DNA from: Labilibacter marinus
Lineage (GTDB): Bacteria; Bacteroidota; Bacteroidia; Bacteroidales; Marinilabiliaceae
Direction: 5' to 3'
Assembly: GCF_001659685.2 (NCBI RefSeq)
Contig: NZ_LXYE02000018.1
Coordinates: 62,001 to 126,000, forward strand
Length of the DNA stretch: 64,000 bases
Both the position numbers and the translations under genes were made by a program. The notes under the pieces were generated by a model, which ran no database searches, was not told where the DNA came from, and saw only the letters and a list, made by a program, of their open reading frames with translations. Numbering within the stretch: the stretch's first letter is position 1; each line of letters opens with the position of its first letter. Below are positions 1 through 64,000 of the stretch, one piece after another.

Positions 1-197
1 CCGCCTAAAATAGATGGATAACTTGTCAAGTCCTCCACGCGTTCGCACGGTACATCTAAGCCTTCAATAAAAGCTTGAGTTCCCCCGGTTGAATAAATGG
101 TTACGCCTTGTTGGTGTAACGTGGTAATAATTTCATCCAATCCATCCTTATGGAACACGGAAATAAGAGCTGATTTAATTTTTCTTGAGCTACTCAT
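1..197 (-). CDS. purH: PurH, bifunctional AICAR transformylase/IMP cyclohydrolase (5' end only)
   Basis: The first 65 codons of a leftward gene that leaves the window at base 1. The translation begins MSSSRKIKSALISVFHKDGL and contains YSTGGTQAFIEGL and ERVEDLTSYPSILGG, the N-terminal MGS-like IMP cyclohydrolase domain of PurH with its STGGT phosphate-binding motif. The full enzyme catalyses the last two steps of de novo IMP synthesis in the cytoplasm. The start is the ATG at 195-197, preceded on its own strand by an A-rich stretch. The transformylase domain lies outside the window, so completeness cannot be judged. Confidence 0.88.
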   Translation of the reverse strand, partial: MSSSRKIKSALISVFHKDGLDEIITTLHQQGVTIYSTGGTQAFIEGLDVPCERVEDLTSYPSILG

Positions 198-435
198 CTT
201 TTATTTATTATTGCAATTTTGAAAATTTCAAGGTTGTAAGGGCGAATTTTTCCAGCGATAAATTAGTCATTTTTTCTCTTTATGCGGTTTGTAAGCCAAA
301 TAAATATGAAAAAACACGCCACTTCGGGCAAAATTAAGAAAATAAGCACATTTAACAAGGTAGTAATTAATTTTCTTGATAGTTTTATAGTGGATAAAAA
401 AAGGGTACTCCCACTAAACATTTGAGTGAACCAAA

Positions 436-1689
436 ATGATTATTGTATATAAATTTTTACGAGAGAGTTTATTGTTTGCTGTAAACGCATTAAAATCGAA
501 TAAACTCAGAACTATTTTAACGCTCAGTGGAGTAACTATTGGTATTTTTTCTATCATATCTGTATTTACTTTAATCGATTATTTAGAAAGCCGAATTAAG
601 GACAGCATACAAACCTTGGGCGAAAGTGCGGTATATGTACAAAAGTGGCCTTGGGGAGTTCCCGAAGGAGAAACCGAATACCCTTGGTGGCGATATTTAA
701 ACCGACCGCTACCTTCTATAGATGAGCAAAAAGCTATTGAGCGAAAATCACAACTAAATGAAGCTTCAACTTTTTTTATCAATACACAAAGAAAAGTCAT
801 CTTTGAAGACAACTCCTATGATGAGGTTCTTATCCGTGGTGTTTCTGAAAACTTTGATAAAAATTGGAATTTTGAAATTAGAGAAGGCCGATATTTCTCC
901 CCCTTTGAATTTAGTAATGGGGCAAATGTAATTCTTCTGGGGGCCGATATTGCGGATAAACTCTTCGGAGATTCAGACCCCATTGGAAAAAGAGTAAAAG
1001 TAGCGGGCAGAAAACTTACCGTTATTGGCGTGGTTCTTCGTCAAGGAGAAGATATGTTTGGCAGCACATTAGACACCAACGGTATAATGCCCATCAACTT
1101 TGCCAAAGGGATATTCAATATTAGAAACGAAAGCGTACAACCCACCATTATAACCAAAGCCAAAGAAGGTATTGCCGTTGAGGATTTAATGAATGAACTA
1201 GAAGGCATACTAAGGGCAGAAAGAAAGATCAAACCTAAACAAGGCAACACCTTTGCACTAAACAGAGTCAGCATTATTCAAAAGCAGTTTGATGGACTGT
1301 TTGCCATTCTAGACATTACAGGCTGGCTTATTGGCGGTTTCTCCATATTAGTAGGCGGTTTTGGCATTGCCAACATTATGTTTGTATCGGTAAAGGAGCG
1401 CACTAAAATTATTGGCATACAGAAGGCCTTAGGTGCCAAACGGAGATTTATACTATGGCAATTTCTTTTCGAGAGTATCTTTCTAAGTTTACTGGGAGGA
1501 GCTACAGGTCTACTACTTATATTTATAATAATTACAGTAGCTAACTCAGTTATGGACTTAGCTATACCGCTAACCTTCTGGAATATTTTCAGAGGTTTAT
1601 CGATTTCTATTTTCCTGGGTGTGATATCTGGATATATCCCATCAAATGGAGCAAGTAAAATGGATCCGGTTGTAGCGATAAATAATTAA
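436..1689 (+). CDS. MacB/FtsX-family ABC transporter permease
   Basis: A 417-residue inner-membrane permease. One transmembrane segment lies near residues 26-48, followed by a large periplasmic MacB-type core domain (about 50-290). Three more helices fill the C-terminal FtsX domain (about 295-410), with the family motif VKERTKIIGIQKALGAKR on the cytoplasmic loop and a KMDPVVAI-like tail. Such proteins pair with a MacB/LolD-type ATPase to export substrates or to do mechanical work on the envelope. No ATPase gene is adjacent, so the gene either works with a distant partner or is an orphan. It converges on pfkA across a shared bidirectional terminator. The substrate cannot be predicted. Confidence 0.85.
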   Translation: MIIVYKFLRESLLFAVNALKSNKLRTILTLSGVTIGIFSIISVFTLIDYLESRIKDSIQTLGESAVYVQKWPWGVPEGETEYPWWRYLNRPLPSIDEQKAIERKSQLNEASTFFINTQRKVIFEDNSYDEVLIRGVSENFDKNWNFEIREGRYFSPFEFSNGANVILLGADIADKLFGDSDPIGKRVKVAGRKLTVIGVVLRQGEDMFGSTLDTNGIMPINFAKGIFNIRNESVQPTIITKAKEGIAVEDLMNELEGILRAERKIKPKQGNTFALNRVSIIQKQFDGLFAILDITGWLIGGFSILVGGFGIANIMFVSVKERTKIIGIQKALGAKRRFILWQFLFESIFLSLLGGATGLLLIFIIITVANSVMDLAIPLTFWNIFRGLSISIFLGVISGYIPSNGASKMDPVVAINN

Positions 1690-1716
1690 TCTCAAAAAGA
1701 GAAGTGTGAAAAAACA

Positions 1717-1742
1717 AAAGCCGCTCATTACTGAACGGCTTT
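1717..1742. terminator. Bidirectional intrinsic terminator between permease and pfkA
   Basis: AAAGCCG (1717-1723) pairs with CGGCTTT (1736-1742) around a 12-base loop that can extend the stem by a few pairs. Read leftward the stem is followed by a run rich in T (1707-1716 on the plus strand is A-rich). This fits termination of pfkA and also of the rightward permease. Confidence 0.7.
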
Positions 1743-1768
1743 GCTATTATCTTAAACTAACTCCTTTA

Positions 1769-2752
1769 TTATATAGAAAGAACTTCGGTAAGTTCTACTA
1801 ATGCAGGATTAAGCTTTTTCTTATTTTTTAATGCTTGATTAAAAGGAACGTGCGTAATTTCCTTATTCACTAAACCAATCATAATACTCTTTTGATCGTC
1901 GATTAATGCTTCAATAGCAGAAACTCCCATACGACTTGCTGTTACTCTATCAAAAGCTGATGGAGAACCTCCACGCTGAATATGACCTAAAATAGTCACT
2001 CGCGTATCATAGTCAGGATATTCCTTTTGCACTTTCTCAGCTACCTGAATAGCACCTCCACTAATTTTCTCTCCTTCAGCCACTAAAACAATACTACTAT
2101 TCTTATCCTTATTAAATCCTTTTTCAAGGAAAGTATATAATTGCTTAAAGTCTGTATCAATTTCCGGTACTAAAATAGCCTCAGCTCCAGATGCAATTCC
2201 GCTTCGCAATGCCAAGAAACCAGCATCACGTCCCATTACTTCAATAAAGAACAAGCGACTATGCGCACTGGCTGTATCTCTAATTTTATCCACCGCCTCA
2301 ACAACTGTATTTAAAGCCGTATCATAACCAATGGTATAATCTGTTCCAAATAAATCATTATCTATTGTTCCCGGAACACCTACAATAGGAATATTATATT
2401 CTTGCGCAAAAATACGAGCTCCTGTAAATGTTCCATCGCCACCAATTACCACCAAGCAATCAATGCCTCTTTTTTTCAGATTTTCGTAAGCTTTTTTACG
2501 CCCCTCCTTAGTTCTAAAACCTTCGCTTCGCGCCGATTTTAATATGGTACCACCTTGATGAATAATGTTACTTACCGAACGCGAAGTGTAGTCTTCCATT
2601 CTATCCAGTATCATACCATGATACCCTTGAGAAATACCGACTACTTTTAACTTGTTATAAATAGCTGCCCTAACAACTGCACGCAATGCGGCATTCATTC
2701 CTGGAGCATCACCCCCCGAAGTAAGTACTCCAACTTTTTTTAGTTGTCCCAT
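1769..2752 (-). CDS. pfkA: 6-phosphofructokinase
   Basis: A cytoplasmic glycolytic enzyme converting fructose 6-phosphate and ATP to fructose 1,6-bisphosphate. Its 327 residues match the bacterial PfkA length. Visible motifs are the N-terminal [14 protein letters not shown] nucleotide-binding loop, GGDGTF at 104-109, GTIDND at 128-133 with the catalytic aspartate at 131, [10 protein letters not shown] near 173, and the C-terminal signature [20 protein letters not shown] rather than GGDDT suggests the ATP-dependent type, as in E. coli. The start is the ATG at 2750-2752. It lies 5 bases downstream of ispH, and the order cmk-ispH-pfkA suggests co-transcription. Confidence 0.96.
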
Positions 2753-2757
2753 AATGT

Positions 2758-3639
2758 TTATTTGTCTTTTGTTATTATTTCAATTTGTTCGGCTACCTTT
2801 TCCATTAACCAAGGCGGTGTGGAAGTAGCCCCACTAATGCCAACAGACTTAATAGGTTTGTCAAACCATTCTTTTTTAAGCTCGTTTACATTACTTACAA
2901 AATACGCTTGCTTGTTAGATTCCAGACACTTATTAAAAAGTATTTTAGCATTACTACTCTTCTTTCCTCCAACAAACACCACTACATCATGCTTTTGGGC
3001 AAAAAGCACAATCTTTGGTAATCGTCCTGCTACCTGTCGACAAATGGTATCAAACGATTTAAACACACAATTGGCATTGATATTTTCTTTAAGATAGGTG
3101 GCAATTCGCTTAAATTCATCAATACTCTTGGTGGTTTGCGCATATAAATGCGTGTTTTTGTTTACATCAATTGTCGAAACATCTTCCATCGATTCAACAA
3201 TGACAGCTTCATTATTAGTTTGTCCAATCAAGCCAATTACCTCAGCATGTCCAACTTTACCATAAATCACTACCTGTCCGTTTTGCTGCTTTAATTCCTC
3301 CCACGACTTTTTAATGCGTGATTGCAATTTTAATACAACAGGACAAGTGGCATCAATCAACTGATGTCCGTTTTCTTTAGCCTTTTGATAGGTGATAGGT
3401 GGTTCACCATGGGCACGTATAAGAATTTTTTTTTCTTTTAATGTTGATAAATCATCGTTTGAAATAGGTTGCAAACCCATCTCTTTTAATCTATCCACTT
3501 CCATATTGTTATGAACAATATCTCCTAACGAATGGAATTGTGTTCCATCCTTCAGCTCATCCTCCGCTGCCTCCACTGCTTTAACAACACCAAAGCAAAA
3601 TCCCGAAGCAGGGTCTATTTCTATATGTAACGATGACAT
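2758..3639 (-). CDS. ispH: 4-hydroxy-3-methylbut-2-enyl diphosphate reductase
   Basis: IspH (LytB) performs the last step of the MEP isoprenoid pathway, reducing HMBPP to IPP and DMAPP with a [4Fe-4S] cluster. The three cluster cysteines are visible: C15 in SGFCFGV, C99 in DATCPVV and C200 in DTICRQ. The substrate-contacting histidines in DIVHNN, RAHGEP and GHAEV are also present. I start the gene at the ATG at 3637-3639 ([17 protein letters not shown]); an in-frame TTG nine bases further upstream would add only MNN. The length of about 293 residues is normal. Confidence 0.95.
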
Positions 3640-3727
3640 ATTATTCAATTATAATCTATATTTCTGAAGCATACAAACACTTCTTAAAGGTATAATTGCA
3701 GTATAAATTGAGTTTAATAAAACAATA

Positions 3728-4432
3728 CTATTTTATTAAGCCTTTGTTCTTCAACTCTCCAACAATAAACTCCAACTGCTCCTCTTTTCCTATATTTCCA
3801 TTATCCAACACCACGGCATCATCTGCTTTCTTCAATGGACTTTCATCACGTGTTTCGTCAATATGGTCACGCTTTTTTACATTCTCCAGCACCTCTTCAA
3901 AAGATATATCTTCATTTTTATCCTGATACTCTTTAAATCGTCTTCCGGCTCTAATTTCTGGCGATGCTGTCATAAACAACTTCAAATCAGCATCAGGAAA
4001 AACAACCGTACCAATATCACGACCATCCATTACAATGCTATCTGTTTCTCCCATCTTCTGCTGCAACTCCACCATTTTTTCTCTCACAAATCCAAGAGCA
4101 CTGATCATACTCACGTGATTACTCACTTCCAAGCCTCTAATCTTTTTCTCCACCGAAACTCCATTCAAATAAGTCTCGTTTGTTTTTGCTTGGGCATCAA
4201 ATTTAAAAGTGATAGAAATATGATTTAAAGCTTCCTTTAGCTTATCAACATTGATAGCTCCTCCTTTTATAATTTCATTTTCTAAGGCAAATAGCGTGAC
4301 GCATCGGTACATAGCCCCCGAATCAATGAAAATAATATTTAAAAGTTTTGCTAAATCTTTGGCTACTGTGCTCTTTCCACAGGAAGAATAACCATCAATA
4401 GCTATCACTAGCTTGGAGGTATTATCAATCAT
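3728..4432 (-). CDS. cmk: Cytidylate kinase
   Basis: A 234-residue CMP/dCMP kinase of the P-loop NMP kinase family. The Walker A motif GYSSCGKST is at 14-22, followed by IDSGAMYRCVT (CMP-binding start). DGRDIGTVVFPDADLKLF in the middle is the Cmk-specific signature, and RDHIDETRDESPL lies in the lid region. The start is ATG 4430-4432. A TATTTTTG box (4452-4459 read leftward) a few tens of bases upstream is a candidate -7 element. Confidence 0.95.
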   Translation of the reverse strand: MIDNTSKLVIAIDGYSSCGKSTVAKDLAKLLNIIFIDSGAMYRCVTLFALENEIIKGGAINVDKLKEALNHISITFKFDAQAKTNETYLNGVSVEKKIRGLEVSNHVSMISALGFVREKMVELQQKMGETDSIVMDGRDIGTVVFPDADLKLFMTASPEIRAGRRFKEYQDKNEDISFEEVLENVKKRDHIDETRDESPLKKADDAVVLDNGNIGKEEQLEFIVGELKNKGLIK

Positions 4433-4586
4433 GGTAAAATATTTGAGCCAGCAAAAATACGATGATTGTTTGAGAATCTATCTTCTGTCGTAAGGAATTT
4501 CGAAAAAATTGATGTTTTATCTGTATTTTAACTTACGTTTTGGCAGCTACTTTATAAAAACACCAGAATACAACTATCCGTTCAAG

Positions 4587-5612
4587 CTACTTAAAATTAG
4601 ACAAGTTAGTTGAAATGGAGAAATGATTAGAAGATCCTCCTAAGTGATAACGTGCCGAACCATAGGAAAACAAGAATTTATATACTCTAAAGCCAAATCC
4701 CCAGGAAAAACCTGCCGTTGACATGCGCTCTTCATAGCCTAATTCTTTTCTGCGACGATGATTATAACCAAAGTCTACATGAAAATTCTTTGAAGGTAAA
4801 AACTCTACTCCAAAAACCATATGCCTCATTAGCTGGTCACCAAAATTAGCATCACTGGTTTGCGTACCTAAACTTGACCCATTTTCATTCTCGGTATCAG
4901 TTGGCGTATAGGTTAAGTCCCAGTTTAACAGATGCTGCGCAGTTATTGAAAATCGAAAGGGAGCATGTGCTAATTTTTTAGATAATCCAATCTGCAAATC
5001 AGATGGCATCGTTTCTTGCGTTTCGTGATATGAAGTAATTTGCGACCCTACATTTTTAAGCACAATAGCCATCGAAAAGTTATTTTCAGGCTTGCGATAA
5101 TGAACGCCAAAATCTGCCGCTAATCCAAAAGAAGTATAGGCATCTAATTTTGAGTAAATAGGTTTTGCCGTTAACCCCATCGATAGAGTGGGCGATAATT
5201 GACGTGCATAAGTCAAGTTAAAAGAATACTCAGCAGCAGTAGCAATTCCCATTTCTTCACCAATATCATTGGTGCGTTGAAAATCGCCATAATTAATATT
5301 GTGAATCCCAAAGCTAAAAGTTCCTACGTTTTCATAATGCTTGGCATACCCTACATATCCGTATTTTACACCCGTCATATACGGCACAAAGTTAAGCACC
5401 ATCGCATTATTCATTTCCTGTTGCAACAAAGCTGGGTTGTGGTAAGCCATATTTATATCATTATCCATGATCGAAATATTCGTACCTCCAAGGGCTGCAA
5501 CTCTGGCCGAATTAGTCAAATTCAGAAAATCATACGTACTCTCGCCCCCACGCTGAGCCATCATCTTTTGCCCAACCATCATCAACAATATTATCAAAAA
5601 ATACTTCTGCAT
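4587..5612 (-). CDS. porQ: Type IX secretion system protein PorQ
   Basis: A 341-residue outer-membrane protein with a signal peptide (MQKYFLIILLMMVGQKMMAQ). The mature start RGGESTYDFLNLTNSARVAA is characteristic of PorQ, including the LGG and AYHNPALL motifs of the FadL-like PorV/PorQ families. PorQ belongs to the T9SS that exports cargo with C-terminal sorting domains, and two such cargo proteins are encoded at 44867 and 46999. It is followed by a Gly/aromatic-rich beta-barrel. Its closeness to cmk/ispH/pfkA matches gene order I recall from Bacteroidales. Confidence 0.88.
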   Translation of the reverse strand: MQKYFLIILLMMVGQKMMAQRGGESTYDFLNLTNSARVAALGGTNISIMDNDINMAYHNPALLQQEMNNAMVLNFVPYMTGVKYGYVGYAKHYENVGTFSFGIHNINYGDFQRTNDIGEEMGIATAAEYSFNLTYARQLSPTLSMGLTAKPIYSKLDAYTSFGLAADFGVHYRKPENNFSMAIVLKNVGSQITSYHETQETMPSDLQIGLSKKLAHAPFRFSITAQHLLNWDLTYTPTDTENENGSSLGTQTSDANFGDQLMRHMVFGVEFLPSKNFHVDFGYNHRRRKELGYEERMSTAGFSWGFGFRVYKFLFSYGSARYHLGGSSNHFSISTNLSNFK

Positions 5613-5687
5613 ATAGTTACTTTATTCTCTTAGCCTTTTCAATAAACGGTAAATATTATTTTTTAGTGTTTTACACACCAGCAATCC

Positions 5688-6176
5688 TTAATATTCTTTT
5701 TTCAACGATTCCAGCACCTCATAAACGGCTGGACACACAAAAGAGTTTCGGTGAGTAAGGTTTAATATTTGATAAAAACGTTTTCGGTCCGTATGCGGAT
5801 ATTCTCGGCAAGCCCTAGGACGTGCTTCGTATATTATGCAATAATTATCAGGCATCAAAAAAGGACAAGGTGTTTCTTTAAAAACATAATCCTGATCCTC
5901 ATCTATTTCAAAATACTGATCAATTACATCTGGACGTTTCATCTTTAAATGCTTTGCAATTCTATCAATATCCCTATCAATAACAATAGGACTAATAGAT
6001 TTGCAGCAATTAGCACACTCCAGGCAATCAATTTTCTCGAAAGCCTCAACATGTGCATTATAGGCAGAGTTATCTAAAGTTTTAGGTTTCTTTTTTCTAA
6101 GACGAGTTACAAAAGCTTTGTTTTCTTTGGCTTTATTATCAGCCAGTTCTTTATATCGCTCTAAATCTAACTTCAT
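5688..6176 (-). CDS. YkgJ-family cysteine cluster protein
   Basis: A 162-residue cytoplasmic protein of the YkgJ/CxxCxxCC zinc- or iron-chelating family. Eight cysteines are arranged as C51-x2-C54-x2-C57-C58, then C104, C113, C123 and C148, in CLECANCCKS, PCPFLMPDNYC, RACREYPHTD and FVCPAVYE. The family probably binds a metal or Fe-S cluster, but its biochemical role is not established. The ATG overlaps the TGA of the upstream transporter gene by four bases (ATGA), so the two genes are translationally coupled. Confidence 0.8.
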   Translation of the reverse strand: MKLDLERYKELADNKAKENKAFVTRLRKKKPKTLDNSAYNAHVEAFEKIDCLECANCCKSISPIVIDRDIDRIAKHLKMKRPDVIDQYFEIDEDQDYVFKETPCPFLMPDNYCIIYEARPRACREYPHTDRKRFYQILNLTHRNSFVCPAVYEVLESLKKEY

Positions 6177-7060
6177 TGTTTTTTCTTTTTAATCTGCGAT
6201 ACAAACAGACCACTTACAACAATAACTATACCAATTGCTTTTTGCCCATCAATTACATCGCCACGCAACCACCAAGCAAATATTGCGGTAAATACTGGTA
6301 TCAGATTAATAAACATATTTGACTTTGTTACGCCTAGGTTCTTAAGCGCTTTGGTAAATAATATAAATGCCAACGACGAAGCAAAAACAGCTAACTGAAT
6401 GATAGCCCACCAAGAATTACTGGTCAGCGTAGCTTCTTGTACCTCTTTATATTCCCACATCATAAAAAATGGTAGAAACATAAAAATGCCCACAAAATTC
6501 TGATAAGCTATAATATTAACTGGCGAATATTTCTCAGCCACTTTTTTAAGCGTTAAAGAATAACCAATGGTTGATAGCACTGCCACAAACATCAATAATA
6601 TACCCAGCAGCGAAGCTTTTAACTCAAAGCCATTTTCAAAAATCATGGTACCTACACCAAAAAACGAAATGGCCATTCCGATAATAGCCAATGGCGTAAT
6701 TCGCTCTTTTAAAAACAAAAAGGCAAACAGCGTAGCAAATAAAGGAATGGTTGAAATAATGACTGCAGCCAGCGTACTCGACACCAATTGCATACCAAAA
6801 CTTTCTCCCATAAAATACATAAAGGGTTCAAAAAAGGACAGCAATAAAATAAGCTTATAATCTTCCTTTTTTATCTTGGTTAACCTTCGGCTAATGATCA
6901 AAAAAACAAACAATAACACCGCACTAATTATCAATCGCAAAAACACGGTTGTAATAGGCCCAAACGATTCGTAGGCCACCTTTACCCATACGAAGGAAAA
7001 GGCCCAGCAAATCATGGAAGCGATGATAAATATGATGGATGACTTATTTATTTTTGACAT
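6173..7060 (-). CDS. EamA/DMT-family transporter
   Basis: A 295-residue inner-membrane protein with ten predicted helices in two EamA repeats. The first repeat begins SSIIFIIASMICWAFSFVWV with the typical WxFxxVWVK start, and the second repeats the fold from about residue 150. Drug/metabolite transporters usually export amino acids, nucleobases or other small metabolites, and the substrate is not predictable here. It ends inside the YkgJ-like gene in an ATGA overlap. A leftward TACTTTTG (7080-7087) just upstream of the ATG is a plausible -7 box, which would leave a very short leader. Confidence 0.85.
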   Translation of the reverse strand: MSKINKSSIIFIIASMICWAFSFVWVKVAYESFGPITTVFLRLIISAVLLFVFLIISRRLTKIKKEDYKLILLLSFFEPFMYFMGESFGMQLVSSTLAAVIISTIPLFATLFAFLFLKERITPLAIIGMAISFFGVGTMIFENGFELKASLLGILLMFVAVLSTIGYSLTLKKVAEKYSPVNIIAYQNFVGIFMFLPFFMMWEYKEVQEATLTSNSWWAIIQLAVFASSLAFILFTKALKNLGVTKSNMFINLIPVFTAIFAWWLRGDVIDGQKAIGIVIVVSGLFVSQIKKKKQ

Positions 7061-7178
7061 ACCTGAAATAAATGAAGCGCAAAAGTAGGTATTTTGTATG
7101 GATAAATAAGTTGAGTAGAATCAGTACTCCCGGAAATTACTTTTAAAATAACAAGGACACCTTTTATAAGAAATAATG

Positions 7179-7231
7179 CTACTTTTTGCCTAAATCGCAG
7201 ACTCCTATTTATTTATTCAGGCAAAAAGTAG
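7179..7231. repeat. Perfect 13-bp inverted repeat, REP-like
   Basis: CTACTTTTTGCCT (7179-7191) and its exact reverse complement AGGCAAAAAGTAG (7219-7231) are separated by 27 bases. The right arm is followed by a partial direct repeat of itself (GGCAAAAG). It has no T-tract in either direction and lies far from both start codons, so it looks more like a dispersed palindromic repeat than a terminator or operator. Confidence 0.6.
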
Positions 7232-7371
7232 GCAAAAGTCTGTCGACTGGATTGCTCGCTTACCCATTTAGTCTTCCTTAATAATGTCGGTTGTTAAACT
7301 TGAAACGTCCCTTCAACTTATAACAGCACCACTCTATAGACATACTATATCTCTACCACACAAAATTTCTA

Positions 7372-7379
7372 TACATTTG
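7372..7379 (+). promoter_or_regulatory. Candidate Bacteroidota -7 box for priA
   Basis: TACATTTG fits the TAnnTTTG -7 consensus and lies 17 bases before the priA ATG, which would give a very short leader. No clear TTTG -33 element is seen at the expected distance. Confidence 0.45.
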
Positions 7380-7396
7380 CATGAATTTTCAATTGT

Positions 7397-9865
7397 ATGA
7401 GCAACACTTTTTACACTGACATAATATTACCTATTCCTTTACCTCGTTTATTCACTTACCAAGTGCCTGAAGCATGGATGAATGAGATAGAGCCTGGCAT
7501 GCGTGTGGTTGTTCCCTTTGGCAATAAAAAATTCTATTCGGGTATTGTGTTTAATTTACACGACCAGAAACCAGAGGCATACGAAACCAAGGAAATTCTG
7601 TCTATACTAGATACACATCCTGTTGTAAACACAACCCAACTTAATTTTTGGCAATGGATTGCTGATTATTATATGTGTACGCTGGGCGAAGTGTATAAAG
7701 CGGCTTTACCATCTGGCTTAAAGCTTGAGAGTGAAACGAAAGTGCACTACAACCCAGATTGGGCTCCTGAAGAAAAGCTTTCTAAAAAGGAAACATTAAT
7801 ACTCGATTTTCTATCGGATAAGAAAACAGGAACTGTTCAGGATTTAAATAACATCACAGAACTTAAAAACTCTTTGCCTGTACTTAAATCACTGCTTGAT
7901 AAAGGTGCTTTATTCGTGAGTGAGCGTTTAAAAGATGGTTATAAACCTAAGACTAAAAAACTGGTTCAGCTGGCACCCGAATATTGTCAGGAACAAAAGC
8001 TACAAAATGCTTTTACTGAATTAAGCAGAGCTAAAAAGCAGTTGGAAGTGCTGATGTTGTTTTTTACTATGATTGGCGGTGCGCATGCCAACAACTTTAG
8101 CAAGGCAATTGATAAAAACGAGCTTAAAATAAAAAGCGGTGCTTCTCCTTCCGTGATTAACGAATTAATTAAAAAAGGTATTTTATTGGAAGTGGAAGCG
8201 GCCATTTCTCGTTTACAGACAGACCAACTCTCTATTTCGGGTCTGCACCAGTTAAACGAACCACAGACAACTGCCAAGCAACAAATAGAAGAGCAGTTTA
8301 AACAGAAGGATGCTGTTTTACTTCATGGAGTAACTTCCAGTGGTAAGACGGAGATTTATATCCATATGATTCAGGAGCAAATAGACCTAGGCAAGCAAGT
8401 ACTTTATCTATTACCTGAAATTGCTTTAACCACCCAAATCACCTCCCGATTAAGAAAGGTATTTGGCAATACGCTTGGCATCTATCACTCTAAATACAGC
8501 GATGCCGAACGCGTGGAAGTATGGAATGATATTTTATACAAAGAGAACTACAAAGTGATTATTGGCGTGCGCTCATCGATATTTTTGCCTTTCGATAATT
8601 TAGGTTTAATTATTATAGATGAAGAACACGAAAACACCTATAAACAATTTGACCCTGCACCCCGATATCATGCACGTGATGCGGCTTTGGTATTGGCTCA
8701 TATGCACAAAGCCAAAGTGCTGATGGGTACGGCAACGCCATCCATCGAGACCTATAAAAATACACAACTGGGTAAATATGGCTTGGTAGAACTTTTCCAA
8801 CGTTTCGAAGGCATTCAGATGCCCAACATCCTCACCGTAAATGTGCGAGAGGAGAAACGTAAAAAAAGGATGCAGTCTTATTTTTCTGCTACCTTAATGG
8901 AACAGGTTAATAAGGCCATTGCCAATGGAGAGCAGGCCATCTTATTCCAAAATAGAAGGGGCTTTTCTCCTTACTTGGAATGTAACGAATGCTCTTGGGT
9001 GCCTAAGTGCGATTATTGCGATGTAAGTTTGACCTACCACAAACACATCAATCAGCTGGTATGCCATTACTGTGGTCATTCTAGCTACTTACCAAAAACA
9101 TGTAAGGCTTGTGATTCTCCAGCTTTACAGACCAAAGGTTTTGGTACGGAGAAAATTGAAGAGGATATTAAACTGATGTTCCCCGACATTAAGGTGGCCA
9201 GAATGGATTTAGATACTTCCAGAACGCGGAAATCGCACGAGACCATTATTGGTAATTTTGAGCGTGGCGAGGTGGATATTTTAATTGGAACCCAAATGAT
9301 TTCGAAAGGGCTTGACTTTGATAATGTAAGCGTGGTGGGCATTTTAAATGCCGACAGCATGCTCAACTATCCTGACTTTAGAGCCTTTGAGCGTAGCTTT
9401 CAGATGATGGCGCAAGTGGGAGGACGTGCCGGAAGAAAATACAAACAAGGAACGGTGGTTTTACAAACCTCCAATCCAGATAACCCGGTTATACGGGATG
9501 TGATTAACAACAATTATAAAAACCACTTTAACAATGAACTTTTAGAAAGGGAAGCTTTTAAATACCCTCCTTTCTATCGCCTGATTCACTTAACGATAAA
9601 GCACAGAAACCCAAATACAGTTCAGTCTGCCTCTGATTATTTTGGTCAGTATTTACGTGGCATATTTAATGAACGCGTAGTAGGACCACAAGCCCCCACC
9701 ATTAGTAAAATTCAGAATTGGCACATTCGTAAAGTCATGCTAAAATTGGAAGCAGGTGTTTCCTTACCTAAAACAAAGCAGCTCTTGCGCGATGCCATTA
9801 ACACCGTTATTACTCACCCAGGTTTTAAAGCTGTGGTTATTCAGGCAGATGTCGATCCGATGTAG
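7397..9865 (+). CDS. priA: Primosomal protein N' (replication restart helicase)
   Basis: An 822-residue SF2 helicase that reloads the replisome at stalled forks. The N-terminal 3'-DNA-binding domain (about 1-105, beginning YTDIILPIPLPRLFTYQVP) precedes a winged-helix region. The helicase core has Walker A GVTSSGKTE at 311-319, DEEH at 408-411 and GTATPS at 444-449. Cysteines between 529 and 574 (CNECSWVPKCDYC, CHYCGH, CKAC) form the two zinc sites unique to PriA. The helicase C domain carries QMISKGLDFDNV and the QVGGRAGR motif. Length and domain order are normal. It starts with the ATG at 7397. Confidence 0.97.
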   Translation: MSNTFYTDIILPIPLPRLFTYQVPEAWMNEIEPGMRVVVPFGNKKFYSGIVFNLHDQKPEAYETKEILSILDTHPVVNTTQLNFWQWIADYYMCTLGEVYKAALPSGLKLESETKVHYNPDWAPEEKLSKKETLILDFLSDKKTGTVQDLNNITELKNSLPVLKSLLDKGALFVSERLKDGYKPKTKKLVQLAPEYCQEQKLQNAFTELSRAKKQLEVLMLFFTMIGGAHANNFSKAIDKNELKIKSGASPSVINELIKKGILLEVEAAISRLQTDQLSISGLHQLNEPQTTAKQQIEEQFKQKDAVLLHGVTSSGKTEIYIHMIQEQIDLGKQVLYLLPEIALTTQITSRLRKVFGNTLGIYHSKYSDAERVEVWNDILYKENYKVIIGVRSSIFLPFDNLGLIIIDEEHENTYKQFDPAPRYHARDAALVLAHMHKAKVLMGTATPSIETYKNTQLGKYGLVELFQRFEGIQMPNILTVNVREEKRKKRMQSYFSATLMEQVNKAIANGEQAILFQNRRGFSPYLECNECSWVPKCDYCDVSLTYHKHINQLVCHYCGHSSYLPKTCKACDSPALQTKGFGTEKIEEDIKLMFPDIKVARMDLDTSRTRKSHETIIGNFERGEVDILIGTQMISKGLDFDNVSVVGILNADSMLNYPDFRAFERSFQMMAQVGGRAGRKYKQGTVVLQTSNPDNPVIRDVINNNYKNHFNNELLEREAFKYPPFYRLIHLTIKHRNPNTVQSASDYFGQYLRGIFNERVVGPQAPTISKIQNWHIRKVMLKLEAGVSLPKTKQLLRDAINTVITHPGFKAVVIQADVDPM

Positions 9866-10158
9866 AGGGTAAGCGCTCTTCCGCTTGCTTGCATTTAACC
9901 TCCAAAGTCTAATAAAAAATACAACATCTATATTTTACACTGCTAGCGCGCAACTTTCCGAACTTTATGTTCAAATTTTGGAATATCACCTCACACAATA
10001 AGAAACTAAGTTCAATTAAGTAGTCAGCCACCTTTTTTCTTAACTTTAATACACATAATTATACGCTTACTATTCTACTTTAACTAACCCCATCCTTAAA
10101 CTTTATCATGTAATCCTTTTGCGATTACAGCTCTAGTCAATTATTAAAAATCTACAAT

Positions 10159-12198
10159 ATGAATTACATTACCCGTTGTAAAAAGAAACTGCAGACCGTA
10201 TTCGCTTTAATGTTACTATTATGGTGCATTCCTGCACAATCCCAGATTAACCAAACAGATACAGTCGACTTATTTAACCTATCCTTGGATCAGTTGATGA
10301 ATATGGAAATATCAGTGGCATCAAAAACAGCCATGACTCAGCAAGAGTCGCCAGCCATTGTATCCGTTGTAACAAAGCAAGAAATACAAAAATCTGGAGC
10401 GAGAGACTTAGTAGACATCCTTAGGTTAGTTCCTGGAATTGAATTTGGTGTTGACGTGCAGGGTGCAGTTGGAATAACCATGCGTGGTAATTGGGGTCAC
10501 GAAGGCAAAGTTTTATTGATGATTGACAATCAGGAGATGAATGAACTATCGTACTCCACGGTATTATATGGCAACCATTATTCCGTCAATAACATTAATC
10601 ATATTGAAATTATTCGAGGACCTGGATCATCTATTTATGGAGGTTTTGCAGAATTAGGTGTTATCAATATCATCACCGAAAGTGGGAATGATCTAAAAGG
10701 GCTACAAGCCACGGCACAAGTTGGAAGCACTAAAAACTCCACAAGTCCACAAATGAGTATATCTCTGGGAAATAAAACAGATGACTTTGAATTTAGCGTT
10801 TCAAGCTCATATATGAAAGGCAACCGAAGCGACAGAGATTACGTTGATGTTTACGGAGATAGTTACAACATGACGGATCAATCAAATCTGGAATCCTTTC
10901 AAGTAAATACGGGCTTAAAATACAAAGATCTTAGCCTTCGCTTTATTTATGATAATTACAAAACACGTATGCGCGATTTATATGACGCTATTCTTTCGAA
11001 AGATTATGGCTTAGATTACGCAAGCATCCTAGGTGAAGTTAAATACGACTGGAAAATTTCGGATAAAGTAACACTAACGCCAAAAATTAATTACATCAGT
11101 AATCAACCTTGGAAAACAACAGAGCAACCCGTAGGAGACGATTTAAGTCTGGTTTACAACAGAACTGTGACCAAGATAAGGCCACACCTATCAACCAGTA
11201 TTGATTTCTCAGAAAAACTTAACCTATTAGCAGGCTTAGAATATTTTACTGAAAAAGGTAAAATCAGCTCTCCCGACGAGGGGGTATATTACGATAATTC
11301 CACTGAAATAAGTTTTAACAACTTCTCAGCCTTTGCTCAGGCTATTTACGAAACGGATTTTGTAAATACAATCGTAGGAGTTAGAGGCGATTTCCACAGT
11401 GAATTTGGTTCTGCTTTTGCTCCACGTATTGGCTTTACAAAGGTGAGCAATAAGTTTCATGCAAAGCTACTTTACTCCATGGCTTTTAGATCGCCTGGCA
11501 TTGAAAACATCAACTTTAATGCCTACTTAAATGGTACCCAAGAGCCCAACATAAAACCAGAGAACACCCAGGTTATCGAACTGGAAGCAGGATATAAAAT
11601 AACGCCCGACATGATTATTACGGCCAACATATATAACGTTAATCTCGATAAAACCATTGTTTACACCTACGATTACGACTTAGCCACAGAAGGTTATCGA
11701 AATGCGGGTAAGAGTGGCTCTCAAGGCTTTGAGTTGGAATTTAAAATAAATAAAGCTTGGGGTTATACTAATATGAACTACTCTTATTACAGTTCTAAAA
11801 ACATTAACGAAGTAGAAAACTACATGGTACCTTCCAAAGAGTCTGCCATGTTAGGAACACCTCAACATAAAATTAGCTTAAACTCTAGTTTTAATATCAC
11901 CAATAATTTCAGCATCAACCCAACACTTACCTACCTTGGTGAAAGGTATGCAATGACTATGTACGACGAAGACCTAGAAGACGTATTGATTAATAAGGTG
12001 GATCCTATTACACTATTGAATCTATACTTTAACTACAAAAATATTTTTACAAAAGGTTTAGATGTTGGATTTGGAGCATATAACATACTGGATCAGGATT
12101 ACGACTTTATTCAACCTTATTACGACTGGCATGCTCCTTACCCTGGTAAAACAAGAGAGTTTGTGGCCAAGATTAGCTACAAGTTAGATTTTGAATAG
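10159..12198 (+). CDS. TonB-dependent outer-membrane receptor
   Basis: A 679-residue receptor with a signal peptide ending near QSQ (residue 29). A short TonB-interaction region (VDLFNLSLDQLMNMEISVAS) precedes the plug domain (about 55-165), which has SGARDLVDILRLVPGI, IIRGPGSSIYGG and GVINIITESG. A 22-strand barrel follows and ends with the aromatic terminal strand TREFVAKISYKLDF. There is no SusD partner and no carboxypeptidase-like N-terminal domain, so this is a classical siderophore, vitamin or metal-type receptor rather than a glycan SusC. The 293-base leader contains a GTAATC/GATTAC hairpin (10110-10128), but I see no cobalamin or other riboswitch core. The substrate is unknown. Confidence 0.9.
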   Translation: MNYITRCKKKLQTVFALMLLLWCIPAQSQINQTDTVDLFNLSLDQLMNMEISVASKTAMTQQESPAIVSVVTKQEIQKSGARDLVDILRLVPGIEFGVDVQGAVGITMRGNWGHEGKVLLMIDNQEMNELSYSTVLYGNHYSVNNINHIEIIRGPGSSIYGGFAELGVINIITESGNDLKGLQATAQVGSTKNSTSPQMSISLGNKTDDFEFSVSSSYMKGNRSDRDYVDVYGDSYNMTDQSNLESFQVNTGLKYKDLSLRFIYDNYKTRMRDLYDAILSKDYGLDYASILGEVKYDWKISDKVTLTPKINYISNQPWKTTEQPVGDDLSLVYNRTVTKIRPHLSTSIDFSEKLNLLAGLEYFTEKGKISSPDEGVYYDNSTEISFNNFSAFAQAIYETDFVNTIVGVRGDFHSEFGSAFAPRIGFTKVSNKFHAKLLYSMAFRSPGIENINFNAYLNGTQEPNIKPENTQVIELEAGYKITPDMIITANIYNVNLDKTIVYTYDYDLATEGYRNAGKSGSQGFELEFKINKAWGYTNMNYSYYSSKNINEVENYMVPSKESAMLGTPQHKISLNSSFNITNNFSINPTLTYLGERYAMTMYDEDLEDVLINKVDPITLLNLYFNYKNIFTKGLDVGFGAYNILDQDYDFIQPYYDWHAPYPGKTREFVAKISYKLDFE

Positions 12199-12222
12199 TA
12201 GGATATAAAAAAACTATTTCCT

Positions 12223-12261
12223 ATCCGCTATAAGCACATGTTGCTGTAGCGGATTTTTTTT
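12223..12261 (+). terminator. Intrinsic terminator after the TonB receptor
   Basis: ATCCGCTA (12223-12230) pairs with TAGCGGAT (12247-12254), with a possible inner AGCA/TGCT extension, followed by a T-tract to about 12261. This ends the receptor transcript. Confidence 0.85.
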
Positions 12262-12311
12262 AAACAATACCTTCTTTTTCTAGTTATACACCCACAATAA
12301 AAAGAAAAAAA

Positions 12312-13358
12312 TTGAAGGATTATTTAATTGTAGGACAAGGCTTGGCTGGTATAACTATCGCCAACGAGCTCATGGCAAATGGGAAGTCATTTTTAGCTGT
12401 AGCAAACAAAAACCTCACATCAGCTACTTCAGTGGCTGCTGGCATGTACAATCCTTTAATTTTTAGACGCATTACACAAAGCTGGATGGTAGATGATGTA
12501 TTACCCGTTATGTTTGAAACCTTCAAAAAACTAGAACAAACTATTCATCAACCATTAATTCATCGTAAAGCTATTATAAAGCTGGTTAACGAGGATGAGT
12601 ACCAACGTTGGCAAATAAAACAAAACGATCCGCTCATTAGCAAATACATTCAAGAGCTCCAGAAAGGAACAAAAATAAATGGTATCCACGAATATTATGG
12701 AACAGCTACGGTTGCGCATTCTGGCTACATTGATTTAAATGCACTAAGCCAAGGCTTTCATCAATTATTGCAACAGGAGAACTCTCTTATTTATGAATCA
12801 TTTGATTTTAACGACCTAGAAATATTCGACACACATATAAGCTGGAAAGGAACCCATTTTAAAAATATCATTTTTTGCGAAGGAGCCTTTGCCATCAACA
12901 ACCCTTTATTTCCTGAAGTCAAATACAAATTAACCAAAGGAGATGTACTCACCCTTTCTATTGACAATTTTAAACTGGAATATATCATCAATAAGATGAG
13001 TTTTATTCTGGAAAAATCAGAAGGTGAGTTCCTATGCGGCTCAACTTATAATTGGAGTGATATCGATTTTAATACTTACCCGAAAGATCTGGATTACCTG
13101 AAAGAAAGATTATCCTATATACTGAACAAACCCTTTGAGCTTATACAACACAAAACTGCGATCCGCCCCACCGTAAACGATAGGCGACCTGTACTGGGTT
13201 CTCACGCTAAGTATAAAAACGTGCATTACTTTAACGGACTAGGTACCAAAGGTGTTATGCTGGCTCCATATTTCTCTAAACAAATGGTCAATTATCTCAT
13301 AGAGGGCAAACCCTTTCATCCCGAAGTTGATATAAATCGATTTAGGAAACAGCCCTAA
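12312..13358 (+). CDS. FAD-dependent oxidoreductase (DAO family)
   Basis: A 348-residue protein with an N-terminal FAD-binding Rossmann motif, DYLIVGQGLAGITIANEL (GxGxxG at residues 8-13). The DAO-type C-terminal end reads TAIRPTVNDRRPVLG and YFNGLGTKGVMLAPYFSKQ, which closes over the flavin. It resembles glycine/D-amino-acid oxidases and the FAD half of MnmC, but no substrate can be assigned. The start is a TTG: it is the only start that places a short MKDY leader directly before the first beta strand, and the upstream sequence is A-rich as usual in this phylum. It is followed by a promoter for the next gene, so it may be monocistronic. Confidence 0.8.
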   Translation: MKDYLIVGQGLAGITIANELMANGKSFLAVANKNLTSATSVAAGMYNPLIFRRITQSWMVDDVLPVMFETFKKLEQTIHQPLIHRKAIIKLVNEDEYQRWQIKQNDPLISKYIQELQKGTKINGIHEYYGTATVAHSGYIDLNALSQGFHQLLQQENSLIYESFDFNDLEIFDTHISWKGTHFKNIIFCEGAFAINNPLFPEVKYKLTKGDVLTLSIDNFKLEYIINKMSFILEKSEGEFLCGSTYNWSDIDFNTYPKDLDYLKERLSYILNKPFELIQHKTAIRPTVNDRRPVLGSHAKYKNVHYFNGLGTKGVMLAPYFSKQMVNYLIEGKPFHPEVDINRFRKQP

Positions 13359-13381
13359 ACTACGTACTCGACAACGATCAC

Positions 13382-13411
13382 TTTTGCACTTGGTCATTTT
13401 TTATATATTTG
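13382..13411 (+). promoter_or_regulatory. Bacteroidota promoter for the rfaE1-like gene
   Basis: TTTTG (13382-13386) is followed after 17 bases by TATATTTG (13404-13411). This closely matches the primary sigma consensus TTTG-N17-20-TAnnTTTG. The ATG lies 15 bases downstream of the -7 box. This rules out the in-frame TTG at 13409, which is inside the promoter, as the start. Confidence 0.75.
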
Positions 13412-13426
13412 TGCAAAATCAAAAGC

Positions 13427-14428
13427 ATGCCGCACGATTATTTTAAAGAATTATTTGAGTCTTTTAACGACAAAAACATCCTAATACTAGGCGATGTAAT
13501 GATTGACTCGTACCTATGGGGCGACGTAAATCGCATATCACCAGAAGCACCTGTTCCTATTTTATCGGGAATTGGTCGCGAGAATAGATTGGGAGGAGCG
13601 GCTAATGTAGCTTTAAACATTCAGGCCTTGGGTGCCAATCCTATATTGTGCTCTGTAATAGGAGACGATATTCGTAGCCACGATTTCTTTCAATTATTAG
13701 AAGATCAAAAGCTGAGTAAAGATGGTATTGTTACATGCCATCATCGCATGACTACGGTAAAAACCCGTGTAATTAGTCAGCACCAACACCTGTTACGCGT
13801 AGACGAAGAAATTTGCACGCCCATTAATCAAGATTCGGAGACCAAACTTTTGTCCAGTTTAAAAAATGTAGTTAAAACACATCGTATTGATGCTATTATT
13901 TTTGAAGATTACGACAAAGGCGTCATCACTCCTTCGGTAATAAAAAATGTGATTGAAGTGGCCGAGAGCAAAGGCATCCCAACTTTAGTTGATCCTAAAA
14001 AGAGGAACTTTAACGATTACAAGGGAGTTACTTTTTTCAAGCCTAATTTTAAAGAGTTTACCGAAGGTTGTAAGCTGGAGCTTAAAAAAGGAGAAAATGA
14101 ATCTATAGCTCAAGCAGGGAAAACATTTCAAAAAGATCAGAATATCGATATTTTAATGATCACTTTATCGGAACACGGGGTATTTATCAACCGTAAAGAT
14201 GGGGAATCAGCTATTATTCCAGCCGAAATTAGAAGCATCTCAGATGTTTCTGGAGCAGGCGACACTGTAATCAGCGTAAGCGCTCTTTGCCTAATACAAG
14301 GTTTAGAACCCCGATTAATTGCTCGAATTGCCAATATGGCTGGCGGTTTAGTTTGTGAAGAATCTGGCGTAGTGCCCATTAACAAAAGCTTGTTAATGGA
14401 GGAGTGCGTACAAAAAATAGATTTGTAA
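13427..14428 (+). CDS. rfaE1: D-glycero-beta-D-manno-heptose-7-phosphate kinase-like PfkB protein
   Basis: A 333-residue PfkB/ribokinase-fold sugar kinase. The N-terminal ILGDVMIDSYLWGDVNRISPEAPVP motif region and RLGGAANVALNIQALG are typical of the kinase half of RfaE/HldE. The anion-hole motif DVSGAGDT with the catalytic aspartate near 279 is close to the C terminus. The adenylyltransferase half found in HldE is absent, so it is an RfaE1-type single-domain protein making heptose 1,7-bisphosphate for LPS or other glycans. The partner RfaE2 is not in this window. The start is the ATG at 13427, set by the promoter. Confidence 0.85.
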   Translation: MPHDYFKELFESFNDKNILILGDVMIDSYLWGDVNRISPEAPVPILSGIGRENRLGGAANVALNIQALGANPILCSVIGDDIRSHDFFQLLEDQKLSKDGIVTCHHRMTTVKTRVISQHQHLLRVDEEICTPINQDSETKLLSSLKNVVKTHRIDAIIFEDYDKGVITPSVIKNVIEVAESKGIPTLVDPKKRNFNDYKGVTFFKPNFKEFTEGCKLELKKGENESIAQAGKTFQKDQNIDILMITLSEHGVFINRKDGESAIIPAEIRSISDVSGAGDTVISVSALCLIQGLEPRLIARIANMAGGLVCEESGVVPINKSLLMEECVQKIDL

Positions 14429-14514
14429 GATTTTATTTTACAAGTCATTATAGCTTTTAAATGAAAGGATCACTTTTATACCTTTTTTCGTATATGATTT
14501 TTTAATTAAAAGTT

Positions 14515-14522
14515 TAACTTTG
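14515..14522 (+). promoter_or_regulatory. Candidate -7 box upstream of parA
   Basis: TAACTTTG matches TAnnTTTG and would give a leader of about 130 bases before parA. No convincing -33 element was found. Confidence 0.35.
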
Positions 14523-14658
14523 ACTGGCTTTTATTAGAAAGTAAATTTCGGATAGTTTAACACCTAGTGAGCACACTATATAACTAAACTACAAAGAAAT
14601 GCGAAGACGGTTAGCTAAGTAATTATAAAAATTAAATCATCATTTTAATTTCCGTAAT

Positions 14659-15459
14659 ATGGGGAAAATCATTGCACTGGCAAATCAAAAAGGAGGCGTA
14701 GGAAAAACAACTACAGCCATTAATCTGGCTGCTAGCTTGGCGGTTTTAGAGTACAAAATTTTGGTTGTTGATGCCGATCCACAGGCAAATGCCACTTCTG
14801 GTTATGGATTCGATTTAAGAGAAATTGATGCTAGCATTTACGAATGTATCGTAGATGGTATCGATCCTAAAGATGCTTTACTAAAAACAGAGATTGAAGG
14901 TTTAGATATCCTTCCGTCGCACATTGATTTAGTAGGTGCCGAAATTGAGATGCTAAATCGCCCGAACAGAGAAAACGTACTTAAAGATGTGCTTTACCAA
15001 ATCAGAGATCAATACGATTTTATTTTAATCGACTGTTCTCCATCGCTTGGTTTAATCACGGTTAACTCGCTTACTGCAGCCGATTCAGTTATCATTCCTG
15101 TTCAGTGTGAGTATTTTGCACTTGAGGGGCTAGGTAAATTATTAAACACCATAAAAATCATTCAAAGCCGCTTAAATACAACTTTAGAGATTGAAGGGTT
15201 TTTATTGACAATGTACGATTCTCGTTTAAGATTATCGAACCAAGTGGTTGAAGAAGTGCAGCGTCACTTCCAAGATATGGTATTTGAAACACTTATTTCG
15301 CGAAACATTAAGTTAAGTGAGGCACCAAGTTACGGTAAAGCCGTGGTTGAATACGATGCTTCGAGTAAAGGCGCCGTGAGCTATTTAAACTTAGCGCGCG
15401 AGCTATTACAAAAAAATAACATGACAAAAATCGACAACAAAGACAAAATCGTTAAGTAG
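14659..15459 (+). CDS. parA: Chromosome-partitioning ATPase ParA/Soj
   Basis: A 266-residue Walker-type ATPase. The deviant Walker A KGGVGKTT is at residues 11-18 in the family start GKIIALANQKGGVGKTTTAINLAASLA. DADPQANATSGYG (A' motif) and DFILIDCSPSLGLITVNSLTAADSVIIPVQCEYFALEGL (Walker B region) follow. It works with ParB to segregate chromosome origins. There is no N-terminal helix-turn-helix, which fits the chromosomal type. parB follows 121 bases downstream. Confidence 0.95.
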   Translation: MGKIIALANQKGGVGKTTTAINLAASLAVLEYKILVVDADPQANATSGYGFDLREIDASIYECIVDGIDPKDALLKTEIEGLDILPSHIDLVGAEIEMLNRPNRENVLKDVLYQIRDQYDFILIDCSPSLGLITVNSLTAADSVIIPVQCEYFALEGLGKLLNTIKIIQSRLNTTLEIEGFLLTMYDSRLRLSNQVVEEVQRHFQDMVFETLISRNIKLSEAPSYGKAVVEYDASSKGAVSYLNLARELLQKNNMTKIDNKDKIVK

Positions 15460-15478
15460 TCGATTACTCAAATACAAC

Positions 15479-15517
15479 AAACCGTTCTCTTCTTGCTATT
15501 TGCAAACAGAACGGTTT
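15479..15517. repeat. Perfect 10-bp inverted repeat between parA and parB
   Basis: AAACCGTTCT (15479-15488) is exactly complementary to AGAACGGTTT (15508-15517) across a 19-base loop. No T-tract follows, so it is a weak terminator at best. It could act as an attenuating or mRNA-processing hairpin that sets the ParA:ParB ratio. It does not match the CACGTG-centred parS consensus. Confidence 0.55.
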
Positions 15518-15580
15518 CGTTATTACAAAGAACAAACAGGCGACAATCGGAAAGTCCCGACTGTTAATTATAGAATTAGA

Positions 15581-16462
15581 ATGGCTAAAAAAAGTGCTTT
15601 AGGAAGAGGGCTAGGAGCTCTTATAGATAATGCTGATGAAATAACTAGAGGGAAACCTTTAGAGGGAATGGATGAAATTGATGTGAGTAAGATTGTTGCC
15701 AATCCTTGGCAGCCTCGTTCTCGCTTTGATGAAGAGAAGCTGGAGGAATTAGCAAATTCGATAAGAGAAATTGGCGTTATTCAACCACTGACTGTTCGTA
15801 AGAGTGGTAATAAGTATCAGCTTATTGCTGGTGAGCGACGCTTTAGAGCTTCTAAAATAGTTGGACTAGATAAGGTGCCTGCTTATGTTCGTACGGCGGA
15901 TGACGAAACCATGCTAGAAATGGCCTTGGTAGAAAACATCCAACGTGAAGACCTTGACCCGATTGAGATTGCCATTAGTTACCAACGTTTAATTGACGAG
16001 TGTAGCCTGACGCAAGAAAGCATGTCGGGGCGTGTAGGTAAAAAACGAGCTACCGTAACCAATTACCTTCGCTTATTAAAACTTCCAGGCGAGATTCAAT
16101 TAGGATTACGCGATAAGAAATTAGGAATGGGGCATGCGCGTGCCATCATTGGTATTGAAGATGCACAAGCCCAAATAAAAATTTACGAAGAAATCGTAGC
16201 TAACGATTATTCTGTTCGCAAAGTAGAGGAAGTTGTTAGAGCATTAAATGCACCTAAAAACGAAGAAAGTGCACCTCAAGAAAAGGCACCTTTACCAGAA
16301 GAATATAAACAATTAAGCGATCAAATGTCTTCTGTTTTTAACACCAAAGTACAATTTAGTAGAGGTGATAAAGGCAATGGAAAGATTGTTATTCCGTTTA
16401 AATCGGACGAAGATTTGGAAAGAATTATAGCTATTTTAGATCAAGCTAATACTAAGGAATAG
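15581..16462 (+). CDS. parB: Chromosome-partitioning protein ParB
   Basis: A 293-residue CTP-dependent parS-binding clamp. The N-terminal ParA-interaction peptide KKSALGRGLGALI is present. The CTP-binding motifs PRSRFDEEKLEELANSI, GERRFRAS (84-91) and ENIQRE (118-123) follow, then the HTH (about 143-165, LTQESMSGRVGKKRATVTNYLRLL) and a C-terminal dimerization region. I use the ATG at 15581. A longer frame back to a TTG at 15500 would place translation within the inverted repeat and add residues ParB does not have. Confidence 0.95.
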   Translation: MAKKSALGRGLGALIDNADEITRGKPLEGMDEIDVSKIVANPWQPRSRFDEEKLEELANSIREIGVIQPLTVRKSGNKYQLIAGERRFRASKIVGLDKVPAYVRTADDETMLEMALVENIQREDLDPIEIAISYQRLIDECSLTQESMSGRVGKKRATVTNYLRLLKLPGEIQLGLRDKKLGMGHARAIIGIEDAQAQIKIYEEIVANDYSVRKVEEVVRALNAPKNEESAPQEKAPLPEEYKQLSDQMSSVFNTKVQFSRGDKGNGKIVIPFKSDEDLERIIAILDQANTKE

Positions 16463-16501
16463 TTTTTGCTGTAGCAGCACCAGTTATAAAAAAATATTTA
16501 T

Positions 16502-17173
16502 TTGAATTTTTTATCGGTGAAGAAAGAAAAGATCATTTTCCTCGTTGCTTTTGTAGTAACGATGCTTGGCTATTCCCATAATATCAAGGCACAAAACAGC
16601 AGGGTAGATTCTGTTTTAACTGATACTACCTTTGTTGAACCTGTTGCTATTCAAGTGCACTCCCCGCACAAAGCCACTTTTTACTCGGCCATTATGCCAG
16701 GATTAGGGCAAGTATACAATGAAAAATACTGGAAAGTACCTATTGTATTTGCAGCCTTTGGTGGTGTGATATATGGAATTGCTTTCAATACTAAATATTA
16801 CAATAGGTATCGTAGGGCACACAGGGATTATTTACTACAGGACCCAGGCAATACTTATTATTTGGACGAAGACATGTGGCCTGGAAATATTGATAGTGAA
16901 GAAAAAATGATTGCCTTCTTATCTAGCCCCTCTAACGCCCAATGGTACGAAACAGCACTAAAAAATAAAAAACAGTACTACAAAAAATACAGAGACCTTA
17001 GTTATATTGGACTTGGATTGGTTTATGTATTAAATTTGGTGGATGCTAGTGTGGATGCTCACTTTAAAACATTTGATGTGAGTAACGATTTAAGCATGCA
17101 TTTTGAACCCACAGTGAAACCTTTATACGGTGGTTACAGTAGTGTAGGATTACAAGTGCGATTTACATTTTAA
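16502..17173 (+). CDS. DUF5683-family membrane protein
   Basis: A 223-residue protein with a signal/anchor helix (KIIFLVAFVVTMLGYSHNIKAQ). The DUF5683 core reads HKATFYSAIMPGLGQVYNEKYWKVPIVFAAFGGVIYGIAF, with the PGLGQ motif and two helices, and ends LVYVLNLVDASVDAHF. Its function is unknown. In Bacteroidota it regularly follows parAB and precedes a murein lytic transglycosylase, as here. The start is either TTG 16502 or GTG 16517, since no ATG fits; both give a plausible signal sequence. Confidence 0.78.
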   Translation: MNFLSVKKEKIIFLVAFVVTMLGYSHNIKAQNSRVDSVLTDTTFVEPVAIQVHSPHKATFYSAIMPGLGQVYNEKYWKVPIVFAAFGGVIYGIAFNTKYYNRYRRAHRDYLLQDPGNTYYLDEDMWPGNIDSEEKMIAFLSSPSNAQWYETALKNKKQYYKKYRDLSYIGLGLVYVLNLVDASVDAHFKTFDVSNDLSMHFEPTVKPLYGGYSSVGLQVRFTF

Positions 17174-17200
17174 ACAACACAACAACTTAAAATAATTAAC

Positions 17201-18766
17201 ATGTTAAGGTATTTGATGATTGGAGCTGTCATAGCCACAGCCTTCCATTCAATAGAGGCGCAAGAGATTGAGTTAACCGACTCATTAACCATTACCCCTG
17301 ACACTTTAGTGCAAGACTCCGTTAAACTAGACGGAAAAGTTGAGTCAGGTTTCTTTACAGAAAATTTAGATAGTGTAGCAGTTACCAACGAAACCATCGT
17401 TACTTCAACTCCGCTTAGCTACCCTAAAAACATTCCGGATTCAGTATATATTCAGCGATTACAGAACATCACTTCACCGCTTGAATTCCCTTATAACTCA
17501 AAAGTTAAAGCATATATTGAGCTATATACACAAAAGAAAAGGGAGCAAGTGGAGATAATGCTAGGGCTTTCTGAATACTATTTTCCAATGTTTGAAGAAG
17601 CCCTGGATGCAGCAAACTTACCTATCGAATTAAAGTATTTGCCAATCATAGAATCTGCTTTAAACCCTAAAGCATTTTCCAGGGCAGGAGCTTCGGGACT
17701 TTGGCAATTTATGTACAGCACAGGTAAAATGTATGGACTTCAGGTTGATTCGTATGTGGATGACAGAAGAGACCCAATGAAAGCTACACAAGCTGCGGTT
17801 GATTTTTTACAAGATTTATATAAGATGTATGGCGATTGGTACTTGGTTATTGCAGCATACAACTGCGGCCCTGGTAACGTGAACAAAGCTATTTATCGCT
17901 CAGGAGGGAAAAGAGATTTTTGGCAAATATATTATCGTTTACCTAGAGAAACCAGAGGTTACGTACCTGCTTTTATTGCAGCAGCCTACACCATGACCTA
18001 TCACAACGAACATATGATTCAGCCTAAACCAGCTGATATTGTTCAGGCAACCGATACTTTAATGATTTCGGATTTATTACATTTCAAACAAGTATCAGCC
18101 GTTACAGGACTTCCTATTGAAACATTACGAGCTTTAAATCCTCAATACAGAAGAGATGTTGTACCTGCTCAGAAAAAAGCCTATAGCTTAAAGCTTCCGT
18201 TTGAAGCTACTGAAAAATTCATCACGTTAGAAGATTCTATATTCAAACACGATAGAGAAAAATATTTTGCTTCAAACAGACTAGTCGTAAGTCCATCGAA
18301 TGGATACAATGCTCCATCTGTTCCTAAAAACAAAGCTAAAGTATATTATACAGTACGTTCAGGAGATGCTGTTGGCTTAATTGCTGATTGGTATGATGTA
18401 CGGACCAATGACTTACGTTATTGGAATAACATTAGAAGAAACGTTATTAAAGTAGGACAGAAACTTGTGATATATGTACCTAAAAATAAGGTAGATTATT
18501 ACAAAAAGGTAAACACCATGAGCTATGCTCAAAAGCAAGCAGCTAATGGAAAAACAGTTCCTACCAACAAAGTAGCAGTTAGCAAAACACCTCAAAAGTT
18601 AGATGCAAACTACGAATATTATACGGTAAGAAGTGGCGATAATCTATGGTCTATTGCCAAGAGATATCCAGGTATTTCGAGCAACGATATTATGGAGTTA
18701 AACGGATTTAGCAGCTCTTCAAAAATTAATCCTGGTCAGAAGTTAAAGATTAGACCAAAGAGCTAG
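17201..18766 (+). CDS. mltD: MltD-like membrane-bound lytic murein transglycosylase with two LysM domains
   Basis: A 521-residue exported peptidoglycan-cleaving enzyme. The signal peptide ends near IEAQ (21). The SLT domain (about 125-260) has the catalytic glutamate E151 in LPIIESALNPKAFSRAGASGLWQFM, then AAYNCGPGNVNKAI and RETRGYVPAFIAAAY. LysM modules lie at about 382-426 and 473-518 (YYTVRSGDNLWSIAKRYPG). It is the last gene of a parA-parB-DUF5683-mltD cluster and ends at a strong shared terminator. Confidence 0.92.
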   Translation: MLRYLMIGAVIATAFHSIEAQEIELTDSLTITPDTLVQDSVKLDGKVESGFFTENLDSVAVTNETIVTSTPLSYPKNIPDSVYIQRLQNITSPLEFPYNSKVKAYIELYTQKKREQVEIMLGLSEYYFPMFEEALDAANLPIELKYLPIIESALNPKAFSRAGASGLWQFMYSTGKMYGLQVDSYVDDRRDPMKATQAAVDFLQDLYKMYGDWYLVIAAYNCGPGNVNKAIYRSGGKRDFWQIYYRLPRETRGYVPAFIAAAYTMTYHNEHMIQPKPADIVQATDTLMISDLLHFKQVSAVTGLPIETLRALNPQYRRDVVPAQKKAYSLKLPFEATEKFITLEDSIFKHDREKYFASNRLVVSPSNGYNAPSVPKNKAKVYYTVRSGDAVGLIADWYDVRTNDLRYWNNIRRNVIKVGQKLVIYVPKNKVDYYKKVNTMSYAQKQAANGKTVPTNKVAVSKTPQKLDANYEYYTVRSGDNLWSIAKRYPGISSNDIMELNGFSSSSKINPGQKLKIRPKS

Positions 18767-18788
18767 AGATAAAAGAAAAATATTATGC

Positions 18789-18825
18789 AAGGGCAGTTAC
18801 TTACTAAGTAGTTGCCCTTTTATTT
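18789..18825. terminator. Bidirectional terminator between mltD and bioD
   Basis: A 15-base stem (18789-18803 with 18805-18819) contains two G-T wobbles, starting AAGGGCA and ending TGCCCTT. It is flanked by T-rich sequence rightward and an A-rich stretch that reads as T's leftward. It closes both the mltD transcript and the biotin operon. Confidence 0.8.
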
Positions 18826-19505
18826 TAAAACCAACCTTCTTCCAATTCCAAAGCTGGTATTTCTTCCATATTTTCTACCACAGGGACTTCTCCCCATAAA
18901 GCATTGGGATAATACTTTTTCAAATGTGATTTTATCACTTTGGCAGAGTCTGCAGTAATTTCCGGAGCGGTTATAGGGTAATGATTATAGATCACTCCAT
19001 ATACAGGTATATTACGTTTCTTCATTACCTCCAAAGAAAGCAAGGTATGATTGATAGAACCTAAACGCCCTGAAGTTACCAAGATGACAGGCAACTGGTT
19101 TTGCTCTACAAAATCAACCACCATTACCTCATCGTTTATAGGCACCATCAAACCTCCAACACCTTCAACCAGCACTTCTTTATATTGCATCTCTATACCT
19201 TTAATGGCTTGCAGTATCACATCTTCATCAATACGAACACACTCCATCTCTGCCGCCAAATGCGGAGAAGCAGGAAACTTAAACAGATATGGACAAGTTT
19301 CACCTTTTAAGTCAATACCCAACATCGGCATGCCCATTATCTTACGATGATTCTCAATATCTTCGGAATACTCTGGGCATCCAGTTTGCGACATTTTCAT
19401 GGTAATTACATCCTTACCAATACTTTTAAGATAACGACCAAGTAATCCTGTAATTACCGTTTTACCCGCATCTGTATCTATGGCAGAAATAAAATATGTT
19501 GACAT
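18825..19505 (-). CDS. bioD: Dethiobiotin synthetase
   Basis: A 226-residue ATP-dependent carboxylase closing the ureido ring of dethiobiotin from DAPA and CO2. The P-loop DTDAGKTVITGLLGRYL is at 9-25, the substrate loop KMSQTGCPEYSEDIE follows, and EGVGGLMVPINDEVMVVDFVEQ carries the carbamate-region motif. It is the last gene of the biotin operon, 66 bases after bioC. That gap contains no terminator. Confidence 0.94.
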   Translation of the reverse strand: MSTYFISAIDTDAGKTVITGLLGRYLKSIGKDVITMKMSQTGCPEYSEDIENHRKIMGMPMLGIDLKGETCPYLFKFPASPHLAAEMECVRIDEDVILQAIKGIEMQYKEVLVEGVGGLMVPINDEVMVVDFVEQNQLPVILVTSGRLGSINHTLLSLEVMKKRNIPVYGVIYNHYPITAPEITADSAKVIKSHLKKYYPNALWGEVPVVENMEEIPALELEEGWF

Positions 19506-19571
19506 TGAATAATTTTTATTGATTAGCTTTTAGTCATTAGCGCAATGGACCGACTATTGGCTTAAAGCTTA

Positions 19572-20351
19572 TTATTTTTGTAATATAATTATAAATGGAT
19601 GATAAGTTAAAGGATAGCCCTGCTCGCCTCTAAACATTTCGTACTCATTATTAAAATGAGCTAAATCCGCTTTACCCCATTGTGCTTTAGCAACAGAATT
19701 GACTCCAGTAAAACGCATATGCTTTAACACCTCTCGTGGCGTATCAAACCACAACTGCTGATGCCATGATTTATAATTCAATACTTTAAAATAATGCTGG
19801 GCATAGTGCATCACCTCTTCCATCGTTTTATAATCAATACCTTTACCCGTAATGGTTTTCACTTCCATAAAGTTATCAATATCAAAAGAGGAGAGAGCCA
19901 CATATCCATGCTCACTTAAAGCATCGTATAAGCGACTAAAGAACCTATCTAAGTCTTGAATCCATTGAATAGTTGCACCCGACCATATCACATTTTGCTG
20001 CTGACCTAAATCTACATTTTCCACATCTCCTTGCACAAACTTAAGGTCAGCGGTGCTTTCTGTTTTAACGATAAAGTTGATATCCTCTGCGACATCGGGC
20101 ACTAAGTCGTTGGCCAAATATTGGTCGCATACAAACTTTTGCATAACCTCATGGGTAAGCAAGCCTGTACCGCAGCCAAACTCAGCCATGTTAGTATGGT
20201 ATTTCGGAATACATTGGCTGGCCATTGCTACCAACTCATGAGCCATACTTTGCTGAACAACGGCATGCTTGTTATACGTTTTAACCGCACAACGAAAACG
20301 CTTTCGCAATAGCTCCTTATCGACCTCTTGTCTCTCTATTGTTTCTATCAT
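19572..20351 (-). CDS. bioC: Malonyl-ACP O-methyltransferase BioC
   Basis: A 259-residue SAM-dependent methyltransferase that caps malonyl-ACP so that fatty acid synthesis can build a pimeloyl chain. The N terminus RKRFRCAVKTYNKHAVVQQ is the BioC hallmark. SAM motif I is AEFGCGTGLLTHEV, and IWSGATIQWIQDLDRFFSRLYDALSEHGYVALSSF follows. The start is ATG 20349-20351, two bases after the bioG stop, so the pair is probably translationally coupled. Confidence 0.92.
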   Translation of the reverse strand: MIETIERQEVDKELLRKRFRCAVKTYNKHAVVQQSMAHELVAMASQCIPKYHTNMAEFGCGTGLLTHEVMQKFVCDQYLANDLVPDVAEDINFIVKTESTADLKFVQGDVENVDLGQQQNVIWSGATIQWIQDLDRFFSRLYDALSEHGYVALSSFDIDNFMEVKTITGKGIDYKTMEEVMHYAQHYFKVLNYKSWHQQLWFDTPREVLKHMRFTGVNSVAKAQWGKADLAHFNNEYEMFRGEQGYPLTYHPFIIILQK

Positions 20352-20353
20352 AA

Positions 20354-21013
20354 TTATGACAATAAACTATCCCAATTCTCTATATCAAAAAAGCAATAAT
20401 GTGCCGCTTCTATTTCCTTTACCTCTGCCTTATCATTCCAAAATTGCTTTTGGTTATCCGCTGAAAAAATAAGGTCGCCAGAGGCAACTATTGCTTTATC
20501 GTAAAAACTCTCTTCTCCTAAGGCTGTTTTAAAATGCTGAATAAGTGCCGCCAATTCTTCTTTCTGCTCAGTTATATCTCGTTGAGGTTTGATAGTCTCA
20601 AAAGCCTTCCAACCTTCACTACCTCCAACCATTCTTCGCTGAAACTTCATCATATTCCTTTCCGAAAGATTATCCAAAGTTCCTTGCATAATGATTTCTG
20701 GAATACCGTAAGCTTTACTAACCGGCATGGTGGTTCCATTAATGGCTACAGCTTTATGTTTGGATAAATTTAACTCTCCCCACATATATTGTGCTACCCA
20801 AACGCCATACGACCAAGCTGCAATATTGATTTCCCTATACGTATTAATCGCATCAACAACACTATTATCTAGTGTCAAATTTCGATAATCATTTAGCATT
20901 AATACATCATAATCATTTGCATTTAGATGGGTAAATTGATGCTCATCACATCCCCATCCATTAAAAAATACGATAAGCTTCGTATTGTCGTTTTTAATCC
21001 AGGTATGTTTCAT
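20354..21013 (-). CDS. bioG: BioG-type (DUF452) pimeloyl-ACP methyl ester esterase
   Basis: A 219-residue alpha/beta hydrolase of the DUF452/BioG family. It functionally replaces BioH by removing the methyl ester added by BioC. The oxyanion segment LIVFFNGWGCDEHQF and the nucleophile elbow AAWSYGVWVAQ (S68) are visible. The probable catalytic histidine is in EAAHYCFFDIENW near the C terminus. Its place between bioF and bioC supports the assignment. Its leader overlaps an intergenic repeat that also contains the bioF stop codon. Confidence 0.88.
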   Translation of the reverse strand: MKHTWIKNDNTKLIVFFNGWGCDEHQFTHLNANDYDVLMLNDYRNLTLDNSVVDAINTYREINIAAWSYGVWVAQYMWGELNLSKHKAVAINGTTMPVSKAYGIPEIIMQGTLDNLSERNMMKFQRRMVGGSEGWKAFETIKPQRDITEQKEELAALIQHFKTALGEESFYDKAIVASGDLIFSADNQKQFWNDKAEVKEIEAAHYCFFDIENWDSLLS

Positions 21014-21021
21014 ATTCTTAT

Positions 21022-21052
21022 AGTATCAAGTAGCAAGACACAAGTATCAAGA
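21022..21052. repeat. AGTATCAAG-family repeat at the bioF/bioG junction
   Basis: This copy begins AGTATCAAGTAGCAAGACAC and ends AAGTATCAAGA. It overlaps the bioF stop codon: TGA read leftward at 21047-21049 is part of the repeat. It is closely related to the repeats at 23511-23535 and 23578-23607. Confidence 0.7.
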
Positions 21053-22213
21053 TTTATGTATAAAGGATTCTATTTCTTCCATGGCCATGTCTACATCCTC
21101 TATTTTTAAATTGGCTGTTAAAGACATTCTTAAACGAGCCGTTCCTTTAGGAACGGTTGGCGGACGAATGGGGAAAATTAAAAAACCTTTGCGTTGTAAA
21201 TGCTCAGCCAACTGAACTGCCACGTCATTTTCTCCCACCACAAAGGGTAGAATAAATCCTCCAGAAGGTTCAAACCCCAATTCCTTTGCCTTTCCATTAC
21301 AATAAGAAACCAACTTTTGCAAAGACTCTCTTTCATTATTAAAAGAGGGCATCTTATCTATAATATATTTAGACCAAGCCATATTCACTGAAGGTAAAGC
21401 TGTGGTAAAAATGAGCGTTCGTGCTTTATTCACCAACACTTGCTTTAAGGTATCATTCAATATAGCATAAGCTCCAACTGAAGCCATCGCCTTCCCCATG
21501 GTTCCAATTAGAATGTCAATTTTAGAAGTTACTCCTTGCTGCTCGCATAAACCAAGTCCGGTTTGTCCCATTGCCCCTACAGCGTGTGCCTCATCCACAT
21601 ACAAAATAGCATTGTACTTTTCTTTTATAGCCACCAAACGCTTCAAATCAGCAGCATCTCCATCCATACTAAAAATGGATTCACTTACAATAAAAACATG
21701 CTGGTGCAGATGCCTTCGCTTCTCCAAAATAGATTCCAGATGATCGTAATCCGCATGGCGATATCTAACATGCTCAGCATTACTAAGACGAATACCATCT
21801 ATAATACTGGCATGACAATACTTATCCGACAATATTAAATCTTTTTTCTCGCTTAAAGCGGGAAGGAGACCTGTATTGGCATGATAACCACTATTAAAAT
21901 ACAAAGCTGCCTCACTTTTATACCAATTCTTTAGAGCGGTTTCCATTTCATCGTATAAGGAAGTATTCCCCGTCAACAATCTAGAAGAACCACTTCCGAA
22001 GAAAAGCCATGATGGATTTTCAGCAAGCTGATGCATAAAATCCTGCTTCAGCTGGGCATTGGTAGCTAAGCCTAAATAATCGTTTGATGATAAATTTAAC
22101 ATACGTTGACCACGAAAGGCACAGTAACCATCTTTGTCGTTTTCGATAGCCTTTAAGGTTCTGGATAAACCTTGCTTTTCAACTTGTGCTATTACATCTT
22201 CAAAATGGTTCAT
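21047..22213 (-). CDS. bioF: 8-amino-7-oxononanoate synthase
   Basis: A 388-residue PLP enzyme condensing pimeloyl-ACP with L-alanine to form KAPA. Motifs are SSNDYLGLA, FGSGSSRLLTGN, the PLP-stacking SDKYCHASIIDGIRLS, DEAHAVGAMGQTGLG, and the PLP lysine K241 in IGTMGKAMASVG. The start codon ATG 22211-22213 lies two bases after the bioA stop. The last codons (HKS-stop) and the TGA run into an intergenic repeat, so the C terminus may have been set by repeat insertion; the length is nevertheless normal. Confidence 0.95.
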   Translation of the reverse strand: MNHFEDVIAQVEKQGLSRTLKAIENDKDGYCAFRGQRMLNLSSNDYLGLATNAQLKQDFMHQLAENPSWLFFGSGSSRLLTGNTSLYDEMETALKNWYKSEAALYFNSGYHANTGLLPALSEKKDLILSDKYCHASIIDGIRLSNAEHVRYRHADYDHLESILEKRRHLHQHVFIVSESIFSMDGDAADLKRLVAIKEKYNAILYVDEAHAVGAMGQTGLGLCEQQGVTSKIDILIGTMGKAMASVGAYAILNDTLKQVLVNKARTLIFTTALPSVNMAWSKYIIDKMPSFNNERESLQKLVSYCNGKAKELGFEPSGGFILPFVVGENDVAVQLAEHLQRKGFLIFPIRPPTVPKGTARLRMSLTANLKIEDVDMAMEEIESFIHKS

Positions 22214-22215
22214 CT

Positions 22216-23502
22216 CTACACCTCCATATTTTCAGAAACAACCTCATATAAAGCAGTACACAAGGTTTCCAATTCCGCATCTGAAATAATAAACGGTGGC
22301 ATTAGGTATACCAGCTTTCCAAATGGGCGCACCCAAACTCCTTTCTCAACAAAGGCCTTTTGAATAACCGCCATATCCACAGATTCTTTCAGTTCAACTA
22401 CTCCAATAGCACCCAGACATCGAACATCGTTTACCATATTTAATGCTTTGCACTTGGCTAAGCCTTGAATTAATTGCGCTTCGATATGTTTAACTTTCAC
22501 TTGCCAATCGCTTTGTAGCAACAATTCAATACTGGCATTAGCCACAGCACATGCCAATGGATTTCCCATAAACGTTGGTCCGTGCATAAAAACACCCGGC
22601 GAACCATTGCTAATTGTATCGGCCACATCATTGGTAGCCAACGTTGCAGCAAAGCTCATATAACCACCCGTAATGGCCTTACCCAAACACATAATATTTG
22701 GTGAAATATTGGCATAATTACAAGCGAATAACTCGCCTGTTCGTCCAAAACCAGTGGCAATTTCGTCTGCGATAAGCAATACATTATACTGATTACACAA
22801 ATCGCGAACTTGTTTTAAGTATGCTGGCGAATAAAACCACATACCTCCCGCTCCTTGAACAATAGGCTCTAGAATGACTGCAGCTAAATCGTGATGATGA
22901 TTTTCAATGATGCTTGCTAACGACTCAATATCTACTGAATTAAATTCATCCTCGAACCTGCACTTTGGCTGTTCCGCAAAATAATGGATGGGTAAACTAC
23001 CGTTAAAAATATGATGCATGCCTGTTTCTGGATCACACACCGACATGGCATGCCAAGTATCTCCATGATAGCCGTTACGAATGGTAGCGAACTTTTGCTT
23101 TTCCGGCATTTCCTTGCTCGACCAGTATTGCATAGCCATTTTCATAGCGACCTCAACAGCTACCGAACCTGAATCGGAATAAAATACTTTTTGCAAAGAA
23201 TTTGGTGTGATGTCGATTAGCCTTTTTGCTAAATCAACAGCCGGCTGATGGGTAAAACCACCAAACATCACATGCGACATCTTTTGCAACTGATCCTCAG
23301 CAGCCTTGTTTAAAACCGGATGATTATATCCGTGCACGGCAGCCCACCACGACGACATGCCATCTATTAATCGCTCACCTGTTGTAAGATGAATGGTACA
23401 TCGTTCCGCTTTTTCCACCTGATACACGGGTAATGGATTTGTAGTGGAAGTATACGGATGCCAGATATGTTCTCTGTCGTATTCTAAAGTTTGTTTGTTC
23501 AT
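22216..23502 (-). CDS. bioA: Adenosylmethionine-8-amino-7-oxononanoate aminotransferase
   Basis: A 428-residue class-III PLP aminotransferase converting KAPA to DAPA with SAM as amino donor. [15 protein letters not shown] is the BioA start signature and [18 protein letters not shown] contains the conserved [52 protein letters not shown] and the PLP lysine K275 in [13 protein letters not shown] follow. Between it and bioB lies a 107-base gap with two inverted copies of the AGTATCAAG repeat. Confidence 0.96.
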
Positions 23503-23510
23503 ATTCTATG

Positions 23511-23607
23511 AGTATCAAGTATCAAGACACAAGTAGTATAGACTTAATAGTGCATTTACATTATTAAACTTTTAAATCTTGTGTCTTGATACTTGAGTCT
23601 TGATACT
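23511..23607. repeat. Two inverted copies of the AGTATCAAG-family repeat between bioB and bioA
   Basis: AGTATCAAGTATCAAGACAC (continuing AAGTA) spans 23511-23535. Its inverted, slightly longer relative spans 23578-23607 (starts CTTGTGTCTTGATACTTGAG, ends TCTTGATACT). They could pair as a long imperfect hairpin in the bioB-bioA mRNA. Confidence 0.7.
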
Positions 23608-23609
23608 AT

Positions 23610-24587
23610 TTAAGCATGTTCACACTTGTTCTGGGCTAACGAAAAGCCAGCATTTTTAAATATCTCTTTGTCTTGCTCAATGTTTGTACCAATAGTAGTT
23701 AGGTAATCCCCTACCAAAGCCGCACTCACACCAGAAGCCAATGCTTTATCCTGAATATGAGAAATTAAGCTTCTCCCTCCTGCTAAACGAATATTTGCCT
23801 TTGGGTTAATAAATCGGAACATGGCAAAAGCAGTTAAAATTTCTTCATCAGATATTTCATTATCTACTTTCAGCTCAGCACCTTCAACTTGCATTAAAAT
23901 ATTAATCGGAATGGAATCTATTCCCAGGTCTTTTAATGTAAATGCCATTTCTACACGTTGCTCAGCCGTTTCGCCCATGCCAATAATACCGCCTGAACAA
24001 ACATGCATACCTAAACTCTGCGCATATTTGATGGTTCTTATCTTTTCATCCATTGTGTGTGAGGTAACCACTTTAGGAAAAAACGAAGGTGCCGTTTCAA
24101 TATTACAATGATAATTTTCTACACCAGCTTCTTTTAATTTCTCCAATTGAGAAAGATTTAATAATCCCATGGAAGCACACAGATGAATAGGAGTAGTCTG
24201 CTGAATATTTTTATACACGCCACAAAGCTCGTCCAAATTTTTATTTGAGATAGCCCTACCACTCGTTACCAAAGAGAATTTATTCACTCCTTTTTCGGCA
24301 TTTTCCTTGGCTTGTTTCTCAGCCAATTTAAGATCAACCAGCTCGTATTCCTCCACATCCGTTTTATGAAACATAGATTGAGAACACCATTTACAATCCT
24401 GTGTACACTTACCCGATTTTGCATTTAAGATGCTACACATTTCCATTTCGTTACCTTTAAAACGAATACGAATTTCGTTAGCTGCAGCACAAAGCTCTTC
24501 TCTATCAGCCTCGTTCAATAACCATTGGGCTTCTTTTTCGGTAATTGCCCCTCCATCTAATACTCTTTGTTTTAATTCGTTTACCAT
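23610..24587 (-). CDS. bioB: Biotin synthase
   Basis: A 325-residue radical SAM enzyme inserting sulfur into dethiobiotin. The radical SAM cluster motif CxxxCxxC is C61-C65-C68 in KSGKCTQDCKWCSQS. EAGVENYHCNIETAPSFFPKV, CSGGIIGMGETAEQRVEMA and the [2Fe-2S]-side arginine motif INPKANIRLAGGR are present. The ATG (24585-24587) sits only a few bases after the T-tract of a strong terminator hairpin. Its own promoter therefore cannot lie between them, and expression must come through the hairpin or from an overlapping promoter. Confidence 0.96.
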   Translation of the reverse strand: MVNELKQRVLDGGAITEKEAQWLLNEADREELCAAANEIRIRFKGNEMEMCSILNAKSGKCTQDCKWCSQSMFHKTDVEEYELVDLKLAEKQAKENAEKGVNKFSLVTSGRAISNKNLDELCGVYKNIQQTTPIHLCASMGLLNLSQLEKLKEAGVENYHCNIETAPSFFPKVVTSHTMDEKIRTIKYAQSLGMHVCSGGIIGMGETAEQRVEMAFTLKDLGIDSIPINILMQVEGAELKVDNEISDEEILTAFAMFRFINPKANIRLAGGRSLISHIQDKALASGVSAALVGDYLTTIGTNIEQDKEIFKNAGFSLAQNKCEHA

Positions 24588-24590
24588 AGC

Positions 24591-24632
24591 GCAAAAAAAA
24601 AGCCGCTAATCGGAGTATATCCAATTAACGGC
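24591..24632 (-). terminator. Intrinsic terminator overlapping the upstream stop codon and abutting bioB
   Basis: Read leftward, GCCGTTAATTGGA pairs with TCCGATTAGCGGC (two C-A mismatches) and is followed by about ten T's. The first arm contains the final Cys-Arg-stop codons of the 105-residue upstream gene, and the T-tract ends three bases before the bioB ATG. The position fits a terminator of the small gene or an attenuator of the biotin operon. Confidence 0.75.
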
Positions 24633-24942
24633 AGTTAGTATTATTATTTCTTATTATTTTATTTACACACTCAACATCTGCTGAAACAACAACAGGTAAT
24701 ACCTGAAGCATATCTTGCTCCAGTAATTCTTCAGCTGCTTCATCCACTTCTTGAGACAGGCGACATTGAACAGTTTCTTCAACCAATTCAATTAAATTAC
24801 CAATCCATTGTGTTAATGAAATAGCCAAATTATCGATATGAACCACCTTGCCCATGGAGCAAAATGCCGCATAGCCTTTATTGCTCCATTGTTTAAAATG
24901 AAGTTTTATGGATTCGCTACGATATAAATGACTGTGATTCAT
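24625..24942 (-). CDS. Small conserved-looking protein of unknown function at the head of the biotin operon
   Basis: A 105-residue soluble, acidic protein that I do not recognise. It has no signal peptide or membrane segment. The N-terminal half (SESIKLHFKQWSNKGYAAF, then CSMGKVVHIDNLAISL) looks like a compact basic/aromatic fold. The C-terminal half is a glutamate-rich, probably helical region (LIELVEETVQCRLSQEVDEA). It contains four cysteines without a metal-site pattern. It reads in the same direction as bioB and ends inside the terminator hairpin before it. A leftward TAGTTTTG (24950-24957) would give a nearly leaderless message. Its link to biotin is positional only. Confidence 0.6.
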   Translation of the reverse strand: MNHSHLYRSESIKLHFKQWSNKGYAAFCSMGKVVHIDNLAISLTQWIGNLIELVEETVQCRLSQEVDEAAEELLEQDMLQVLPVVVSADVECVNKIIRNNNTNCR

Positions 24943-25059
24943 TACGCCACAAAACTAATGCATTTATTTAAGAATTAACCATTGCAGATAATACAAAAAC
25001 ATTGTTCCTCAACACATTTTTAAAAATGGAAAAGTAATAAACAAAAAAGTACGATTCAC

Positions 25060-25088
25060 ACCTCCCAGGTTTTTAAAACCTAGGAGGT
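25060..25088. repeat. Near-perfect 29-bp palindrome
   Basis: The left arm ACCTCCCAGGTTTT (25060-25073) and right arm AAAACCTAGGAGGT (25075-25088) pair with one mismatch around a single T. Neither side has a T-tract, so it looks like a dispersed palindromic repeat rather than a simple terminator. Confidence 0.65.
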
Positions 25089-25130
25089 CTATTACAAAAT
25101 AAGATCTTATTCTGAAAGAATTGATTTTTA

Positions 25131-25179
25131 TGCCTATAACTTTTAATCCTATAAGCATAAAAATTTAAACTTATAGGCA
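25131..25179. repeat. Nested inverted repeat
   Basis: TGCCTATAA (25131-25139) pairs with TTATAGGCA (25171-25179). An inner CCTATAAG (25148-25155) can instead pair with CTTATAGG (25170-25177). The two pairings are mutually exclusive, so the RNA could have alternative folds. Confidence 0.5.
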
Positions 25180-25304
25180 AAGGATTTTGCGGCTTCAACT
25201 ATGGTGCATATTTGACTTCTAAGGAGTCGTCTTGGATAATAAAAACCAAGCTATAAACATGTCACTCCTATGGAGATATTCACCTTATAACTTAAAAATC
25301 TAAA

Positions 25305-26645
25305 CTACAACAACCCCCTGGATTTAATCTCTAAATATTTATTTACTGTATTTACAGAAAGATCACCCGGTGCGCTTAATACAGCATGGATGCCATGTTG
25401 TTTCAATTCGCGAACGATCAGTTTTTTATCGTAGCTAAACTTTTCGGCTATGGTTTTAATATAAATATCTTCAATGCTGTCTGTTTTCTTTTCCGTGATT
25501 TTAGATACTTCAGTATTTTCGAAGAAGACCACCACCAATAGATGATTTTTAGCTAAACTCTTTAAAAATGGAATTTGTCTACGAGCCGAACTCAAACTCT
25601 CAAAATTGGTATATAACATCATTAAACTACGATGATGAATTTTACTTTTAATTTGAGCGTAGAGTAATTCAAGATTCTGCTCTAAATAGCCCGTTTCCTG
25701 ATTATATAACACCTCCATAATATTTTGCAGGTGCCTACCATTTCGGGCTGCCGGAACCATTGAATGAATGGTGTTGCTATAGGTAAACAAACCGGCTTTA
25801 TCATGCTTGAGCATGGCAATATTTGAGATAACAAGCGAAGTATTGATGGCATAATCCAGTAAAGTCATCCCATTAAACGGCATTTTCATGGTACGCCCCA
25901 TATCTATTAGACTAAAAACCTGCTGCGATTTTTCATCCTGATATTGGTTAACCATTAAATGACCTTTACGCGCGGTAGCTTTCCAGTTAACCGTTCGGTA
26001 ATCATCGCCCGTAATATAATCTCTAATTTGGTCGAACTCCATTTGATGACCAACCTTACGTATTTTCTTCACCCCAATTTCGGTTAAACGGTCGGAAATA
26101 GCCATTAACTCAAACTTACGCATTTCGATAAAGCTAGGGTATACTTTCACCATCTCATCCTGATTAAAAATATACCTACGCGAGATAAATGAAATAGGTG
26201 TACGGGCAAATAGATTTAAGGCTCCAAAGTGATACTCACCTCTTTTAACAGGTTTTACTTGATAACTAAACTTACGTTCCTGACCAGGCGAGAGCTTAAA
26301 TAATTCTTTAAAATCCCTCTTCTGAAATTGTTTGGGTAATTCATCAACTAGCGTTAAGGATGCTTTAAAAGGGAAACTGCTGGTAAAGGTAAGGCTAACC
26401 TCATTTTCATCTCCATTGGAGAACCTCTCAGGAAGTATTCTGGCAGCCTTTATTCTGTTTGAACTTTTACCCGTAAACAGAAGCATCATATCTATAACAA
26501 AAAGTAAGATTAATAGCCCAAATGCTAATTGCCCGGCCAATAAAAACATTTTATAATATTGGCCAAACACCATTAACACCATCACTATGGCTAGGGATAG
26601 AAAAAATCGATTTGTTAAGAATAGTGACTTCCAGAATTTACGCAT
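25305..26645 (-). CDS. DUF58 domain-containing protein
   Basis: A 446-residue protein with two N-terminal membrane segments (about 10-57), a beta-rich periplasmic-like region, and then the DUF58 domain. DUF58 is marked by RDYITGDDYRTVNWKATARKGHLMVNQY and a vWA-like fold (VFSLIDMGRTMKM). DUF58 proteins are regularly paired with MoxR AAA+ ATPases, as here, in loci thought to mature or remodel envelope complexes. The function is not established. It is the last gene of the leftward cluster. Confidence 0.88.
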   Translation of the reverse strand: MRKFWKSLFLTNRFFLSLAIVMVLMVFGQYYKMFLLAGQLAFGLLILLFVIDMMLLFTGKSSNRIKAARILPERFSNGDENEVSLTFTSSFPFKASLTLVDELPKQFQKRDFKELFKLSPGQERKFSYQVKPVKRGEYHFGALNLFARTPISFISRRYIFNQDEMVKVYPSFIEMRKFELMAISDRLTEIGVKKIRKVGHQMEFDQIRDYITGDDYRTVNWKATARKGHLMVNQYQDEKSQQVFSLIDMGRTMKMPFNGMTLLDYAINTSLVISNIAMLKHDKAGLFTYSNTIHSMVPAARNGRHLQNIMEVLYNQETGYLEQNLELLYAQIKSKIHHRSLMMLYTNFESLSSARRQIPFLKSLAKNHLLVVVFFENTEVSKITEKKTDSIEDIYIKTIAEKFSYDKKLIVRELKQHGIHAVLSAPGDLSVNTVNKYLEIKSRGLL

Positions 26646-26696
26646 GAAATGAGATAATAGTCATTAGTGTTTAGTCAATAGCTCTAGTTATTTATA

Positions 26697-27677
26697 CTAT
26701 CTAGGAATTTCAACTGAATCAACAATTTGTTGAATTACCGTATTGGTCTTTACGCCTTCCATCTCTTTTTCGGGTGTAAGTATAACACGATGGGTAAGCA
26801 CTGGAATCATCACAAATTTAATATCCTCAGGCGTAACAAAATCGCGTCCTTCGATAGCAGCAAAAGCTTTAGCGGCATTTAATATGGCCAGCGAAGCCCT
26901 CGGGCTACCTCCTAAAAACAAGGCATTTGACTTACGAGTTTTCTCCACCACTTGTGCGATGTATCTGATTAGGTTAGGCTCTACCAATACTTTTTTTACT
27001 AAGGCCTGTAAAGCAATAATTTGCTCGGCTGATATAACTGGATTAACCAAAGAAATTTCCTTTACGCTTTCTCTATTCTGCGCATTACTTAAAATCTGCA
27101 CTTCATCCTCTAACGAAGGATAATCTAATTCAATCTTAAATAAAAAACGGTCCAATTGCGCTTCGGGCAAACGATATGTTCCTTCATGTTCTACTGGATT
27201 TTGAGTAGCAAACACAATAAATGGAGCATCCATCTGTTTGCAATCACCATCAATAGTCACTTGACGCTCTTCCATCACCTCAAACAAAGCAGCTTGTGTT
27301 TTGGCAGGAGCACGGTTTATCTCATCTATTAAAACCAAGTTAGAAAAAATTGGTCCTTTTTTAAATTCAAACTCCGACTTTCCCATATTAAAAATGGAGG
27401 TTCCCAACACATCCGAAGGCATTAAATCGGGTGTAAACTGAATACGCGTAAACTCGGTGGATATACTTTTGGCCATGAGCTTTGACAGCATCGTTTTTGC
27501 CACTCCTGGCACACCTTCTAACAAAATATGCCCGTTAGCCAATAAGGCGGTAAGCATCAAGTCCACAATTTTCTCTTGCCCAACAATAACCTTGGCTATC
27601 TCGCTTTTTATTTGGTATGCAGCCCTATTTAACTCTTCTAAATTAAGTCTATTTTCAAACGGGGTTTGATTCTCCAT
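26697..27677 (-). CDS. MoxR-family AAA+ ATPase
   Basis: A 326-residue cytoplasmic AAA+ protein. Walker A is LEGVPGVAKTMLSKLMA, the MoxR signature RIQFTPDLMPSDVLGTSIF follows, Walker B is LVLIDEINRAPAKTQAALFEVMEE, sensor 1 is FIVFATQNPVEHEGTYRLPEAQLDRF, and the C-terminal lid has GGSPRASLAILNAAKA. MoxR ATPases act as chaperones that insert cofactors or assemble vWA-domain partners; the adjacent DUF58 protein is the likely partner. Spacing to neighbours is short, so it is probably in an operon. Confidence 0.93.
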   Translation of the reverse strand: MENQTPFENRLNLEELNRAAYQIKSEIAKVIVGQEKIVDLMLTALLANGHILLEGVPGVAKTMLSKLMAKSISTEFTRIQFTPDLMPSDVLGTSIFNMGKSEFEFKKGPIFSNLVLIDEINRAPAKTQAALFEVMEERQVTIDGDCKQMDAPFIVFATQNPVEHEGTYRLPEAQLDRFLFKIELDYPSLEDEVQILSNAQNRESVKEISLVNPVISAEQIIALQALVKKVLVEPNLIRYIAQVVEKTRKSNALFLGGSPRASLAILNAAKAFAAIEGRDFVTPEDIKFVMIPVLTHRVILTPEKEMEGVKTNTVIQQIVDSVEIPR

Positions 27678-27687
27678 ATCGTGAGTT

Positions 27688-28890
27688 TTATTTTTTGTTT
27701 GCTTTACATTTATCGTAAAAGAATTCTATTTTTTTATTGAACTGATCTAAATCCTCCTCAGAAATTGATTTAACCAGTTCTAATTTTTGTGCTATTTCAA
27801 AAAGCTGTTTCACTGTGCGATGTGGCACATCACATTTTTCTGCAATCTCATTGTACAGCTCCGTGCTAATTTCAGATGTTTGTATAAAATACTTTGAGCG
27901 TAGAAACTCTAAAAAGTAAGTATACTTCTTTTTAGCAATGTCTAAATGGTTTTGTTTTCTGAAATACAAACGGCCTATGGTTTCAATAAAAGTGAGGGTG
28001 GTATTTTGCGGTGCGGTAACTATAGGTATAATACGCTGACGACGCTTAGCCCCAAAAACCATATAGGTAAGAATACCAAATAACAACAAATACCAGGCAT
28101 ACCTCAAAGCTTTTTGGGATAAAATATACCTGAACGGAGATGCTGACAAAGCCTTCTGCTTATAGTGTTCATCCCAAATAACAGAAGAATAAGGTAAATA
28201 AGATAAACTTTTAAAAACGTATTCGTAATTATTATCCTTTAATAAGTTGTAATTGGTAAATGCTAGTGGATTGGTATTAATATAAAAGTTTCCACTGCCG
28301 TAATTTATTCGCACAAAATTGGTTTTAGCTTGCTCATTAATCCCTAAAACGCTCGTCCGAAGCGTATCGTATGATTCGAAGCTTACTTTATGAAAACCTT
28401 TTGTGTACTTGTAACCCCAAGGTGTTTTTAGTTTTTGATTGACCAATTTAAGTACAGTGGAGTCCTGCCCCATAAAGTTAAAATCCATAGACTCATCCAC
28501 CTTAAAACCTAAAGTATCTTTAAATACTTCGGAGAAATGAATGGCAGCTACAAATACACTGCTTCCACCTTCTACTATATCAAGTAGTTTTCCAACGTCT
28601 AATTCGTCTGCATTAAATCGATCGTTAATATAAATGATACTCTGCTTTTCGTCTACTGAATCTTCCAGAAAGTTATAGATAGCCGAGTGACTAGTTTTTA
28701 TTTGTTCGGCAGGAAATAACTGCCCCAACTCCTCAAAAAGAATACTATTACCAAAAGGTATTTTATCGTTTTTAGAGAAACTGTAGCTCCAATTAATTGG
28801 CGTTGGGGTTAGCGTTAGAATCACGACATAAAGTGCAAACACAGCCACAACCCCATAAACTAAAACCTTATTTTTCATCTGCTTTGCCAT
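27688..28890 (-). CDS. DUF4350 domain-containing membrane protein
   Basis: A 400-residue protein with an N-terminal helix (about 8-28, VLVYGVVAVFALYVVILTL). A ThuA/GATase-like periplasmic domain follows (FGNSILFEELGQLFPAEQI, then IIYINDRFNADELDVGKLLDIVEGGSSVFVAA). A second helix lies near 265-285 (ALRYAWYLLLFGILTYMVFG) and a cytoplasmic helical tail after it. This matches DUF4350 proteins of MoxR/DUF58 loci. Function unknown. It starts two bases after the DUF4129 gene ends. Confidence 0.75.
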   Translation of the reverse strand: MAKQMKNKVLVYGVVAVFALYVVILTLTPTPINWSYSFSKNDKIPFGNSILFEELGQLFPAEQIKTSHSAIYNFLEDSVDEKQSIIYINDRFNADELDVGKLLDIVEGGSSVFVAAIHFSEVFKDTLGFKVDESMDFNFMGQDSTVLKLVNQKLKTPWGYKYTKGFHKVSFESYDTLRTSVLGINEQAKTNFVRINYGSGNFYINTNPLAFTNYNLLKDNNYEYVFKSLSYLPYSSVIWDEHYKQKALSASPFRYILSQKALRYAWYLLLFGILTYMVFGAKRRQRIIPIVTAPQNTTLTFIETIGRLYFRKQNHLDIAKKKYTYFLEFLRSKYFIQTSEISTELYNEIAEKCDVPHRTVKQLFEIAQKLELVKSISEEDLDQFNKKIEFFYDKCKANKK

Positions 28891-28892
28891 AT

Positions 28893-29627
28893 CTACGCCG
28901 TTTTTTTACCACTACTTAAGGTTTGTTCAAATCGCTGAAACAAGCTATGCACCTCAGAGAATTTATCATCTAACACCTCAAACTGGCCATACCAGATATA
29001 TTCGTAGCTCAACACTAGTTGACTAAACATCTCCTTTTGATGGGCTGATTTTAACTCGTAATAATACTCCTTATTGGTTTTCCATGGTTTCCAATCTATT
29101 AGCTCAGCACTATCCATGTGACGTAAAGCTAGTAAGTACATTAAACGAACCGCCTCGCGATAAGCCTTATTTTTTATTGCAGCACTTAGGGTGCGCTCTA
29201 AATTCTCATTGTAAATATCATCTTCCCCCAGCTTAAACTTTAAATTATCCACTTTGGTATCTTGGGCAAAAATAAATAGCCCAGAAATCCTAACACCGAG
29301 TAGCTTCAACACCACAAACAGTAATATTAAAACTGCAAACCCTATCAATAGATAAAAAACTATATTTCCACTATATTTTGAAGAAAATAACTTGGCAATT
29401 AACCAACGTTTAACCTTATCCCAAAAACTCTCAGGCTTTTGAAATCGGTCGTAGATATATTCATCCATTTGTTTATACTCCTCCATAACTTCCTTGGAGG
29501 CTGGCCTGTAATCCACAGCAGATCTATCCCAAGCATCCACTTTAAGCGAATCTTGGGCAAGCAAATGGAAACCACCCACAAAATGGATGAACATTACAAA
29601 AAGAATATATACCGACTTTTTATTCAT
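28893..29627 (-). CDS. DUF4129 domain-containing protein
   Basis: A 244-residue protein with a signal peptide (ends near LLAQ, 25) and one membrane helix (about 90-112, IVFYLLIGFAVLILLFVVLKLL). A cytoplasmic DUF4129 domain follows (LERTLSAAIKNKAYREAVRLMYLLALRHMDSAELI, then LVLSYEYIWYGQFEV). DUF4129 commonly occurs beside transglutaminase-like, DUF58 and MoxR genes. Its role is unknown. The start overlaps the end of the preceding membrane-protein gene by eight bases. Confidence 0.75.
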   Translation of the reverse strand: MNKKSVYILFVMFIHFVGGFHLLAQDSLKVDAWDRSAVDYRPASKEVMEEYKQMDEYIYDRFQKPESFWDKVKRWLIAKLFSSKYSGNIVFYLLIGFAVLILLFVVLKLLGVRISGLFIFAQDTKVDNLKFKLGEDDIYNENLERTLSAAIKNKAYREAVRLMYLLALRHMDSAELIDWKPWKTNKEYYYELKSAHQKEMFSQLVLSYEYIWYGQFEVLDDKFSEVHSLFQRFEQTLSSGKKTA

Positions 29628-30492
29628 CCTCTGAATTAGGAGCTTCGTTTATTTTATCAATTTTATCTAATAATGAAGTATTGTCTTTATGCTCCACTAA
29701 ACTAAAATATTGAAAGGAAACTACCAGCGGTGATAATGGAGCCAATAAAGCATTGCCTACAGTTGAAAAAATCATTATTAATAACATTGGCAACTTACTA
29801 AATGAAAAATCCTCAACTAATATACCTCCCATTCCTCCTACCAACCGTGCCGGAATATTAAAAACTTGACCAATAGCATAAACAATAAGAACCGTTACAA
29901 TAACAAGCCCAAAAGTTTGCCACCAATGACTCCTAACTAAATAAAAACACCTTGAAAAAGAGTCACCATAACCATTATTTTCTGCAACTTTAACTATTAA
30001 TATTAAAGATAATGGTACGGCAATATATATAGCCGGAAAAAATAGCATAAATGCCGCAAAAAAGATAATAATAACAGAAAGTATATTAAACCCAATAATT
30101 GACAAGAATAGCCCGGTAAATCTATCCCACACTTCATTTATCTCAAAATTATCTGCTCCTTTTTCCTTGTACAATACAACATAACAGTAAGTCATTCCGG
30201 TTAATAATACTTGAACTACAACAAATATCAATACTAATAATATAACCTTAACTGGAATTTGACTAACAAATTCGTTTGCTACTTCAGGGTTATTAATATT
30301 ACCTAAAATAGTAGACATTGTGCTATTTAGAAACAATGTGGCTAAAATTGCTTGCACCAATACAGGTATACCTGCATATATTAATAACATACGCCCCATT
30401 TTTTTATACTCCTGACGTATAAATGCAAAAGCCACATTTAGCACATCGCTAAAATCTCTTTTTTTACTAACTACAACTTTTTCTTCAATCAT
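29620..30492 (-). CDS. Multi-pass membrane protein of unknown function in the MoxR/DUF58 locus
   Basis: A 290-residue protein with about six long hydrophobic segments, a cytoplasmic N terminus (KRDFSDVLNVAFAFIRQEYKKMG) and a short acidic tail. The layout resembles the membrane domain found in YciC/GlpQ-associated proteins, but I cannot name a family with confidence. It is followed after 10 bases upstream by the SpoIIM-like gene and overlaps the DUF4129 gene, so it is in the middle of the operon. Confidence 0.65.
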   Translation of the reverse strand: MIEEKVVVSKKRDFSDVLNVAFAFIRQEYKKMGRMLLIYAGIPVLVQAILATLFLNSTMSTILGNINNPEVANEFVSQIPVKVILLVLIFVVVQVLLTGMTYCYVVLYKEKGADNFEINEVWDRFTGLFLSIIGFNILSVIIIFFAAFMLFFPAIYIAVPLSLILIVKVAENNGYGDSFSRCFYLVRSHWWQTFGLVIVTVLIVYAIGQVFNIPARLVGGMGGILVEDFSFSKLPMLLIMIFSTVGNALLAPLSPLVVSFQYFSLVEHKDNTSLLDKIDKINEAPNSEDE

Positions 30493-30502
30493 AAATTATC
30501 TA

Positions 30503-31492
30503 TTAAATATCTTTGTTACTACTCGCGGCGTGTGCCTTTACACGTTTATATATTCTATTAGGATACACAAAAAAGTACCACATTATCATAAATAATGATC
30601 CAATAATTATAAATAGATTAATAACCAATGGCATAGTATCGTAATGTCGGGTAACAAAACTTTCTAAAAAGCCTGCCACAAAAAACACAGGAATAAGACC
30701 AATTATTATTTTCACACCTCTTTTTACACCTATCATTAATGAGGTAGAACGAGGCAGCGTACCTGGAAACAAAAAGCTATTACCCAATATTATGCCAGCA
30801 CCTCCAGCTATTACAATACCTGGTATCTCCAAGGCACCATGAATATAAATAGCCAGCGTAGATACAGAAAAAAGTTGCTTTTGCACAAAAAATGTTTGAA
30901 ATGCTCCAAGCATAATACCATTTTGCATTAGTAGCATACCTACACCTATAGCAGTTAGCATACCACTCACAAATACAATAAACGAAACTCTTATATTATT
31001 GAAGGTAATTCTAAAAAACATTTCAAACTCACCCATCGATTCATATATACCCATAGGATTGCCCTTTTCAATATTATCAAGTGTTGTGTTTACATAAGAA
31101 TCTCCCAGAATTAGCCTTAAAAAACTATCGTCATTTAATGCAGAAACAGCACCTAAGGCAGCAGCCAATCCAAAAATAATCATCGAAATAATGAAATACT
31201 TTCTACTATGATAAAGTTCGAGTGGCAATTCAGTCAACCAAAAGGATTTTAATCGACTAGACTTTTCCTTTTTGTTTTTATAAATTTCTTGATGGGTTTT
31301 AACCGTAAGCGCATTAAGGTAAGAAATAGAACCTGACTTGGGAAAGAAAGTACGGGCATAAGCTAAATCATCGGTCAACTGAATAAACTGATCTGCCAAT
31401 TGATCAGGCTCTAACTGATCGCCCTTTTTCATATTTTCCTCAAAGCTACTCCACCGAGATTTATTTCGGTTAATAAAGGTTATCTCTTTCAC
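30503..31492 (-). CDS. Stage II sporulation protein M-like membrane protein
   Basis: A 329-residue protein with the SpoIIM/DUF95 fold. A cytoplasmic N-terminal helical region (about 1-100) is followed by five or six helices including GVGMLLMQNGIMLGAFQTFF, YIHGALEIPGIVIAGGAGIILG and FFVAGFLESFVT, all typical of the family. Non-sporulating bacteria carry it with RDD, MoxR and DUF58 genes; the function is unknown. The start is a GTG (31490-31492), the only start that fits the family N terminus (KEITFINRNKSRW). A leftward TATATTTG -7 box lies about 56 bases upstream. Confidence 0.85.
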   Translation of the reverse strand: MKEITFINRNKSRWSSFEENMKKGDQLEPDQLADQFIQLTDDLAYARTFFPKSGSISYLNALTVKTHQEIYKNKKEKSSRLKSFWLTELPLELYHSRKYFIISMIIFGLAAALGAVSALNDDSFLRLILGDSYVNTTLDNIEKGNPMGIYESMGEFEMFFRITFNNIRVSFIVFVSGMLTAIGVGMLLMQNGIMLGAFQTFFVQKQLFSVSTLAIYIHGALEIPGIVIAGGAGIILGNSFLFPGTLPRSTSLMIGVKRGVKIIIGLIPVFFVAGFLESFVTRHYDTMPLVINLFIIIGSLFMIMWYFFVYPNRIYKRVKAHAASSNKDI

Positions 31493-31547
31493 AATTGTTA
31501 CTTGGGGTTAAGTATAAATTAAATAAAACAGGCTTTCAACGATTTTT

Positions 31548-31583
31548 CAAATATAACTAATCAATGTAAATTTGTTACATTTG
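31548..31583. promoter_or_regulatory. Divergent promoters of the SpoIIM operon and RDD gene
   Basis: A leftward TATATTTG (31548-31555 on the plus strand) and a rightward TACATTTG (31576-31583) both fit the TAnnTTTG -7 consensus. They are only 20 bases apart, so the two transcripts are probably controlled together. Clear -33 elements were not seen. Confidence 0.5.
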
Positions 31584-31624
31584 GCAAGCGATATTTTAAT
31601 CATAACCGATTACATTGTACACTT

Positions 31625-32347
31625 ATGGAGTTTGTAAATGTTTCTACTACACAAAACATTGATTTAGAATATAGAATTGCTGGAGTTGGAGATAGAATTC
31701 TTGCTTTTCTTTTTGATTCTCTTGTTACCACTGCTTGGTCTATCATTTGGATAGTTATACTTCAGCAATCAGGTGATTTGCAGTTATGGCATAGTATTTT
31801 TACCATACCCGTTGTATTTTACACTTTATTATCTGAGGTTTTTATGAATGGACAAACCTTTGGAAAAATGGTACTTAAAATAAAAGTAGCTAAGCTAGAT
31901 GGATCGGAATTAACCTTGGGAACATGCCTTATCAGATGGGTCATGCGTATTATCGATATCTATCTGTTTTTTGGCCCCGTAGCCATTATTTCTATCATCA
32001 GCAGTAAAAAATCACAAAGATTAGGCGACTTGGCAACAGACACTACAGTAGTTAAAGTATCGAGTAAAAATCTTTTTGAAGATACCAATTATGTAGAAGT
32101 TCCTGACGACTACACACCTGTTTATGTTCAGTCATCCAACCTGAGCGACGAAGACGCTACAACCATTAACGAGGTACTTAACTTTGTCAATTCGCAAAAT
32201 GACACAGGAACTGACATAGCTTACCACCCCATGCAAGTAAAACTACAAAATGCCTTAAAAAAGAAATTGGGCATTACGGAGATTAATGGTTCCGCCAAAC
32301 AATTTTTACAAGATTTATTGAAGGATTTTAATTACATGCATAGGTAA
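31625..32347 (+). CDS. RDD-family membrane protein
   Basis: A 240-residue protein. RDD core motifs are present (YRIAGVGDRILAFLFDSL; then GQTFGKMVLKIKV, CLIRWVMRIIDIY and KSQRLGDLATDTTVV), with four membrane segments in about residues 15-130. A hydrophilic C-terminal tail of about 100 residues follows. RDD proteins are transporters or envelope components of uncertain role. The divergent position next to SpoIIM and the MoxR/DUF58 cluster is a recurrent arrangement and argues for a joint function. Confidence 0.85.
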   Translation: MEFVNVSTTQNIDLEYRIAGVGDRILAFLFDSLVTTAWSIIWIVILQQSGDLQLWHSIFTIPVVFYTLLSEVFMNGQTFGKMVLKIKVAKLDGSELTLGTCLIRWVMRIIDIYLFFGPVAIISIISSKKSQRLGDLATDTTVVKVSSKNLFEDTNYVEVPDDYTPVYVQSSNLSDEDATTINEVLNFVNSQNDTGTDIAYHPMQVKLQNALKKKLGITEINGSAKQFLQDLLKDFNYMHR

Positions 32348-32399
32348 TATCAATATTTTCGTGATATTTATTCGGTAATAGAATTCTAAACTTGACAAG

Positions 32400-33560
32400 A
32401 TGCGCAACTTCACCTATAGTATATTTGGCATAATTACATTATTACTGTTCTCGTGCTCTGAAAAAAAAGTAAAACAAATTCCTTTAATAGAAGGTTTGGT
32501 TTCTAACTATGCACACCAACAGATCTATCTCTTCAACGAATCTGATACATCCAATGCGCTAGATACTATATCCATTGATACAGAAGGCACTTTTTCAGTT
32601 GCCAAACAAAGCATTAAAAAAGCGGGGTTCTACTATTTAGATTTTGCCGATGCAAGTAGAATAAATCTCTTTTTAAAACCCAGCGACTACATTAATCTGA
32701 ATGCAGATGCCAGCCAACTCACCAATTCGATTAAAAGCAACAATTCAAAGTTCCACACAACACTTTGGAAGCTCAATAAAAACAGAATAGCTTTTGCCAA
32801 AGAGATGGATCAATTATCAGATAGGCTTAATCAGATTGATTCAGAAAACTACAATGACTCGATATACAAAGCATTATATAAGCAAAAAGAAATACTGATT
32901 GAACAATACAGAAAGCAAAGTATAGATATTACTAAGGGAAATGAATCGCCCATATTGGAATATATCATGCTAAATCAAAAAGCGGGCAACATTTCCATAT
33001 TTAACTTGCAAAAAGACATTCAGTTATTTATAGATAATGCAGAGAAACTAACCAGTAATCCAGAAACGGCTGAATTATTCCAAGCATACGATCAACAAAT
33101 CATGCAAGCATTCACAGCTATCCGAGCTGAGCAACGCTATCATCAAGGCGGTACTTTCCCTGAACTAAGGGCGAGAACCAACTGGAATGAAATAGTTACT
33201 TTAAACCAAGTAAAAGGTAAGCCATGTCATATCATATTGTGGTCGGGCAAGGATTTAATGGACGATGCCAAACTTAAGCAAAGCAAACAACTGATGTATA
33301 GGTATGGCCCCAAAGGATTAAAAACCATTATGGTGGCTTATACCAAAGATAAAGAGAGTTGGTTAGGAGCCATCAAAAAGTATAAATTACCATATTGGCA
33401 TTTACTAGATACCAATTCTGTTGAATCGTTAGATCTTGTAGAAATGGGAGTAAGATCTTTACCTTGCAACTTTGTTGTGGATAGTACAGGTGTCATTTTA
33501 CAACGAAATATTTGGGGAGATCAGCTCAATCAAAGCATCCTTAGCTATATTAAAAAATAA
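32400..33560 (+). CDS. Thioredoxin-fold lipoprotein lacking the CxxC motif
   Basis: A 386-residue lipoprotein with lipobox LLFSC (Cys at about 19). The N-terminal beta-rich domain (about 25-110, IEGLVSNYAHQQIYLFNES) resembles DUF4369. A helical middle region leads to a C-terminal thioredoxin-like domain (about 265-386). In that domain the position of the redox motif reads LWSGKDLMDDAKL with no cysteine pair, while the cis-Pro side reads SLPCNFVVDSTGVI. It therefore cannot do dithiol chemistry in the usual way. The next gene has the same architecture. Confidence 0.75.
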   Translation: MRNFTYSIFGIITLLLFSCSEKKVKQIPLIEGLVSNYAHQQIYLFNESDTSNALDTISIDTEGTFSVAKQSIKKAGFYYLDFADASRINLFLKPSDYINLNADASQLTNSIKSNNSKFHTTLWKLNKNRIAFAKEMDQLSDRLNQIDSENYNDSIYKALYKQKEILIEQYRKQSIDITKGNESPILEYIMLNQKAGNISIFNLQKDIQLFIDNAEKLTSNPETAELFQAYDQQIMQAFTAIRAEQRYHQGGTFPELRARTNWNEIVTLNQVKGKPCHIILWSGKDLMDDAKLKQSKQLMYRYGPKGLKTIMVAYTKDKESWLGAIKKYKLPYWHLLDTNSVESLDLVEMGVRSLPCNFVVDSTGVILQRNIWGDQLNQSILSYIKK

Positions 33561-33562
33561 TG

Positions 33563-33570
33563 TATCTTTG
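33563..33570 (+). promoter_or_regulatory. Candidate -7 box of the second thioredoxin-fold lipoprotein
   Basis: TATCTTTG matches TAnnTTTG and would place the start of transcription about 40 bases before the ATG at 33617. No clear -33 element is visible. Confidence 0.4.
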
Positions 33571-33616
33571 GTGCTTCCATACATAGACACAAATAACACA
33601 AAACACTAATAAACAA

Positions 33617-34792
33617 ATGAATACATTTCGAATTATTCTTTTCCTAGGATTTATATTCCTTATTTCATCTTGTTCAAACAAGGACACCATGAGGGTAAGT
33701 GGTAACATTTCTGATGCAGAAGGAAAGACATTATATTTTCAAAAGCTAAACTTAGATGGTACAGAGGATTTAGACTCTGTTCAATTAAAAGAAAATGGAA
33801 GCTTTAAGTTTTCTATGCAAAAACTAGAGCACCCTACTTTTCTTTTATTAAAATTGGCAGATAACAACCTAATTACGCTTTTAGCTGATTCTACCGAAAA
33901 AATTGAAGTAACTGCTAATGCTAAAAATTTAACAGAATCTTATTCTGTTAAAAACTCGATGGGTTCTAAATACATTAAAACACTTAATCAAAAGTTAGAA
34001 ACAACTAAAAACGATATTGATAGCTTAATTACAGTTTATAACAATATTCCAGAACTAGAAACCGAACAACGTAAAGCAGTTAGGGACGAAATGATTAAGT
34101 CAATAAACAATCAAAAGAACTTTATTTTTGATTTTGTTATGACAAACCCTCGCTCCTTTGCCAGTTATTACGCTGTTTTCCAACGTTTTGATGATGGATC
34201 TCTAATTCTTGACCCTAATCAAAAAAAGGATTTAAACATGTACACTGCAGTAGCTACAAGTTTAGATTTGATGTATCCAGAAGCACCTAGAGTAAAGCAA
34301 TTAAAATCATTTATTCTAGGCATTAAAAAGGAGCAAAGAACAAGACAATTGCGTGAAGAACTATTATCACAGGCCAATGAAGTAAGAAGCATACCAGAAG
34401 TTGAAGAGGAAGACTTAAATGGCAAAAAAATAAAGCTTTCATCGTTAAAAGGAAAGATGGTGTTACTTTCTTTTTGGGCCTCTTGGGATCAAAAATCGAT
34501 GGAAGAAAACAAAAGACTTTTAAAAATTTACAGTAAATACAAACCTAAAGGCTTTGAAGTTTACCAAGTTTCGCTTGATAAAAGTAAAATTTTATGGGAA
34601 GAGGCGGTTAAAAAAGATAAGCTTCCATGGATAAATGTAAGCGACTTAAGATTTACCAGTTCTGTGCCAGCTACAACCTACAATATCAGTAAATTACCCG
34701 CTAATTTCTTAATTAGCAAAGAGGGTGAAATCATTGGTAAAGATTTGTTTGGACGAATTTTGGATGAAAAACTAGCTGACGTATTAAACTAA
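33617..34792 (+). CDS. DUF4369/TlpA-like thioredoxin-fold lipoprotein lacking the CxxC motif
   Basis: A 391-residue lipoprotein (lipobox LISSC, Cys about 19). A DUF4369 domain (MRVSGNISDAEGKTLYFQKL to about 120) is followed by a helical region and a TlpA-like thioredoxin domain (about 260-391). The active-site strand reads LLSFWASWDQKSMEENKRL, where WDQKS replaces the usual WCxxC, so both cysteines are missing. The cis-Pro loop KLPANFLISKEGEIIGKDLFG is intact. It is probably a binding or structural protein rather than a reductase. A strong terminator follows. Confidence 0.8.
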   Translation: MNTFRIILFLGFIFLISSCSNKDTMRVSGNISDAEGKTLYFQKLNLDGTEDLDSVQLKENGSFKFSMQKLEHPTFLLLKLADNNLITLLADSTEKIEVTANAKNLTESYSVKNSMGSKYIKTLNQKLETTKNDIDSLITVYNNIPELETEQRKAVRDEMIKSINNQKNFIFDFVMTNPRSFASYYAVFQRFDDGSLILDPNQKKDLNMYTAVATSLDLMYPEAPRVKQLKSFILGIKKEQRTRQLREELLSQANEVRSIPEVEEEDLNGKKIKLSSLKGKMVLLSFWASWDQKSMEENKRLLKIYSKYKPKGFEVYQVSLDKSKILWEEAVKKDKLPWINVSDLRFTSSVPATTYNISKLPANFLISKEGEIIGKDLFGRILDEKLADVLN

Positions 34793-34817
34793 AGTTTTTG
34801 CGTTAAAATACTTATGA

Positions 34818-34846
34818 GGGAAATTCGTTTCGAATTTCCCTTTTTT
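34818..34846 (+). terminator. Strong intrinsic terminator
   Basis: GGGAAATTCG (34818-34827) and CGAATTTCCC (34831-34840) form a perfect 10-base stem with a TTT loop, followed by six T's. It ends the thioredoxin-fold lipoprotein transcript. Confidence 0.9.
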
Positions 34847-34870
34847 GCGTAAATAAATCTAATATCTTTG
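34844..34870 (+). promoter_or_regulatory. Promoter of lpxH
   Basis: TTTG (34844-34847) and TATCTTTG (34863-34870) resemble the -33 and -7 boxes with a slightly short 15-base spacing. The ATG is 11 bases downstream. The -33 box overlaps the T-tract of the preceding terminator. Confidence 0.5.
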
Positions 34871-34881
34871 TGCGTTGATTT

Positions 34882-35649
34882 ATGATAGAGAAAGAGTTGG
34901 AAAAAGGGAAAAAGATATATTTTGCATCGGATGTTCATCTAGGTGCTCCTTCCATTAAAGATAGCCGTAAACACGAAAAAGTATTTGTTGACTGGTTGGA
35001 TTCAATCAAGGAAGATACTGCGGCTTTATATTTGTTAGGTGATATCTTTGACTTTTGGTTTGAGTATCGTCATGTGGTACCAAGAGGTTTTAGTCGATTT
35101 TTTGGTAAGATATGCGAATTCACCGATAGTGGTATTCCAGTTCATTTTTTTACGGGTAATCACGACATTTGGGTTTTCGATTATCTACCTAAAGAAACAG
35201 GTATGATTGTACATCGAGATCCTGTAAAGACAGAGTTTAATGGTAAATCATTTTATCTGGCTCATGGCGATGGATTAGGGCCGTACGACAAAAGTTACAA
35301 TTGGCTTAAAAAAGTTTTCACGAACAAATTGCTTCAATGGATGTTTGCTAGAGTCCACCCCAACTTTGGTGTTGGATTGGCCCGCAAATGGTCGAAGCAA
35401 AGCAGAATTAAAAATGAAAACTCTGATGAGAACCAATATTTGGGTGAAGACAAAGAATGGTTGATGCTTCATGCCAGAGATATATTAGAAGAAGAACACT
35501 TTGACTACTTTATATTTGGACACCGCCACCTTGCGCTACATCAAGATTTTAAAGAACGTAGCCAGTTTGTGTATCTGGGAGATTGGGTAAATCACAGATC
35601 ATATGGAGTTTGGGATGGGTCTAAATTTGAGTTAAAGTTTTTAAAATAA
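34882..35649 (+). CDS. lpxH: UDP-2,3-diacylglucosamine diphosphatase-like metallophosphatase
   Basis: A 255-residue calcineurin-like phosphoesterase of the lipid A pathway that hydrolyses UDP-2,3-diacylglucosamine to lipid X. The five metal-binding motifs are visible: ASDVHLGAP, LGDIFDFWFEY, TGNHDIWVFDYL, LAHGDGLGPYDKSY and FGHRHLA. The length fits LpxH, and other LPS genes (rfaE1) lie in the window. A distant metallophosphatase role cannot be excluded, because Bacteroidota often carry several LpxH-like proteins. Confidence 0.85.
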   Translation: MIEKELEKGKKIYFASDVHLGAPSIKDSRKHEKVFVDWLDSIKEDTAALYLLGDIFDFWFEYRHVVPRGFSRFFGKICEFTDSGIPVHFFTGNHDIWVFDYLPKETGMIVHRDPVKTEFNGKSFYLAHGDGLGPYDKSYNWLKKVFTNKLLQWMFARVHPNFGVGLARKWSKQSRIKNENSDENQYLGEDKEWLMLHARDILEEEHFDYFIFGHRHLALHQDFKERSQFVYLGDWVNHRSYGVWDGSKFELKFLK

Positions 35650-35724
35650 ATAGTAGTTGTTTTGTTTGCGTTAGCGCAGGCAATAAATATCCTTACCAAA
35701 TGCATAGGGTAAAAAGCAAGAGGT

Positions 35725-36831
35725 ATGGATATACATATGCAAAAATCGGAAATAATGAAAATTTATGCTGTAGCTACTGGTACGGGATCTTATATCCCTC
35801 CTGTAGTAGTTAAAAACATTGATTTCGCTAATCAATTATTTTTAAACAGTGATGGTAGCAAAATTGAAACTCCTGGCGAGGAGATCGTTCAAAAGTTTGA
35901 ACAAATTACTGATATCACGGAGCGTAGATGTGCTGATGAAAAACATGTAACTTCAGACATTGCCACCTTTGCTGCAGAAAATGCTCTTGAAGCAGCAAAC
36001 TTCGACAGGGAGAAGTTGGATTATATTATTGTTGCGCACAATTTGGGCGACATTAAACATGGCAGCCACTTTCCTGACATGCTTCCTACACTGGCTTCCA
36101 GAGTAAAGCAAAAACTAAAAATCAAGAATCCTAAAACCATAGCATACGATATTACTTTTGGCTGTCCTGGCTGGACACAAGCCATGGTTCAGGCCAAATA
36201 CTACATTGAATCAGGCGATGCTAAAAGCGCCTTGGTAATTGGAGCAGATACATTAAGCAGAATGATGGATGCGCACGATAGAGACTCTATGCTTTTTGCA
36301 GATGGTGCAGGGGCTGCTTTATTAGAAGGCGTTGAAAGCGAAGAGCCTGTAGGTATCCTGAAACATTCGGCCAGAACAGATTCAGAAGAACATATTGATT
36401 TATTACAGATGGGTAATTCATACAATAAAGATTTGGATGATGACCATATGTACCTTAAAATGCACGGTCGTAGACTATACAACTACGCCCTTACTACGGT
36501 TCCTTCTGTTGCCAAAGAGTGTCTTGATGCCAACAACTTAACTTTAACTGACGTTAAAAAGGTACTAATTCATCAAGCAAACGCTAAAATGGACGAAGCT
36601 ATCTTAAAAAGGTTATATAGGCTGTACAAAGTAAAAGATGTAGACTACAGCATTATGCCAATGACTATTAACACTTTAGGAAATAGCTCAGTAGCAACTG
36701 TTCCTACTTTGTTCGATTTAATTGTTCGTGGCAAACTCGAAGGACAATCCTTAGAAAGTGGCGATTATGTGATGATGACTTCTGTAGGTGCGGGTATGAA
36801 CATTAATGCCTACATGTACAAAATGCCATAA
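35725..36831 (+). CDS. KAS III (FabH-like) 3-oxoacyl-ACP synthase
   Basis: A thiolase-fold condensing enzyme. Catalytic residues are visible: Cys in YDITFGCPGWTQAM, His in VLIHQANAKMD, Asn in NTLGNSSVATVPTLFDL, and the GxGAGMN C-terminal loop. Compared with housekeeping FabH it has an insert early in the protein (LFLNSDGSKIETPGEEIV), so it may make a specialised lipid or secondary metabolite rather than start fatty acid synthesis. Three in-frame ATGs are possible (35725, 35737, 35755). I give the longest because of the AAGAGG just before it, but MKIYAVATGTGSYIP at 35755 matches family starts better. Confidence 0.85.
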   Translation: MDIHMQKSEIMKIYAVATGTGSYIPPVVVKNIDFANQLFLNSDGSKIETPGEEIVQKFEQITDITERRCADEKHVTSDIATFAAENALEAANFDREKLDYIIVAHNLGDIKHGSHFPDMLPTLASRVKQKLKIKNPKTIAYDITFGCPGWTQAMVQAKYYIESGDAKSALVIGADTLSRMMDAHDRDSMLFADGAGAALLEGVESEEPVGILKHSARTDSEEHIDLLQMGNSYNKDLDDDHMYLKMHGRRLYNYALTTVPSVAKECLDANNLTLTDVKKVLIHQANAKMDEAILKRLYRLYKVKDVDYSIMPMTINTLGNSSVATVPTLFDLIVRGKLEGQSLESGDYVMMTSVGAGMNINAYMYKMP

Positions 36832-36861
36832 GTATAATAGATAAAACTATTAAAATATATT

Positions 36862-36890
36862 AGGGATATTCTTTACGGGATATCCCTTTC
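36862..36890. terminator. Terminator between convergent synthase and glycosyltransferase genes
   Basis: AGGGATAT (36862-36869) pairs with ATATCCCT (36880-36887) around a 10-base loop, with T-rich sequence on the right. It lies between converging genes. Confidence 0.65.
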
Positions 36891-36896
36891 TTATTA

Positions 36897-38003
36897 TTAA
36901 ATTTTTCTACCCTTCCAAATACGAGGCCCTTTTACAGCCATTAAAACAGAAGCAACTATATAAAAAGGATAGATAATGGCAATGCTTATATAGCTAAAAA
37001 AGTTAATTCTATCCTGAACGAAAGCAGCTCCTTTTTTTAGCAATATATAATCAATCAGAATTTTGAACATCGCAAACACAGCCACCACAGAGGCCATTGA
37101 TATATTATAGAAAAACCACAAAGGAATTGTAAGCATAACCATATTTGAAATAAAAACAATCCATGCTACGCATATGGTAAACTTGTCGGTATAGGCTTTA
37201 CTTTTAGAAGCCCATCTAACTCTCTGCCTTAAAAACCCTTTAAGCGTTTTTTCGCAAAACGTTTGCACTATAGCTGCTGATGACTTTAAAAATTCAATCT
37301 GCTTCCCTTGATCTTTGCAATACTGCAATAAAAATATATCATCACCTGATGCATAGCTTTCGTTTAATGAATCCTGCGCTTGTAACCAGAGCGCTTTTTT
37401 TACAATTAAATTGGCACCATTGCACATAATAGCCCTATTAAGTCCAGCGGCACCAGCGCCAGACGTAATCAGACTCAAAAAATCAACTGCCTGAAACCAC
37501 TCGAAGAAGTTTGATGGTGAATGATATTTTACGGGACCAATTAACAAATCTGTATTTTTGCTATTTAAGAAGGATCCAATGGTACTTAACCATGATGGAG
37601 GATGCATACAATCCGCATCAGAGAATACGATATATTCTCCATTAGCCACTGTAACACCTTGCTTAAGCGCCAACTTTTTCCCTTCCCCGAGATTGTTTTT
37701 AAGGAGCTTAAAATGATCCAATGAACTTATTAATTGCTCAACCAAAGCATACGAACCATCGGTACTATTATCATCTACTAAAACAACTTCGTAATTAGCA
37801 TTTTGCTGACGATTTAGATTTGTTATCAGTTGTTTTAAATGATGTTCTTCATTTCGGAAAGGAATTATGCAAGAAAGTAGCGCTTCTGCATTTGAGGTTC
37901 CTGAAGCCTTAAATGGTTTTATTCTATTCCAGCCTAATATAAAATTAGCAATCAGCCCTATATAAACCAACAATACGCTTATAACTATTATACTAAACCA
38001 CAT
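36897..38003 (-). CDS. Membrane family-2 glycosyltransferase
   Basis: A 368-residue processive-type GT2 enzyme. One N-terminal helix (about 3-22) precedes the GT-A domain with CIIPFRNEEHHLKQL, VVLVDDNSTDGS, VFSDADCMHPPSW (DxD-like), SGDDIFLLQYC and the QRVRWASK motif (QxxRW). Three to four C-terminal helices follow. These features suit synthesis or transfer of a surface polysaccharide or glycolipid from a nucleotide sugar. The acceptor is unknown. Confidence 0.85.
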   Translation of the reverse strand: MWFSIIVISVLLVYIGLIANFILGWNRIKPFKASGTSNAEALLSCIIPFRNEEHHLKQLITNLNRQQNANYEVVLVDDNSTDGSYALVEQLISSLDHFKLLKNNLGEGKKLALKQGVTVANGEYIVFSDADCMHPPSWLSTIGSFLNSKNTDLLIGPVKYHSPSNFFEWFQAVDFLSLITSGAGAAGLNRAIMCNGANLIVKKALWLQAQDSLNESYASGDDIFLLQYCKDQGKQIEFLKSSAAIVQTFCEKTLKGFLRQRVRWASKSKAYTDKFTICVAWIVFISNMVMLTIPLWFFYNISMASVVAVFAMFKILIDYILLKKGAAFVQDRINFFSYISIAIIYPFYIVASVLMAVKGPRIWKGRKI

Positions 38004-38035
38004 AACACTTTCGAGAATATACTACTGTTTTGAGT

Positions 38036-38073
38036 AAACAAAAATCCCGAATCCAATGAATAGATTCGGGATT
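38036..38073 (-). terminator. Terminator of the HU-SPOR gene
   Basis: An 11-base stem (AATCCCGAATC at 38043-38053 with GATTCGGGATT at 38063-38073) is followed leftward by TTTTTGTTT. It lies 20 bases after the stop of the HU-SPOR gene. Confidence 0.8.
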
Positions 38074-38092
38074 AAATATATCTTTTGCTAGC

Positions 38093-39220
38093 TTATTTTA
38101 CTTTATATAGCCAACTTCCCATCTGCTTGCTTAAGATTTCTTGCTGCTTAGCTTCCATCTTTGAGTACGAAACATTATTATCAATGCTAACCAAATGCAT
38201 TTTATCTTTTACAATCATTTGTGCATTTGTATAACCTTCGCTTTTAAGCTTATCTACCATTTTATTGGCATTCTCCACATTTTTAAATCCACCTACTATA
38301 ATATGAAACTGTCCCTTAGCAAGAGCTGGAACTACAAGCTTAGCTTCTTCTTTGGGTTTCACTACCTTCTTTTTCTCAGCTAGAGTAGTATCCTTTTTAA
38401 CAGGTGTTTTTTTAGGTTTAGGCTTTACAATTTCCTTCTGTGCAATTTTAATTGGCTCCTTTTCAGGCTTATTAAAAAATACGAAGTAGCCAACAACACA
38501 CAAAACAACTATAACAGCTATTGCAATAAATGCAATTAAACCTCGCTTATCTTCTTTTTGTTTAACTACTGTTTTCTTATAAGTTGTTTTTTTGATAGGC
38601 TCTGGTTTTTTCTTCTCTTCCACAGCCTTAGTAGATACAGGAGGAGTAACAATCACCTTATTATCCTTCTTCGGGAATTCTTTTACAATAGGTTTAGCTG
38701 GCTCATCATCAACTTTAGTTTTTTCAACATCAACAGCCTTTTCTTCTACCTCATCCTTAATACTAGTATCTTCAGATTTCTCCTCATCTAGTATCAGAAC
38801 CCCGTCTTTTGTTTCTGATGTTTCTTCAGAAGTTTCTGCTCCCTCCAACTTTTCTTCAGAAGCTTCATCACTTTTAACTAAGCCTTCAGTAAACTGAGCT
38901 GCAAAATCATCCGATTGATTAAATCGAAGAATACCATTTTCATCTTTCTTAAAAGTACCTAGCTTTTTAATGACATACTCGCCTGATTCATCTAATTCTT
39001 TCTTCAGTCCGTCAACGAAGTTAAATACCTCATCGGTAGCAGCTACAGTCTCAATACCCTTTTGCTCGGCAACATAGTTAACCAAAAGGCCATCATTAAA
39101 ACTTAAGAAATTATTAAATAGTATACTAGGCCCATGCTCTTTAGAAACAATGAATGCTCCAAAGTTGGGAATGATAACTCTATTATTTTCTGAAATTAAA
39201 TCAAGAATATATTTTTCCAT
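38093..39220 (-). CDS. HU-domain/transmembrane/SPOR-domain protein
   Basis: A 375-residue protein joining three parts. Residues 1-100 are a CCDC81-like prokaryotic HU domain (MEKYILDLISENNRVIIPNFGAF, then RLG-type FKKDENGILRF). Next is a charged linker of about 125 residues rich in Glu, Lys and Pro. A single helix at 227-249 is followed by a Lys/Pro-rich linker and a C-terminal SPOR domain (about 303-375, FHIIVGGFKNVENANKMVDKL). SPOR domains bind denuded septal glycan, while HU-type domains suggest a DNA or protein contact in the cytoplasm. The topology links the cytoplasm to the division-site cell wall. Function unproven. Confidence 0.85.
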   Translation of the reverse strand: MEKYILDLISENNRVIIPNFGAFIVSKEHGPSILFNNFLSFNDGLLVNYVAEQKGIETVAATDEVFNFVDGLKKELDESGEYVIKKLGTFKKDENGILRFNQSDDFAAQFTEGLVKSDEASEEKLEGAETSEETSETKDGVLILDEEKSEDTSIKDEVEEKAVDVEKTKVDDEPAKPIVKEFPKKDNKVIVTPPVSTKAVEEKKKPEPIKKTTYKKTVVKQKEDKRGLIAFIAIAVIVVLCVVGYFVFFNKPEKEPIKIAQKEIVKPKPKKTPVKKDTTLAEKKKVVKPKEEAKLVVPALAKGQFHIIVGGFKNVENANKMVDKLKSEGYTNAQMIVKDKMHLVSIDNNVSYSKMEAKQQEILSKQMGSWLYKVK

Positions 39221-39346
39221 TATGGTGTTTATCGGTTTTATTAGGTTAGTACGCGGAAAAATCGAACTAAAGATAATGATTTTTAAGAATTAAGGATAAC
39301 TAAATACAAAACTTTAGTGCTAGCAGGTTAAAAATCAACTATTCTT

Positions 39347-40288
39347 TTACTTTTTACCTAGTATTAACAATGATCCAAGTGCGGCAGGAACAACTTGATT
39401 AATAAACCAAAGTATAGAAACCATTAACACAATAGTTACATCCGACATGGCTAAATGCGAAAACACATAAAGCGCCACAGACCCTCTAATTCCTACATCT
39501 GCTAGAAAAAAAGAAGGAATTAGTGTAATCAATAAAAAATACACTGGTACCAAGGCCAGTAGAATAATATTTAATTGCGCATCAAAAAAATATAAAAGTA
39601 AAATCATCTGCACGCAATAAACTGCAAAACGAGCAATACTTAAAAGAAAGGCATTATTCAAATCCTTCCTAGATATTGACTTTGAAAAATCCCATAGTTT
39701 AACAATTGTTGTCCCAAATTTACTCCATCGCAACAACTGTTTTTTTAACCAACTCCTTTTTAACCACAGCAACAGTCCGCAAAAAGATATAACTAAAAAT
39801 AAAAGCATCGCATTTAAAGCCAGTGCTCCACTTTCGGAAAGTATATTCCAGGATGTTAACAGACAAAGTAAACCTACTGCGCCAATTACAAGATTATGAA
39901 TAGCTCCACCTATATAATTTAACAAACTGGCTTTTGCCCAAATCTCCTTTGGCAAGAATAGGATCCTACCCACTGGCTCTCCAATTTTAGCAGGCGTGAA
40001 GATTCCGGAAGCAAAGCCTGCTAAAACCATCTTGAATGATGCTTTAAAGCCCACCTGTTTTAATGAATTCAGGAGTACTTGCCACTTTTTACTTTCCAAA
40101 AATAAGTTGAATAAGAGTAGTATTATCTGCACAAGAATTAGCCAAAGCCAGTCTTGTATTTCTATTGGCGAGATAGAAGAAAGTGGCACCTCACTTTTAA
40201 AGTTTAAAAGTCGATAAATGATATACGCATAACTAATGGTGGCTATTAAAACCCCAAACCATTTTCCCGTTTTAAACGAGAGTTTCAT
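39347..40288 (-). CDS. Flippase-like (lysylphosphatidylglycerol synthase transmembrane) protein, copy 1
   Basis: A 313-residue integral membrane protein with about eight helices, of the LPG-synthase transmembrane/flippase-like family. FKMVLAGFASGIFTPAKIGEPVGRI and LITLIPSFFLADVGIRGSVALYVF match the family's conserved loops. The family moves or binds lipids across the inner membrane, and no aminoacyl-transferase domain is fused here. It overlaps the upstream paralogue by one base (TAATG). Confidence 0.78.
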   Translation of the reverse strand: MKLSFKTGKWFGVLIATISYAYIIYRLLNFKSEVPLSSISPIEIQDWLWLILVQIILLLFNLFLESKKWQVLLNSLKQVGFKASFKMVLAGFASGIFTPAKIGEPVGRILFLPKEIWAKASLLNYIGGAIHNLVIGAVGLLCLLTSWNILSESGALALNAMLLFLVISFCGLLLWLKRSWLKKQLLRWSKFGTTIVKLWDFSKSISRKDLNNAFLLSIARFAVYCVQMILLLYFFDAQLNIILLALVPVYFLLITLIPSFFLADVGIRGSVALYVFSHLAMSDVTIVLMVSILWFINQVVPAALGSLLILGKK

Positions 40289-41271
40289 TATGCTTTTTTT
40301 CTATTTATAATAGGCAAAATAATCATGGATATAATTCCCATAATTACAATCATAGCATTGATAGAACTCCAAACGATTAAGGCAAATGCAGCACCTTCAT
40401 TTTTTGCAATCCCATACATTTGTAAGGTTGAAATTACCATAAAATGCCAAGGCCCCATTCCTCCTTGAACAGGAGCAACCATGCCCAAACTACCCAATAC
40501 AAAAGCAGCTAAACCAGCCATTGGAGATAGATGAGAAGTAAACTCAAATGCAAAAAAGCATACGTAAATCATCAGGAAGTACATTACCCAAATAAATACC
40601 GTATGAAATACAAAGGCAGGTTTATTCTTTACATTTTTAACCGCTAAAAAACCTTCTGAAAACTTAGCCCATAGTCCCTTTAACTTCATATAAGGCGAAG
40701 TTTTAGAGAACCATTTTTTAAGGAATCGAAGTAAAACTACTATTCCAAAAATTATAACGTAGGTCCAAACAGAAGTAAATATATTGGTAACCTTTGATAA
40801 ATCGGCATTTTTAAACAGGAAATCTGTAACCACATTAAACTGCAAGGCTAATGTCAACAGCAAGCAAAGCAGTAACATAATAACATCCATCAAACGCTCA
40901 ACTACTACGGTACCTATTAATCTTGAAACGGATATCTTTTCGTAACGACTTAACACCCCACATCTCGAAATCTCTCCCATTCTCGGAATCAAAAGATTAG
41001 CAAAGTATCCTACCATTACTGCAAAAAAAGTATTGGTTACGCTGGTTTTCTTTTCAATTGGCTCTATGAGCATTTGCCATCTTACCGTTCTGCTAAAATG
41101 ACTGATTAAACCAATTACCATTGAAAGAAATAACCACCAAAAGTTGACCCCTTTATTTAAGGTTGCTTTTATTTCTTGCATATCGTAATTACGATATACA
41201 TACCACATTAAGAATCCTCCGATACTAAAGTATATCAGAAATTTTAAAATATTCAGTAATGTTTTTTTCAA
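40288..41271 (-). CDS. Flippase-like (lysylphosphatidylglycerol synthase transmembrane) protein, copy 2
   Basis: A 327-residue membrane protein of the same family as its downstream neighbour. Conserved segments include FFAVMVGYFANLLIPRMGEISRCGVLSRYE, VVERLMDVIMLLLCLL and GSLGMVAPVQGGMGPWHFMV, the last containing the family's P-x-G-G-x-G motif. Two tandem paralogues sharing a one-base overlap suggest a heteromeric or sequential lipid transporter. The substrate is unknown. Confidence 0.82.
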   Translation of the reverse strand: MKKTLLNILKFLIYFSIGGFLMWYVYRNYDMQEIKATLNKGVNFWWLFLSMVIGLISHFSRTVRWQMLIEPIEKKTSVTNTFFAVMVGYFANLLIPRMGEISRCGVLSRYEKISVSRLIGTVVVERLMDVIMLLLCLLLTLALQFNVVTDFLFKNADLSKVTNIFTSVWTYVIIFGIVVLLRFLKKWFSKTSPYMKLKGLWAKFSEGFLAVKNVKNKPAFVFHTVFIWVMYFLMIYVCFFAFEFTSHLSPMAGLAAFVLGSLGMVAPVQGGMGPWHFMVISTLQMYGIAKNEGAAFALIVWSSINAMIVIMGIISMIILPIINRKKA

Positions 41272-41331
41272 TGCGTTTGTTTTATATGAGGCCCCTACTG
41301 CAATTAAAAAGGAAAATTAGATATAAAAGTT

Positions 41332-41339
41332 TACCTTTG
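41332..41339 (+). promoter_or_regulatory. Candidate -7 box upstream of rsmA
   Basis: TACCTTTG fits TAnnTTTG and would give a leader of about 130 bases before rsmA. No clear -33 box. Confidence 0.4.
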
Positions 41340-41470
41340 CGGCAGATTTTTGCGAGTGCAATTTTATAAAAGATTATTTGTTTGACAAAACCTTTTGACA
41401 ATAGTTTATACATTTTGATAACAAATAAGTAAATCCTGTACTGAACTGATTTTTAAATACAAACAGAAGG

Positions 41471-42256
41471 ATGAGAAACGTTAAAGCTAAAAAACATCTA
41501 GGTCAGCACTTTTTAACTGACGAAAGCATTGCAAAAAGAATTGCAGATGGTTTAACCAACCACAAAACCAATGTATTAGAAATTGGTCCTGGAATGGGGG
41601 TTTTAACGAAGTATCTGATTCCTCAGGAAGGCATCAATTTTAAGGTTGTTGAAATTGATACTGAATCGGTTGCCTACCTCGAAGAAAACTTTCCTTCGTT
41701 ACAAGGAAACATTATTTCGGGCGATTTCCTGAAAATGGACTTAACAACAATAACGCAAGAGCCTATTAGCATTATAGGTAATTTTCCATATAATATATCG
41801 AGCCAGATATTTTTTAAGGTATTGGAGTATAAAGACCAAATACCTGAGGTAGTAGGAATGTTACAGAAGGAAGTGGCCGAAAGATTAGCTGCTGGACCAG
41901 GTAGCAAAACATACGGTATTTTAAGTGTTTTTTTACAGGCTTACTATACGGTGGAGTATTTATTTACTGTACCAGAGCACGTTTTCAACCCTCCTCCAAA
42001 AGTAAAATCGGGGGTGATTAGAGTTTTAAGAAACGATGTTAAAAAACTCGACTGTAACGAAAAGTTATTTATTCGAGTTGTAAAAACAGGCTTTAATCAG
42101 CGCAGAAAAACTTTGAGTAATTCATTAAAATCCATTCAGTTTAACAGAGAAAAAGTACCTGAAATGGAAATTTTCAAGAAACGTCCTGAACAATTAAGCG
42201 TTCAAGAGTTTGTTGAGTTAACTCAATTTATAGAAGCTAATTTGCAACAGCAATAA
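41471..42256 (+). CDS. rsmA: 16S rRNA (adenine(1518)-N6/adenine(1519)-N6)-dimethyltransferase
   Basis: A 261-residue KsgA/RsmA enzyme dimethylating two adenines in the 3' hairpin of 16S rRNA. Motifs are [20 protein letters not shown] at the N terminus, the SAM loop [32 protein letters not shown], the catalytic [13 protein letters not shown] (NxPY-type) and [13 protein letters not shown] rare clear Shine-Dalgarno-like AGAAGG precedes the ATG. mgtE follows 23 bases later, a gene pair often seen in Bacteroidota. Confidence 0.96.
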
Positions 42257-42279
42257 CCATTTAAGTAACCACCTCACTT

Positions 42280-43644
42280 ATGGCAAAGTTTACTTTAACA
42301 CGTGTATACGTAGATGAGATAATAGGCTTAATTGAGCTGAAAGAGGAAAAGAAAATCCTTACTAAGCTGGATGAACTGCACCCTGCAGATATTGCTGAAT
42401 TATTTAGGGAACTCGATCTGGAGCAAGCTAAATTCGTTTACCTGCTGGTAGATGACGAAACTGCTGCGGATGTAATTACCGAACTAGAGGAAGATGAGCG
42501 TAAACGTTTTTTAGGTGCTTTACCGAGTGAAGTCATTGCCAAGCGCTTCATCGACAAAATGGACTCAGATGATGCGGCGGACGTACTTGGTGAGATGGAT
42601 GACGACCGCCAGCAGGAGGTGCTTTCGCACATGGATGACGTTAAGTCGGCTGGCGACATTGTAGATCTACTGAACTACGACGAAGATACGGCGGGTGGTT
42701 TAATGGCCAAAGAATTCATCAAGGTAAAAGAGTCTTGGAATTTGACAACTTGCCTCAGAAGTATGCGTCGTCAGGGTGAGGAGATGGACGAAGTGTATTA
42801 TGTGTATGTGGTGGATAATGATGGTGTACTAAAAGGAACCCTATCTTTAAAACGTCTCTTGTTAACTCCTGAAACACAAACCGTAAAAGATATATATAAC
42901 GATGATCTCATTTCGGTAAAGACAGATGTTGCTGCTGAAGAAGTTAGTACCATCATGGAAAAATATGACTTGGTAGCCCTGCCTGTTATTGATAGCATAG
43001 GCCGTTTAGTGGGCCGCATTACCATTGATGATGTGGTAGATTTTATCCGTGAAGAAGCAGAAAAAGATTACCAGTTAGCATCGGGTATTACCGATGACGT
43101 TGAAACTTCGGATAGCGTTTGGGTACACACCAGAGCGCGTATGCCATGGCTATTAATTGGAATGCTAGGTGGCGTATTGAGTTCGAGAGTTGTCAGCGGT
43201 TTTGTAGAACTGATGGACTCACACCCTGAACTAGCTATTTTTATGGGATTAATTGGTGCTATGGGCGGAAACATTGGTATGCAATCGTCTGCTATCATTG
43301 TACAGTCGCTAGCCTCAGGAAGCATGGGACTTGATACCACATGGGGTAAACTGTTTAAAGAATTAGGTATCGCTTTATTAAACGCATCCATTCTTTCAGC
43401 TATCATACTGGCCTATAATTTAATTATTGGAGAAGATATTGCCTTAACCTATACGGTTTCGGTAGCCTTATTTTCAGTCATTGTATTTGCCTCCCTATTT
43501 GGCACCTTTATTCCGCTATTTATGAAACGACTTAACATTGACCCTGCAGTTGCAACGGGGCCTTTCGTTACCACGTTAAATGACATTATTGGCATGTTTG
43601 TTTATTTGACTATTGCCACTATTTGTTATAATATTTTCGTATAA
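42280..43644 (+). CDS. mgtE: Magnesium transporter MgtE
   Basis: A 454-residue Mg2+ channel. The N-terminal helical domain (about 1-130, LHPADIAELFRELDLEQAKFVYLL, then DVLGEMDDDRQQEVLSHM) is followed by two CBS domains (about 137-260, DEVYYVYVVDNDGVLKGTLSL; DLVALPVIDSIGRLVGRITID). A plug helix and five membrane helices follow, with GLIGAMGGNIGMQSSAIIVQS and the ATGPFVTTLNDIIG signature. Mg2+ binding to the N-terminal and CBS domains closes the pore. Confidence 0.95.
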   Translation: MAKFTLTRVYVDEIIGLIELKEEKKILTKLDELHPADIAELFRELDLEQAKFVYLLVDDETAADVITELEEDERKRFLGALPSEVIAKRFIDKMDSDDAADVLGEMDDDRQQEVLSHMDDVKSAGDIVDLLNYDEDTAGGLMAKEFIKVKESWNLTTCLRSMRRQGEEMDEVYYVYVVDNDGVLKGTLSLKRLLLTPETQTVKDIYNDDLISVKTDVAAEEVSTIMEKYDLVALPVIDSIGRLVGRITIDDVVDFIREEAEKDYQLASGITDDVETSDSVWVHTRARMPWLLIGMLGGVLSSRVVSGFVELMDSHPELAIFMGLIGAMGGNIGMQSSAIIVQSLASGSMGLDTTWGKLFKELGIALLNASILSAIILAYNLIIGEDIALTYTVSVALFSVIVFASLFGTFIPLFMKRLNIDPAVATGPFVTTLNDIIGMFVYLTIATICYNIFV

Positions 43645-43675
43645 AAAAAAGGATGCCTCAAACGAAGCACCCTTT
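43645..43675. terminator. Bidirectional terminator between mgtE and the lipoprotein gene
   Basis: AAAGGATGCCTC (about 43648-43660) pairs with GAAGCACCCTTT (43664-43675) with two mismatches. The A-run before it reads as a T-tract leftward, ending the lipoprotein gene. Confidence 0.65.
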
Positions 43676-43697
43676 CAATAATCAACAAGTTTACTAA

Positions 43698-44585
43698 CTA
43701 TTTTTTCTTAAATCTTTTGCCTAGCATTATTTCTTTTGTGTTTCCTTCCTCGTCTGTTACTACAGCTTTGTAGTCGCATGTTCCATCGCCATAATCTAAC
43801 CAAGTAGTTTTAGCTTCACCGTCTTTTGTTTTTACAATTTCAATGATTCCTGACACTGCAAAACGACAGTCTCTTTTACGAAGAATTGGAGTTGTAATTT
43901 CTCGTGCCACGGAGTAACCCATTGAGCTTGTTCCTGAAGAAGTACCAGTGATTAAAAACTGGTCATCCCAAGGATACCCTTTTGTGTCGCCACCTGCAAT
44001 CAACGTTCTAATCTTGTCAGCTTTTTTGGTCCAGCTAATTTCTTCAGTCGTTTCAACGGTTACATCAATATTCACCGAGAATTCCCAATTTTCATCCTCG
44101 TTTAAACCTTCATTTTTATACTTACGAGATCCTTCAACGCTGTTATCGTTTACAAAAAAGTCTTCAAAAACAACCGTTCTCTCAGAACCTGCTTGCCAAT
44201 GTGGCCCAGTTTTAGTAACAATGATTTTACCTCTTTTTAAACGACCATGCTTATCTTCGCAATTCTCGGTACCATAATCAAAGGTCACTGTTTTAGGATA
44301 TTTAGCATCTTCAGGTCTATCTACAATTACAGTAGGGCAACCAACTTGCTCACCTGCACTTTTCAACTCCGTAGTACTTCCCATTTCATAATCTGTAGAT
44401 AAAGTTGCATCTAACTCATCAAATACACTTTCTACCACATCGTCGATAGCTATCTGCTGTTCGGTAATATCGGTATCTACTGTTGGCTCTGCAGGTGTAT
44501 CAACCGTTGGGCTATCATCACATGCATTAAACATTAATAATCCTGCAAAAAGGGCTCCGCTTAGTAATAAATTTTTCGTTTTCAT
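43698..44585 (-). CDS. Lipoprotein of unknown function
   Basis: A 295-residue lipoprotein (lipobox MFNAC, Cys at about 22) with an acidic N-terminal linker and a beta-rich body. Motifs such as GCPTVIVDRPEDAKYPKTV, DYGTENC, RGKIIVTKTGPHW and WLDYGDGTCD, with four cysteines in the mature part, recall a Bacteroidota-only lipoprotein family without known function. It is monocistronic, with a terminator behind it and 281 bases in front, and borders but probably does not belong to the mannan locus. Confidence 0.7.
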   Translation of the reverse strand: MKTKNLLLSGALFAGLLMFNACDDSPTVDTPAEPTVDTDITEQQIAIDDVVESVFDELDATLSTDYEMGSTTELKSAGEQVGCPTVIVDRPEDAKYPKTVTFDYGTENCEDKHGRLKRGKIIVTKTGPHWQAGSERTVVFEDFFVNDNSVEGSRKYKNEGLNEDENWEFSVNIDVTVETTEEISWTKKADKIRTLIAGGDTKGYPWDDQFLITGTSSGTSSMGYSVAREITTPILRKRDCRFAVSGIIEIVKTKDGEAKTTWLDYGDGTCDYKAVVTDEEGNTKEIMLGKRFKKK

Positions 44586-44809
44586 AACCTATCTTTTTTA
44601 AACTGATTTATTCATTCGTTTTAAGAATATCTTCTTTTTTCGTTCTTCGTATTCTTGGATATAAAAACTTTAAAAAGGTTTAAACGAGGATTAATATTTT
44701 TTATAAAAAAAGATAGTTTTATGCACGAATCCTTTATTTACAGTACTTACAAAAGGAATGTTTTTATATTTTTTATTTCCAAAAATAACTTTGGAGTTTA
44801 TTGAAACCT

Positions 44810-44837
44810 AAAAAAGGAACCCAAACGAGTTCCTTTT
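44810..44837 (-). terminator. Terminator at the end of the GH26 gene
   Basis: AAAAGGAAC (44812-44820) pairs with GTTCCTTTT (44829-44837), and the leftward continuation is a T-run. It lies 30 bases after the GH26 stop and closes the PUL on this side. Confidence 0.8.
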
Positions 44838-44866
44838 AAATAGCTTTTAAAACGCAATAGCAATTT

Positions 44867-46885
44867 CTATTTCAGCACTAGATGAACTACTTCTTTATAA
44901 TACTCATCCTGAATCAATAAAAAATACATACCCTTATTTAAAGATGATAAATCCAACTCGTTTCTACCTTTAAATCCCTGAATAGACATTGCTTTAATAC
45001 CTGTTAGACTATATATTTCCAGTCTTGCGTCATTAGTGACATCTACAAAAACAATCCCTTGGGATGGATTAGGATATACCGATACTTGCATTACATTCTT
45101 CTTTACAAGCACTGTGGCATTTTCAATTTTAACGACTACCTTATCTTCTTCCGAATCTGTAAAACCATCGTTTACCACTAGCTTAACTTCATATTCCGAA
45201 ACATCGGTATTCTGAGGAATCATAAATGTAGGTTTTGCTGGATCAGACAAATCCAGACTAACACCAACAGGTGCATACCAATTATAACTTAACTCATCCC
45301 CATCAGAATCTACAGAACCTGAACCATCCAATACAACCAATTCTCCTTCTTGTGCATTTAAATCGGTACCTGCATCAGCAACAGGGCTTGTATTTAATTC
45401 CTGCTTATAGACTATCACATTATCGTACAGCCATTCTTCACCTCCTACATTATCATTCACATTAAAAAAGAAGGCCAGTTTATTAAAAGTAGCCGTAGCA
45501 CTTTCAGCTCCAACAATTTCAGAAAAATCAAGTCGAACCAGCTGCCAATCACTATCTTCATTGGGTGTGACATATGCATCAATCTGCGTTTCGCCAGTCA
45601 CATCATCATTTTCGAGCTTTACATACATTTGCGAAGCTGACGGCGCACGCACAGCAAACTCAATGTAATCTAACTCCGAGTATTTGATATCTTCTTCAAA
45701 AATAACCCACGCACAATTGTTCCATGCTTTATTAGCTGGGGTAGTATATCTACACACATTAGCCGAAGAGTTCACCTGACTTGCATCTGAGTTATTAACT
45801 ACCTCAGCCGTTCCATTCCATCCGCCTTGTTGGTACGGAATATCTTCAAAATCGACAATAGCAGTAGGCTTTGTGACTATATCCCCTTGCCATCCGGGCA
45901 TCTCATCAAGGGTAATTATCTTAGGGTTGTTGTACGTATCTATAATTTGTTGAACGGTATTGGTGGCATTATCGTTCGCATCCACATATAAGCCATAGGC
46001 CCAAGTCATAAAAAACGACATTTGAGGCTGATTGTTGATAACCGACTCTGATGGAAGATGAAAACATTCTCCAAAAGCAACTGGCTTTCCATTGGCTTCA
46101 GCTACTAAGGAATTATAAAAGCTTAAATCGTAAAAACCATTGCCATAAATATCAACCGCTGCAATATCAAAATAATCTTCGCCAGGATTATACTGAGCAT
46201 AGTTGGCATGAATATCTTGCACATCCCAAGTCCAAATTAGATTAGTTAAACCTAAGTCGTTGCTCATGTAATCATGCGTCATTTTCCAAAGCGCCTTCGT
46301 ATTTTCGGCACCCATTGAATTCCACCAAAATATAGTTTGGTTTTGTTCGTGAAAAGGACGCCAAACAACCTCAACACCCTTACCTTTTAAGTATTGTAAA
46401 TAAGGAGCAGCTATGTTATCAATTCTGTCTTTCCAGATACCATTTAAAGTTCCGCCATCTGTTAACAGGTCGCTCCACTGCACGGAAGAGAGCGCACTTA
46501 TTATTCCTCCGTTCCAGTTACATGGTTCCGATTGGGTTGGAGGACAAGCATGCCACATCATGTTTACCATGGCTCCTTTATTCCATTGACTTTCGGCTTC
46601 GTAGGTTATTTCCCATCGCATATCAGCATTGCCATGAAACAATAAATCACAACCATAGATAGCAGGATATTTACCCGTTACATTATATACCTCTTCTGTC
46701 CAATAACTGGCGTCGGTGGGTGAACCCTGATAGGGCTTTTGATCATTATGCTGACCAGATAGTAATTGATTTCCTGAGATACTATACAGGTAGTTAAGTG
46801 TTTTGAATTTTGTTTGAGCTGTACTTAGCGTAGGGATTAAAACACTAATAAACAAAGCAAATATCAAGCAGGTAGAGTTTTTCAT
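44867..46885 (-). CDS. Secreted GH26 beta-mannanase with CBM-like, PKD-like and T9SS sorting domains
   Basis: A 672-residue exported enzyme with signal peptide (ends near TAQ, 24). The GH26 TIM barrel (about 28-325) has acid/base E180 in VVWRPFHEQN and nucleophile E273 in KPVAFGECFH; the HN-type substrate wall SGQHND is near 45. A carbohydrate-binding-like beta-sandwich follows (about 344-492, IVDFEDIPYQQGGW, WLYDNVIVYKQE). A PKD/cadherin-like domain (about 499-590, PVADAGTDLNAQEGELVVLD) and a T9SS type A sorting domain (about 600-672, SVYPNPSQGIVFV) complete it. It cuts beta-1,4-mannan internally outside the cell. A hairpin without T-tract separates it from the upstream esterase gene. Confidence 0.92.
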   Translation of the reverse strand: MKNSTCLIFALFISVLIPTLSTAQTKFKTLNYLYSISGNQLLSGQHNDQKPYQGSPTDASYWTEEVYNVTGKYPAIYGCDLLFHGNADMRWEITYEAESQWNKGAMVNMMWHACPPTQSEPCNWNGGIISALSSVQWSDLLTDGGTLNGIWKDRIDNIAAPYLQYLKGKGVEVVWRPFHEQNQTIFWWNSMGAENTKALWKMTHDYMSNDLGLTNLIWTWDVQDIHANYAQYNPGEDYFDIAAVDIYGNGFYDLSFYNSLVAEANGKPVAFGECFHLPSESVINNQPQMSFFMTWAYGLYVDANDNATNTVQQIIDTYNNPKIITLDEMPGWQGDIVTKPTAIVDFEDIPYQQGGWNGTAEVVNNSDASQVNSSANVCRYTTPANKAWNNCAWVIFEEDIKYSELDYIEFAVRAPSASQMYVKLENDDVTGETQIDAYVTPNEDSDWQLVRLDFSEIVGAESATATFNKLAFFFNVNDNVGGEEWLYDNVIVYKQELNTSPVADAGTDLNAQEGELVVLDGSGSVDSDGDELSYNWYAPVGVSLDLSDPAKPTFMIPQNTDVSEYEVKLVVNDGFTDSEEDKVVVKIENATVLVKKNVMQVSVYPNPSQGIVFVDVTNDARLEIYSLTGIKAMSIQGFKGRNELDLSSLNKGMYFLLIQDEYYKEVVHLVLK

Positions 46886-46949
46886 AAATCATTAGTTTTA
46901 ATTAATAACCTGAGTTCGACATAAACCGATACATAATTACATAAGCTAG

Positions 46950-46976
46950 CTGGCATGATACTTAAAACCATGCCAG
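46950..46976 (-). other. Hairpin without T-tract between the esterase and GH26 genes
   Basis: CTGGCATG (46950-46957) and CATGCCAG (46969-46976) are a perfect 8-base inverted repeat with an 11-base loop. No T-tract follows leftward, so it is more likely an mRNA-stabilising or processing hairpin than a terminator. Confidence 0.5.
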
Positions 46977-46998
46977 TTACTTATATGAAACCCTTAAG

Positions 46999-48972
46999 TT
47001 AAAGAGATGAAACAATCATTTTTCGGGTTTCTACATAACCATTTACCTTGATCGTATAAAAATAAATACCTGAAGAAAGATTGTCTGAATTAAATTCGAC
47101 AGAATGAGATCCAGCATTTAAAGACGACCCAACCAGCTCTGTAATTTCAGCTCCTTGAGCACTATATACCTTTAAAGACACCTGACCAGCTTGAGCGATA
47201 TTAAATGATATTTTTGCAGAGTTAGAAACAGGATTCGGCACGTTTTGGCCTAATTTATATCCTTCAAACCTATTGTCATTTACATCAGTAGCACCTCCAT
47301 TTAATATCTCCATCATTTTATTGGCATATCTACTTCCTAACTCCCTTACACCAGCGGCATCAAAATGAATATTATCATCTTGAATAGTACATCCACTTGA
47401 AGAAATGACATGAGCCGTTGAAACGGTAGAAGGTAATTGATCGATGATTGTATTCATATCTGAAAGCTGACCTCCTTGGTCGGAATGGCCTACTTGCCCA
47501 GCTAGTAATGGAACTTCATTTGCATTCAGGGAAAGATCTGTTAGCATATTATTATATACAGACTGTACGTAAGATGGCCAATTTGCATCTCCAGCATTGG
47601 TTTCTCCTTGATGAAGAAGAATACCCTTAATGACCCCACTTTTTTGTGCTTCCTTGGCCAAATCGATTAAGTGCTGATATGGATTTCTGCCATAAGCATC
47701 TAATTTATCCTGAAACCAGGCATCAGGATAAGTATCTAAATAATCTCCGTAAATATCCTTATCAAACACTCGAATATCGGAACCTCCAATAGCTACATGC
47801 ACCACTCCAACACTTACCTCATTTGGAAGATTATCTACCATGGTGCGTCCGAAATAATCAGCCACAGACAGGCCTGTATAACATTGGCACAAAGGAGCAA
47901 TGGCAGAATACCACTTGCCGCTTTCTCTTCCTAAGTTAGGACAGCTTAATGATTGCATCACTTGAAAACGACTTTTGGCCACTCTGTCTTGCGCTTCAGG
48001 TATAGCGGCTCCTTCCATATTGGATTGTCCGAAACAAATATAAATATGAAAGTTAGGATCGTAAGCGAAGGTATTTCCATTTGGCTCGTTCATATTCACT
48101 AGAGCTTCAGTGTATGCATTGTAATCCGCATCTGGAAGTGCCTCAAGTCGGGCAATATACACTTTATCACCACTGATGGTTACGCCATTTTGATCTCCCG
48201 TATAAACATAACTAGTAACGCCTTGTGCTGCCGTTGTTACATATATATTCCCAGAAGCTGCTTCAGGGTCTTCAATAAAAATATTTGTTCCCGTAGAAAG
48301 TGGATCATTCTCCCACGTTAGAGTAAAGCTATCACTAGTAACATTCGTTACCTGCACATTCATAGGCGCTACAGGCTCTAGATCAGGCTCGCTCACTGTT
48401 TTGGTAAGACTATACCACATTTTTTGCGAAGTGTGTGCCAACTCCTCGTAACTCCAGTCGGTATCAGTCCAACTAACCTGATCTGATAAATAATCTAGAG
48501 GTGTTGCCAAAGACATTTCATCAGCACTTGAACCTGCTTCGATATTCAATATATAATCTACGCCTCCAACTGTAATGGTTACAGCCGTTCCGTCCAACAC
48601 CCATGTACCTGTTCCAGTAGGTACGGTACGTAAACGATCTGTAAAGTCCCAACTCTTATCAGTATCTGTAAATGCACCATTAAGCCCATCTTCACCAACA
48701 TTATTTTCATAGGTTCCAATTGGTTTGCCATCGCCATTAGTTCCTGTTTCGGTAAACGTAATTACATTATCCAATTCAGGATTAAGAGCAGGCAAATAAT
48801 TTGTAATCATTTCATACTTGTCCCATCCCCATTCTTCCCAGTTGAAGTTATTGGCATAAATACCAATCTCTTTTACATACCAAGTTCCGTCAATAGATGA
48901 ACTAGTCGTATTTGAATAAGCATTAAAAAAGCTTAGAATCGCTAATAAAATAAGTGTAGATAATTTTTTCAT
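46999..48972 (-). CDS. Secreted SGNH carbohydrate acetylesterase with N-terminal accessory domain and T9SS sorting domain
   Basis: A 657-residue exported protein. After the signal peptide (about 1-20) residues 28-191 form a domain shared with the PUL surface lipoprotein at 58031 (VITFTETGTNGDGKPIGTYE). A fibronectin III-like module follows (about 200-290). The SGNH/sialate O-acetylesterase-like catalytic domain (about 307-560) has nucleophile S317 in CFGQSNMEG, VAIGGSDIRVFDK, LLHQGETNAGD and the Asp-x-x-His block DDNIHFDAAG (H537). The C-terminal T9SS sorting domain (about 575-657) contains LGQNVPNPVSNSAKISFNI. It likely removes acetyl groups from mannan. Its catalytic domain is paralogous to the protein at 54295. 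Confidence 0.88.
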   Translation of the reverse strand: MKKLSTLILLAILSFFNAYSNTTSSSIDGTWYVKEIGIYANNFNWEEWGWDKYEMITNYLPALNPELDNVITFTETGTNGDGKPIGTYENNVGEDGLNGAFTDTDKSWDFTDRLRTVPTGTGTWVLDGTAVTITVGGVDYILNIEAGSSADEMSLATPLDYLSDQVSWTDTDWSYEELAHTSQKMWYSLTKTVSEPDLEPVAPMNVQVTNVTSDSFTLTWENDPLSTGTNIFIEDPEAASGNIYVTTAAQGVTSYVYTGDQNGVTISGDKVYIARLEALPDADYNAYTEALVNMNEPNGNTFAYDPNFHIYICFGQSNMEGAAIPEAQDRVAKSRFQVMQSLSCPNLGRESGKWYSAIAPLCQCYTGLSVADYFGRTMVDNLPNEVSVGVVHVAIGGSDIRVFDKDIYGDYLDTYPDAWFQDKLDAYGRNPYQHLIDLAKEAQKSGVIKGILLHQGETNAGDANWPSYVQSVYNNMLTDLSLNANEVPLLAGQVGHSDQGGQLSDMNTIIDQLPSTVSTAHVISSSGCTIQDDNIHFDAAGVRELGSRYANKMMEILNGGATDVNDNRFEGYKLGQNVPNPVSNSAKISFNIAQAGQVSLKVYSAQGAEITELVGSSLNAGSHSVEFNSDNLSSGIYFYTIKVNGYVETRKMIVSSL

Positions 48973-49070
48973 ATGTGTATAAATTAATATTAAGACTAAG
49001 TATAAACCTGCTTGCGGCAGGCCATAGTCGTCAAGCTAATGAATTAAACATTTTAGAATCATGTAAATCG

Positions 49071-49098
49071 ATTCCCCTCCTTAATTAAGGAGGGGAAT
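49071..49098. repeat. Perfect 28-bp palindrome
   Basis: The half-site ATTCCCCTCCTTAA (49071-49084) is followed without spacer by its exact reverse complement (49085-49098). It lies about 100 bases upstream of the SGNH esterase gene and downstream of its inferred promoter, so it would be in the mRNA leader. Confidence 0.8.
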
Positions 49099-49233
49099 TT
49101 ATTAACAGTATTTGTAAGAAAACACTTGATATGCACCTGTACATTTTAGCTATCAAGATCTCCTTACGCCTTCCTATTTTTATTAATATTTTCACTATTA
49201 CATCAAAAAACATTCATTAAATTACATACATCA

Positions 49234-49306
49234 AAAATCTAAATATCAACTCAATATAAATTTGTAATTAAAACTAAATACTAATGATTTCCTGAAATCA
49301 TCATAG
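49234..49306 (-). promoter_or_regulatory. Inferred promoter and operator of the esterase-GH26 unit
   Basis: Read leftward: an inverted repeat whose plus-strand halves are CTAATGATTT (49281-49290) and AAATCATCATAG (49295-49306), then CAAATTTATA (49255-49264), then TAGATTTTTG (49232-49241). The same elements in the same order lie upstream of susC (63741-63824). I infer a common regulator-binding site and promoter, with a leader of roughly 250 bases. Confidence 0.5.
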
Positions 49307-49356
49307 TTGAATACTTCTTAAACCCGCAATATGCATTAGAAAATCTATTACGAAAT

Positions 49357-49450
49357 GAAACTACTTCTAATCAAGAAGTAAACTAACTTGTCTCAACTTA
49401 CCATAGCGGTGCTATGATTCGTCTCAACAAGTCCTTGATTATTTAGTTTC
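49357..49450. repeat. 94-base nested inverted repeat
   Basis: Four successive pairs of arms fold into one long interrupted hairpin: GAAACTA (49357) with TAGTTTC (49444), AATCAAG (49369) with CTTGATT (49434), ACTTGT (49386) with ACAAGT (49427), and CATAGC (49402) with GCTATG (49411). It looks like a structured non-coding repeat or a remnant of a small mobile element. Confidence 0.55.
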
Positions 49451-49565
49451 TGATTATTGCTACGCTCAGCAAAGTTTAATCAAGCTTAAATTTGCCTTCT
49501 CTTATCGCAATAATTGTACTTTCATTCCTCATTACAATATTCTAATACATAATCCGGGTTAAACG

Positions 49566-49592
49566 AAAAAAAGGAGCCCAATGCTGGACTCC
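49566..49592 (-). terminator. Terminator of the CE1-like esterase gene
   Basis: GGAGCCCA (49573-49580) pairs with TGGACTCC (49585-49592) with one mismatch, followed leftward by seven T's. It lies 26 bases after the stop codon at 49618. Confidence 0.75.
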
Positions 49593-49617
49593 TCTAATCA
49601 TACTCAATACTATATAT

Positions 49618-50736
49618 TTACTTAAAAAGAAGCTGAGAAATATCCCGCAAATCTTTTCGCCATACCAACCAAGAGTGACCTCCTGGTCTTTCGCTATATT
49701 TATAAGTTATACCTGCTTCTTTAAAAAGATCAAGTGTTTCCATTCCATTATCATAAGCTAAATCCTCCTTTCCTCCTTGCGTAAAATATAAGAGCTCCAC
49801 AGACTGCTTAAATACCTTAGATACTTTTTTGAGCTGATCCAATCGAGCTTGTTTATCATCAACGGTTCCTCTTTTTGCCTTCCAACTATCACTTAACCAC
49901 CAACCAGAACTTAACACGCCTATGTAACTGAATTCATCAGGATGATTAGTGACCACTTCAAGCGTTTCTAAACCGCCCATTGATAACCCCATAATGGCAC
50001 GGTGCTTAGCATCTGCATAAGTAGGATAATTTTCTTCTATAAATGGAACAAGATCATTCATAAAATCCTTTTTAAACAAAGGAACTCGATCTAAAATATG
50101 CTCTGTTTCAATAGTGCCATTAGGCATTACCACAATCATAGGCTCAATCTTACCTTCGGCCAATAAATTATCGAAGATATTTCCTGCACAACCAATGGTT
50201 GACCAAGCCATATCCGTTCCTCCACCTCCGTGTATCAGGTATAACACAGGCAGTTTTTCTTTTGATTTTTCAAAACCTGCTGGCGTCCAAATGTGCACTC
50301 TACGGGTTTTATTCAAAGTATTTGAAAAGTAATAACGCTGCGACATTGCTCCATGAGGAATATCTTTTCTCATTCCAAAAAAGTCATGCCCATTACCAAC
50401 CAGCAACAATGCTTTTGTTTCTTGTGAAGACGAGGCCATTGGGTCATATACGTTTACACCATCCACCACAAAGTGATAATGATAAGCCCCTTTTTGCACA
50501 TTGCTATAAATCCCTTCCCAAACGCCATCTTTATCTTTCTTGAACTCTACTTTATCCCAAATGCCATCGGCAACTAATTTTACATTGTTTGCCTCTGGGG
50601 CATAAATACGGAACGCCACTTTATTATTTGGCAACACCTCGGTTGACTTAAAATTTTTGTCTGACATGGCTTGCTGAGCTTGCACTAAAACAAACATGCT
50701 CATACAACACATAACTATGAAGATTAGCTTTTTCAT
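49618..50736 (-). CDS. CE1-like esterase with N-terminal E-set (CBM48-like) domain
   Basis: A 372-residue exported alpha/beta hydrolase. The signal peptide ends near AQA (21). The N-terminal immunoglobulin-like E-set/CBM48-type domain (about 30-110) contains VAFRIYAPEANNVKLVAD. The esterase-D type domain (about 130-372) has VLYLIHGGGGTDMAW (oxyanion region), nucleophile S252 in IMGLSMGGLETLEV and His in RPGGHSWLVWRK. This arrangement is known from acetyl- and feruloyl-esterases and from some periplasmic glycan esterases. In this PUL deacetylation of mannan or its oligomers is likely. It has its own terminator and is separated by another terminator from the symporter. Confidence 0.87.
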   Translation of the reverse strand: MKKLIFIVMCCMSMFVLVQAQQAMSDKNFKSTEVLPNNKVAFRIYAPEANNVKLVADGIWDKVEFKKDKDGVWEGIYSNVQKGAYHYHFVVDGVNVYDPMASSSQETKALLLVGNGHDFFGMRKDIPHGAMSQRYYFSNTLNKTRRVHIWTPAGFEKSKEKLPVLYLIHGGGGTDMAWSTIGCAGNIFDNLLAEGKIEPMIVVMPNGTIETEHILDRVPLFKKDFMNDLVPFIEENYPTYADAKHRAIMGLSMGGLETLEVVTNHPDEFSYIGVLSSGWWLSDSWKAKRGTVDDKQARLDQLKKVSKVFKQSVELLYFTQGGKEDLAYDNGMETLDLFKEAGITYKYSERPGGHSWLVWRKDLRDISQLLFK

Positions 50737-50820
50737 GATTTTATTAAAATTAAGGTTTATAGATTGAAGAATGCAACAACACTATCTTTCAAGAATTAGT
50801 TCGTCGCTATTTTGAAAAAC

Positions 50821-50856
50821 AAAAACAGCCTATTCTAAATAAAATAAGCTGTTTTT
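50821..50856 (-). terminator. Terminator of the symporter gene
   Basis: A 14-base stem with one mismatch (AAAAACAGCCTATT at 50821-50834 with AATAAGCTGTTTTT at 50843-50856), followed leftward by T-rich sequence. It ends the long susC-to-symporter transcript. Confidence 0.85.
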
Positions 50857-50879
50857 GAAGTGGTAGTTAATATTTGGTT

Positions 50880-52514
50880 TTATCTAAAAATGAAATACAT
50901 GGTAAAACATGCGATGACTAAAAGCAGTGACAGCACTCTAAAATTCTTGTACCAAACCACCCCTTTAAGCTCTTCTGTTTCTTCGTGCCATATTTTAACC
51001 GTCCAGGTGTTTTGCGCCACCTTTTCTGCATCTGGCAAACGAGTCAATAAGCTCACCAACACATTTACACTCATACTAAAGGCCATTACTACAGGCGCAA
51101 TAATTAAGAAGTGATACGGGATAGTTACATCCATTACATATTTGGCCACCATAATAATTATAGCCACTAATATACCTGATATTAATCCCCAAAGGGCACC
51201 AAATTGATTTGAACGCTTCCAAAATAATCCTAAAAAGAAAGTACCTACAATGGGTGGTGCTAAATACGAAACCACCTCTTGATAATACGATACTAAAGAA
51301 TCGAAACTGGCGATAAATGGCGCCCATACTACGGCAAAAACTAAAACAACAATGGATGTTATTCTACCCACTTTAACTAACTTTTTGCTATCTGCTTTTT
51401 TATCGAAACGCGAGTAAAAGTCCATGGTAAATAAGGTAGATACCGAACTTAAGGTAGCACTTAAGGTAGAGGTTAAAGCGGAAATCATGGCAGCTAATAT
51501 TAAACCAATCAAGCCTACTGGCAATAACTTCACGATTAATCGAGGATAAACCTGATCGGTATTAATTCCAAAACCTTCTTTTAAGGCTCCACCACTAATC
51601 ATATCCGTAGGAAGATTCTCAACTCCAAATAAGTTAATACCTCGCCCGATTAATCCAGGTAAGATGAAAATAAATAGAGTGAATAGATAAAGAAAGCCTA
51701 CAAACAAAACTCCTTTACGACCTTGATCGATGGACTTGGCCGACAATACACGTTGCACCATTACCTGGTTATTGGCCCAAAAATAGAAACCTAAAATGGG
51801 TATTCCGACCCACATACCTAACCAAGGTACGGTAGGATCATCCAAAGAACGAGTAAGCTTTAGCCAAACACCTTCACCAAAGCGATTATACAATTCTTCC
51901 CATCCACCTATTTCATCCAAAGCGAAGAAATAAAGAATACCAGAACCAATGATAAGGATAGTAGCTTGAATCATATCGGCATTAATGGCAGAAGATAAAC
52001 CTCCTACAATAGTGTAAGATCCCGCTACAGCAGCCATAATTACAATAATCCAAAACAAATCTACTTCCGGAAAGATTAATTTAATAATTAGAGCTCCAGT
52101 ATACAGAGTGGCTGCCGCATCAAGGAATACATTACCAAATATTGTTATAAACGAAAAGTAATATCTCGAACGTTTATCGAATCGTTTTTCAAGAAACTCA
52201 GGCATGGTAAAAATGCCCGACTTAATATAGAATGGCAGAAAGAACAACGCGAAAAACACCATTACTAAAACTGAAATCCAGTTATAATTAAAAACAGCTA
52301 TTCCACTAATAAATCCTTCGCCTGAATGTCCCATTAGGGTAGAACTTGACACACTTGCCGCAAAAAGCGACAAACCAACCACAGGCCAAGTCATATTTCT
52401 TCCTGCTAGAAAGTAAGAATCTGAATCCTCACTTTTTCCATTTTTTAAAGCCCACCATACAATTCCAACGATGAAAACCACCAGAATAGTAATATCTATT
52501 GCACCTATATTCAT
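50880..52514 (-). CDS. Sodium:solute symporter (SSS/SGLT family)
   Basis: A 544-residue inner-membrane transporter with about 14 helices. It begins IDITILVVFIVGIVWWALKN and carries SYFLAGRNMTWPVVGLSLFAASVSSS, GGLSSAINADMIQ and LIGLILAAMISALTSTLSATLSSVSTLF, all typical of sugar-type SSS proteins. Placed with a cytoplasmic GH130 phosphorylase, it probably imports mannose, mannobiose or a mannosyl-glucose disaccharide. It is the last gene of the main PUL transcript. The short leader contains a diverged AGTATAAAG repeat (52521-52553). Confidence 0.92.
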   Translation of the reverse strand: MNIGAIDITILVVFIVGIVWWALKNGKSEDSDSYFLAGRNMTWPVVGLSLFAASVSSSTLMGHSGEGFISGIAVFNYNWISVLVMVFFALFFLPFYIKSGIFTMPEFLEKRFDKRSRYYFSFITIFGNVFLDAAATLYTGALIIKLIFPEVDLFWIIVIMAAVAGSYTIVGGLSSAINADMIQATILIIGSGILYFFALDEIGGWEELYNRFGEGVWLKLTRSLDDPTVPWLGMWVGIPILGFYFWANNQVMVQRVLSAKSIDQGRKGVLFVGFLYLFTLFIFILPGLIGRGINLFGVENLPTDMISGGALKEGFGINTDQVYPRLIVKLLPVGLIGLILAAMISALTSTLSATLSSVSTLFTMDFYSRFDKKADSKKLVKVGRITSIVVLVFAVVWAPFIASFDSLVSYYQEVVSYLAPPIVGTFFLGLFWKRSNQFGALWGLISGILVAIIIMVAKYVMDVTIPYHFLIIAPVVMAFSMSVNVLVSLLTRLPDAEKVAQNTWTVKIWHEETEELKGVVWYKNFRVLSLLLVIACFTMYFIFR

Positions 52515-52520
52515 ATTTTT

Positions 52521-52553
52521 AGTATAAAGACAAAAGTATAAAGTATTAAGACC
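52521..52553. repeat. Diverged AGTAT(C/A)AAG repeat before the symporter gene
   Basis: The run starts AGTATAAAGACAAAAGTATA and continues with AAGTATTAAGACC. It resembles the AGTATCAAG repeats in the biotin operon in length, phase and position (between a start codon and the upstream gene) but differs at several bases. Confidence 0.4.
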
Positions 52554-52595
52554 TAGAAATCATCCTAAAAAATAAGACTTTACAGTTCTATTAAT

Positions 52596-54113
52596 TTAAT
52601 AATCAAGTGATGTAAGAAGAATAAAACTATTGGCTGGCACATCCAGTTTAAGTCCGTTTTTTGCTTTAATATCCTTCTCTGTAGGAACAGGAAAACCATT
52701 CTCATCAACAGCTCTTTCTCCATCCATATAAACAAACTTCTTTAAAGGCTTTGAGCTTTGCACGCCAAGTGATATCGATTGTGCCATACCCGAATTATTT
52801 ACTAAAGCAACAGTAACATCATCCTTGTATACGCCAGCTGTTAAACGCAGTCCTTCAATACCTGTGGTATCTGTTTCTACAATTTCGCTTCCTGTAGGAA
52901 AATAGCGACATAGCAAAGACCATGAATAAAACCAAGGTCTCATATTCTCATCCTCGGGATTATTGCATAACTCTGCACCTAAGCTATTCCACATTCCCCA
53001 ACGCTTCAATTCGTTTTTGTTACCCAAATCGCCACAGGTATGCATCGCGTCATCCAAAGCCCAAGCCGCAGCACCTGAGTAACCTGCATTCATACTTTGA
53101 ATAACAGCATCGGCCATATCTACACCATAGCTATATTTAAAAACATCAAACTGACTATCTTCACAAGCATACGGATCTTGAGCTGCTTTTTCCTGATTCT
53201 CTTTTCCATTGCGACTAAAACCCAACTCGCCAAAAATGATTTGTTTGTTGGTATGCTTCATTAATTGAGCAATGTCGCCATGGTATTTTTTAAAACCTCC
53301 GCTTCGCACTAATTCATAATCTGTATAATCGTGCACTTCGTAAATACCCACAATATCATCTAGCTGTTTCGCTGTTTCTTCTACCCAACCAGCACCTGTA
53401 TAGGTTGATCTAGGATTATCGTAACGCGTTACGGCATCTGGTCCTGCAACAGTAATATATTTATCCAAGCCTCTTTCTTTAAGTGCCTCAGCCAGTAACT
53501 TTACTCCTTCGCTCCATTCAACAAAATCACCTTTCGTACTTGCCCAATCTCCATTAGGCTCATTGACTAGGTTGTAATATTTTAAACAGGTATAACCACG
53601 GGTATTAATTAAATAATCTAAATACTCCACCACTATTTTTATCCATTTAGGATCGTTGGCTCCCGTAAATTTATCACCATGACCAGCATCTGTATCGTGC
53701 ATTTTGTATGGCGTTCCCCATTCTCCAAACAACACTTCAATATTGTTCTTCTGTGCGTAACCTAATATCTTTTCTAAAGCTTTAATTTCGGGCGTATTAA
53801 AATCAAGGATAGGCTCATCGTTTTTATCAAACCCAACTAAATACCTCCAATTGGCCTGATCTAGCACCCTAAACATTTTAGGTTGCATATAATCCAAACG
53901 CTGAAAATTCATTTCCCATTTTTCATCGGTCATCAGCTTTCCCCAATCGGCATTTTCCGTATCGGCATGAGGGTAAGCCGACCACTGAACACCATTACCA
54001 ATAAAATTATTGCTGATAGTTTTATCACGATGAATCTTAATCATATCCTCATCTACTTGTTGACAAGAGATCAAAGTCACTGCTATAATAAATATTGAAA
54101 GAATGTGTCTCAT
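52596..54113 (-). CDS. Lipid-anchored clan GH-A-like glycoside hydrolase, paralogue A
   Basis: A 505-residue lipoprotein (lipobox LISC, Cys at 17). It has a short N-terminal beta strand block (FIGNGVQWSAYPHAD), a TIM barrel with acid/base E185 in YNLVNEPNGDW and nucleophile E296 in IIFGELGFSRNG, and a C-terminal beta-sandwich (about 420-505). The pattern resembles GH5/GH30/GH39-type enzymes, but I cannot place it in a family. It is a full-length paralogue of the protein at 56387. I start at the ATG at 54111-54113; an in-frame TTG 24 bases upstream is less likely. A beta-mannosidase or mannobiohydrolase role is plausible. Confidence 0.8.
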   Translation of the reverse strand: MRHILSIFIIAVTLISCQQVDEDMIKIHRDKTISNNFIGNGVQWSAYPHADTENADWGKLMTDEKWEMNFQRLDYMQPKMFRVLDQANWRYLVGFDKNDEPILDFNTPEIKALEKILGYAQKNNIEVLFGEWGTPYKMHDTDAGHGDKFTGANDPKWIKIVVEYLDYLINTRGYTCLKYYNLVNEPNGDWASTKGDFVEWSEGVKLLAEALKERGLDKYITVAGPDAVTRYDNPRSTYTGAGWVEETAKQLDDIVGIYEVHDYTDYELVRSGGFKKYHGDIAQLMKHTNKQIIFGELGFSRNGKENQEKAAQDPYACEDSQFDVFKYSYGVDMADAVIQSMNAGYSGAAAWALDDAMHTCGDLGNKNELKRWGMWNSLGAELCNNPEDENMRPWFYSWSLLCRYFPTGSEIVETDTTGIEGLRLTAGVYKDDVTVALVNNSGMAQSISLGVQSSKPLKKFVYMDGERAVDENGFPVPTEKDIKAKNGLKLDVPANSFILLTSLDY

Positions 54114-54194
54114 CTTTGTTTTATTTTTCCGATGCAAAGATCTTTAGCTAGTCTTCCAACTGTATGATGCATCGGTATTATTAATTAATACATT

Positions 54195-54214
54195 CCCTGG
54201 GTTGAAACCCAGGG
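54195..54214. repeat. CCCTGGGTT palindrome, REP-like
   Basis: CCCTGGGTT (54195-54203) and AACCCAGGG (54206-54214) are a perfect 9-base inverted repeat around GA, followed by GCTATTTATGTTCAACCCC. The GGGTTGAAACCC core is a common dispersed palindrome in environmental Bacteroidota and some other phyla. There is no T-tract, so it is not a terminator. Confidence 0.65.
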
Positions 54215-54294
54215 CTATTTATGTTCAACCCCAACAGGATTGTATGTGATATGCACTATTCCCTTTTTCTTTCTCCGTTCTCCTTGCTCCAACA

Positions 54295-55137
54295 CTAATA
54301 TCCTAAAATAGAAAGCATTTCCACTGCATATCTTCTTCCTAGTTTTCTAACTCCCTCAGAGTTAAAGTGTACATTATCTTTGCTAACTGCACATCCTTTT
54401 GAAGAAATAACACTTGCAGTTGGCACAACAACTGGCAGTTGATTAATAATATGGTTCATGCTTGAACACTTTCCACCCACATCAGCATTAACCACCTCGC
54501 CTGCCAACAATGGTACATCCTCAGCATTCAAGCCAAGATCTTTTAGCATATTTTCATAAACAATTTTAACATACGACGGCCAATTCTCGTCCCTCTCATT
54601 GGTTTCTCCCTGATGCAAAAGAATTCCCTTTATCACACCTTCTTTTTGGGCTTTTTTAGCCATTTCCATTAATCGCTCATATGGATTTCCTCCATAAGCA
54701 TTCACCTTTTCCTTAAACCAAGGCTCTGGATAGGTATCGGTATAATCCTGATAAATAGCTTTATCGAACAATCGGATATCACTGCCTCCTATGGCTACAT
54801 TCATTACACCCACTTCAATACTATCTGGAAGGATGGCAACCATTGTTTTTCCGAAATAATCGGCAGGCGATAAACCATGCCAGCAACTGCTCAATGGAGG
54901 AACTGCCGTATACCATTCTCCATATTTTCTATCCAAATCGGGACAATCCATTGGCGACATCATTTTTAAGCGAACGTCAGCCGTTTTATCTTGCCCTTCT
55001 ATTTTTGCAGAACCTTCCATATTAGATTGCCCGAAACATAAATAGATATGAAAATTGGGATTTTGAGAATGAGCACTTGTACTGATAGAAAACAAAGTCA
55101 GCGCAACTAAAACAAAATTATTTATATACTTTTTCAT
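54295..55137 (-). CDS. SGNH carbohydrate acetylesterase (single domain)
   Basis: A 280-residue secreted SGNH hydrolase. The signal peptide ends near SAHS (24). Nucleophile S38 is in YLCFGQSNMEGSA; VAIGGSDIRLFDK, LLHQGETNERDENWPSY and the Asp-His block DNVHFNSEGVRKLGRRYA follow. It is closely related to the catalytic domain of the T9SS-exported protein at 46999 but has no accessory or sorting domain, so it probably works in the periplasm on imported acetylated oligomers. The start is the ATG at 55135-55137, which gives a proper signal peptide; the longer frame begins with an implausible MLLYDLSNLES. Confidence 0.88.
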   Translation of the reverse strand: MKKYINNFVLVALTLFSISTSAHSQNPNFHIYLCFGQSNMEGSAKIEGQDKTADVRLKMMSPMDCPDLDRKYGEWYTAVPPLSSCWHGLSPADYFGKTMVAILPDSIEVGVMNVAIGGSDIRLFDKAIYQDYTDTYPEPWFKEKVNAYGGNPYERLMEMAKKAQKEGVIKGILLHQGETNERDENWPSYVKIVYENMLKDLGLNAEDVPLLAGEVVNADVGGKCSSMNHIINQLPVVVPTASVISSKGCAVSKDNVHFNSEGVRKLGRRYAVEMLSILGY

Positions 55138-55197
55138 CGATTCTAAATTACTTAAATCGTACAACAGCACGTGAAATGCCGTTGTACAATTACTAGT

Positions 55198-56214
55198 CTA
55201 TTTATGCTTTTTTACAAAATCTAATATTTCAGATACACTACAAGTGGCTAAACCAACGTATTTATCGGCTCCTCCATAATAAACATATAAAGTATCGTCT
55301 ACAATTACATTACCGGTAGGAAATACACACCCCTTGTAGAATCCTTCAATTTCGTAATCGTGCTCAGGCTCCATAATCCAATCGCTGGCACGCGCAATCA
55401 CTTTGGTTGGATCTTCTAAATCTAACAAAGCAACTCCTACTCGATAATATCCTTGGCCGCCATTTTCAACACCATGGTAAATCACTAACCAACCATCATC
55501 CGTTTTTAACGGAGGCGTTGATCCGCCAACTTTTTCTTCCCACGTTCCGTCAATTCCACCAATAATCATCGTACTTGGCTCATTCCAAACCATTAAATCA
55601 TCCGAAAAACGAATCCAAATAGCTGGTTTATCTACGCCATACTCATCACCAATCCATTGTTTTGGACGATGCAACATAGCATATTTACCATTGATTTTTT
55701 CTGGAAAAAGAATCACATCACGATCATCTAAGTTACTTTCGGTAACACGACCTAAACGTCGCCAATTTTTAAAATCCTTGGTTACAGCCAAACCTGAGTT
55801 TGCAATATTATCCTTCATTACTGCAGGTGAATATTCATTCGTCTCTGGTAATAAAATAACATCATGCTCAAATTTCCAATACTGACCTGGATAGTGAGGA
55901 CGATAGGCATAAGTCACATAGTACTCATCACCAAATTTTACGATACGAGGATCTTCAACCCCACCTTGATCTGGTCCATCTTCACTTGGCCCAAAGGTTG
56001 GTTCATCAGAAACTCGTTCAAAATTTACTCCATCATTACTTACTGCCGTACCCATGCGGATGTAATGCTGCTCATCGTCTCCAGCAGCACGATATAACAT
56101 CGTAAACTTCCCATCTTCGTACCATACCCCTGGGTTACAAACCACAAGATTCTCCCAACAATTAGTTGCGTGAGGTTTTAAAATAGGGTTATTTTCGTGT
56201 TTCGTTAATTTCAT
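55198..56214 (-). CDS. GH130 beta-mannoside phosphorylase
   Basis: A 338-residue cytoplasmic five-bladed beta-propeller. NPGVWYEDGKFTMLYRAAG, QGGVEDPRIVKFGDEYYVTY (with the catalytic-site Asp), WEEKVGGSTPPLKTDDGWLVIYHG and YYGGADKYVGLA are all GH130 motifs. It has no signal peptide, so it acts after import, using phosphate to split beta-1,4-mannosyl-glucose or mannooligosaccharides into mannose 1-phosphate and a shorter sugar. The subfamily cannot be fixed by eye, and no mannobiose 2-epimerase gene accompanies it. Confidence 0.93.
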   Translation of the reverse strand: MKLTKHENNPILKPHATNCWENLVVCNPGVWYEDGKFTMLYRAAGDDEQHYIRMGTAVSNDGVNFERVSDEPTFGPSEDGPDQGGVEDPRIVKFGDEYYVTYAYRPHYPGQYWKFEHDVILLPETNEYSPAVMKDNIANSGLAVTKDFKNWRRLGRVTESNLDDRDVILFPEKINGKYAMLHRPKQWIGDEYGVDKPAIWIRFSDDLMVWNEPSTMIIGGIDGTWEEKVGGSTPPLKTDDGWLVIYHGVENGGQGYYRVGVALLDLEDPTKVIARASDWIMEPEHDYEIEGFYKGCVFPTGNVIVDDTLYVYYGGADKYVGLATCSVSEILDFVKKHK

Positions 56215-56386
56215 CTGTCTAAGTTTGTTTTGTTTTTAAGTCTAACATGTAGCTCATACACCCTATTTATTTAAAATAGAGCTGCCCATACAAGCTACTT
56301 TAAGACATAAAAATTAGTTTATGACAGACATCAAACATGTAATAGACGCCTGCCATGTAAATCATTTATTTATAATCCGGTATTTA

Positions 56387-57904
56387 TTATTGCATGTTGG
56401 TAAATAAGATGAATGACTCACCCTCTAATGTAATATCTACACCTTTACTAAAATCGAAAGAAGCATTCGTTTCTGCTGGTTTTGCAAAACCATTTTCGTC
56501 AACCGCCCCAACAAAGGTTCCATCAGCATTAGACTTATAAGTGTATTTATCCATGGTTAAACCACCTATAGATTCGGATTTTAATACAACTGGATAAGTT
56601 GAATAATGAGAATTCACAAGCGCGATAGTATACTTACCATCCTTAGCTCCCATAATAGCACGAACGCCTTTTTTATTAGGCAACTTAATATCGTAAATAT
56701 CGCAGCCAGCTGGGAAATAACGACATAACAGCGAAACAGGATAAAAGAATGGACGAATCTCCTCATCTGCAGGATCGCTACAATGCTCCTCGCCAAGAAT
56801 ATTCCAGAACCCCCAACGCTTCATTTGATCTACACTATAGTCATCTCCATCCGGACTCACATACATGGCATCGTCCATGTCCCAAACCAAGGCTCCTGAA
56901 AATCCAGCTCGCATTGATTGCATGATAGCATCCGCCATATCAACTCCGTAAAAAGCTTCGTAAATCATCATGTTAGAATCTTCACCCGCATACGGATCTG
57001 CCTCAATAGCTGCCTCATTCTTTTCTTTTAATCCAGCATCAACCTCGGTATATTTAAAACCTATCTCACCTAAAACAATTCTTTTACCTTCTGGCGTAGC
57101 ATCGCGATAAGCCTGCAACATAGAAGTATAATCGCCACTACGAACAATCAATTGTTTTGGATAAACATGAATATCATAAAGACCTATTCCATCATCTAAA
57201 TCGTTGGCAGCTTTTGTTATCCATGTAGTTTCGTTGGTATTATCAAAAATAGCCACATCAGGTCCCATTAGCTTAATCGCTGATAGTTCATATTTCTCCA
57301 TCTCCTCTAAATAGGCTACTTGCACATCTCTCCATACATCATAACTTCCTTGCGTAGAAGACCAGCTGCCATTAGGTTCGTTAATGATATTTACCGTTTT
57401 TATAACAGAATATCCTTTTTCGTTCACCAAATGATTTAAGAACTTAACCGAGTTAGCAATCCATTCCATATCGATATCGCCAATATTTCCGGTATGATGA
57501 TGCCCCCACTCGCCATAGGTAATTTCAATATTTCGGCTTTGTGCATATTCTAACATTTTAAGCAATTTTCCAGAAATACTTGTTTCGTCGTATTTACCAT
57601 CATATATGTAAGCATTGTTAGCATTAGTAAGGATGCGTAAAAACGGTGGACGCATATAATCAATACGCTCAAATAAAGTATTCCAGTCTGCATCACTTAA
57701 AGTTTCTTGTCCAATCCAATCCCCCACCGAGTCATAACCTCCCCATTGGGCTCCATTACCAACAAAGTCCGTTGAAATTACATCAGAAGTAATGATAATT
57801 TCGCGGTTTTTAATTACACTATCAGGTGTTCCCTCATCCTTTTCGCATGCCAAAACGGACAGTAGCATGGCCATTATTCCTATTATAATAAGTCCTGTTT
57901 TCAT
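56387..57904 (-). CDS. Lipid-anchored clan GH-A-like glycoside hydrolase, paralogue B
   Basis: A 505-residue lipoprotein (lipobox LLSVLAC, Cys at 20). It shows FVGNGAQWGGYDSVGDW, then RPPFLRILTNANNAYI. Acid/base E176 is in VNIINEPNGSW and nucleophile E280 in RIVLGEIGFKYTE. The DIHVYPKQLIVRSGDY segment, the MQSMRAGFSGALVWDMDDAM segment and a C-terminal beta-sandwich follow. It aligns along its whole length with the 52596 protein, yet many residues differ, suggesting an old duplication and different specificity. It is probably a surface or periplasmic exo- or endo-mannoside hydrolase. I cannot assign a CAZy family. Confidence 0.8.
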   Translation of the reverse strand: MKTGLIIIGIMAMLLSVLACEKDEGTPDSVIKNREIIITSDVISTDFVGNGAQWGGYDSVGDWIGQETLSDADWNTLFERIDYMRPPFLRILTNANNAYIYDGKYDETSISGKLLKMLEYAQSRNIEITYGEWGHHHTGNIGDIDMEWIANSVKFLNHLVNEKGYSVIKTVNIINEPNGSWSSTQGSYDVWRDVQVAYLEEMEKYELSAIKLMGPDVAIFDNTNETTWITKAANDLDDGIGLYDIHVYPKQLIVRSGDYTSMLQAYRDATPEGKRIVLGEIGFKYTEVDAGLKEKNEAAIEADPYAGEDSNMMIYEAFYGVDMADAIMQSMRAGFSGALVWDMDDAMYVSPDGDDYSVDQMKRWGFWNILGEEHCSDPADEEIRPFFYPVSLLCRYFPAGCDIYDIKLPNKKGVRAIMGAKDGKYTIALVNSHYSTYPVVLKSESIGGLTMDKYTYKSNADGTFVGAVDENGFAKPAETNASFDFSKGVDITLEGESFILFTNMQ

Positions 57905-57989
57905 TATCTAAAATTTTATTTTTCTGAAAAAACATTCACTCAGCAAAACTTCTGTTTCATGCTTTTTCATTTATTGTGAATTTGAATGA

Positions 57990-58019
57990 GTTACTGGAAG
58001 ATAGATATCCCCCAGTAAC
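57990..58019 (-). other. Hairpin without T-tract between the surface lipoprotein and GH-A genes
   Basis: GTTACTGG (57990-57997) and CCAGTAAC (58012-58019) are a perfect 8-base inverted repeat. No T-tract follows in the reading direction. It could protect the 3' end of a processed susCD-lipoprotein mRNA. Confidence 0.5.
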
Positions 58020-58030
58020 ATTTCCCAATA

Positions 58031-58948
58031 TTATTTTTCTAAATGGTAGTATGATCCAATACAAGAAACTAAATGACTCCACGTGGAATAATAGTTGTCC
58101 CAATCAATAAGACTTAAATCTCTCATGGTTGGTTCCAGATTTACTTTAACCGTTGTTTCATCAATTATCTCAATTACCCCAGTAGCTGATTCACTACCCG
58201 ACTCCATTACCAATCGTACAATTAGTGCTCCGTTGCCATCTTCATCGATATAATATTTTCCTTTACCTCCTTGAAGCTGACCAAACTGCGGAGCCCAGTC
58301 TTTTACCTCATGAATGCCATCATCAAAAACATAATTCGCAAACTCATTATCTGCTCCTGCAGTTCGAGTGTAGGTTCCGTAAGGCTTTCCATCTTCAATT
58401 CCTTCAACTGCTCCAAATGTGATTACATCATCTAATCCAGTTGCGGTTAACGGCATATCATTTACAAGATCAACATCGTAACCTGAATTACCCCAACCAT
58501 TGTAATCATCCCAAGAAAAACGATGTACAGCAATCCTCCATTCTCCCATAACAGGATTAGAAAATTCTTGTGCATAAACGGTCCATTCTTTGGTTTTTCC
58601 ACTTTCAGACGTGACAGTTATGGTTGTTTTTTTCTCCTCATTATCAAAATTCAAGGTAGAACCTTCTGCCACATCAGCAGATGCATTCCACGAAAGGCCT
58701 ATATATTCAATCTCCACTGATGAGATATTTGGCTCAACATCGGTATTTAAAACTACGGTTACTGTTGACTCTTCGGTATTGCTAACAATTGCTGCCGAAC
58801 CAATTTGATTCTTTAGCACCAAAGCACTAATGCCACGCTCATGATTCCATGAAGAACCATCTTCGTAAATTTTACTTAAAGGGTCTTCCGTACAAGAGGC
58901 CATAAAAACCGCTAGTACCAATCCGTATATATATAATAACTTATTCAT
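58031..58948 (-). CDS. Surface lipoprotein, probable glycan-binding protein of the PUL
   Basis: A 305-residue lipoprotein (lipobox VFMASC, Cys at 19) placed directly after susD, the usual place of SusE/SGBP glycan-binding lipoproteins. Residues 38-130 form an immunoglobulin-like domain (ISALVLKNQIGSAAIV ending GKTKEWTVYAQEF) of the type that projects binding modules from the membrane. Residues 135-300 are a second domain, with LDDVITFGAVEGIEDGKPYG and many tryptophans, shared with the N-terminal region of the T9SS esterase at 46999. I infer mannan binding. The gap to susD is ten bases. Confidence 0.8.
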   Translation of the reverse strand: MNKLLYIYGLVLAVFMASCTEDPLSKIYEDGSSWNHERGISALVLKNQIGSAAIVSNTEESTVTVVLNTDVEPNISSVEIEYIGLSWNASADVAEGSTLNFDNEEKKTTITVTSESGKTKEWTVYAQEFSNPVMGEWRIAVHRFSWDDYNGWGNSGYDVDLVNDMPLTATGLDDVITFGAVEGIEDGKPYGTYTRTAGADNEFANYVFDDGIHEVKDWAPQFGQLQGGKGKYYIDEDGNGALIVRLVMESGSESATGVIEIIDETTVKVNLEPTMRDLSLIDWDNYYSTWSHLVSCIGSYYHLEK

Positions 58949-58958
58949 TGCTATCGTT

Positions 58959-60461
58959 TTAATTTATGTTAGGATTCAAATCTTTCTCGCGCTGTGGGAT
59001 AGGATAAAAAGCAAGCTGCTCAGGAGACAATCCCGCTGCTTGTGTGACATAAGTCTGCACCATATTTTTTCTTCTTAAATCCCAAAGGCGATCACCTTCA
59101 AAAGCGAACTCACGCTGGCGCTCCTCAATAATTAAGTTTCTAAAATCATCTTGGCTTAAACCAGATAAATCCGTCAACTCGCTTACCCCTGCTCTTCTTC
59201 TAATTTCGTTGTAATACGGCAAGCTTTCTGCGTTTGCCATGGCCTCGGCATACACCAATTGAATATCTGAATAACGAATTAAGTATGGACGCGTACTTGT
59301 TTTATCCCCTTCAAATTCTGTATCGATATACTTACGTGTAAAAGGATAGATAATAGTCCCGTCAGCAACAGTACCTGTGGAATTATTATCCTCATCAAAT
59401 ATTTCAGTTACCAAGAGCTCTGTTACTCGCTTATCTGTAGCTTCATATTTAGATACCAACTCATCTGTAGTTTGAAATACACTCCAGCCATCATGCGTTG
59501 GTGAATATGATTCATCTGTATTTTTAAGATAAACAGTACCTCCTCCAATCCAAGGAATAAAATACTTAGATAACTTAGAGTAATCACCTTCTTGTGTACC
59601 TGAACGGTCCATTGATAAAATGAAGATATGCTCTTTACCTTCATTAGCGTTTACATCGTATATATTCTGCAAATTAGCATCATGACCATATTCACTTTGA
59701 GCAGTTAAAACTAACTCAGCATACTCAGCTGCTTTTGCATAAAGGTTTTCAGCACTTTCTGTTAAAGCATCATATTTAGGCACACCACTCTCTTTGGCTG
59801 AAGCTGCGAATAAATAAATTTTAGCTAACAAAGCTTGTGCTGCTATTTTATCAGCACGTCCTGCAACTCTATTCACCAGCAAATAATCATTCGCCTTTTC
59901 AAGATCCTCAATCATAAAAGCGTACATCTCTTGAAAACCCTCAGGCAAACTTGCATTAGTTTCCTCAATTTCATCGACTAACGATTTCTGCAATGGAGCA
60001 ATACCAAATGCCTTCACTATATTAAAGTGATTCCAAGCTCTTAAAAAATAAGCCTCACCAAGCAGACGCTTTTCATCAACCTCGTTAAAACCTCTTCCTT
60101 CTACATTTTCGATAACGGCATTAGCTCTGTTAATTGCGATATATGCACAACGATAATATTGCGATAAAAGCTCGTTTTGAGATGTAACTTCCCAATTGGT
60201 AAAGGCCGTTGCATCAGCTCCTTCATCCGACTTAACATTACAGTTATCTGTGGCCAACTCTGCAAAATAGAATGTAACTGGGGCATAACTTACCAAGGTT
60301 AAAGCATCGTAGGCATACAGCAACGAAGCCTCGGCATCCTCAACTGTTTTATAAAAGTTTTTATCAGAGTAAAACCCCTCTGGCTCTACAGTCAGGCTCT
60401 CGCATGAGTACACCCCTGCTGCAATGGCCAAACTGAATAATATTTTATATAATGTTTTCAT
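58959..60461 (-). CDS. SusD-like starch-binding outer-membrane lipoprotein
   Basis: A 500-residue SusD/RagB family lipoprotein (lipobox GVYSC, Cys at 19). Features are the early SDKNFYKTVEDAEASLLYAYDAL, TPR-like helices (RLLGEAYFLRAWNHFNIVKAFG, KIAAQALLAKIYLFAASA) and the C-terminal SusD domain (RYSDIQLVYAEAMANAE, NEIRRRAGV, IIEERQREFAFEGDRLWDLRR, FYPIPQREKDLNPN). It caps the SusC barrel and delivers mannan oligosaccharides. The gap to susC is 36 bases. Confidence 0.96.
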   Translation of the reverse strand: MKTLYKILFSLAIAAGVYSCESLTVEPEGFYSDKNFYKTVEDAEASLLYAYDALTLVSYAPVTFYFAELATDNCNVKSDEGADATAFTNWEVTSQNELLSQYYRCAYIAINRANAVIENVEGRGFNEVDEKRLLGEAYFLRAWNHFNIVKAFGIAPLQKSLVDEIEETNASLPEGFQEMYAFMIEDLEKANDYLLVNRVAGRADKIAAQALLAKIYLFAASAKESGVPKYDALTESAENLYAKAAEYAELVLTAQSEYGHDANLQNIYDVNANEGKEHIFILSMDRSGTQEGDYSKLSKYFIPWIGGGTVYLKNTDESYSPTHDGWSVFQTTDELVSKYEATDKRVTELLVTEIFDEDNNSTGTVADGTIIYPFTRKYIDTEFEGDKTSTRPYLIRYSDIQLVYAEAMANAESLPYYNEIRRRAGVSELTDLSGLSQDDFRNLIIEERQREFAFEGDRLWDLRRKNMVQTYVTQAAGLSPEQLAFYPIPQREKDLNPNIN

Positions 60462-60497
60462 TTTAAATCCTTTTTATTAAACCATTGTATTTATGAA

Positions 60498-63400
60498 CTA
60501 GAAAGTTAACTCTACACCCAATGTGTATTTTCTTAACTTAGGATATCCTCCCCAATAAATTCCATCATTACCCACTTCAGGATCGTAGCCTTCAAAATTG
60601 CTAATGGTAAATAAGTTGGTTGCATTCACGGTTACACGAGCTCTTTTAAACCACGATAGGCCAATGTTTTTAATATTATACATTAAGGAAACATTTTGTA
60701 GACGTACAAAACTTCCATCCTGAACATACCAATCAGACAAGTAATAATTTCTTCCGTCGCGTAAGCTTGGGTAATCGTTGGTTGGGTTATCCTGAGTCCA
60801 ACGCAATGGCGTATTACTTGGCTCGCTAAAGGCTTTAGTATTTAAAACATCCTGACCAAAACTACCATTAAAGAACATGGCTAAATCCAAGTTTTTATAA
60901 CTCAATTGTAGATTCAAACTCGCTAAAAAGTCTGGATTTGGATCACCAATGATGGTACGATCGTTTTCATCAATTACACCATCCTCATTTATATCCACAT
61001 ACTTAAACTCTCCTGGCTGTGCTAACTTTCCGTCTAACCCAGCAGCTAATCCTTCTTGCTCACTTTGAATGATTCCATCCACCTTGTGACCGTAAAATAC
61101 ATTTACCGCTTCACCAATTGCTAAAATATTAGGGATAGCTCTAAAAGCCTCAACATTGCTTCCGTTAAACTCATATAACATTCCAGTATTAGGATCACTA
61201 CTTAAACCAAATGCTAGCTCATCACCTAGTGCAACTACTTCGTTTTTGTTTCTAGAAACAATTAAAGACCCAGATAATCTCCAGTCTTGCGTATCAATTA
61301 CATCTCCTTCAATAGTTAACTCAATACCTTGATTTTTGATCTCCCCACTATTTACATACATTAAATCGTATGCTGCAGATGGTGACAACCAACGCTCACG
61401 AAGTAAATCGTTGGTATATTTGTTATAGTAATCGGCAATAACACGTAGCCTTCTATTGAAGAAAGCTAAATCGACTCCTAAATTCAACTGACGTGTAGTT
61501 TCCCACTTTAACTCAGGATTTGGAATACCACTCCATAGTTTTTTTCCTGTTTGACTATCCCATCGAGAAACATAACCTGGTCCGATAGCTGTTTGCCATC
61601 TACCATTTACATAGTATTGATCCTGACCATATCTACTATTAATTAAGTAAGCTCCAATAGGTTCTTGGTTACCCGAGATACCGTAACTGGCACGTAATTT
61701 CAATTCATCAAACACATTTAAATTTTTGATAAAATCTTCGTGGTGCATTTTCCAACCTAGGGCACCAGATGGGAACATAGCCCACTTGTTATTGGGTCCG
61801 AACTTGGAAGAAGCATCTGCACGCATGGTAAGCGTTGCCATATACTTTTCGGCCATTACATAGTTTAATCTTCCAAACCATGAATACATCACCTCTTCTG
61901 ATAATCCGTTTGAAACACGTTGTTTCTCTGGATCACCACCCGAAAGGTTTCCACTACCTAGTGATTCATTTAAGAAATCGTATGCACGTAACGAAGAGCT
62001 AGGATCTTTTTTATAACGATATGAAAAACCTCCCATCGCATTTACTTTGTGTGTATCATTATACACTTTATCAAAAGTTAAGATAGACTCTGAAATAATT
62101 TCGTTGGTATCATAATTATCAATACCTGCCGAACCATTATTAAATGTTCCGTCTTCGGTATATACTTTTGGATTATAGTACTCCGACAAAGAACGACCGT
62201 ACTTATAATTTAACTGCGATTTAAATTTTAAGCTCGATAGAATTTGAGCCTCCGCATAAGCCGCTCCTAAAAAATCAAGAAACTCAGTAGTGCTTGATCT
62301 ATTTTCAGTTAATGCAATAGGGTGACTATAATCCTGTGTTCCTACTAAGTAATAATCTTTTGTAGGATCGTTGTCTTCATAAACTGGAAAAATAGGGTTA
62401 CGCCAGTAGGCTAGTCCACCATTGTTATTTCTATTTCCTTTGGTGAAATAGACATTAGTACCAATGGTTAATTTTTCGTGTGCTTTATGCGTAACATTTA
62501 AGTTTACATTCAGCTTTTTGTAGTCATCTTCTATATAAATACCCTGATCGGTAAAATAAGTAGTACTTAAACTAAACTGTGTTTTTTCAGTTTGACTACG
62601 CAATGCAATATTGGTATTATTAGAAACTGGATTACGAAAAACTACATCATCCCAACGCGTATTATATGGCCAAGAACCATCCTCTAGTTCTTTAACAGAA
62701 GGGTAATAAACGCCATTAGGATCATTAGCTCCAACATATAGAGGAACAAAACCACCATTAATACGACTCTCGTTACTTAAACCAGCCATCAACACAGGGT
62801 CTCTCCATAAGTTTAATTCAGAAGTAAACTCAGAAATTGTGTTTTGCTGAGAAACCGTTACCTCCATCTTACCTTGCGCACCTTTTTTGGTAGTAATCAT
62901 GATAACACCGTTGGCACCACGAGAACCATAAATAGCAGTAGATGAACCATCTTTTAAAATCTCCATAGATGCAATATCATTGGGAGAAATCTGACTTAAA
63001 TTACCGGCATCTCCAATAGGAAAACCATCTACAACCACCAAAGGGTCGCTTCCACTTCGGTACGAACTACCTCCTCTAATGCGAATAGTAGCTCCAGCTC
63101 CCGGACTATCAGAAGATGCTGTTACCTGAACTCCTGCACTTTGCCCCTGCAATAAACCATCAATTGAACCTGCTGGCTTCATCGGTAATGCCTCCATTTT
63201 AACTGAAGAAACAGCTCCCGTTAAATCACTCTTCTGCACCGAACCGTAACCAATAACTATGACCTCGTCCAGCCCAAGCATCTCATCTTCCAACACTACA
63301 TTAAGTGTAGTTCTAACTCCCACAACCATTTCCTGCTGCACCATACCGATAGAAGAATAAACAACTGTTGCTTCCGCAGAACTTAAACTAATATTATACT

Positions 63401-63590
63401 CTCCATCAATATTTGTGATTGTTCCTGTTGTTGTTCCTTTTTCATAAACATTTACGCCAGGAAGCGGCATTCCCGAAACATCTGAGACTACTCCTTGCAA
63501 TTTTATCTGCTGAGCAAAAGCAAAAGCAGATATCGAGCAAAGGGTAAGTACCAAGAATGCACGTTTAAATATTCCAAACCTATTTTTCAT
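60498..63590 (-). CDS. SusC/RagA-family TonB-linked outer-membrane transporter
   Basis: A 1030-residue outer-membrane importer. The signal peptide ends near AFAQ (27). A carboxypeptidase-regulatory-like domain (about 30-110, KLQGVVSDVSGMPLPGVNVYEKGTTTGTITNIDG) is followed by the plug with DEVIVIGYGSVQKSDLTGAVSSV, SSYRSGSDPLVVVDGFPIGD and the SusC motif GSSTAIYGSRGANGVIMITTKKG. The barrel ends YPKLRKYTLGVELTF. There is no STN domain, so no anti-sigma signalling is expected. It heads the PUL transcript and lies 351 bases from the divergent regulator gene. Confidence 0.97.
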   Translation of the reverse strand: MKNRFGIFKRAFLVLTLCSISAFAFAQQIKLQGVVSDVSGMPLPGVNVYEKGTTTGTITNIDGEYNISLSSAEATVVYSSIGMVQQEMVVGVRTTLNVVLEDEMLGLDEVIVIGYGSVQKSDLTGAVSSVKMEALPMKPAGSIDGLLQGQSAGVQVTASSDSPGAGATIRIRGGSSYRSGSDPLVVVDGFPIGDAGNLSQISPNDIASMEILKDGSSTAIYGSRGANGVIMITTKKGAQGKMEVTVSQQNTISEFTSELNLWRDPVLMAGLSNESRINGGFVPLYVGANDPNGVYYPSVKELEDGSWPYNTRWDDVVFRNPVSNNTNIALRSQTEKTQFSLSTTYFTDQGIYIEDDYKKLNVNLNVTHKAHEKLTIGTNVYFTKGNRNNNGGLAYWRNPIFPVYEDNDPTKDYYLVGTQDYSHPIALTENRSSTTEFLDFLGAAYAEAQILSSLKFKSQLNYKYGRSLSEYYNPKVYTEDGTFNNGSAGIDNYDTNEIISESILTFDKVYNDTHKVNAMGGFSYRYKKDPSSSLRAYDFLNESLGSGNLSGGDPEKQRVSNGLSEEVMYSWFGRLNYVMAEKYMATLTMRADASSKFGPNNKWAMFPSGALGWKMHHEDFIKNLNVFDELKLRASYGISGNQEPIGAYLINSRYGQDQYYVNGRWQTAIGPGYVSRWDSQTGKKLWSGIPNPELKWETTRQLNLGVDLAFFNRRLRVIADYYNKYTNDLLRERWLSPSAAYDLMYVNSGEIKNQGIELTIEGDVIDTQDWRLSGSLIVSRNKNEVVALGDELAFGLSSDPNTGMLYEFNGSNVEAFRAIPNILAIGEAVNVFYGHKVDGIIQSEQEGLAAGLDGKLAQPGEFKYVDINEDGVIDENDRTIIGDPNPDFLASLNLQLSYKNLDLAMFFNGSFGQDVLNTKAFSEPSNTPLRWTQDNPTNDYPSLRDGRNYYLSDWYVQDGSFVRLQNVSLMYNIKNIGLSWFKRARVTVNATNLFTISNFEGYDPEVGNDGIYWGGYPKLRKYTLGVELTF

Positions 63591-63740
63591 GCGTGTAAAT
63601 TTTAATTTTCATTGGTCATATGGAACTCGTCAATTTTAAATACTCTTCTGCATCAAGAACATTTTATCAAGACTCAATTCATTCCACTAATTTTACATTA
63701 ACTAACCTGTTTTAATATTTTTTAATGATTAATCACTTTG

Positions 63741-63824
63741 CAAATCTATATGGAATTGAAGAAATATAATTTGCTTTTAATGTCATTAACTAATGATTTG
63801 ATGAATTCATAAAATCATTATTAG
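63741..63824 (-). promoter_or_regulatory. Inferred promoter and operator of susC
   Basis: Read leftward: an inverted repeat whose plus-strand halves are CTAATGATTT (63790-63799) and AAATCATTATTAG (63812-63824), then CAAATTATA (63765-63773), then the -7 box TAGATTTG (63741-63748). The spacing between the -7 box and the near half-site is 47 bases, against 45 at the matching block upstream of the esterase-GH26 unit. Confidence 0.55.
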
Positions 63825-63911
63825 CACATATCCCAACATTCAAAAGCCTTTAACACTCTTATTCTGATATTTACAATATACAATTAAATAATGCTATTAT
63901 GAATATTTAGT

Positions 63912-63919
63912 TATATTTG
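63912..63919 (+). promoter_or_regulatory. Candidate -7 box of the PUL regulator gene
   Basis: TATATTTG fits TAnnTTTG and lies 22 bases before the ATG at 63942. No clear -33 box is visible. Confidence 0.45.
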
Positions 63920-63941
63920 TAGCTACAATAACAATAAGGCT

Positions 63942-64000
63942 ATGCAAAAACGTATCATTAGAGAAATTGCTCCATTATCAGAAGATGACTTTTTTGTGAT
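63942..64000 (+). CDS. Start of a probable AraC-family transcriptional regulator (partial)
   Basis: Only the first 19 codons are inside the window: MQKRIIREIAPLSEDDFFVI. This opening is what I recall from Bacteroidota AraC regulators with an N-terminal cupin sensor domain, and the position divergent from susC fits the regulator of the PUL. The start is supported by AATAAGG just upstream and a -7 box. With so little sequence the family call is tentative, and the diagnostic HTH lies outside. Confidence 0.5.
   Translation, partial: MQKRIIREIAPLSEDDFFV

Follow-up and report, generated by a model that had tools for sequence, protein, structure and literature searches.

Two promoters of a mannan-digestion locus in Labilibacter marinus, one before susC and one 14 kb away before a secreted esterase-GH26 unit, carry the same block. 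Both copies are very probably the binding sites and promoters of an AraC-type activator encoded from position 63942, with tandem half-sites 21 bp apart and a fixed 58-bp phasing. Coordinates refer to the window, the whole stretch of 64,000 nucleotides that was analysed. The order within the site was TTCAnnAAATCATTA, a weaker half-site 21 bp further on and a sigma-A -7 box 58 bp from the site start. TAnnTTTG is the -7 sigma-A box of Bacteroidota (PMC9723704). The susC block was located at 63741..63806 on the minus strand and read CTAATAATGATTTTATGAATTCATCAAATCATTAG...GCAAATTATA...TAGATTTG on the coding strand. It comprised half-site 1 TTCATCAAATCATTAG (63805-63790), half-site 2 ACATTAAAAGCAAATT (about 63784-63769) and the -7 box TAGATTTG (63748-63741). 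The esterase-GH26 block (49232..49297, minus strand) read CTATGATGATTTCAGGAAATCATTAG...ACAAATTTATA...TAGATTTTTG on the coding strand, with half-site 1 TTCAGGAAATCATTAG (49296-49281), half-site 2 AGTTTTAATTACAAAT (about 49275-49260) and a -7 box read as GATTTTTG (49239-49232). All elements that the preliminary description had reported before the two genes were found in place. It had also given distances of 47 and 45 bases for the two promoters. With GATTTTTG as the esterase -7 box, both offsets are 58 and this discrepancy therefore disappears; the alternative box of the earlier reading, TAGATTTT (49241-49234), gives an offset of 56. Both promoters showed a good -7 box, and a recognisable -33 element was absent from both.

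All genes of the two target units are encoded on the minus strand. Unit 1 begins with susC, coding for a TonB-dependent importer (60498..63590; TIGR04056, 791 bits). Downstream are susD (58959..60461), a GH5-like glycosidase (56387..57904; PF00150, slightly over the cut-off), a GH130 mannoside phosphorylase (55198..56214; PF04041, 3.8e-58), a SASA-family acetylesterase (54295..55170), another GH5-like glycosidase (52596..54137), an SSF-family sugar symporter (50880..52514) and a feruloyl-esterase-like esterase with a CBM48-like N-terminus (49618..50736), the final gene ahead of the esterase block. Unit 2 starts with a secreted SASA acetylesterase (46999..48972) and contains a secreted GH26 mannanase (44867..46885), both with a T9SS tail. 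Based on the GH130 mannoside phosphorylase, the locus was assigned to beta-mannan use, and the components of a beta-mannan PUL (susCD, GH26, GH5, GH130 and symporter) were all present.

A fixed-spacing matrix trained only on the susC promoters of six other genomes was applied to 470,000 positions. The susC block of L. marinus reached 32.3 bits and its esterase block 25.1 bits, the top two new matches, and the highest background position scored 11.1 bits. The eight top new matches were all situated at predicted targets, namely these two blocks, the second operon of genome G052, four GH5 mannanase promoters and the second susC of genome G001. Over all 58 core matches in the 6.03-Mb L. marinus genome, a matrix trained without the L. 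marinus sequences ranked the susC and esterase blocks first and second. A genome-wide model that included both blocks found just these two, with 35.6 and 35.8 bits, followed by a match of 16.9 bits. The similarity of the blocks was far above chance, and the genome scan proposed earlier as a refuting check gave no better unrelated matches. Genome-wide tests consisted of pattern and model searches only. A negative-control core pattern, four bases shorter, matched 55 times in the genome and not once in the locus. A gapped covariance model built without the L. marinus sequences (R2) gave the susC block 13.7 bits and did not recover the esterase block; it was too weak, probably because gaps were allowed and the unconserved spacer was modelled. 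The inverted-repeat pattern had a third exact match at C10:46432, but this is within the coding region of a methionine-synthase-like protein and was attributed to chance. C57:47609, with 12.8-16 bits, had no sugar-use gene downstream and was also taken as chance. AAATCATTAGT at 46886-46896 was rejected as well; it is found at the start codon of GH26, faces away from that gene and has a half-site spacing one base short.

A weak copy of the operator precedes a GH5 mannanase beyond the window (66273-66208). With the matrix trained on the other genomes it scored 9.6 bits, under two background matches, and it was called a target because the same spacing was found in G001, G004, G052 and G068. The GH5 mannanase and the regulator gene probably also belong to the predicted regulon. 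The earlier restriction to two operons was given up in view of this weaker copy and a half-site at the regulator's own promoter.

The DNA sequence shows directly that the element is shared, how it is spaced and conserved, and that it is linked to a regulator clade. The offset was exactly 58 in seven of seven orthologous susC promoters. It was also exactly 58 bp in 31 of 41 whole-genome matches from 25 genomes with related regulators, for which the spacing was left free. In 77 further loci, where operator matches were scored without the -7 box, TAnnTTTG occurred at 58 in 22 of 24 cases, the others being at 57 (n=1) and 90 (n=1). The bare pattern was slightly enriched at 58 (6 vs mean 3) in 395 genomes of the class, which were sampled regardless of the regulator and most of which probably lack it; the short motif alone is therefore not specific. 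Other genera (G052, G068) carried the element at both promoter kinds, importer and secreted enzymes. New genome-wide matches in G068 were upstream of a second susC and of a secreted protein related to the L. marinus esterase. The same element was present in Bacteroides cellulosilyticus and Cellulophaga. The two L. marinus blocks are identical in 36 of 66 bases, as might also result from a recent duplication of promoter DNA with no regulatory meaning. The chance of this is negligible. The esterase block shares 46 of 66 bases with the second promoter of G052, whose offset is also 58, so both block types already existed before the genera diverged, and a fixed spacing of the predicted element across the phylum needs selection.

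Among shifts of 16-22, 21 was the best direct-repeat shift (mean column correlation 0.40), with a modest permutation p of 0.03, and conservation of the proximal half-site was weak. The preliminary description had instead proposed an inverted repeat with a variable inner spacer, which would be bound by a symmetric dimer on CTAATGATTT/AAATCATTAG, the flexible centre being 4 or 12 bp long. The palindromic look of the susC block is caused by an opposing half-site copy, S1' ATTCATAAAATCATTATT (63805..63822, plus strand), and the esterase block holds a weaker opposing copy, TTTCCTGAAATCATCATA (49288..49305, plus strand). At susC, the longest opposing match extended over 9 bp (p 0.005) and at the esterase promoter over 7 bp (p 0.03), each from 2000 shuffles, and the susC opposing site scored 21.8 bits versus 18.7 bits for the forward one. 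However, both copies were absent in relatives and an opposing arm of at least 7 bp was found in just three of 65 operators elsewhere. Even the G052 second promoter, to which the esterase block is most closely related, has no such arm, and the fixed spacing belongs to the directional half-site. A symmetric operator is thus very improbable. The conserved unit is a directional tandem site of predicted AraC type with a 21-bp repeat and fixed phasing, not an inverted repeat, and the opposing arm of this predicted operator is a feature of the L. marinus lineage.

The candidate regulator gene starts at 63942 on the plus strand (63942..64000 in the window), continues to the window-equivalent position 64802 (L005:1943-2803) and encodes 286 aa. 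The protein has a C-terminal double helix-turn-helix domain, with the DNA-binding domain at residues 201-278 (PF12833, 7.4e-25; PF00165, 8.3e-20). By sequence, its top solved relative was the AraC DNA-binding domain 2k9s, and alignments to the AraC and RhaS models were near full-length with scores below the cut-offs. A cupin-like HFHPE motif was recognised by eye at the N-terminus; a cupin domain was not matched in the Pfam search. The periplasmic sensor, kinase and receiver domains of hybrid two-component systems were not matched either, leaving the AraC DNA-binding domain alone. On the regulator tree, the presence of the operator required 7 changes versus 28 expected, in a test using matrices trained in part on loci also tested. 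The predicted operator is thus associated with a single clade of AraC regulators, to which the 63942 gene belongs. Together with its recurrence at both promoter kinds elsewhere, this supports the earlier assignment of one regulator, most likely that at 63942, to both operons. A hybrid two-component AraC-type regulator or a paralogous AraC protein could act on the site instead. The beta-mannan locus of Muricauda has both AraC-type and hybrid two-component regulators (PMC9860051), and a paralogue with 44% identity is encoded in L. marinus at C1:321618. Such an exchange is highly improbable, since the operator goes with the clade of the 63942 regulator. It was absent in 22 of 23 members of the paralogue clade, which is likewise found next to susC genes, and the paralogue's own region (C1:321618) held no match.

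In the preferred reading, a beta-mannan locus is controlled by an AraC-type activator of the ordinary kind, for which we infer binding, activation, ligand and autorepression as follows. A regulator dimer would occupy the two tandem half-sites on one face of the DNA, as 21 bp correspond to two helical turns. With the start site placed from the -7 box, the distal half-site TTCAnnAAATCATTA would extend from about -69 to -54 and the weaker proximal one from about -48 to -33, at the position of the -33 element. This is a class II geometry, with the proximal half-site at the -33/-35 region and fixed promoter phasing. The bound activator would adjoin RNA polymerase at the -33 position, which would explain why the 58-bp phasing is fixed. 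Manno-oligosaccharide is the presumed inducer. The induced regulator would switch on the importer operon from susC onward and the secreted esterase-GH26 operon, and, with weaker support, the GH5 mannanase next door.

A second half-site, S2 ATTCATAATAGCATTATT (63887..63904, minus strand), was found 7-8 nt upstream of the -7 box TATATTTG (63912..63919, plus strand) that belongs to the regulator gene, and in six of seven orthologous loci. An inverted half-site was present in regulator promoters, with a preference for distances of 28-30 or 8-9 nt. S2 is a probable autoregulatory site which, lying across the regulator's own promoter, would limit regulator synthesis. The activator model may be extended by an AraC-like switch, in which the uninduced regulator on S1' (63805-63822) or S2 (63887-63904) loops or occludes the promoters. 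The gain of opposing sites at both L. marinus promoters, the conserved half-site at the regulator promoter and an S1-S2 separation of 98-99 bp in four genomes, with 106 and 110 in two others, would be in line with it. However, relatives lack the opposing arms, and helical phasing of S1 and S2 was not supported by the distances of 98, 106 and 110. We consider this extension unlikely.

With a rigid element phased at 58 bp, regulon membership should be readable from the sequence. The element suggests common control of the importer, the secreted T9SS enzymes and a separate GH5 mannanase by one regulator, and it would assign targets without a neighbouring regulator, such as the second susC operon of G001. 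On balance, we favour the element as a mark of a small, ancient and predictable regulon in mannan loci across Bacteroidota. Somewhat probable, too, is an ancient, phylum-wide beta-mannan switch with a single clade of one-component AraC regulators, in which the 58 bp were kept from Bacteroides/Prevotella to marine Flavobacteriia and even targets without an adjacent regulator are predictable.

Escherichia coli AraC acts at araI1-araI2, direct half-sites about 21 bp apart. The system described here resembles it in the AraC-type DNA-binding domain, the tandem half-sites 21 bp apart with the proximal one at the -35 region and the divergent, here predictedly self-regulated regulator gene. It differs in the Bacteroidota promoter (-7 TAnnTTTG), the half-site sequence and the several targets within a polysaccharide locus. 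The operator had earlier been regarded as one of undescribed form, but besides AraC, hybrid two-component regulators of Bacteroides are predicted to use direct repeats of about 21 bp; their predicted direct-repeat operators have a mean of 21 bp, and that of HTCS_Man consists of two 16-bp sites with a 5-bp spacer (PMC3878776). In the literature searched, no description was found of an operator of one-component AraC regulators in beta-mannan loci. HTCS_Man shares the AraC-type DNA-binding domain and predicted direct-repeat operators ahead of polysaccharide-utilization genes, and the HTCS_Man proteins serve alpha-mannan (PMC3878776). The 63942 product, in contrast, has 286 aa and is of the one-component type; it lacks a kinase, a receiver and a membrane sensor. 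The beta-mannan locus of Muricauda sp. MAR_2010_75 is induced by beta-mannans and has SusC/D, GH26, GH5, GH130, a symporter and an AraC-type regulator in common with ours (PMC9860051). It differs in organisation and in a hybrid two-component regulator, and an operator description was not found in the text consulted. CgrA (ZGAL_3159), the carrageenan regulator of Zobellia with a positive role demonstrated by knockout, is likewise an AraC-family activator of a polysaccharide regulon in marine Bacteroidota, for carrageenan instead of mannan (PMC5698469). XylRA of a marine Vibrio, whose operator binding was demonstrated by shift assay, also combines an AraC-type DNA-binding domain with AT-rich direct-repeat operators before several units of a locus, there for xylan, but it has a LacI-type sensor, belongs to Gammaproteobacteria and responds to xylose as ligand (PMC12125979).

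The 6.03 Mb genome of Labilibacter marinus carried a beta-mannan utilization locus within a window that spans 62001-126000 of contig C10; in window coordinates, it ran on the minus strand from 63590 down to 44867. From 63590, it encoded SusC, SusD, two GH5-like proteins, GH130, acetylesterases, an SSF symporter and a feruloyl-esterase-like protein, and toward 44867 it ended with a T9SS-secreted SASA esterase followed by a T9SS-secreted GH26. An AraC-family regulator of 286 aa started at 63942. Downstream of the regulator gene and convergent with it, a putative GH5-like mannanase was located at window-equivalent positions 64886-66181; it had no match in the Pfam search and was labelled by eye from its sequence. 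The regulator locus matched that of G001, a genome of the same genus; the nearest named relative was Saccharicrinis aurantiacus. An ECF sigma factor, a FecR anti-sigma factor and a TonB-dependent receptor (L005:4414-8799) adjoined the locus and are a separate regulatory system.

The preliminary description had reported one operator-promoter block before both susC (63741-63824) and the esterase-GH26 unit (49234-49306), with an inverted repeat as the operator unit. Both blocks were confirmed in the sequence (63806-63741 and 49297-49232 in the revised delimitation), and a model containing both placed only these two above background in the genome, with 35.8 and 35.6 bits and the next match at 16.9 bits. 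Regulator orthologues with 61-85% identity were present in six other genomes, and the element was re-segmented by aligning the regulator-susC intergenic regions of the orthologous loci. Conserved were ATTCAtnAAATCATnA (half-site 1), a more loosely conserved A-rich stretch 21 bp further along with CAAA at its end (half-site 2), and the -7 box TAnnTTTG. The offset of TAnnTTTG, counted from the element's first base, was exactly 58 in 7/7 susC promoters, while the distance from this box to the start codon varied from 36 to 150. The L. marinus block owed its palindromic look to a distal arm that is an additional copy of the half-site on the opposite strand. Such an arm was rare elsewhere: an opposing match of at least 7 bp occurred in 3 of 65 other operators, whereas the L. 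marinus susC and esterase blocks had matches of 9 and 7 bp, respectively.

A fixed-spacing matrix was built from the susC promoters of the six other genomes, with the unconserved spacer masked, and 470,000 positions were scored. The best new matches were the L. marinus susC (32.3 bits) and esterase (25.1 bits) promoters and a second operon of G052, an uncultured Carboxylicivirga (24.6 bits). GH5 of G004 (20.5 bits), GH5 of G001 (17.0 bits), a second susC of G001 (15.0 bits) and GH5 of G068 (12.9 bits) and G052 (12.8 bits) followed; background started at 11.1 bits. The L. marinus GH5 site remained under this background with 9.6 bits; it had the offset of 58 and lay 26 nt before the start codon, comparable to G004 (27 nt) and G052 (26 nt). 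Among all 58 core matches with 58-bp spacing in the L. marinus genome, the matrix ranked susC first, esterase second and GH5 fourth. A covariance model with gaps, built from these six sequences, performed poorly: it gave the L. marinus susC 13.7 bits and missed the esterase block. In G001 (Saccharicrinis aurantiacus; L036/L037, joined coordinates 17628-29001), a second copy of the mannan locus followed straight after the first, and no regulator was seen between the copies. The operator was present at the second-copy susC, where the closest -7-like box lay at offset 62.

In the conserved register, the esterase element was TTTCAGGAAATCATTAG and its -7 box, at offset 58, GATTTTTG. The box proposed previously, TAGATTTT, overlaps it and lies at offset 56. 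In G052, 17 kb separated the susC promoter from a second, related one, which preceded a secreted protein and had GATATTTG at offset 58; 46/66 of its bases agreed with the L. marinus esterase block. In G068, a related promoter preceded a homologue of this secreted protein. The two-promoter arrangement is therefore probably older than the split of these genera. The leader of about 250 nt from esterase promoter to start codon contained a perfect 24-bp palindrome, TCCCCTCCTTAATTAAGGAGGGGA (49073-49096), which had a single genomic copy and could fold within the leader RNA. At the GH26 start codon, AAATCATTAGT (46886-46896) followed TTCAT, directed away from GH26 and with the half-site spacing one base short.

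Eighty loci with regulator relatives were drawn from 84,980 species genomes. Over their 2.7 million positions, the matrix found 92 sites above 11 bits, almost all of which lay immediately upstream of susC, the symporter, GH5 or another gene of the locus. The operator was present in Bacteroides, Prevotella/Xylanibacter, Dysgonomonas, Muribaculaceae, Cellulophaga, Zobellia, Gramella and Labilibaculum. Contig L130 (JAAZLO010000109.1), labelled Bacillota, had a regulator and operator almost identical to the ones in Seramator (Bacteroidota) and was probably mis-binned. When the operator was scored without the -7 box and near-duplicates were removed, TAnnTTTG lay at offset 58 in 22 of 52 sites and once each at 57 and 90, with no other offset up to 92. 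When 25 genomes with the regulator were searched in full and any of 31 spacings was allowed, 31 of 41 matches fell at exactly 58; the reversed pattern, used as a control, gave 14 matches summed over all spacings. In 395 genomes of the class sampled irrespective of the regulator, the bare pattern was only slightly enriched at 58 (6 versus a mean of 3), so the motif is informative chiefly in genomes that have the regulator.

Operator presence was scored in the 700 nt upstream of the regulator on a tree of 108 regulators. Its state changed 7 times, compared with 28 with shuffled labels, and 0/500 shuffles reached so low a count. The operator was present in every scored member of the L. marinus clade (22/22) and absent in 22/23 members of a paralogous clade (42-47% identity) that often also adjoins susC. 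As the matrices were partly trained on the same loci, this result is support rather than an independent test that the operator tracks the clade of the regulator at 63942. A paralogous AraC regulator (44%) adjoined another susC-like gene at C1:321618 of L. marinus (L148:7589-8467). The operator described here is missing from the paralogue's clade, which is found widely across the family; the paralogue therefore probably has an operator of its own. A half-site was also located at the promoter of the regulator at 63942: in close relatives, 7-8 nt separated it from the -7 box downstream (6/7 loci); in the wider set, it sharply favoured 28-30 nt (40 occurrences in 76 loci, near-identical genomes included). 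The distance from the inverted half-site TGAA to this box peaked at 28-30 in most lineages and at 8-9 in the L. marinus clade. These peaks are about 21 bp apart, as though the operator halves had swapped places.

The consulted portions of work on the Muricauda beta-mannan locus (PMC9860051), the Bacteroides regulon reconstruction (PMC3878776) and hemicellulase regulation (PMC10766802) did not describe the operator; an earlier description may exist. We infer binding, ligand, activation and autorepression of the regulator. With the -7 box placed at -12 to -5 (PMC9723704), half-site 1 would occupy -69 to -54 and half-site 2 would occupy -48 to -33, a geometry in which an AraC-type activator would touch RNA polymerase at the -33 region. 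Such contact would explain the lack of drift in the 58-bp spacing. Support for a direct repeat at 21 bp, the best shift, was modest (p 0.03). For Bacteroides hybrid two-component regulators, which have their DNA-binding domain in common with the regulator at 63942, direct repeats averaging 21 bp are predicted (PMC3878776).
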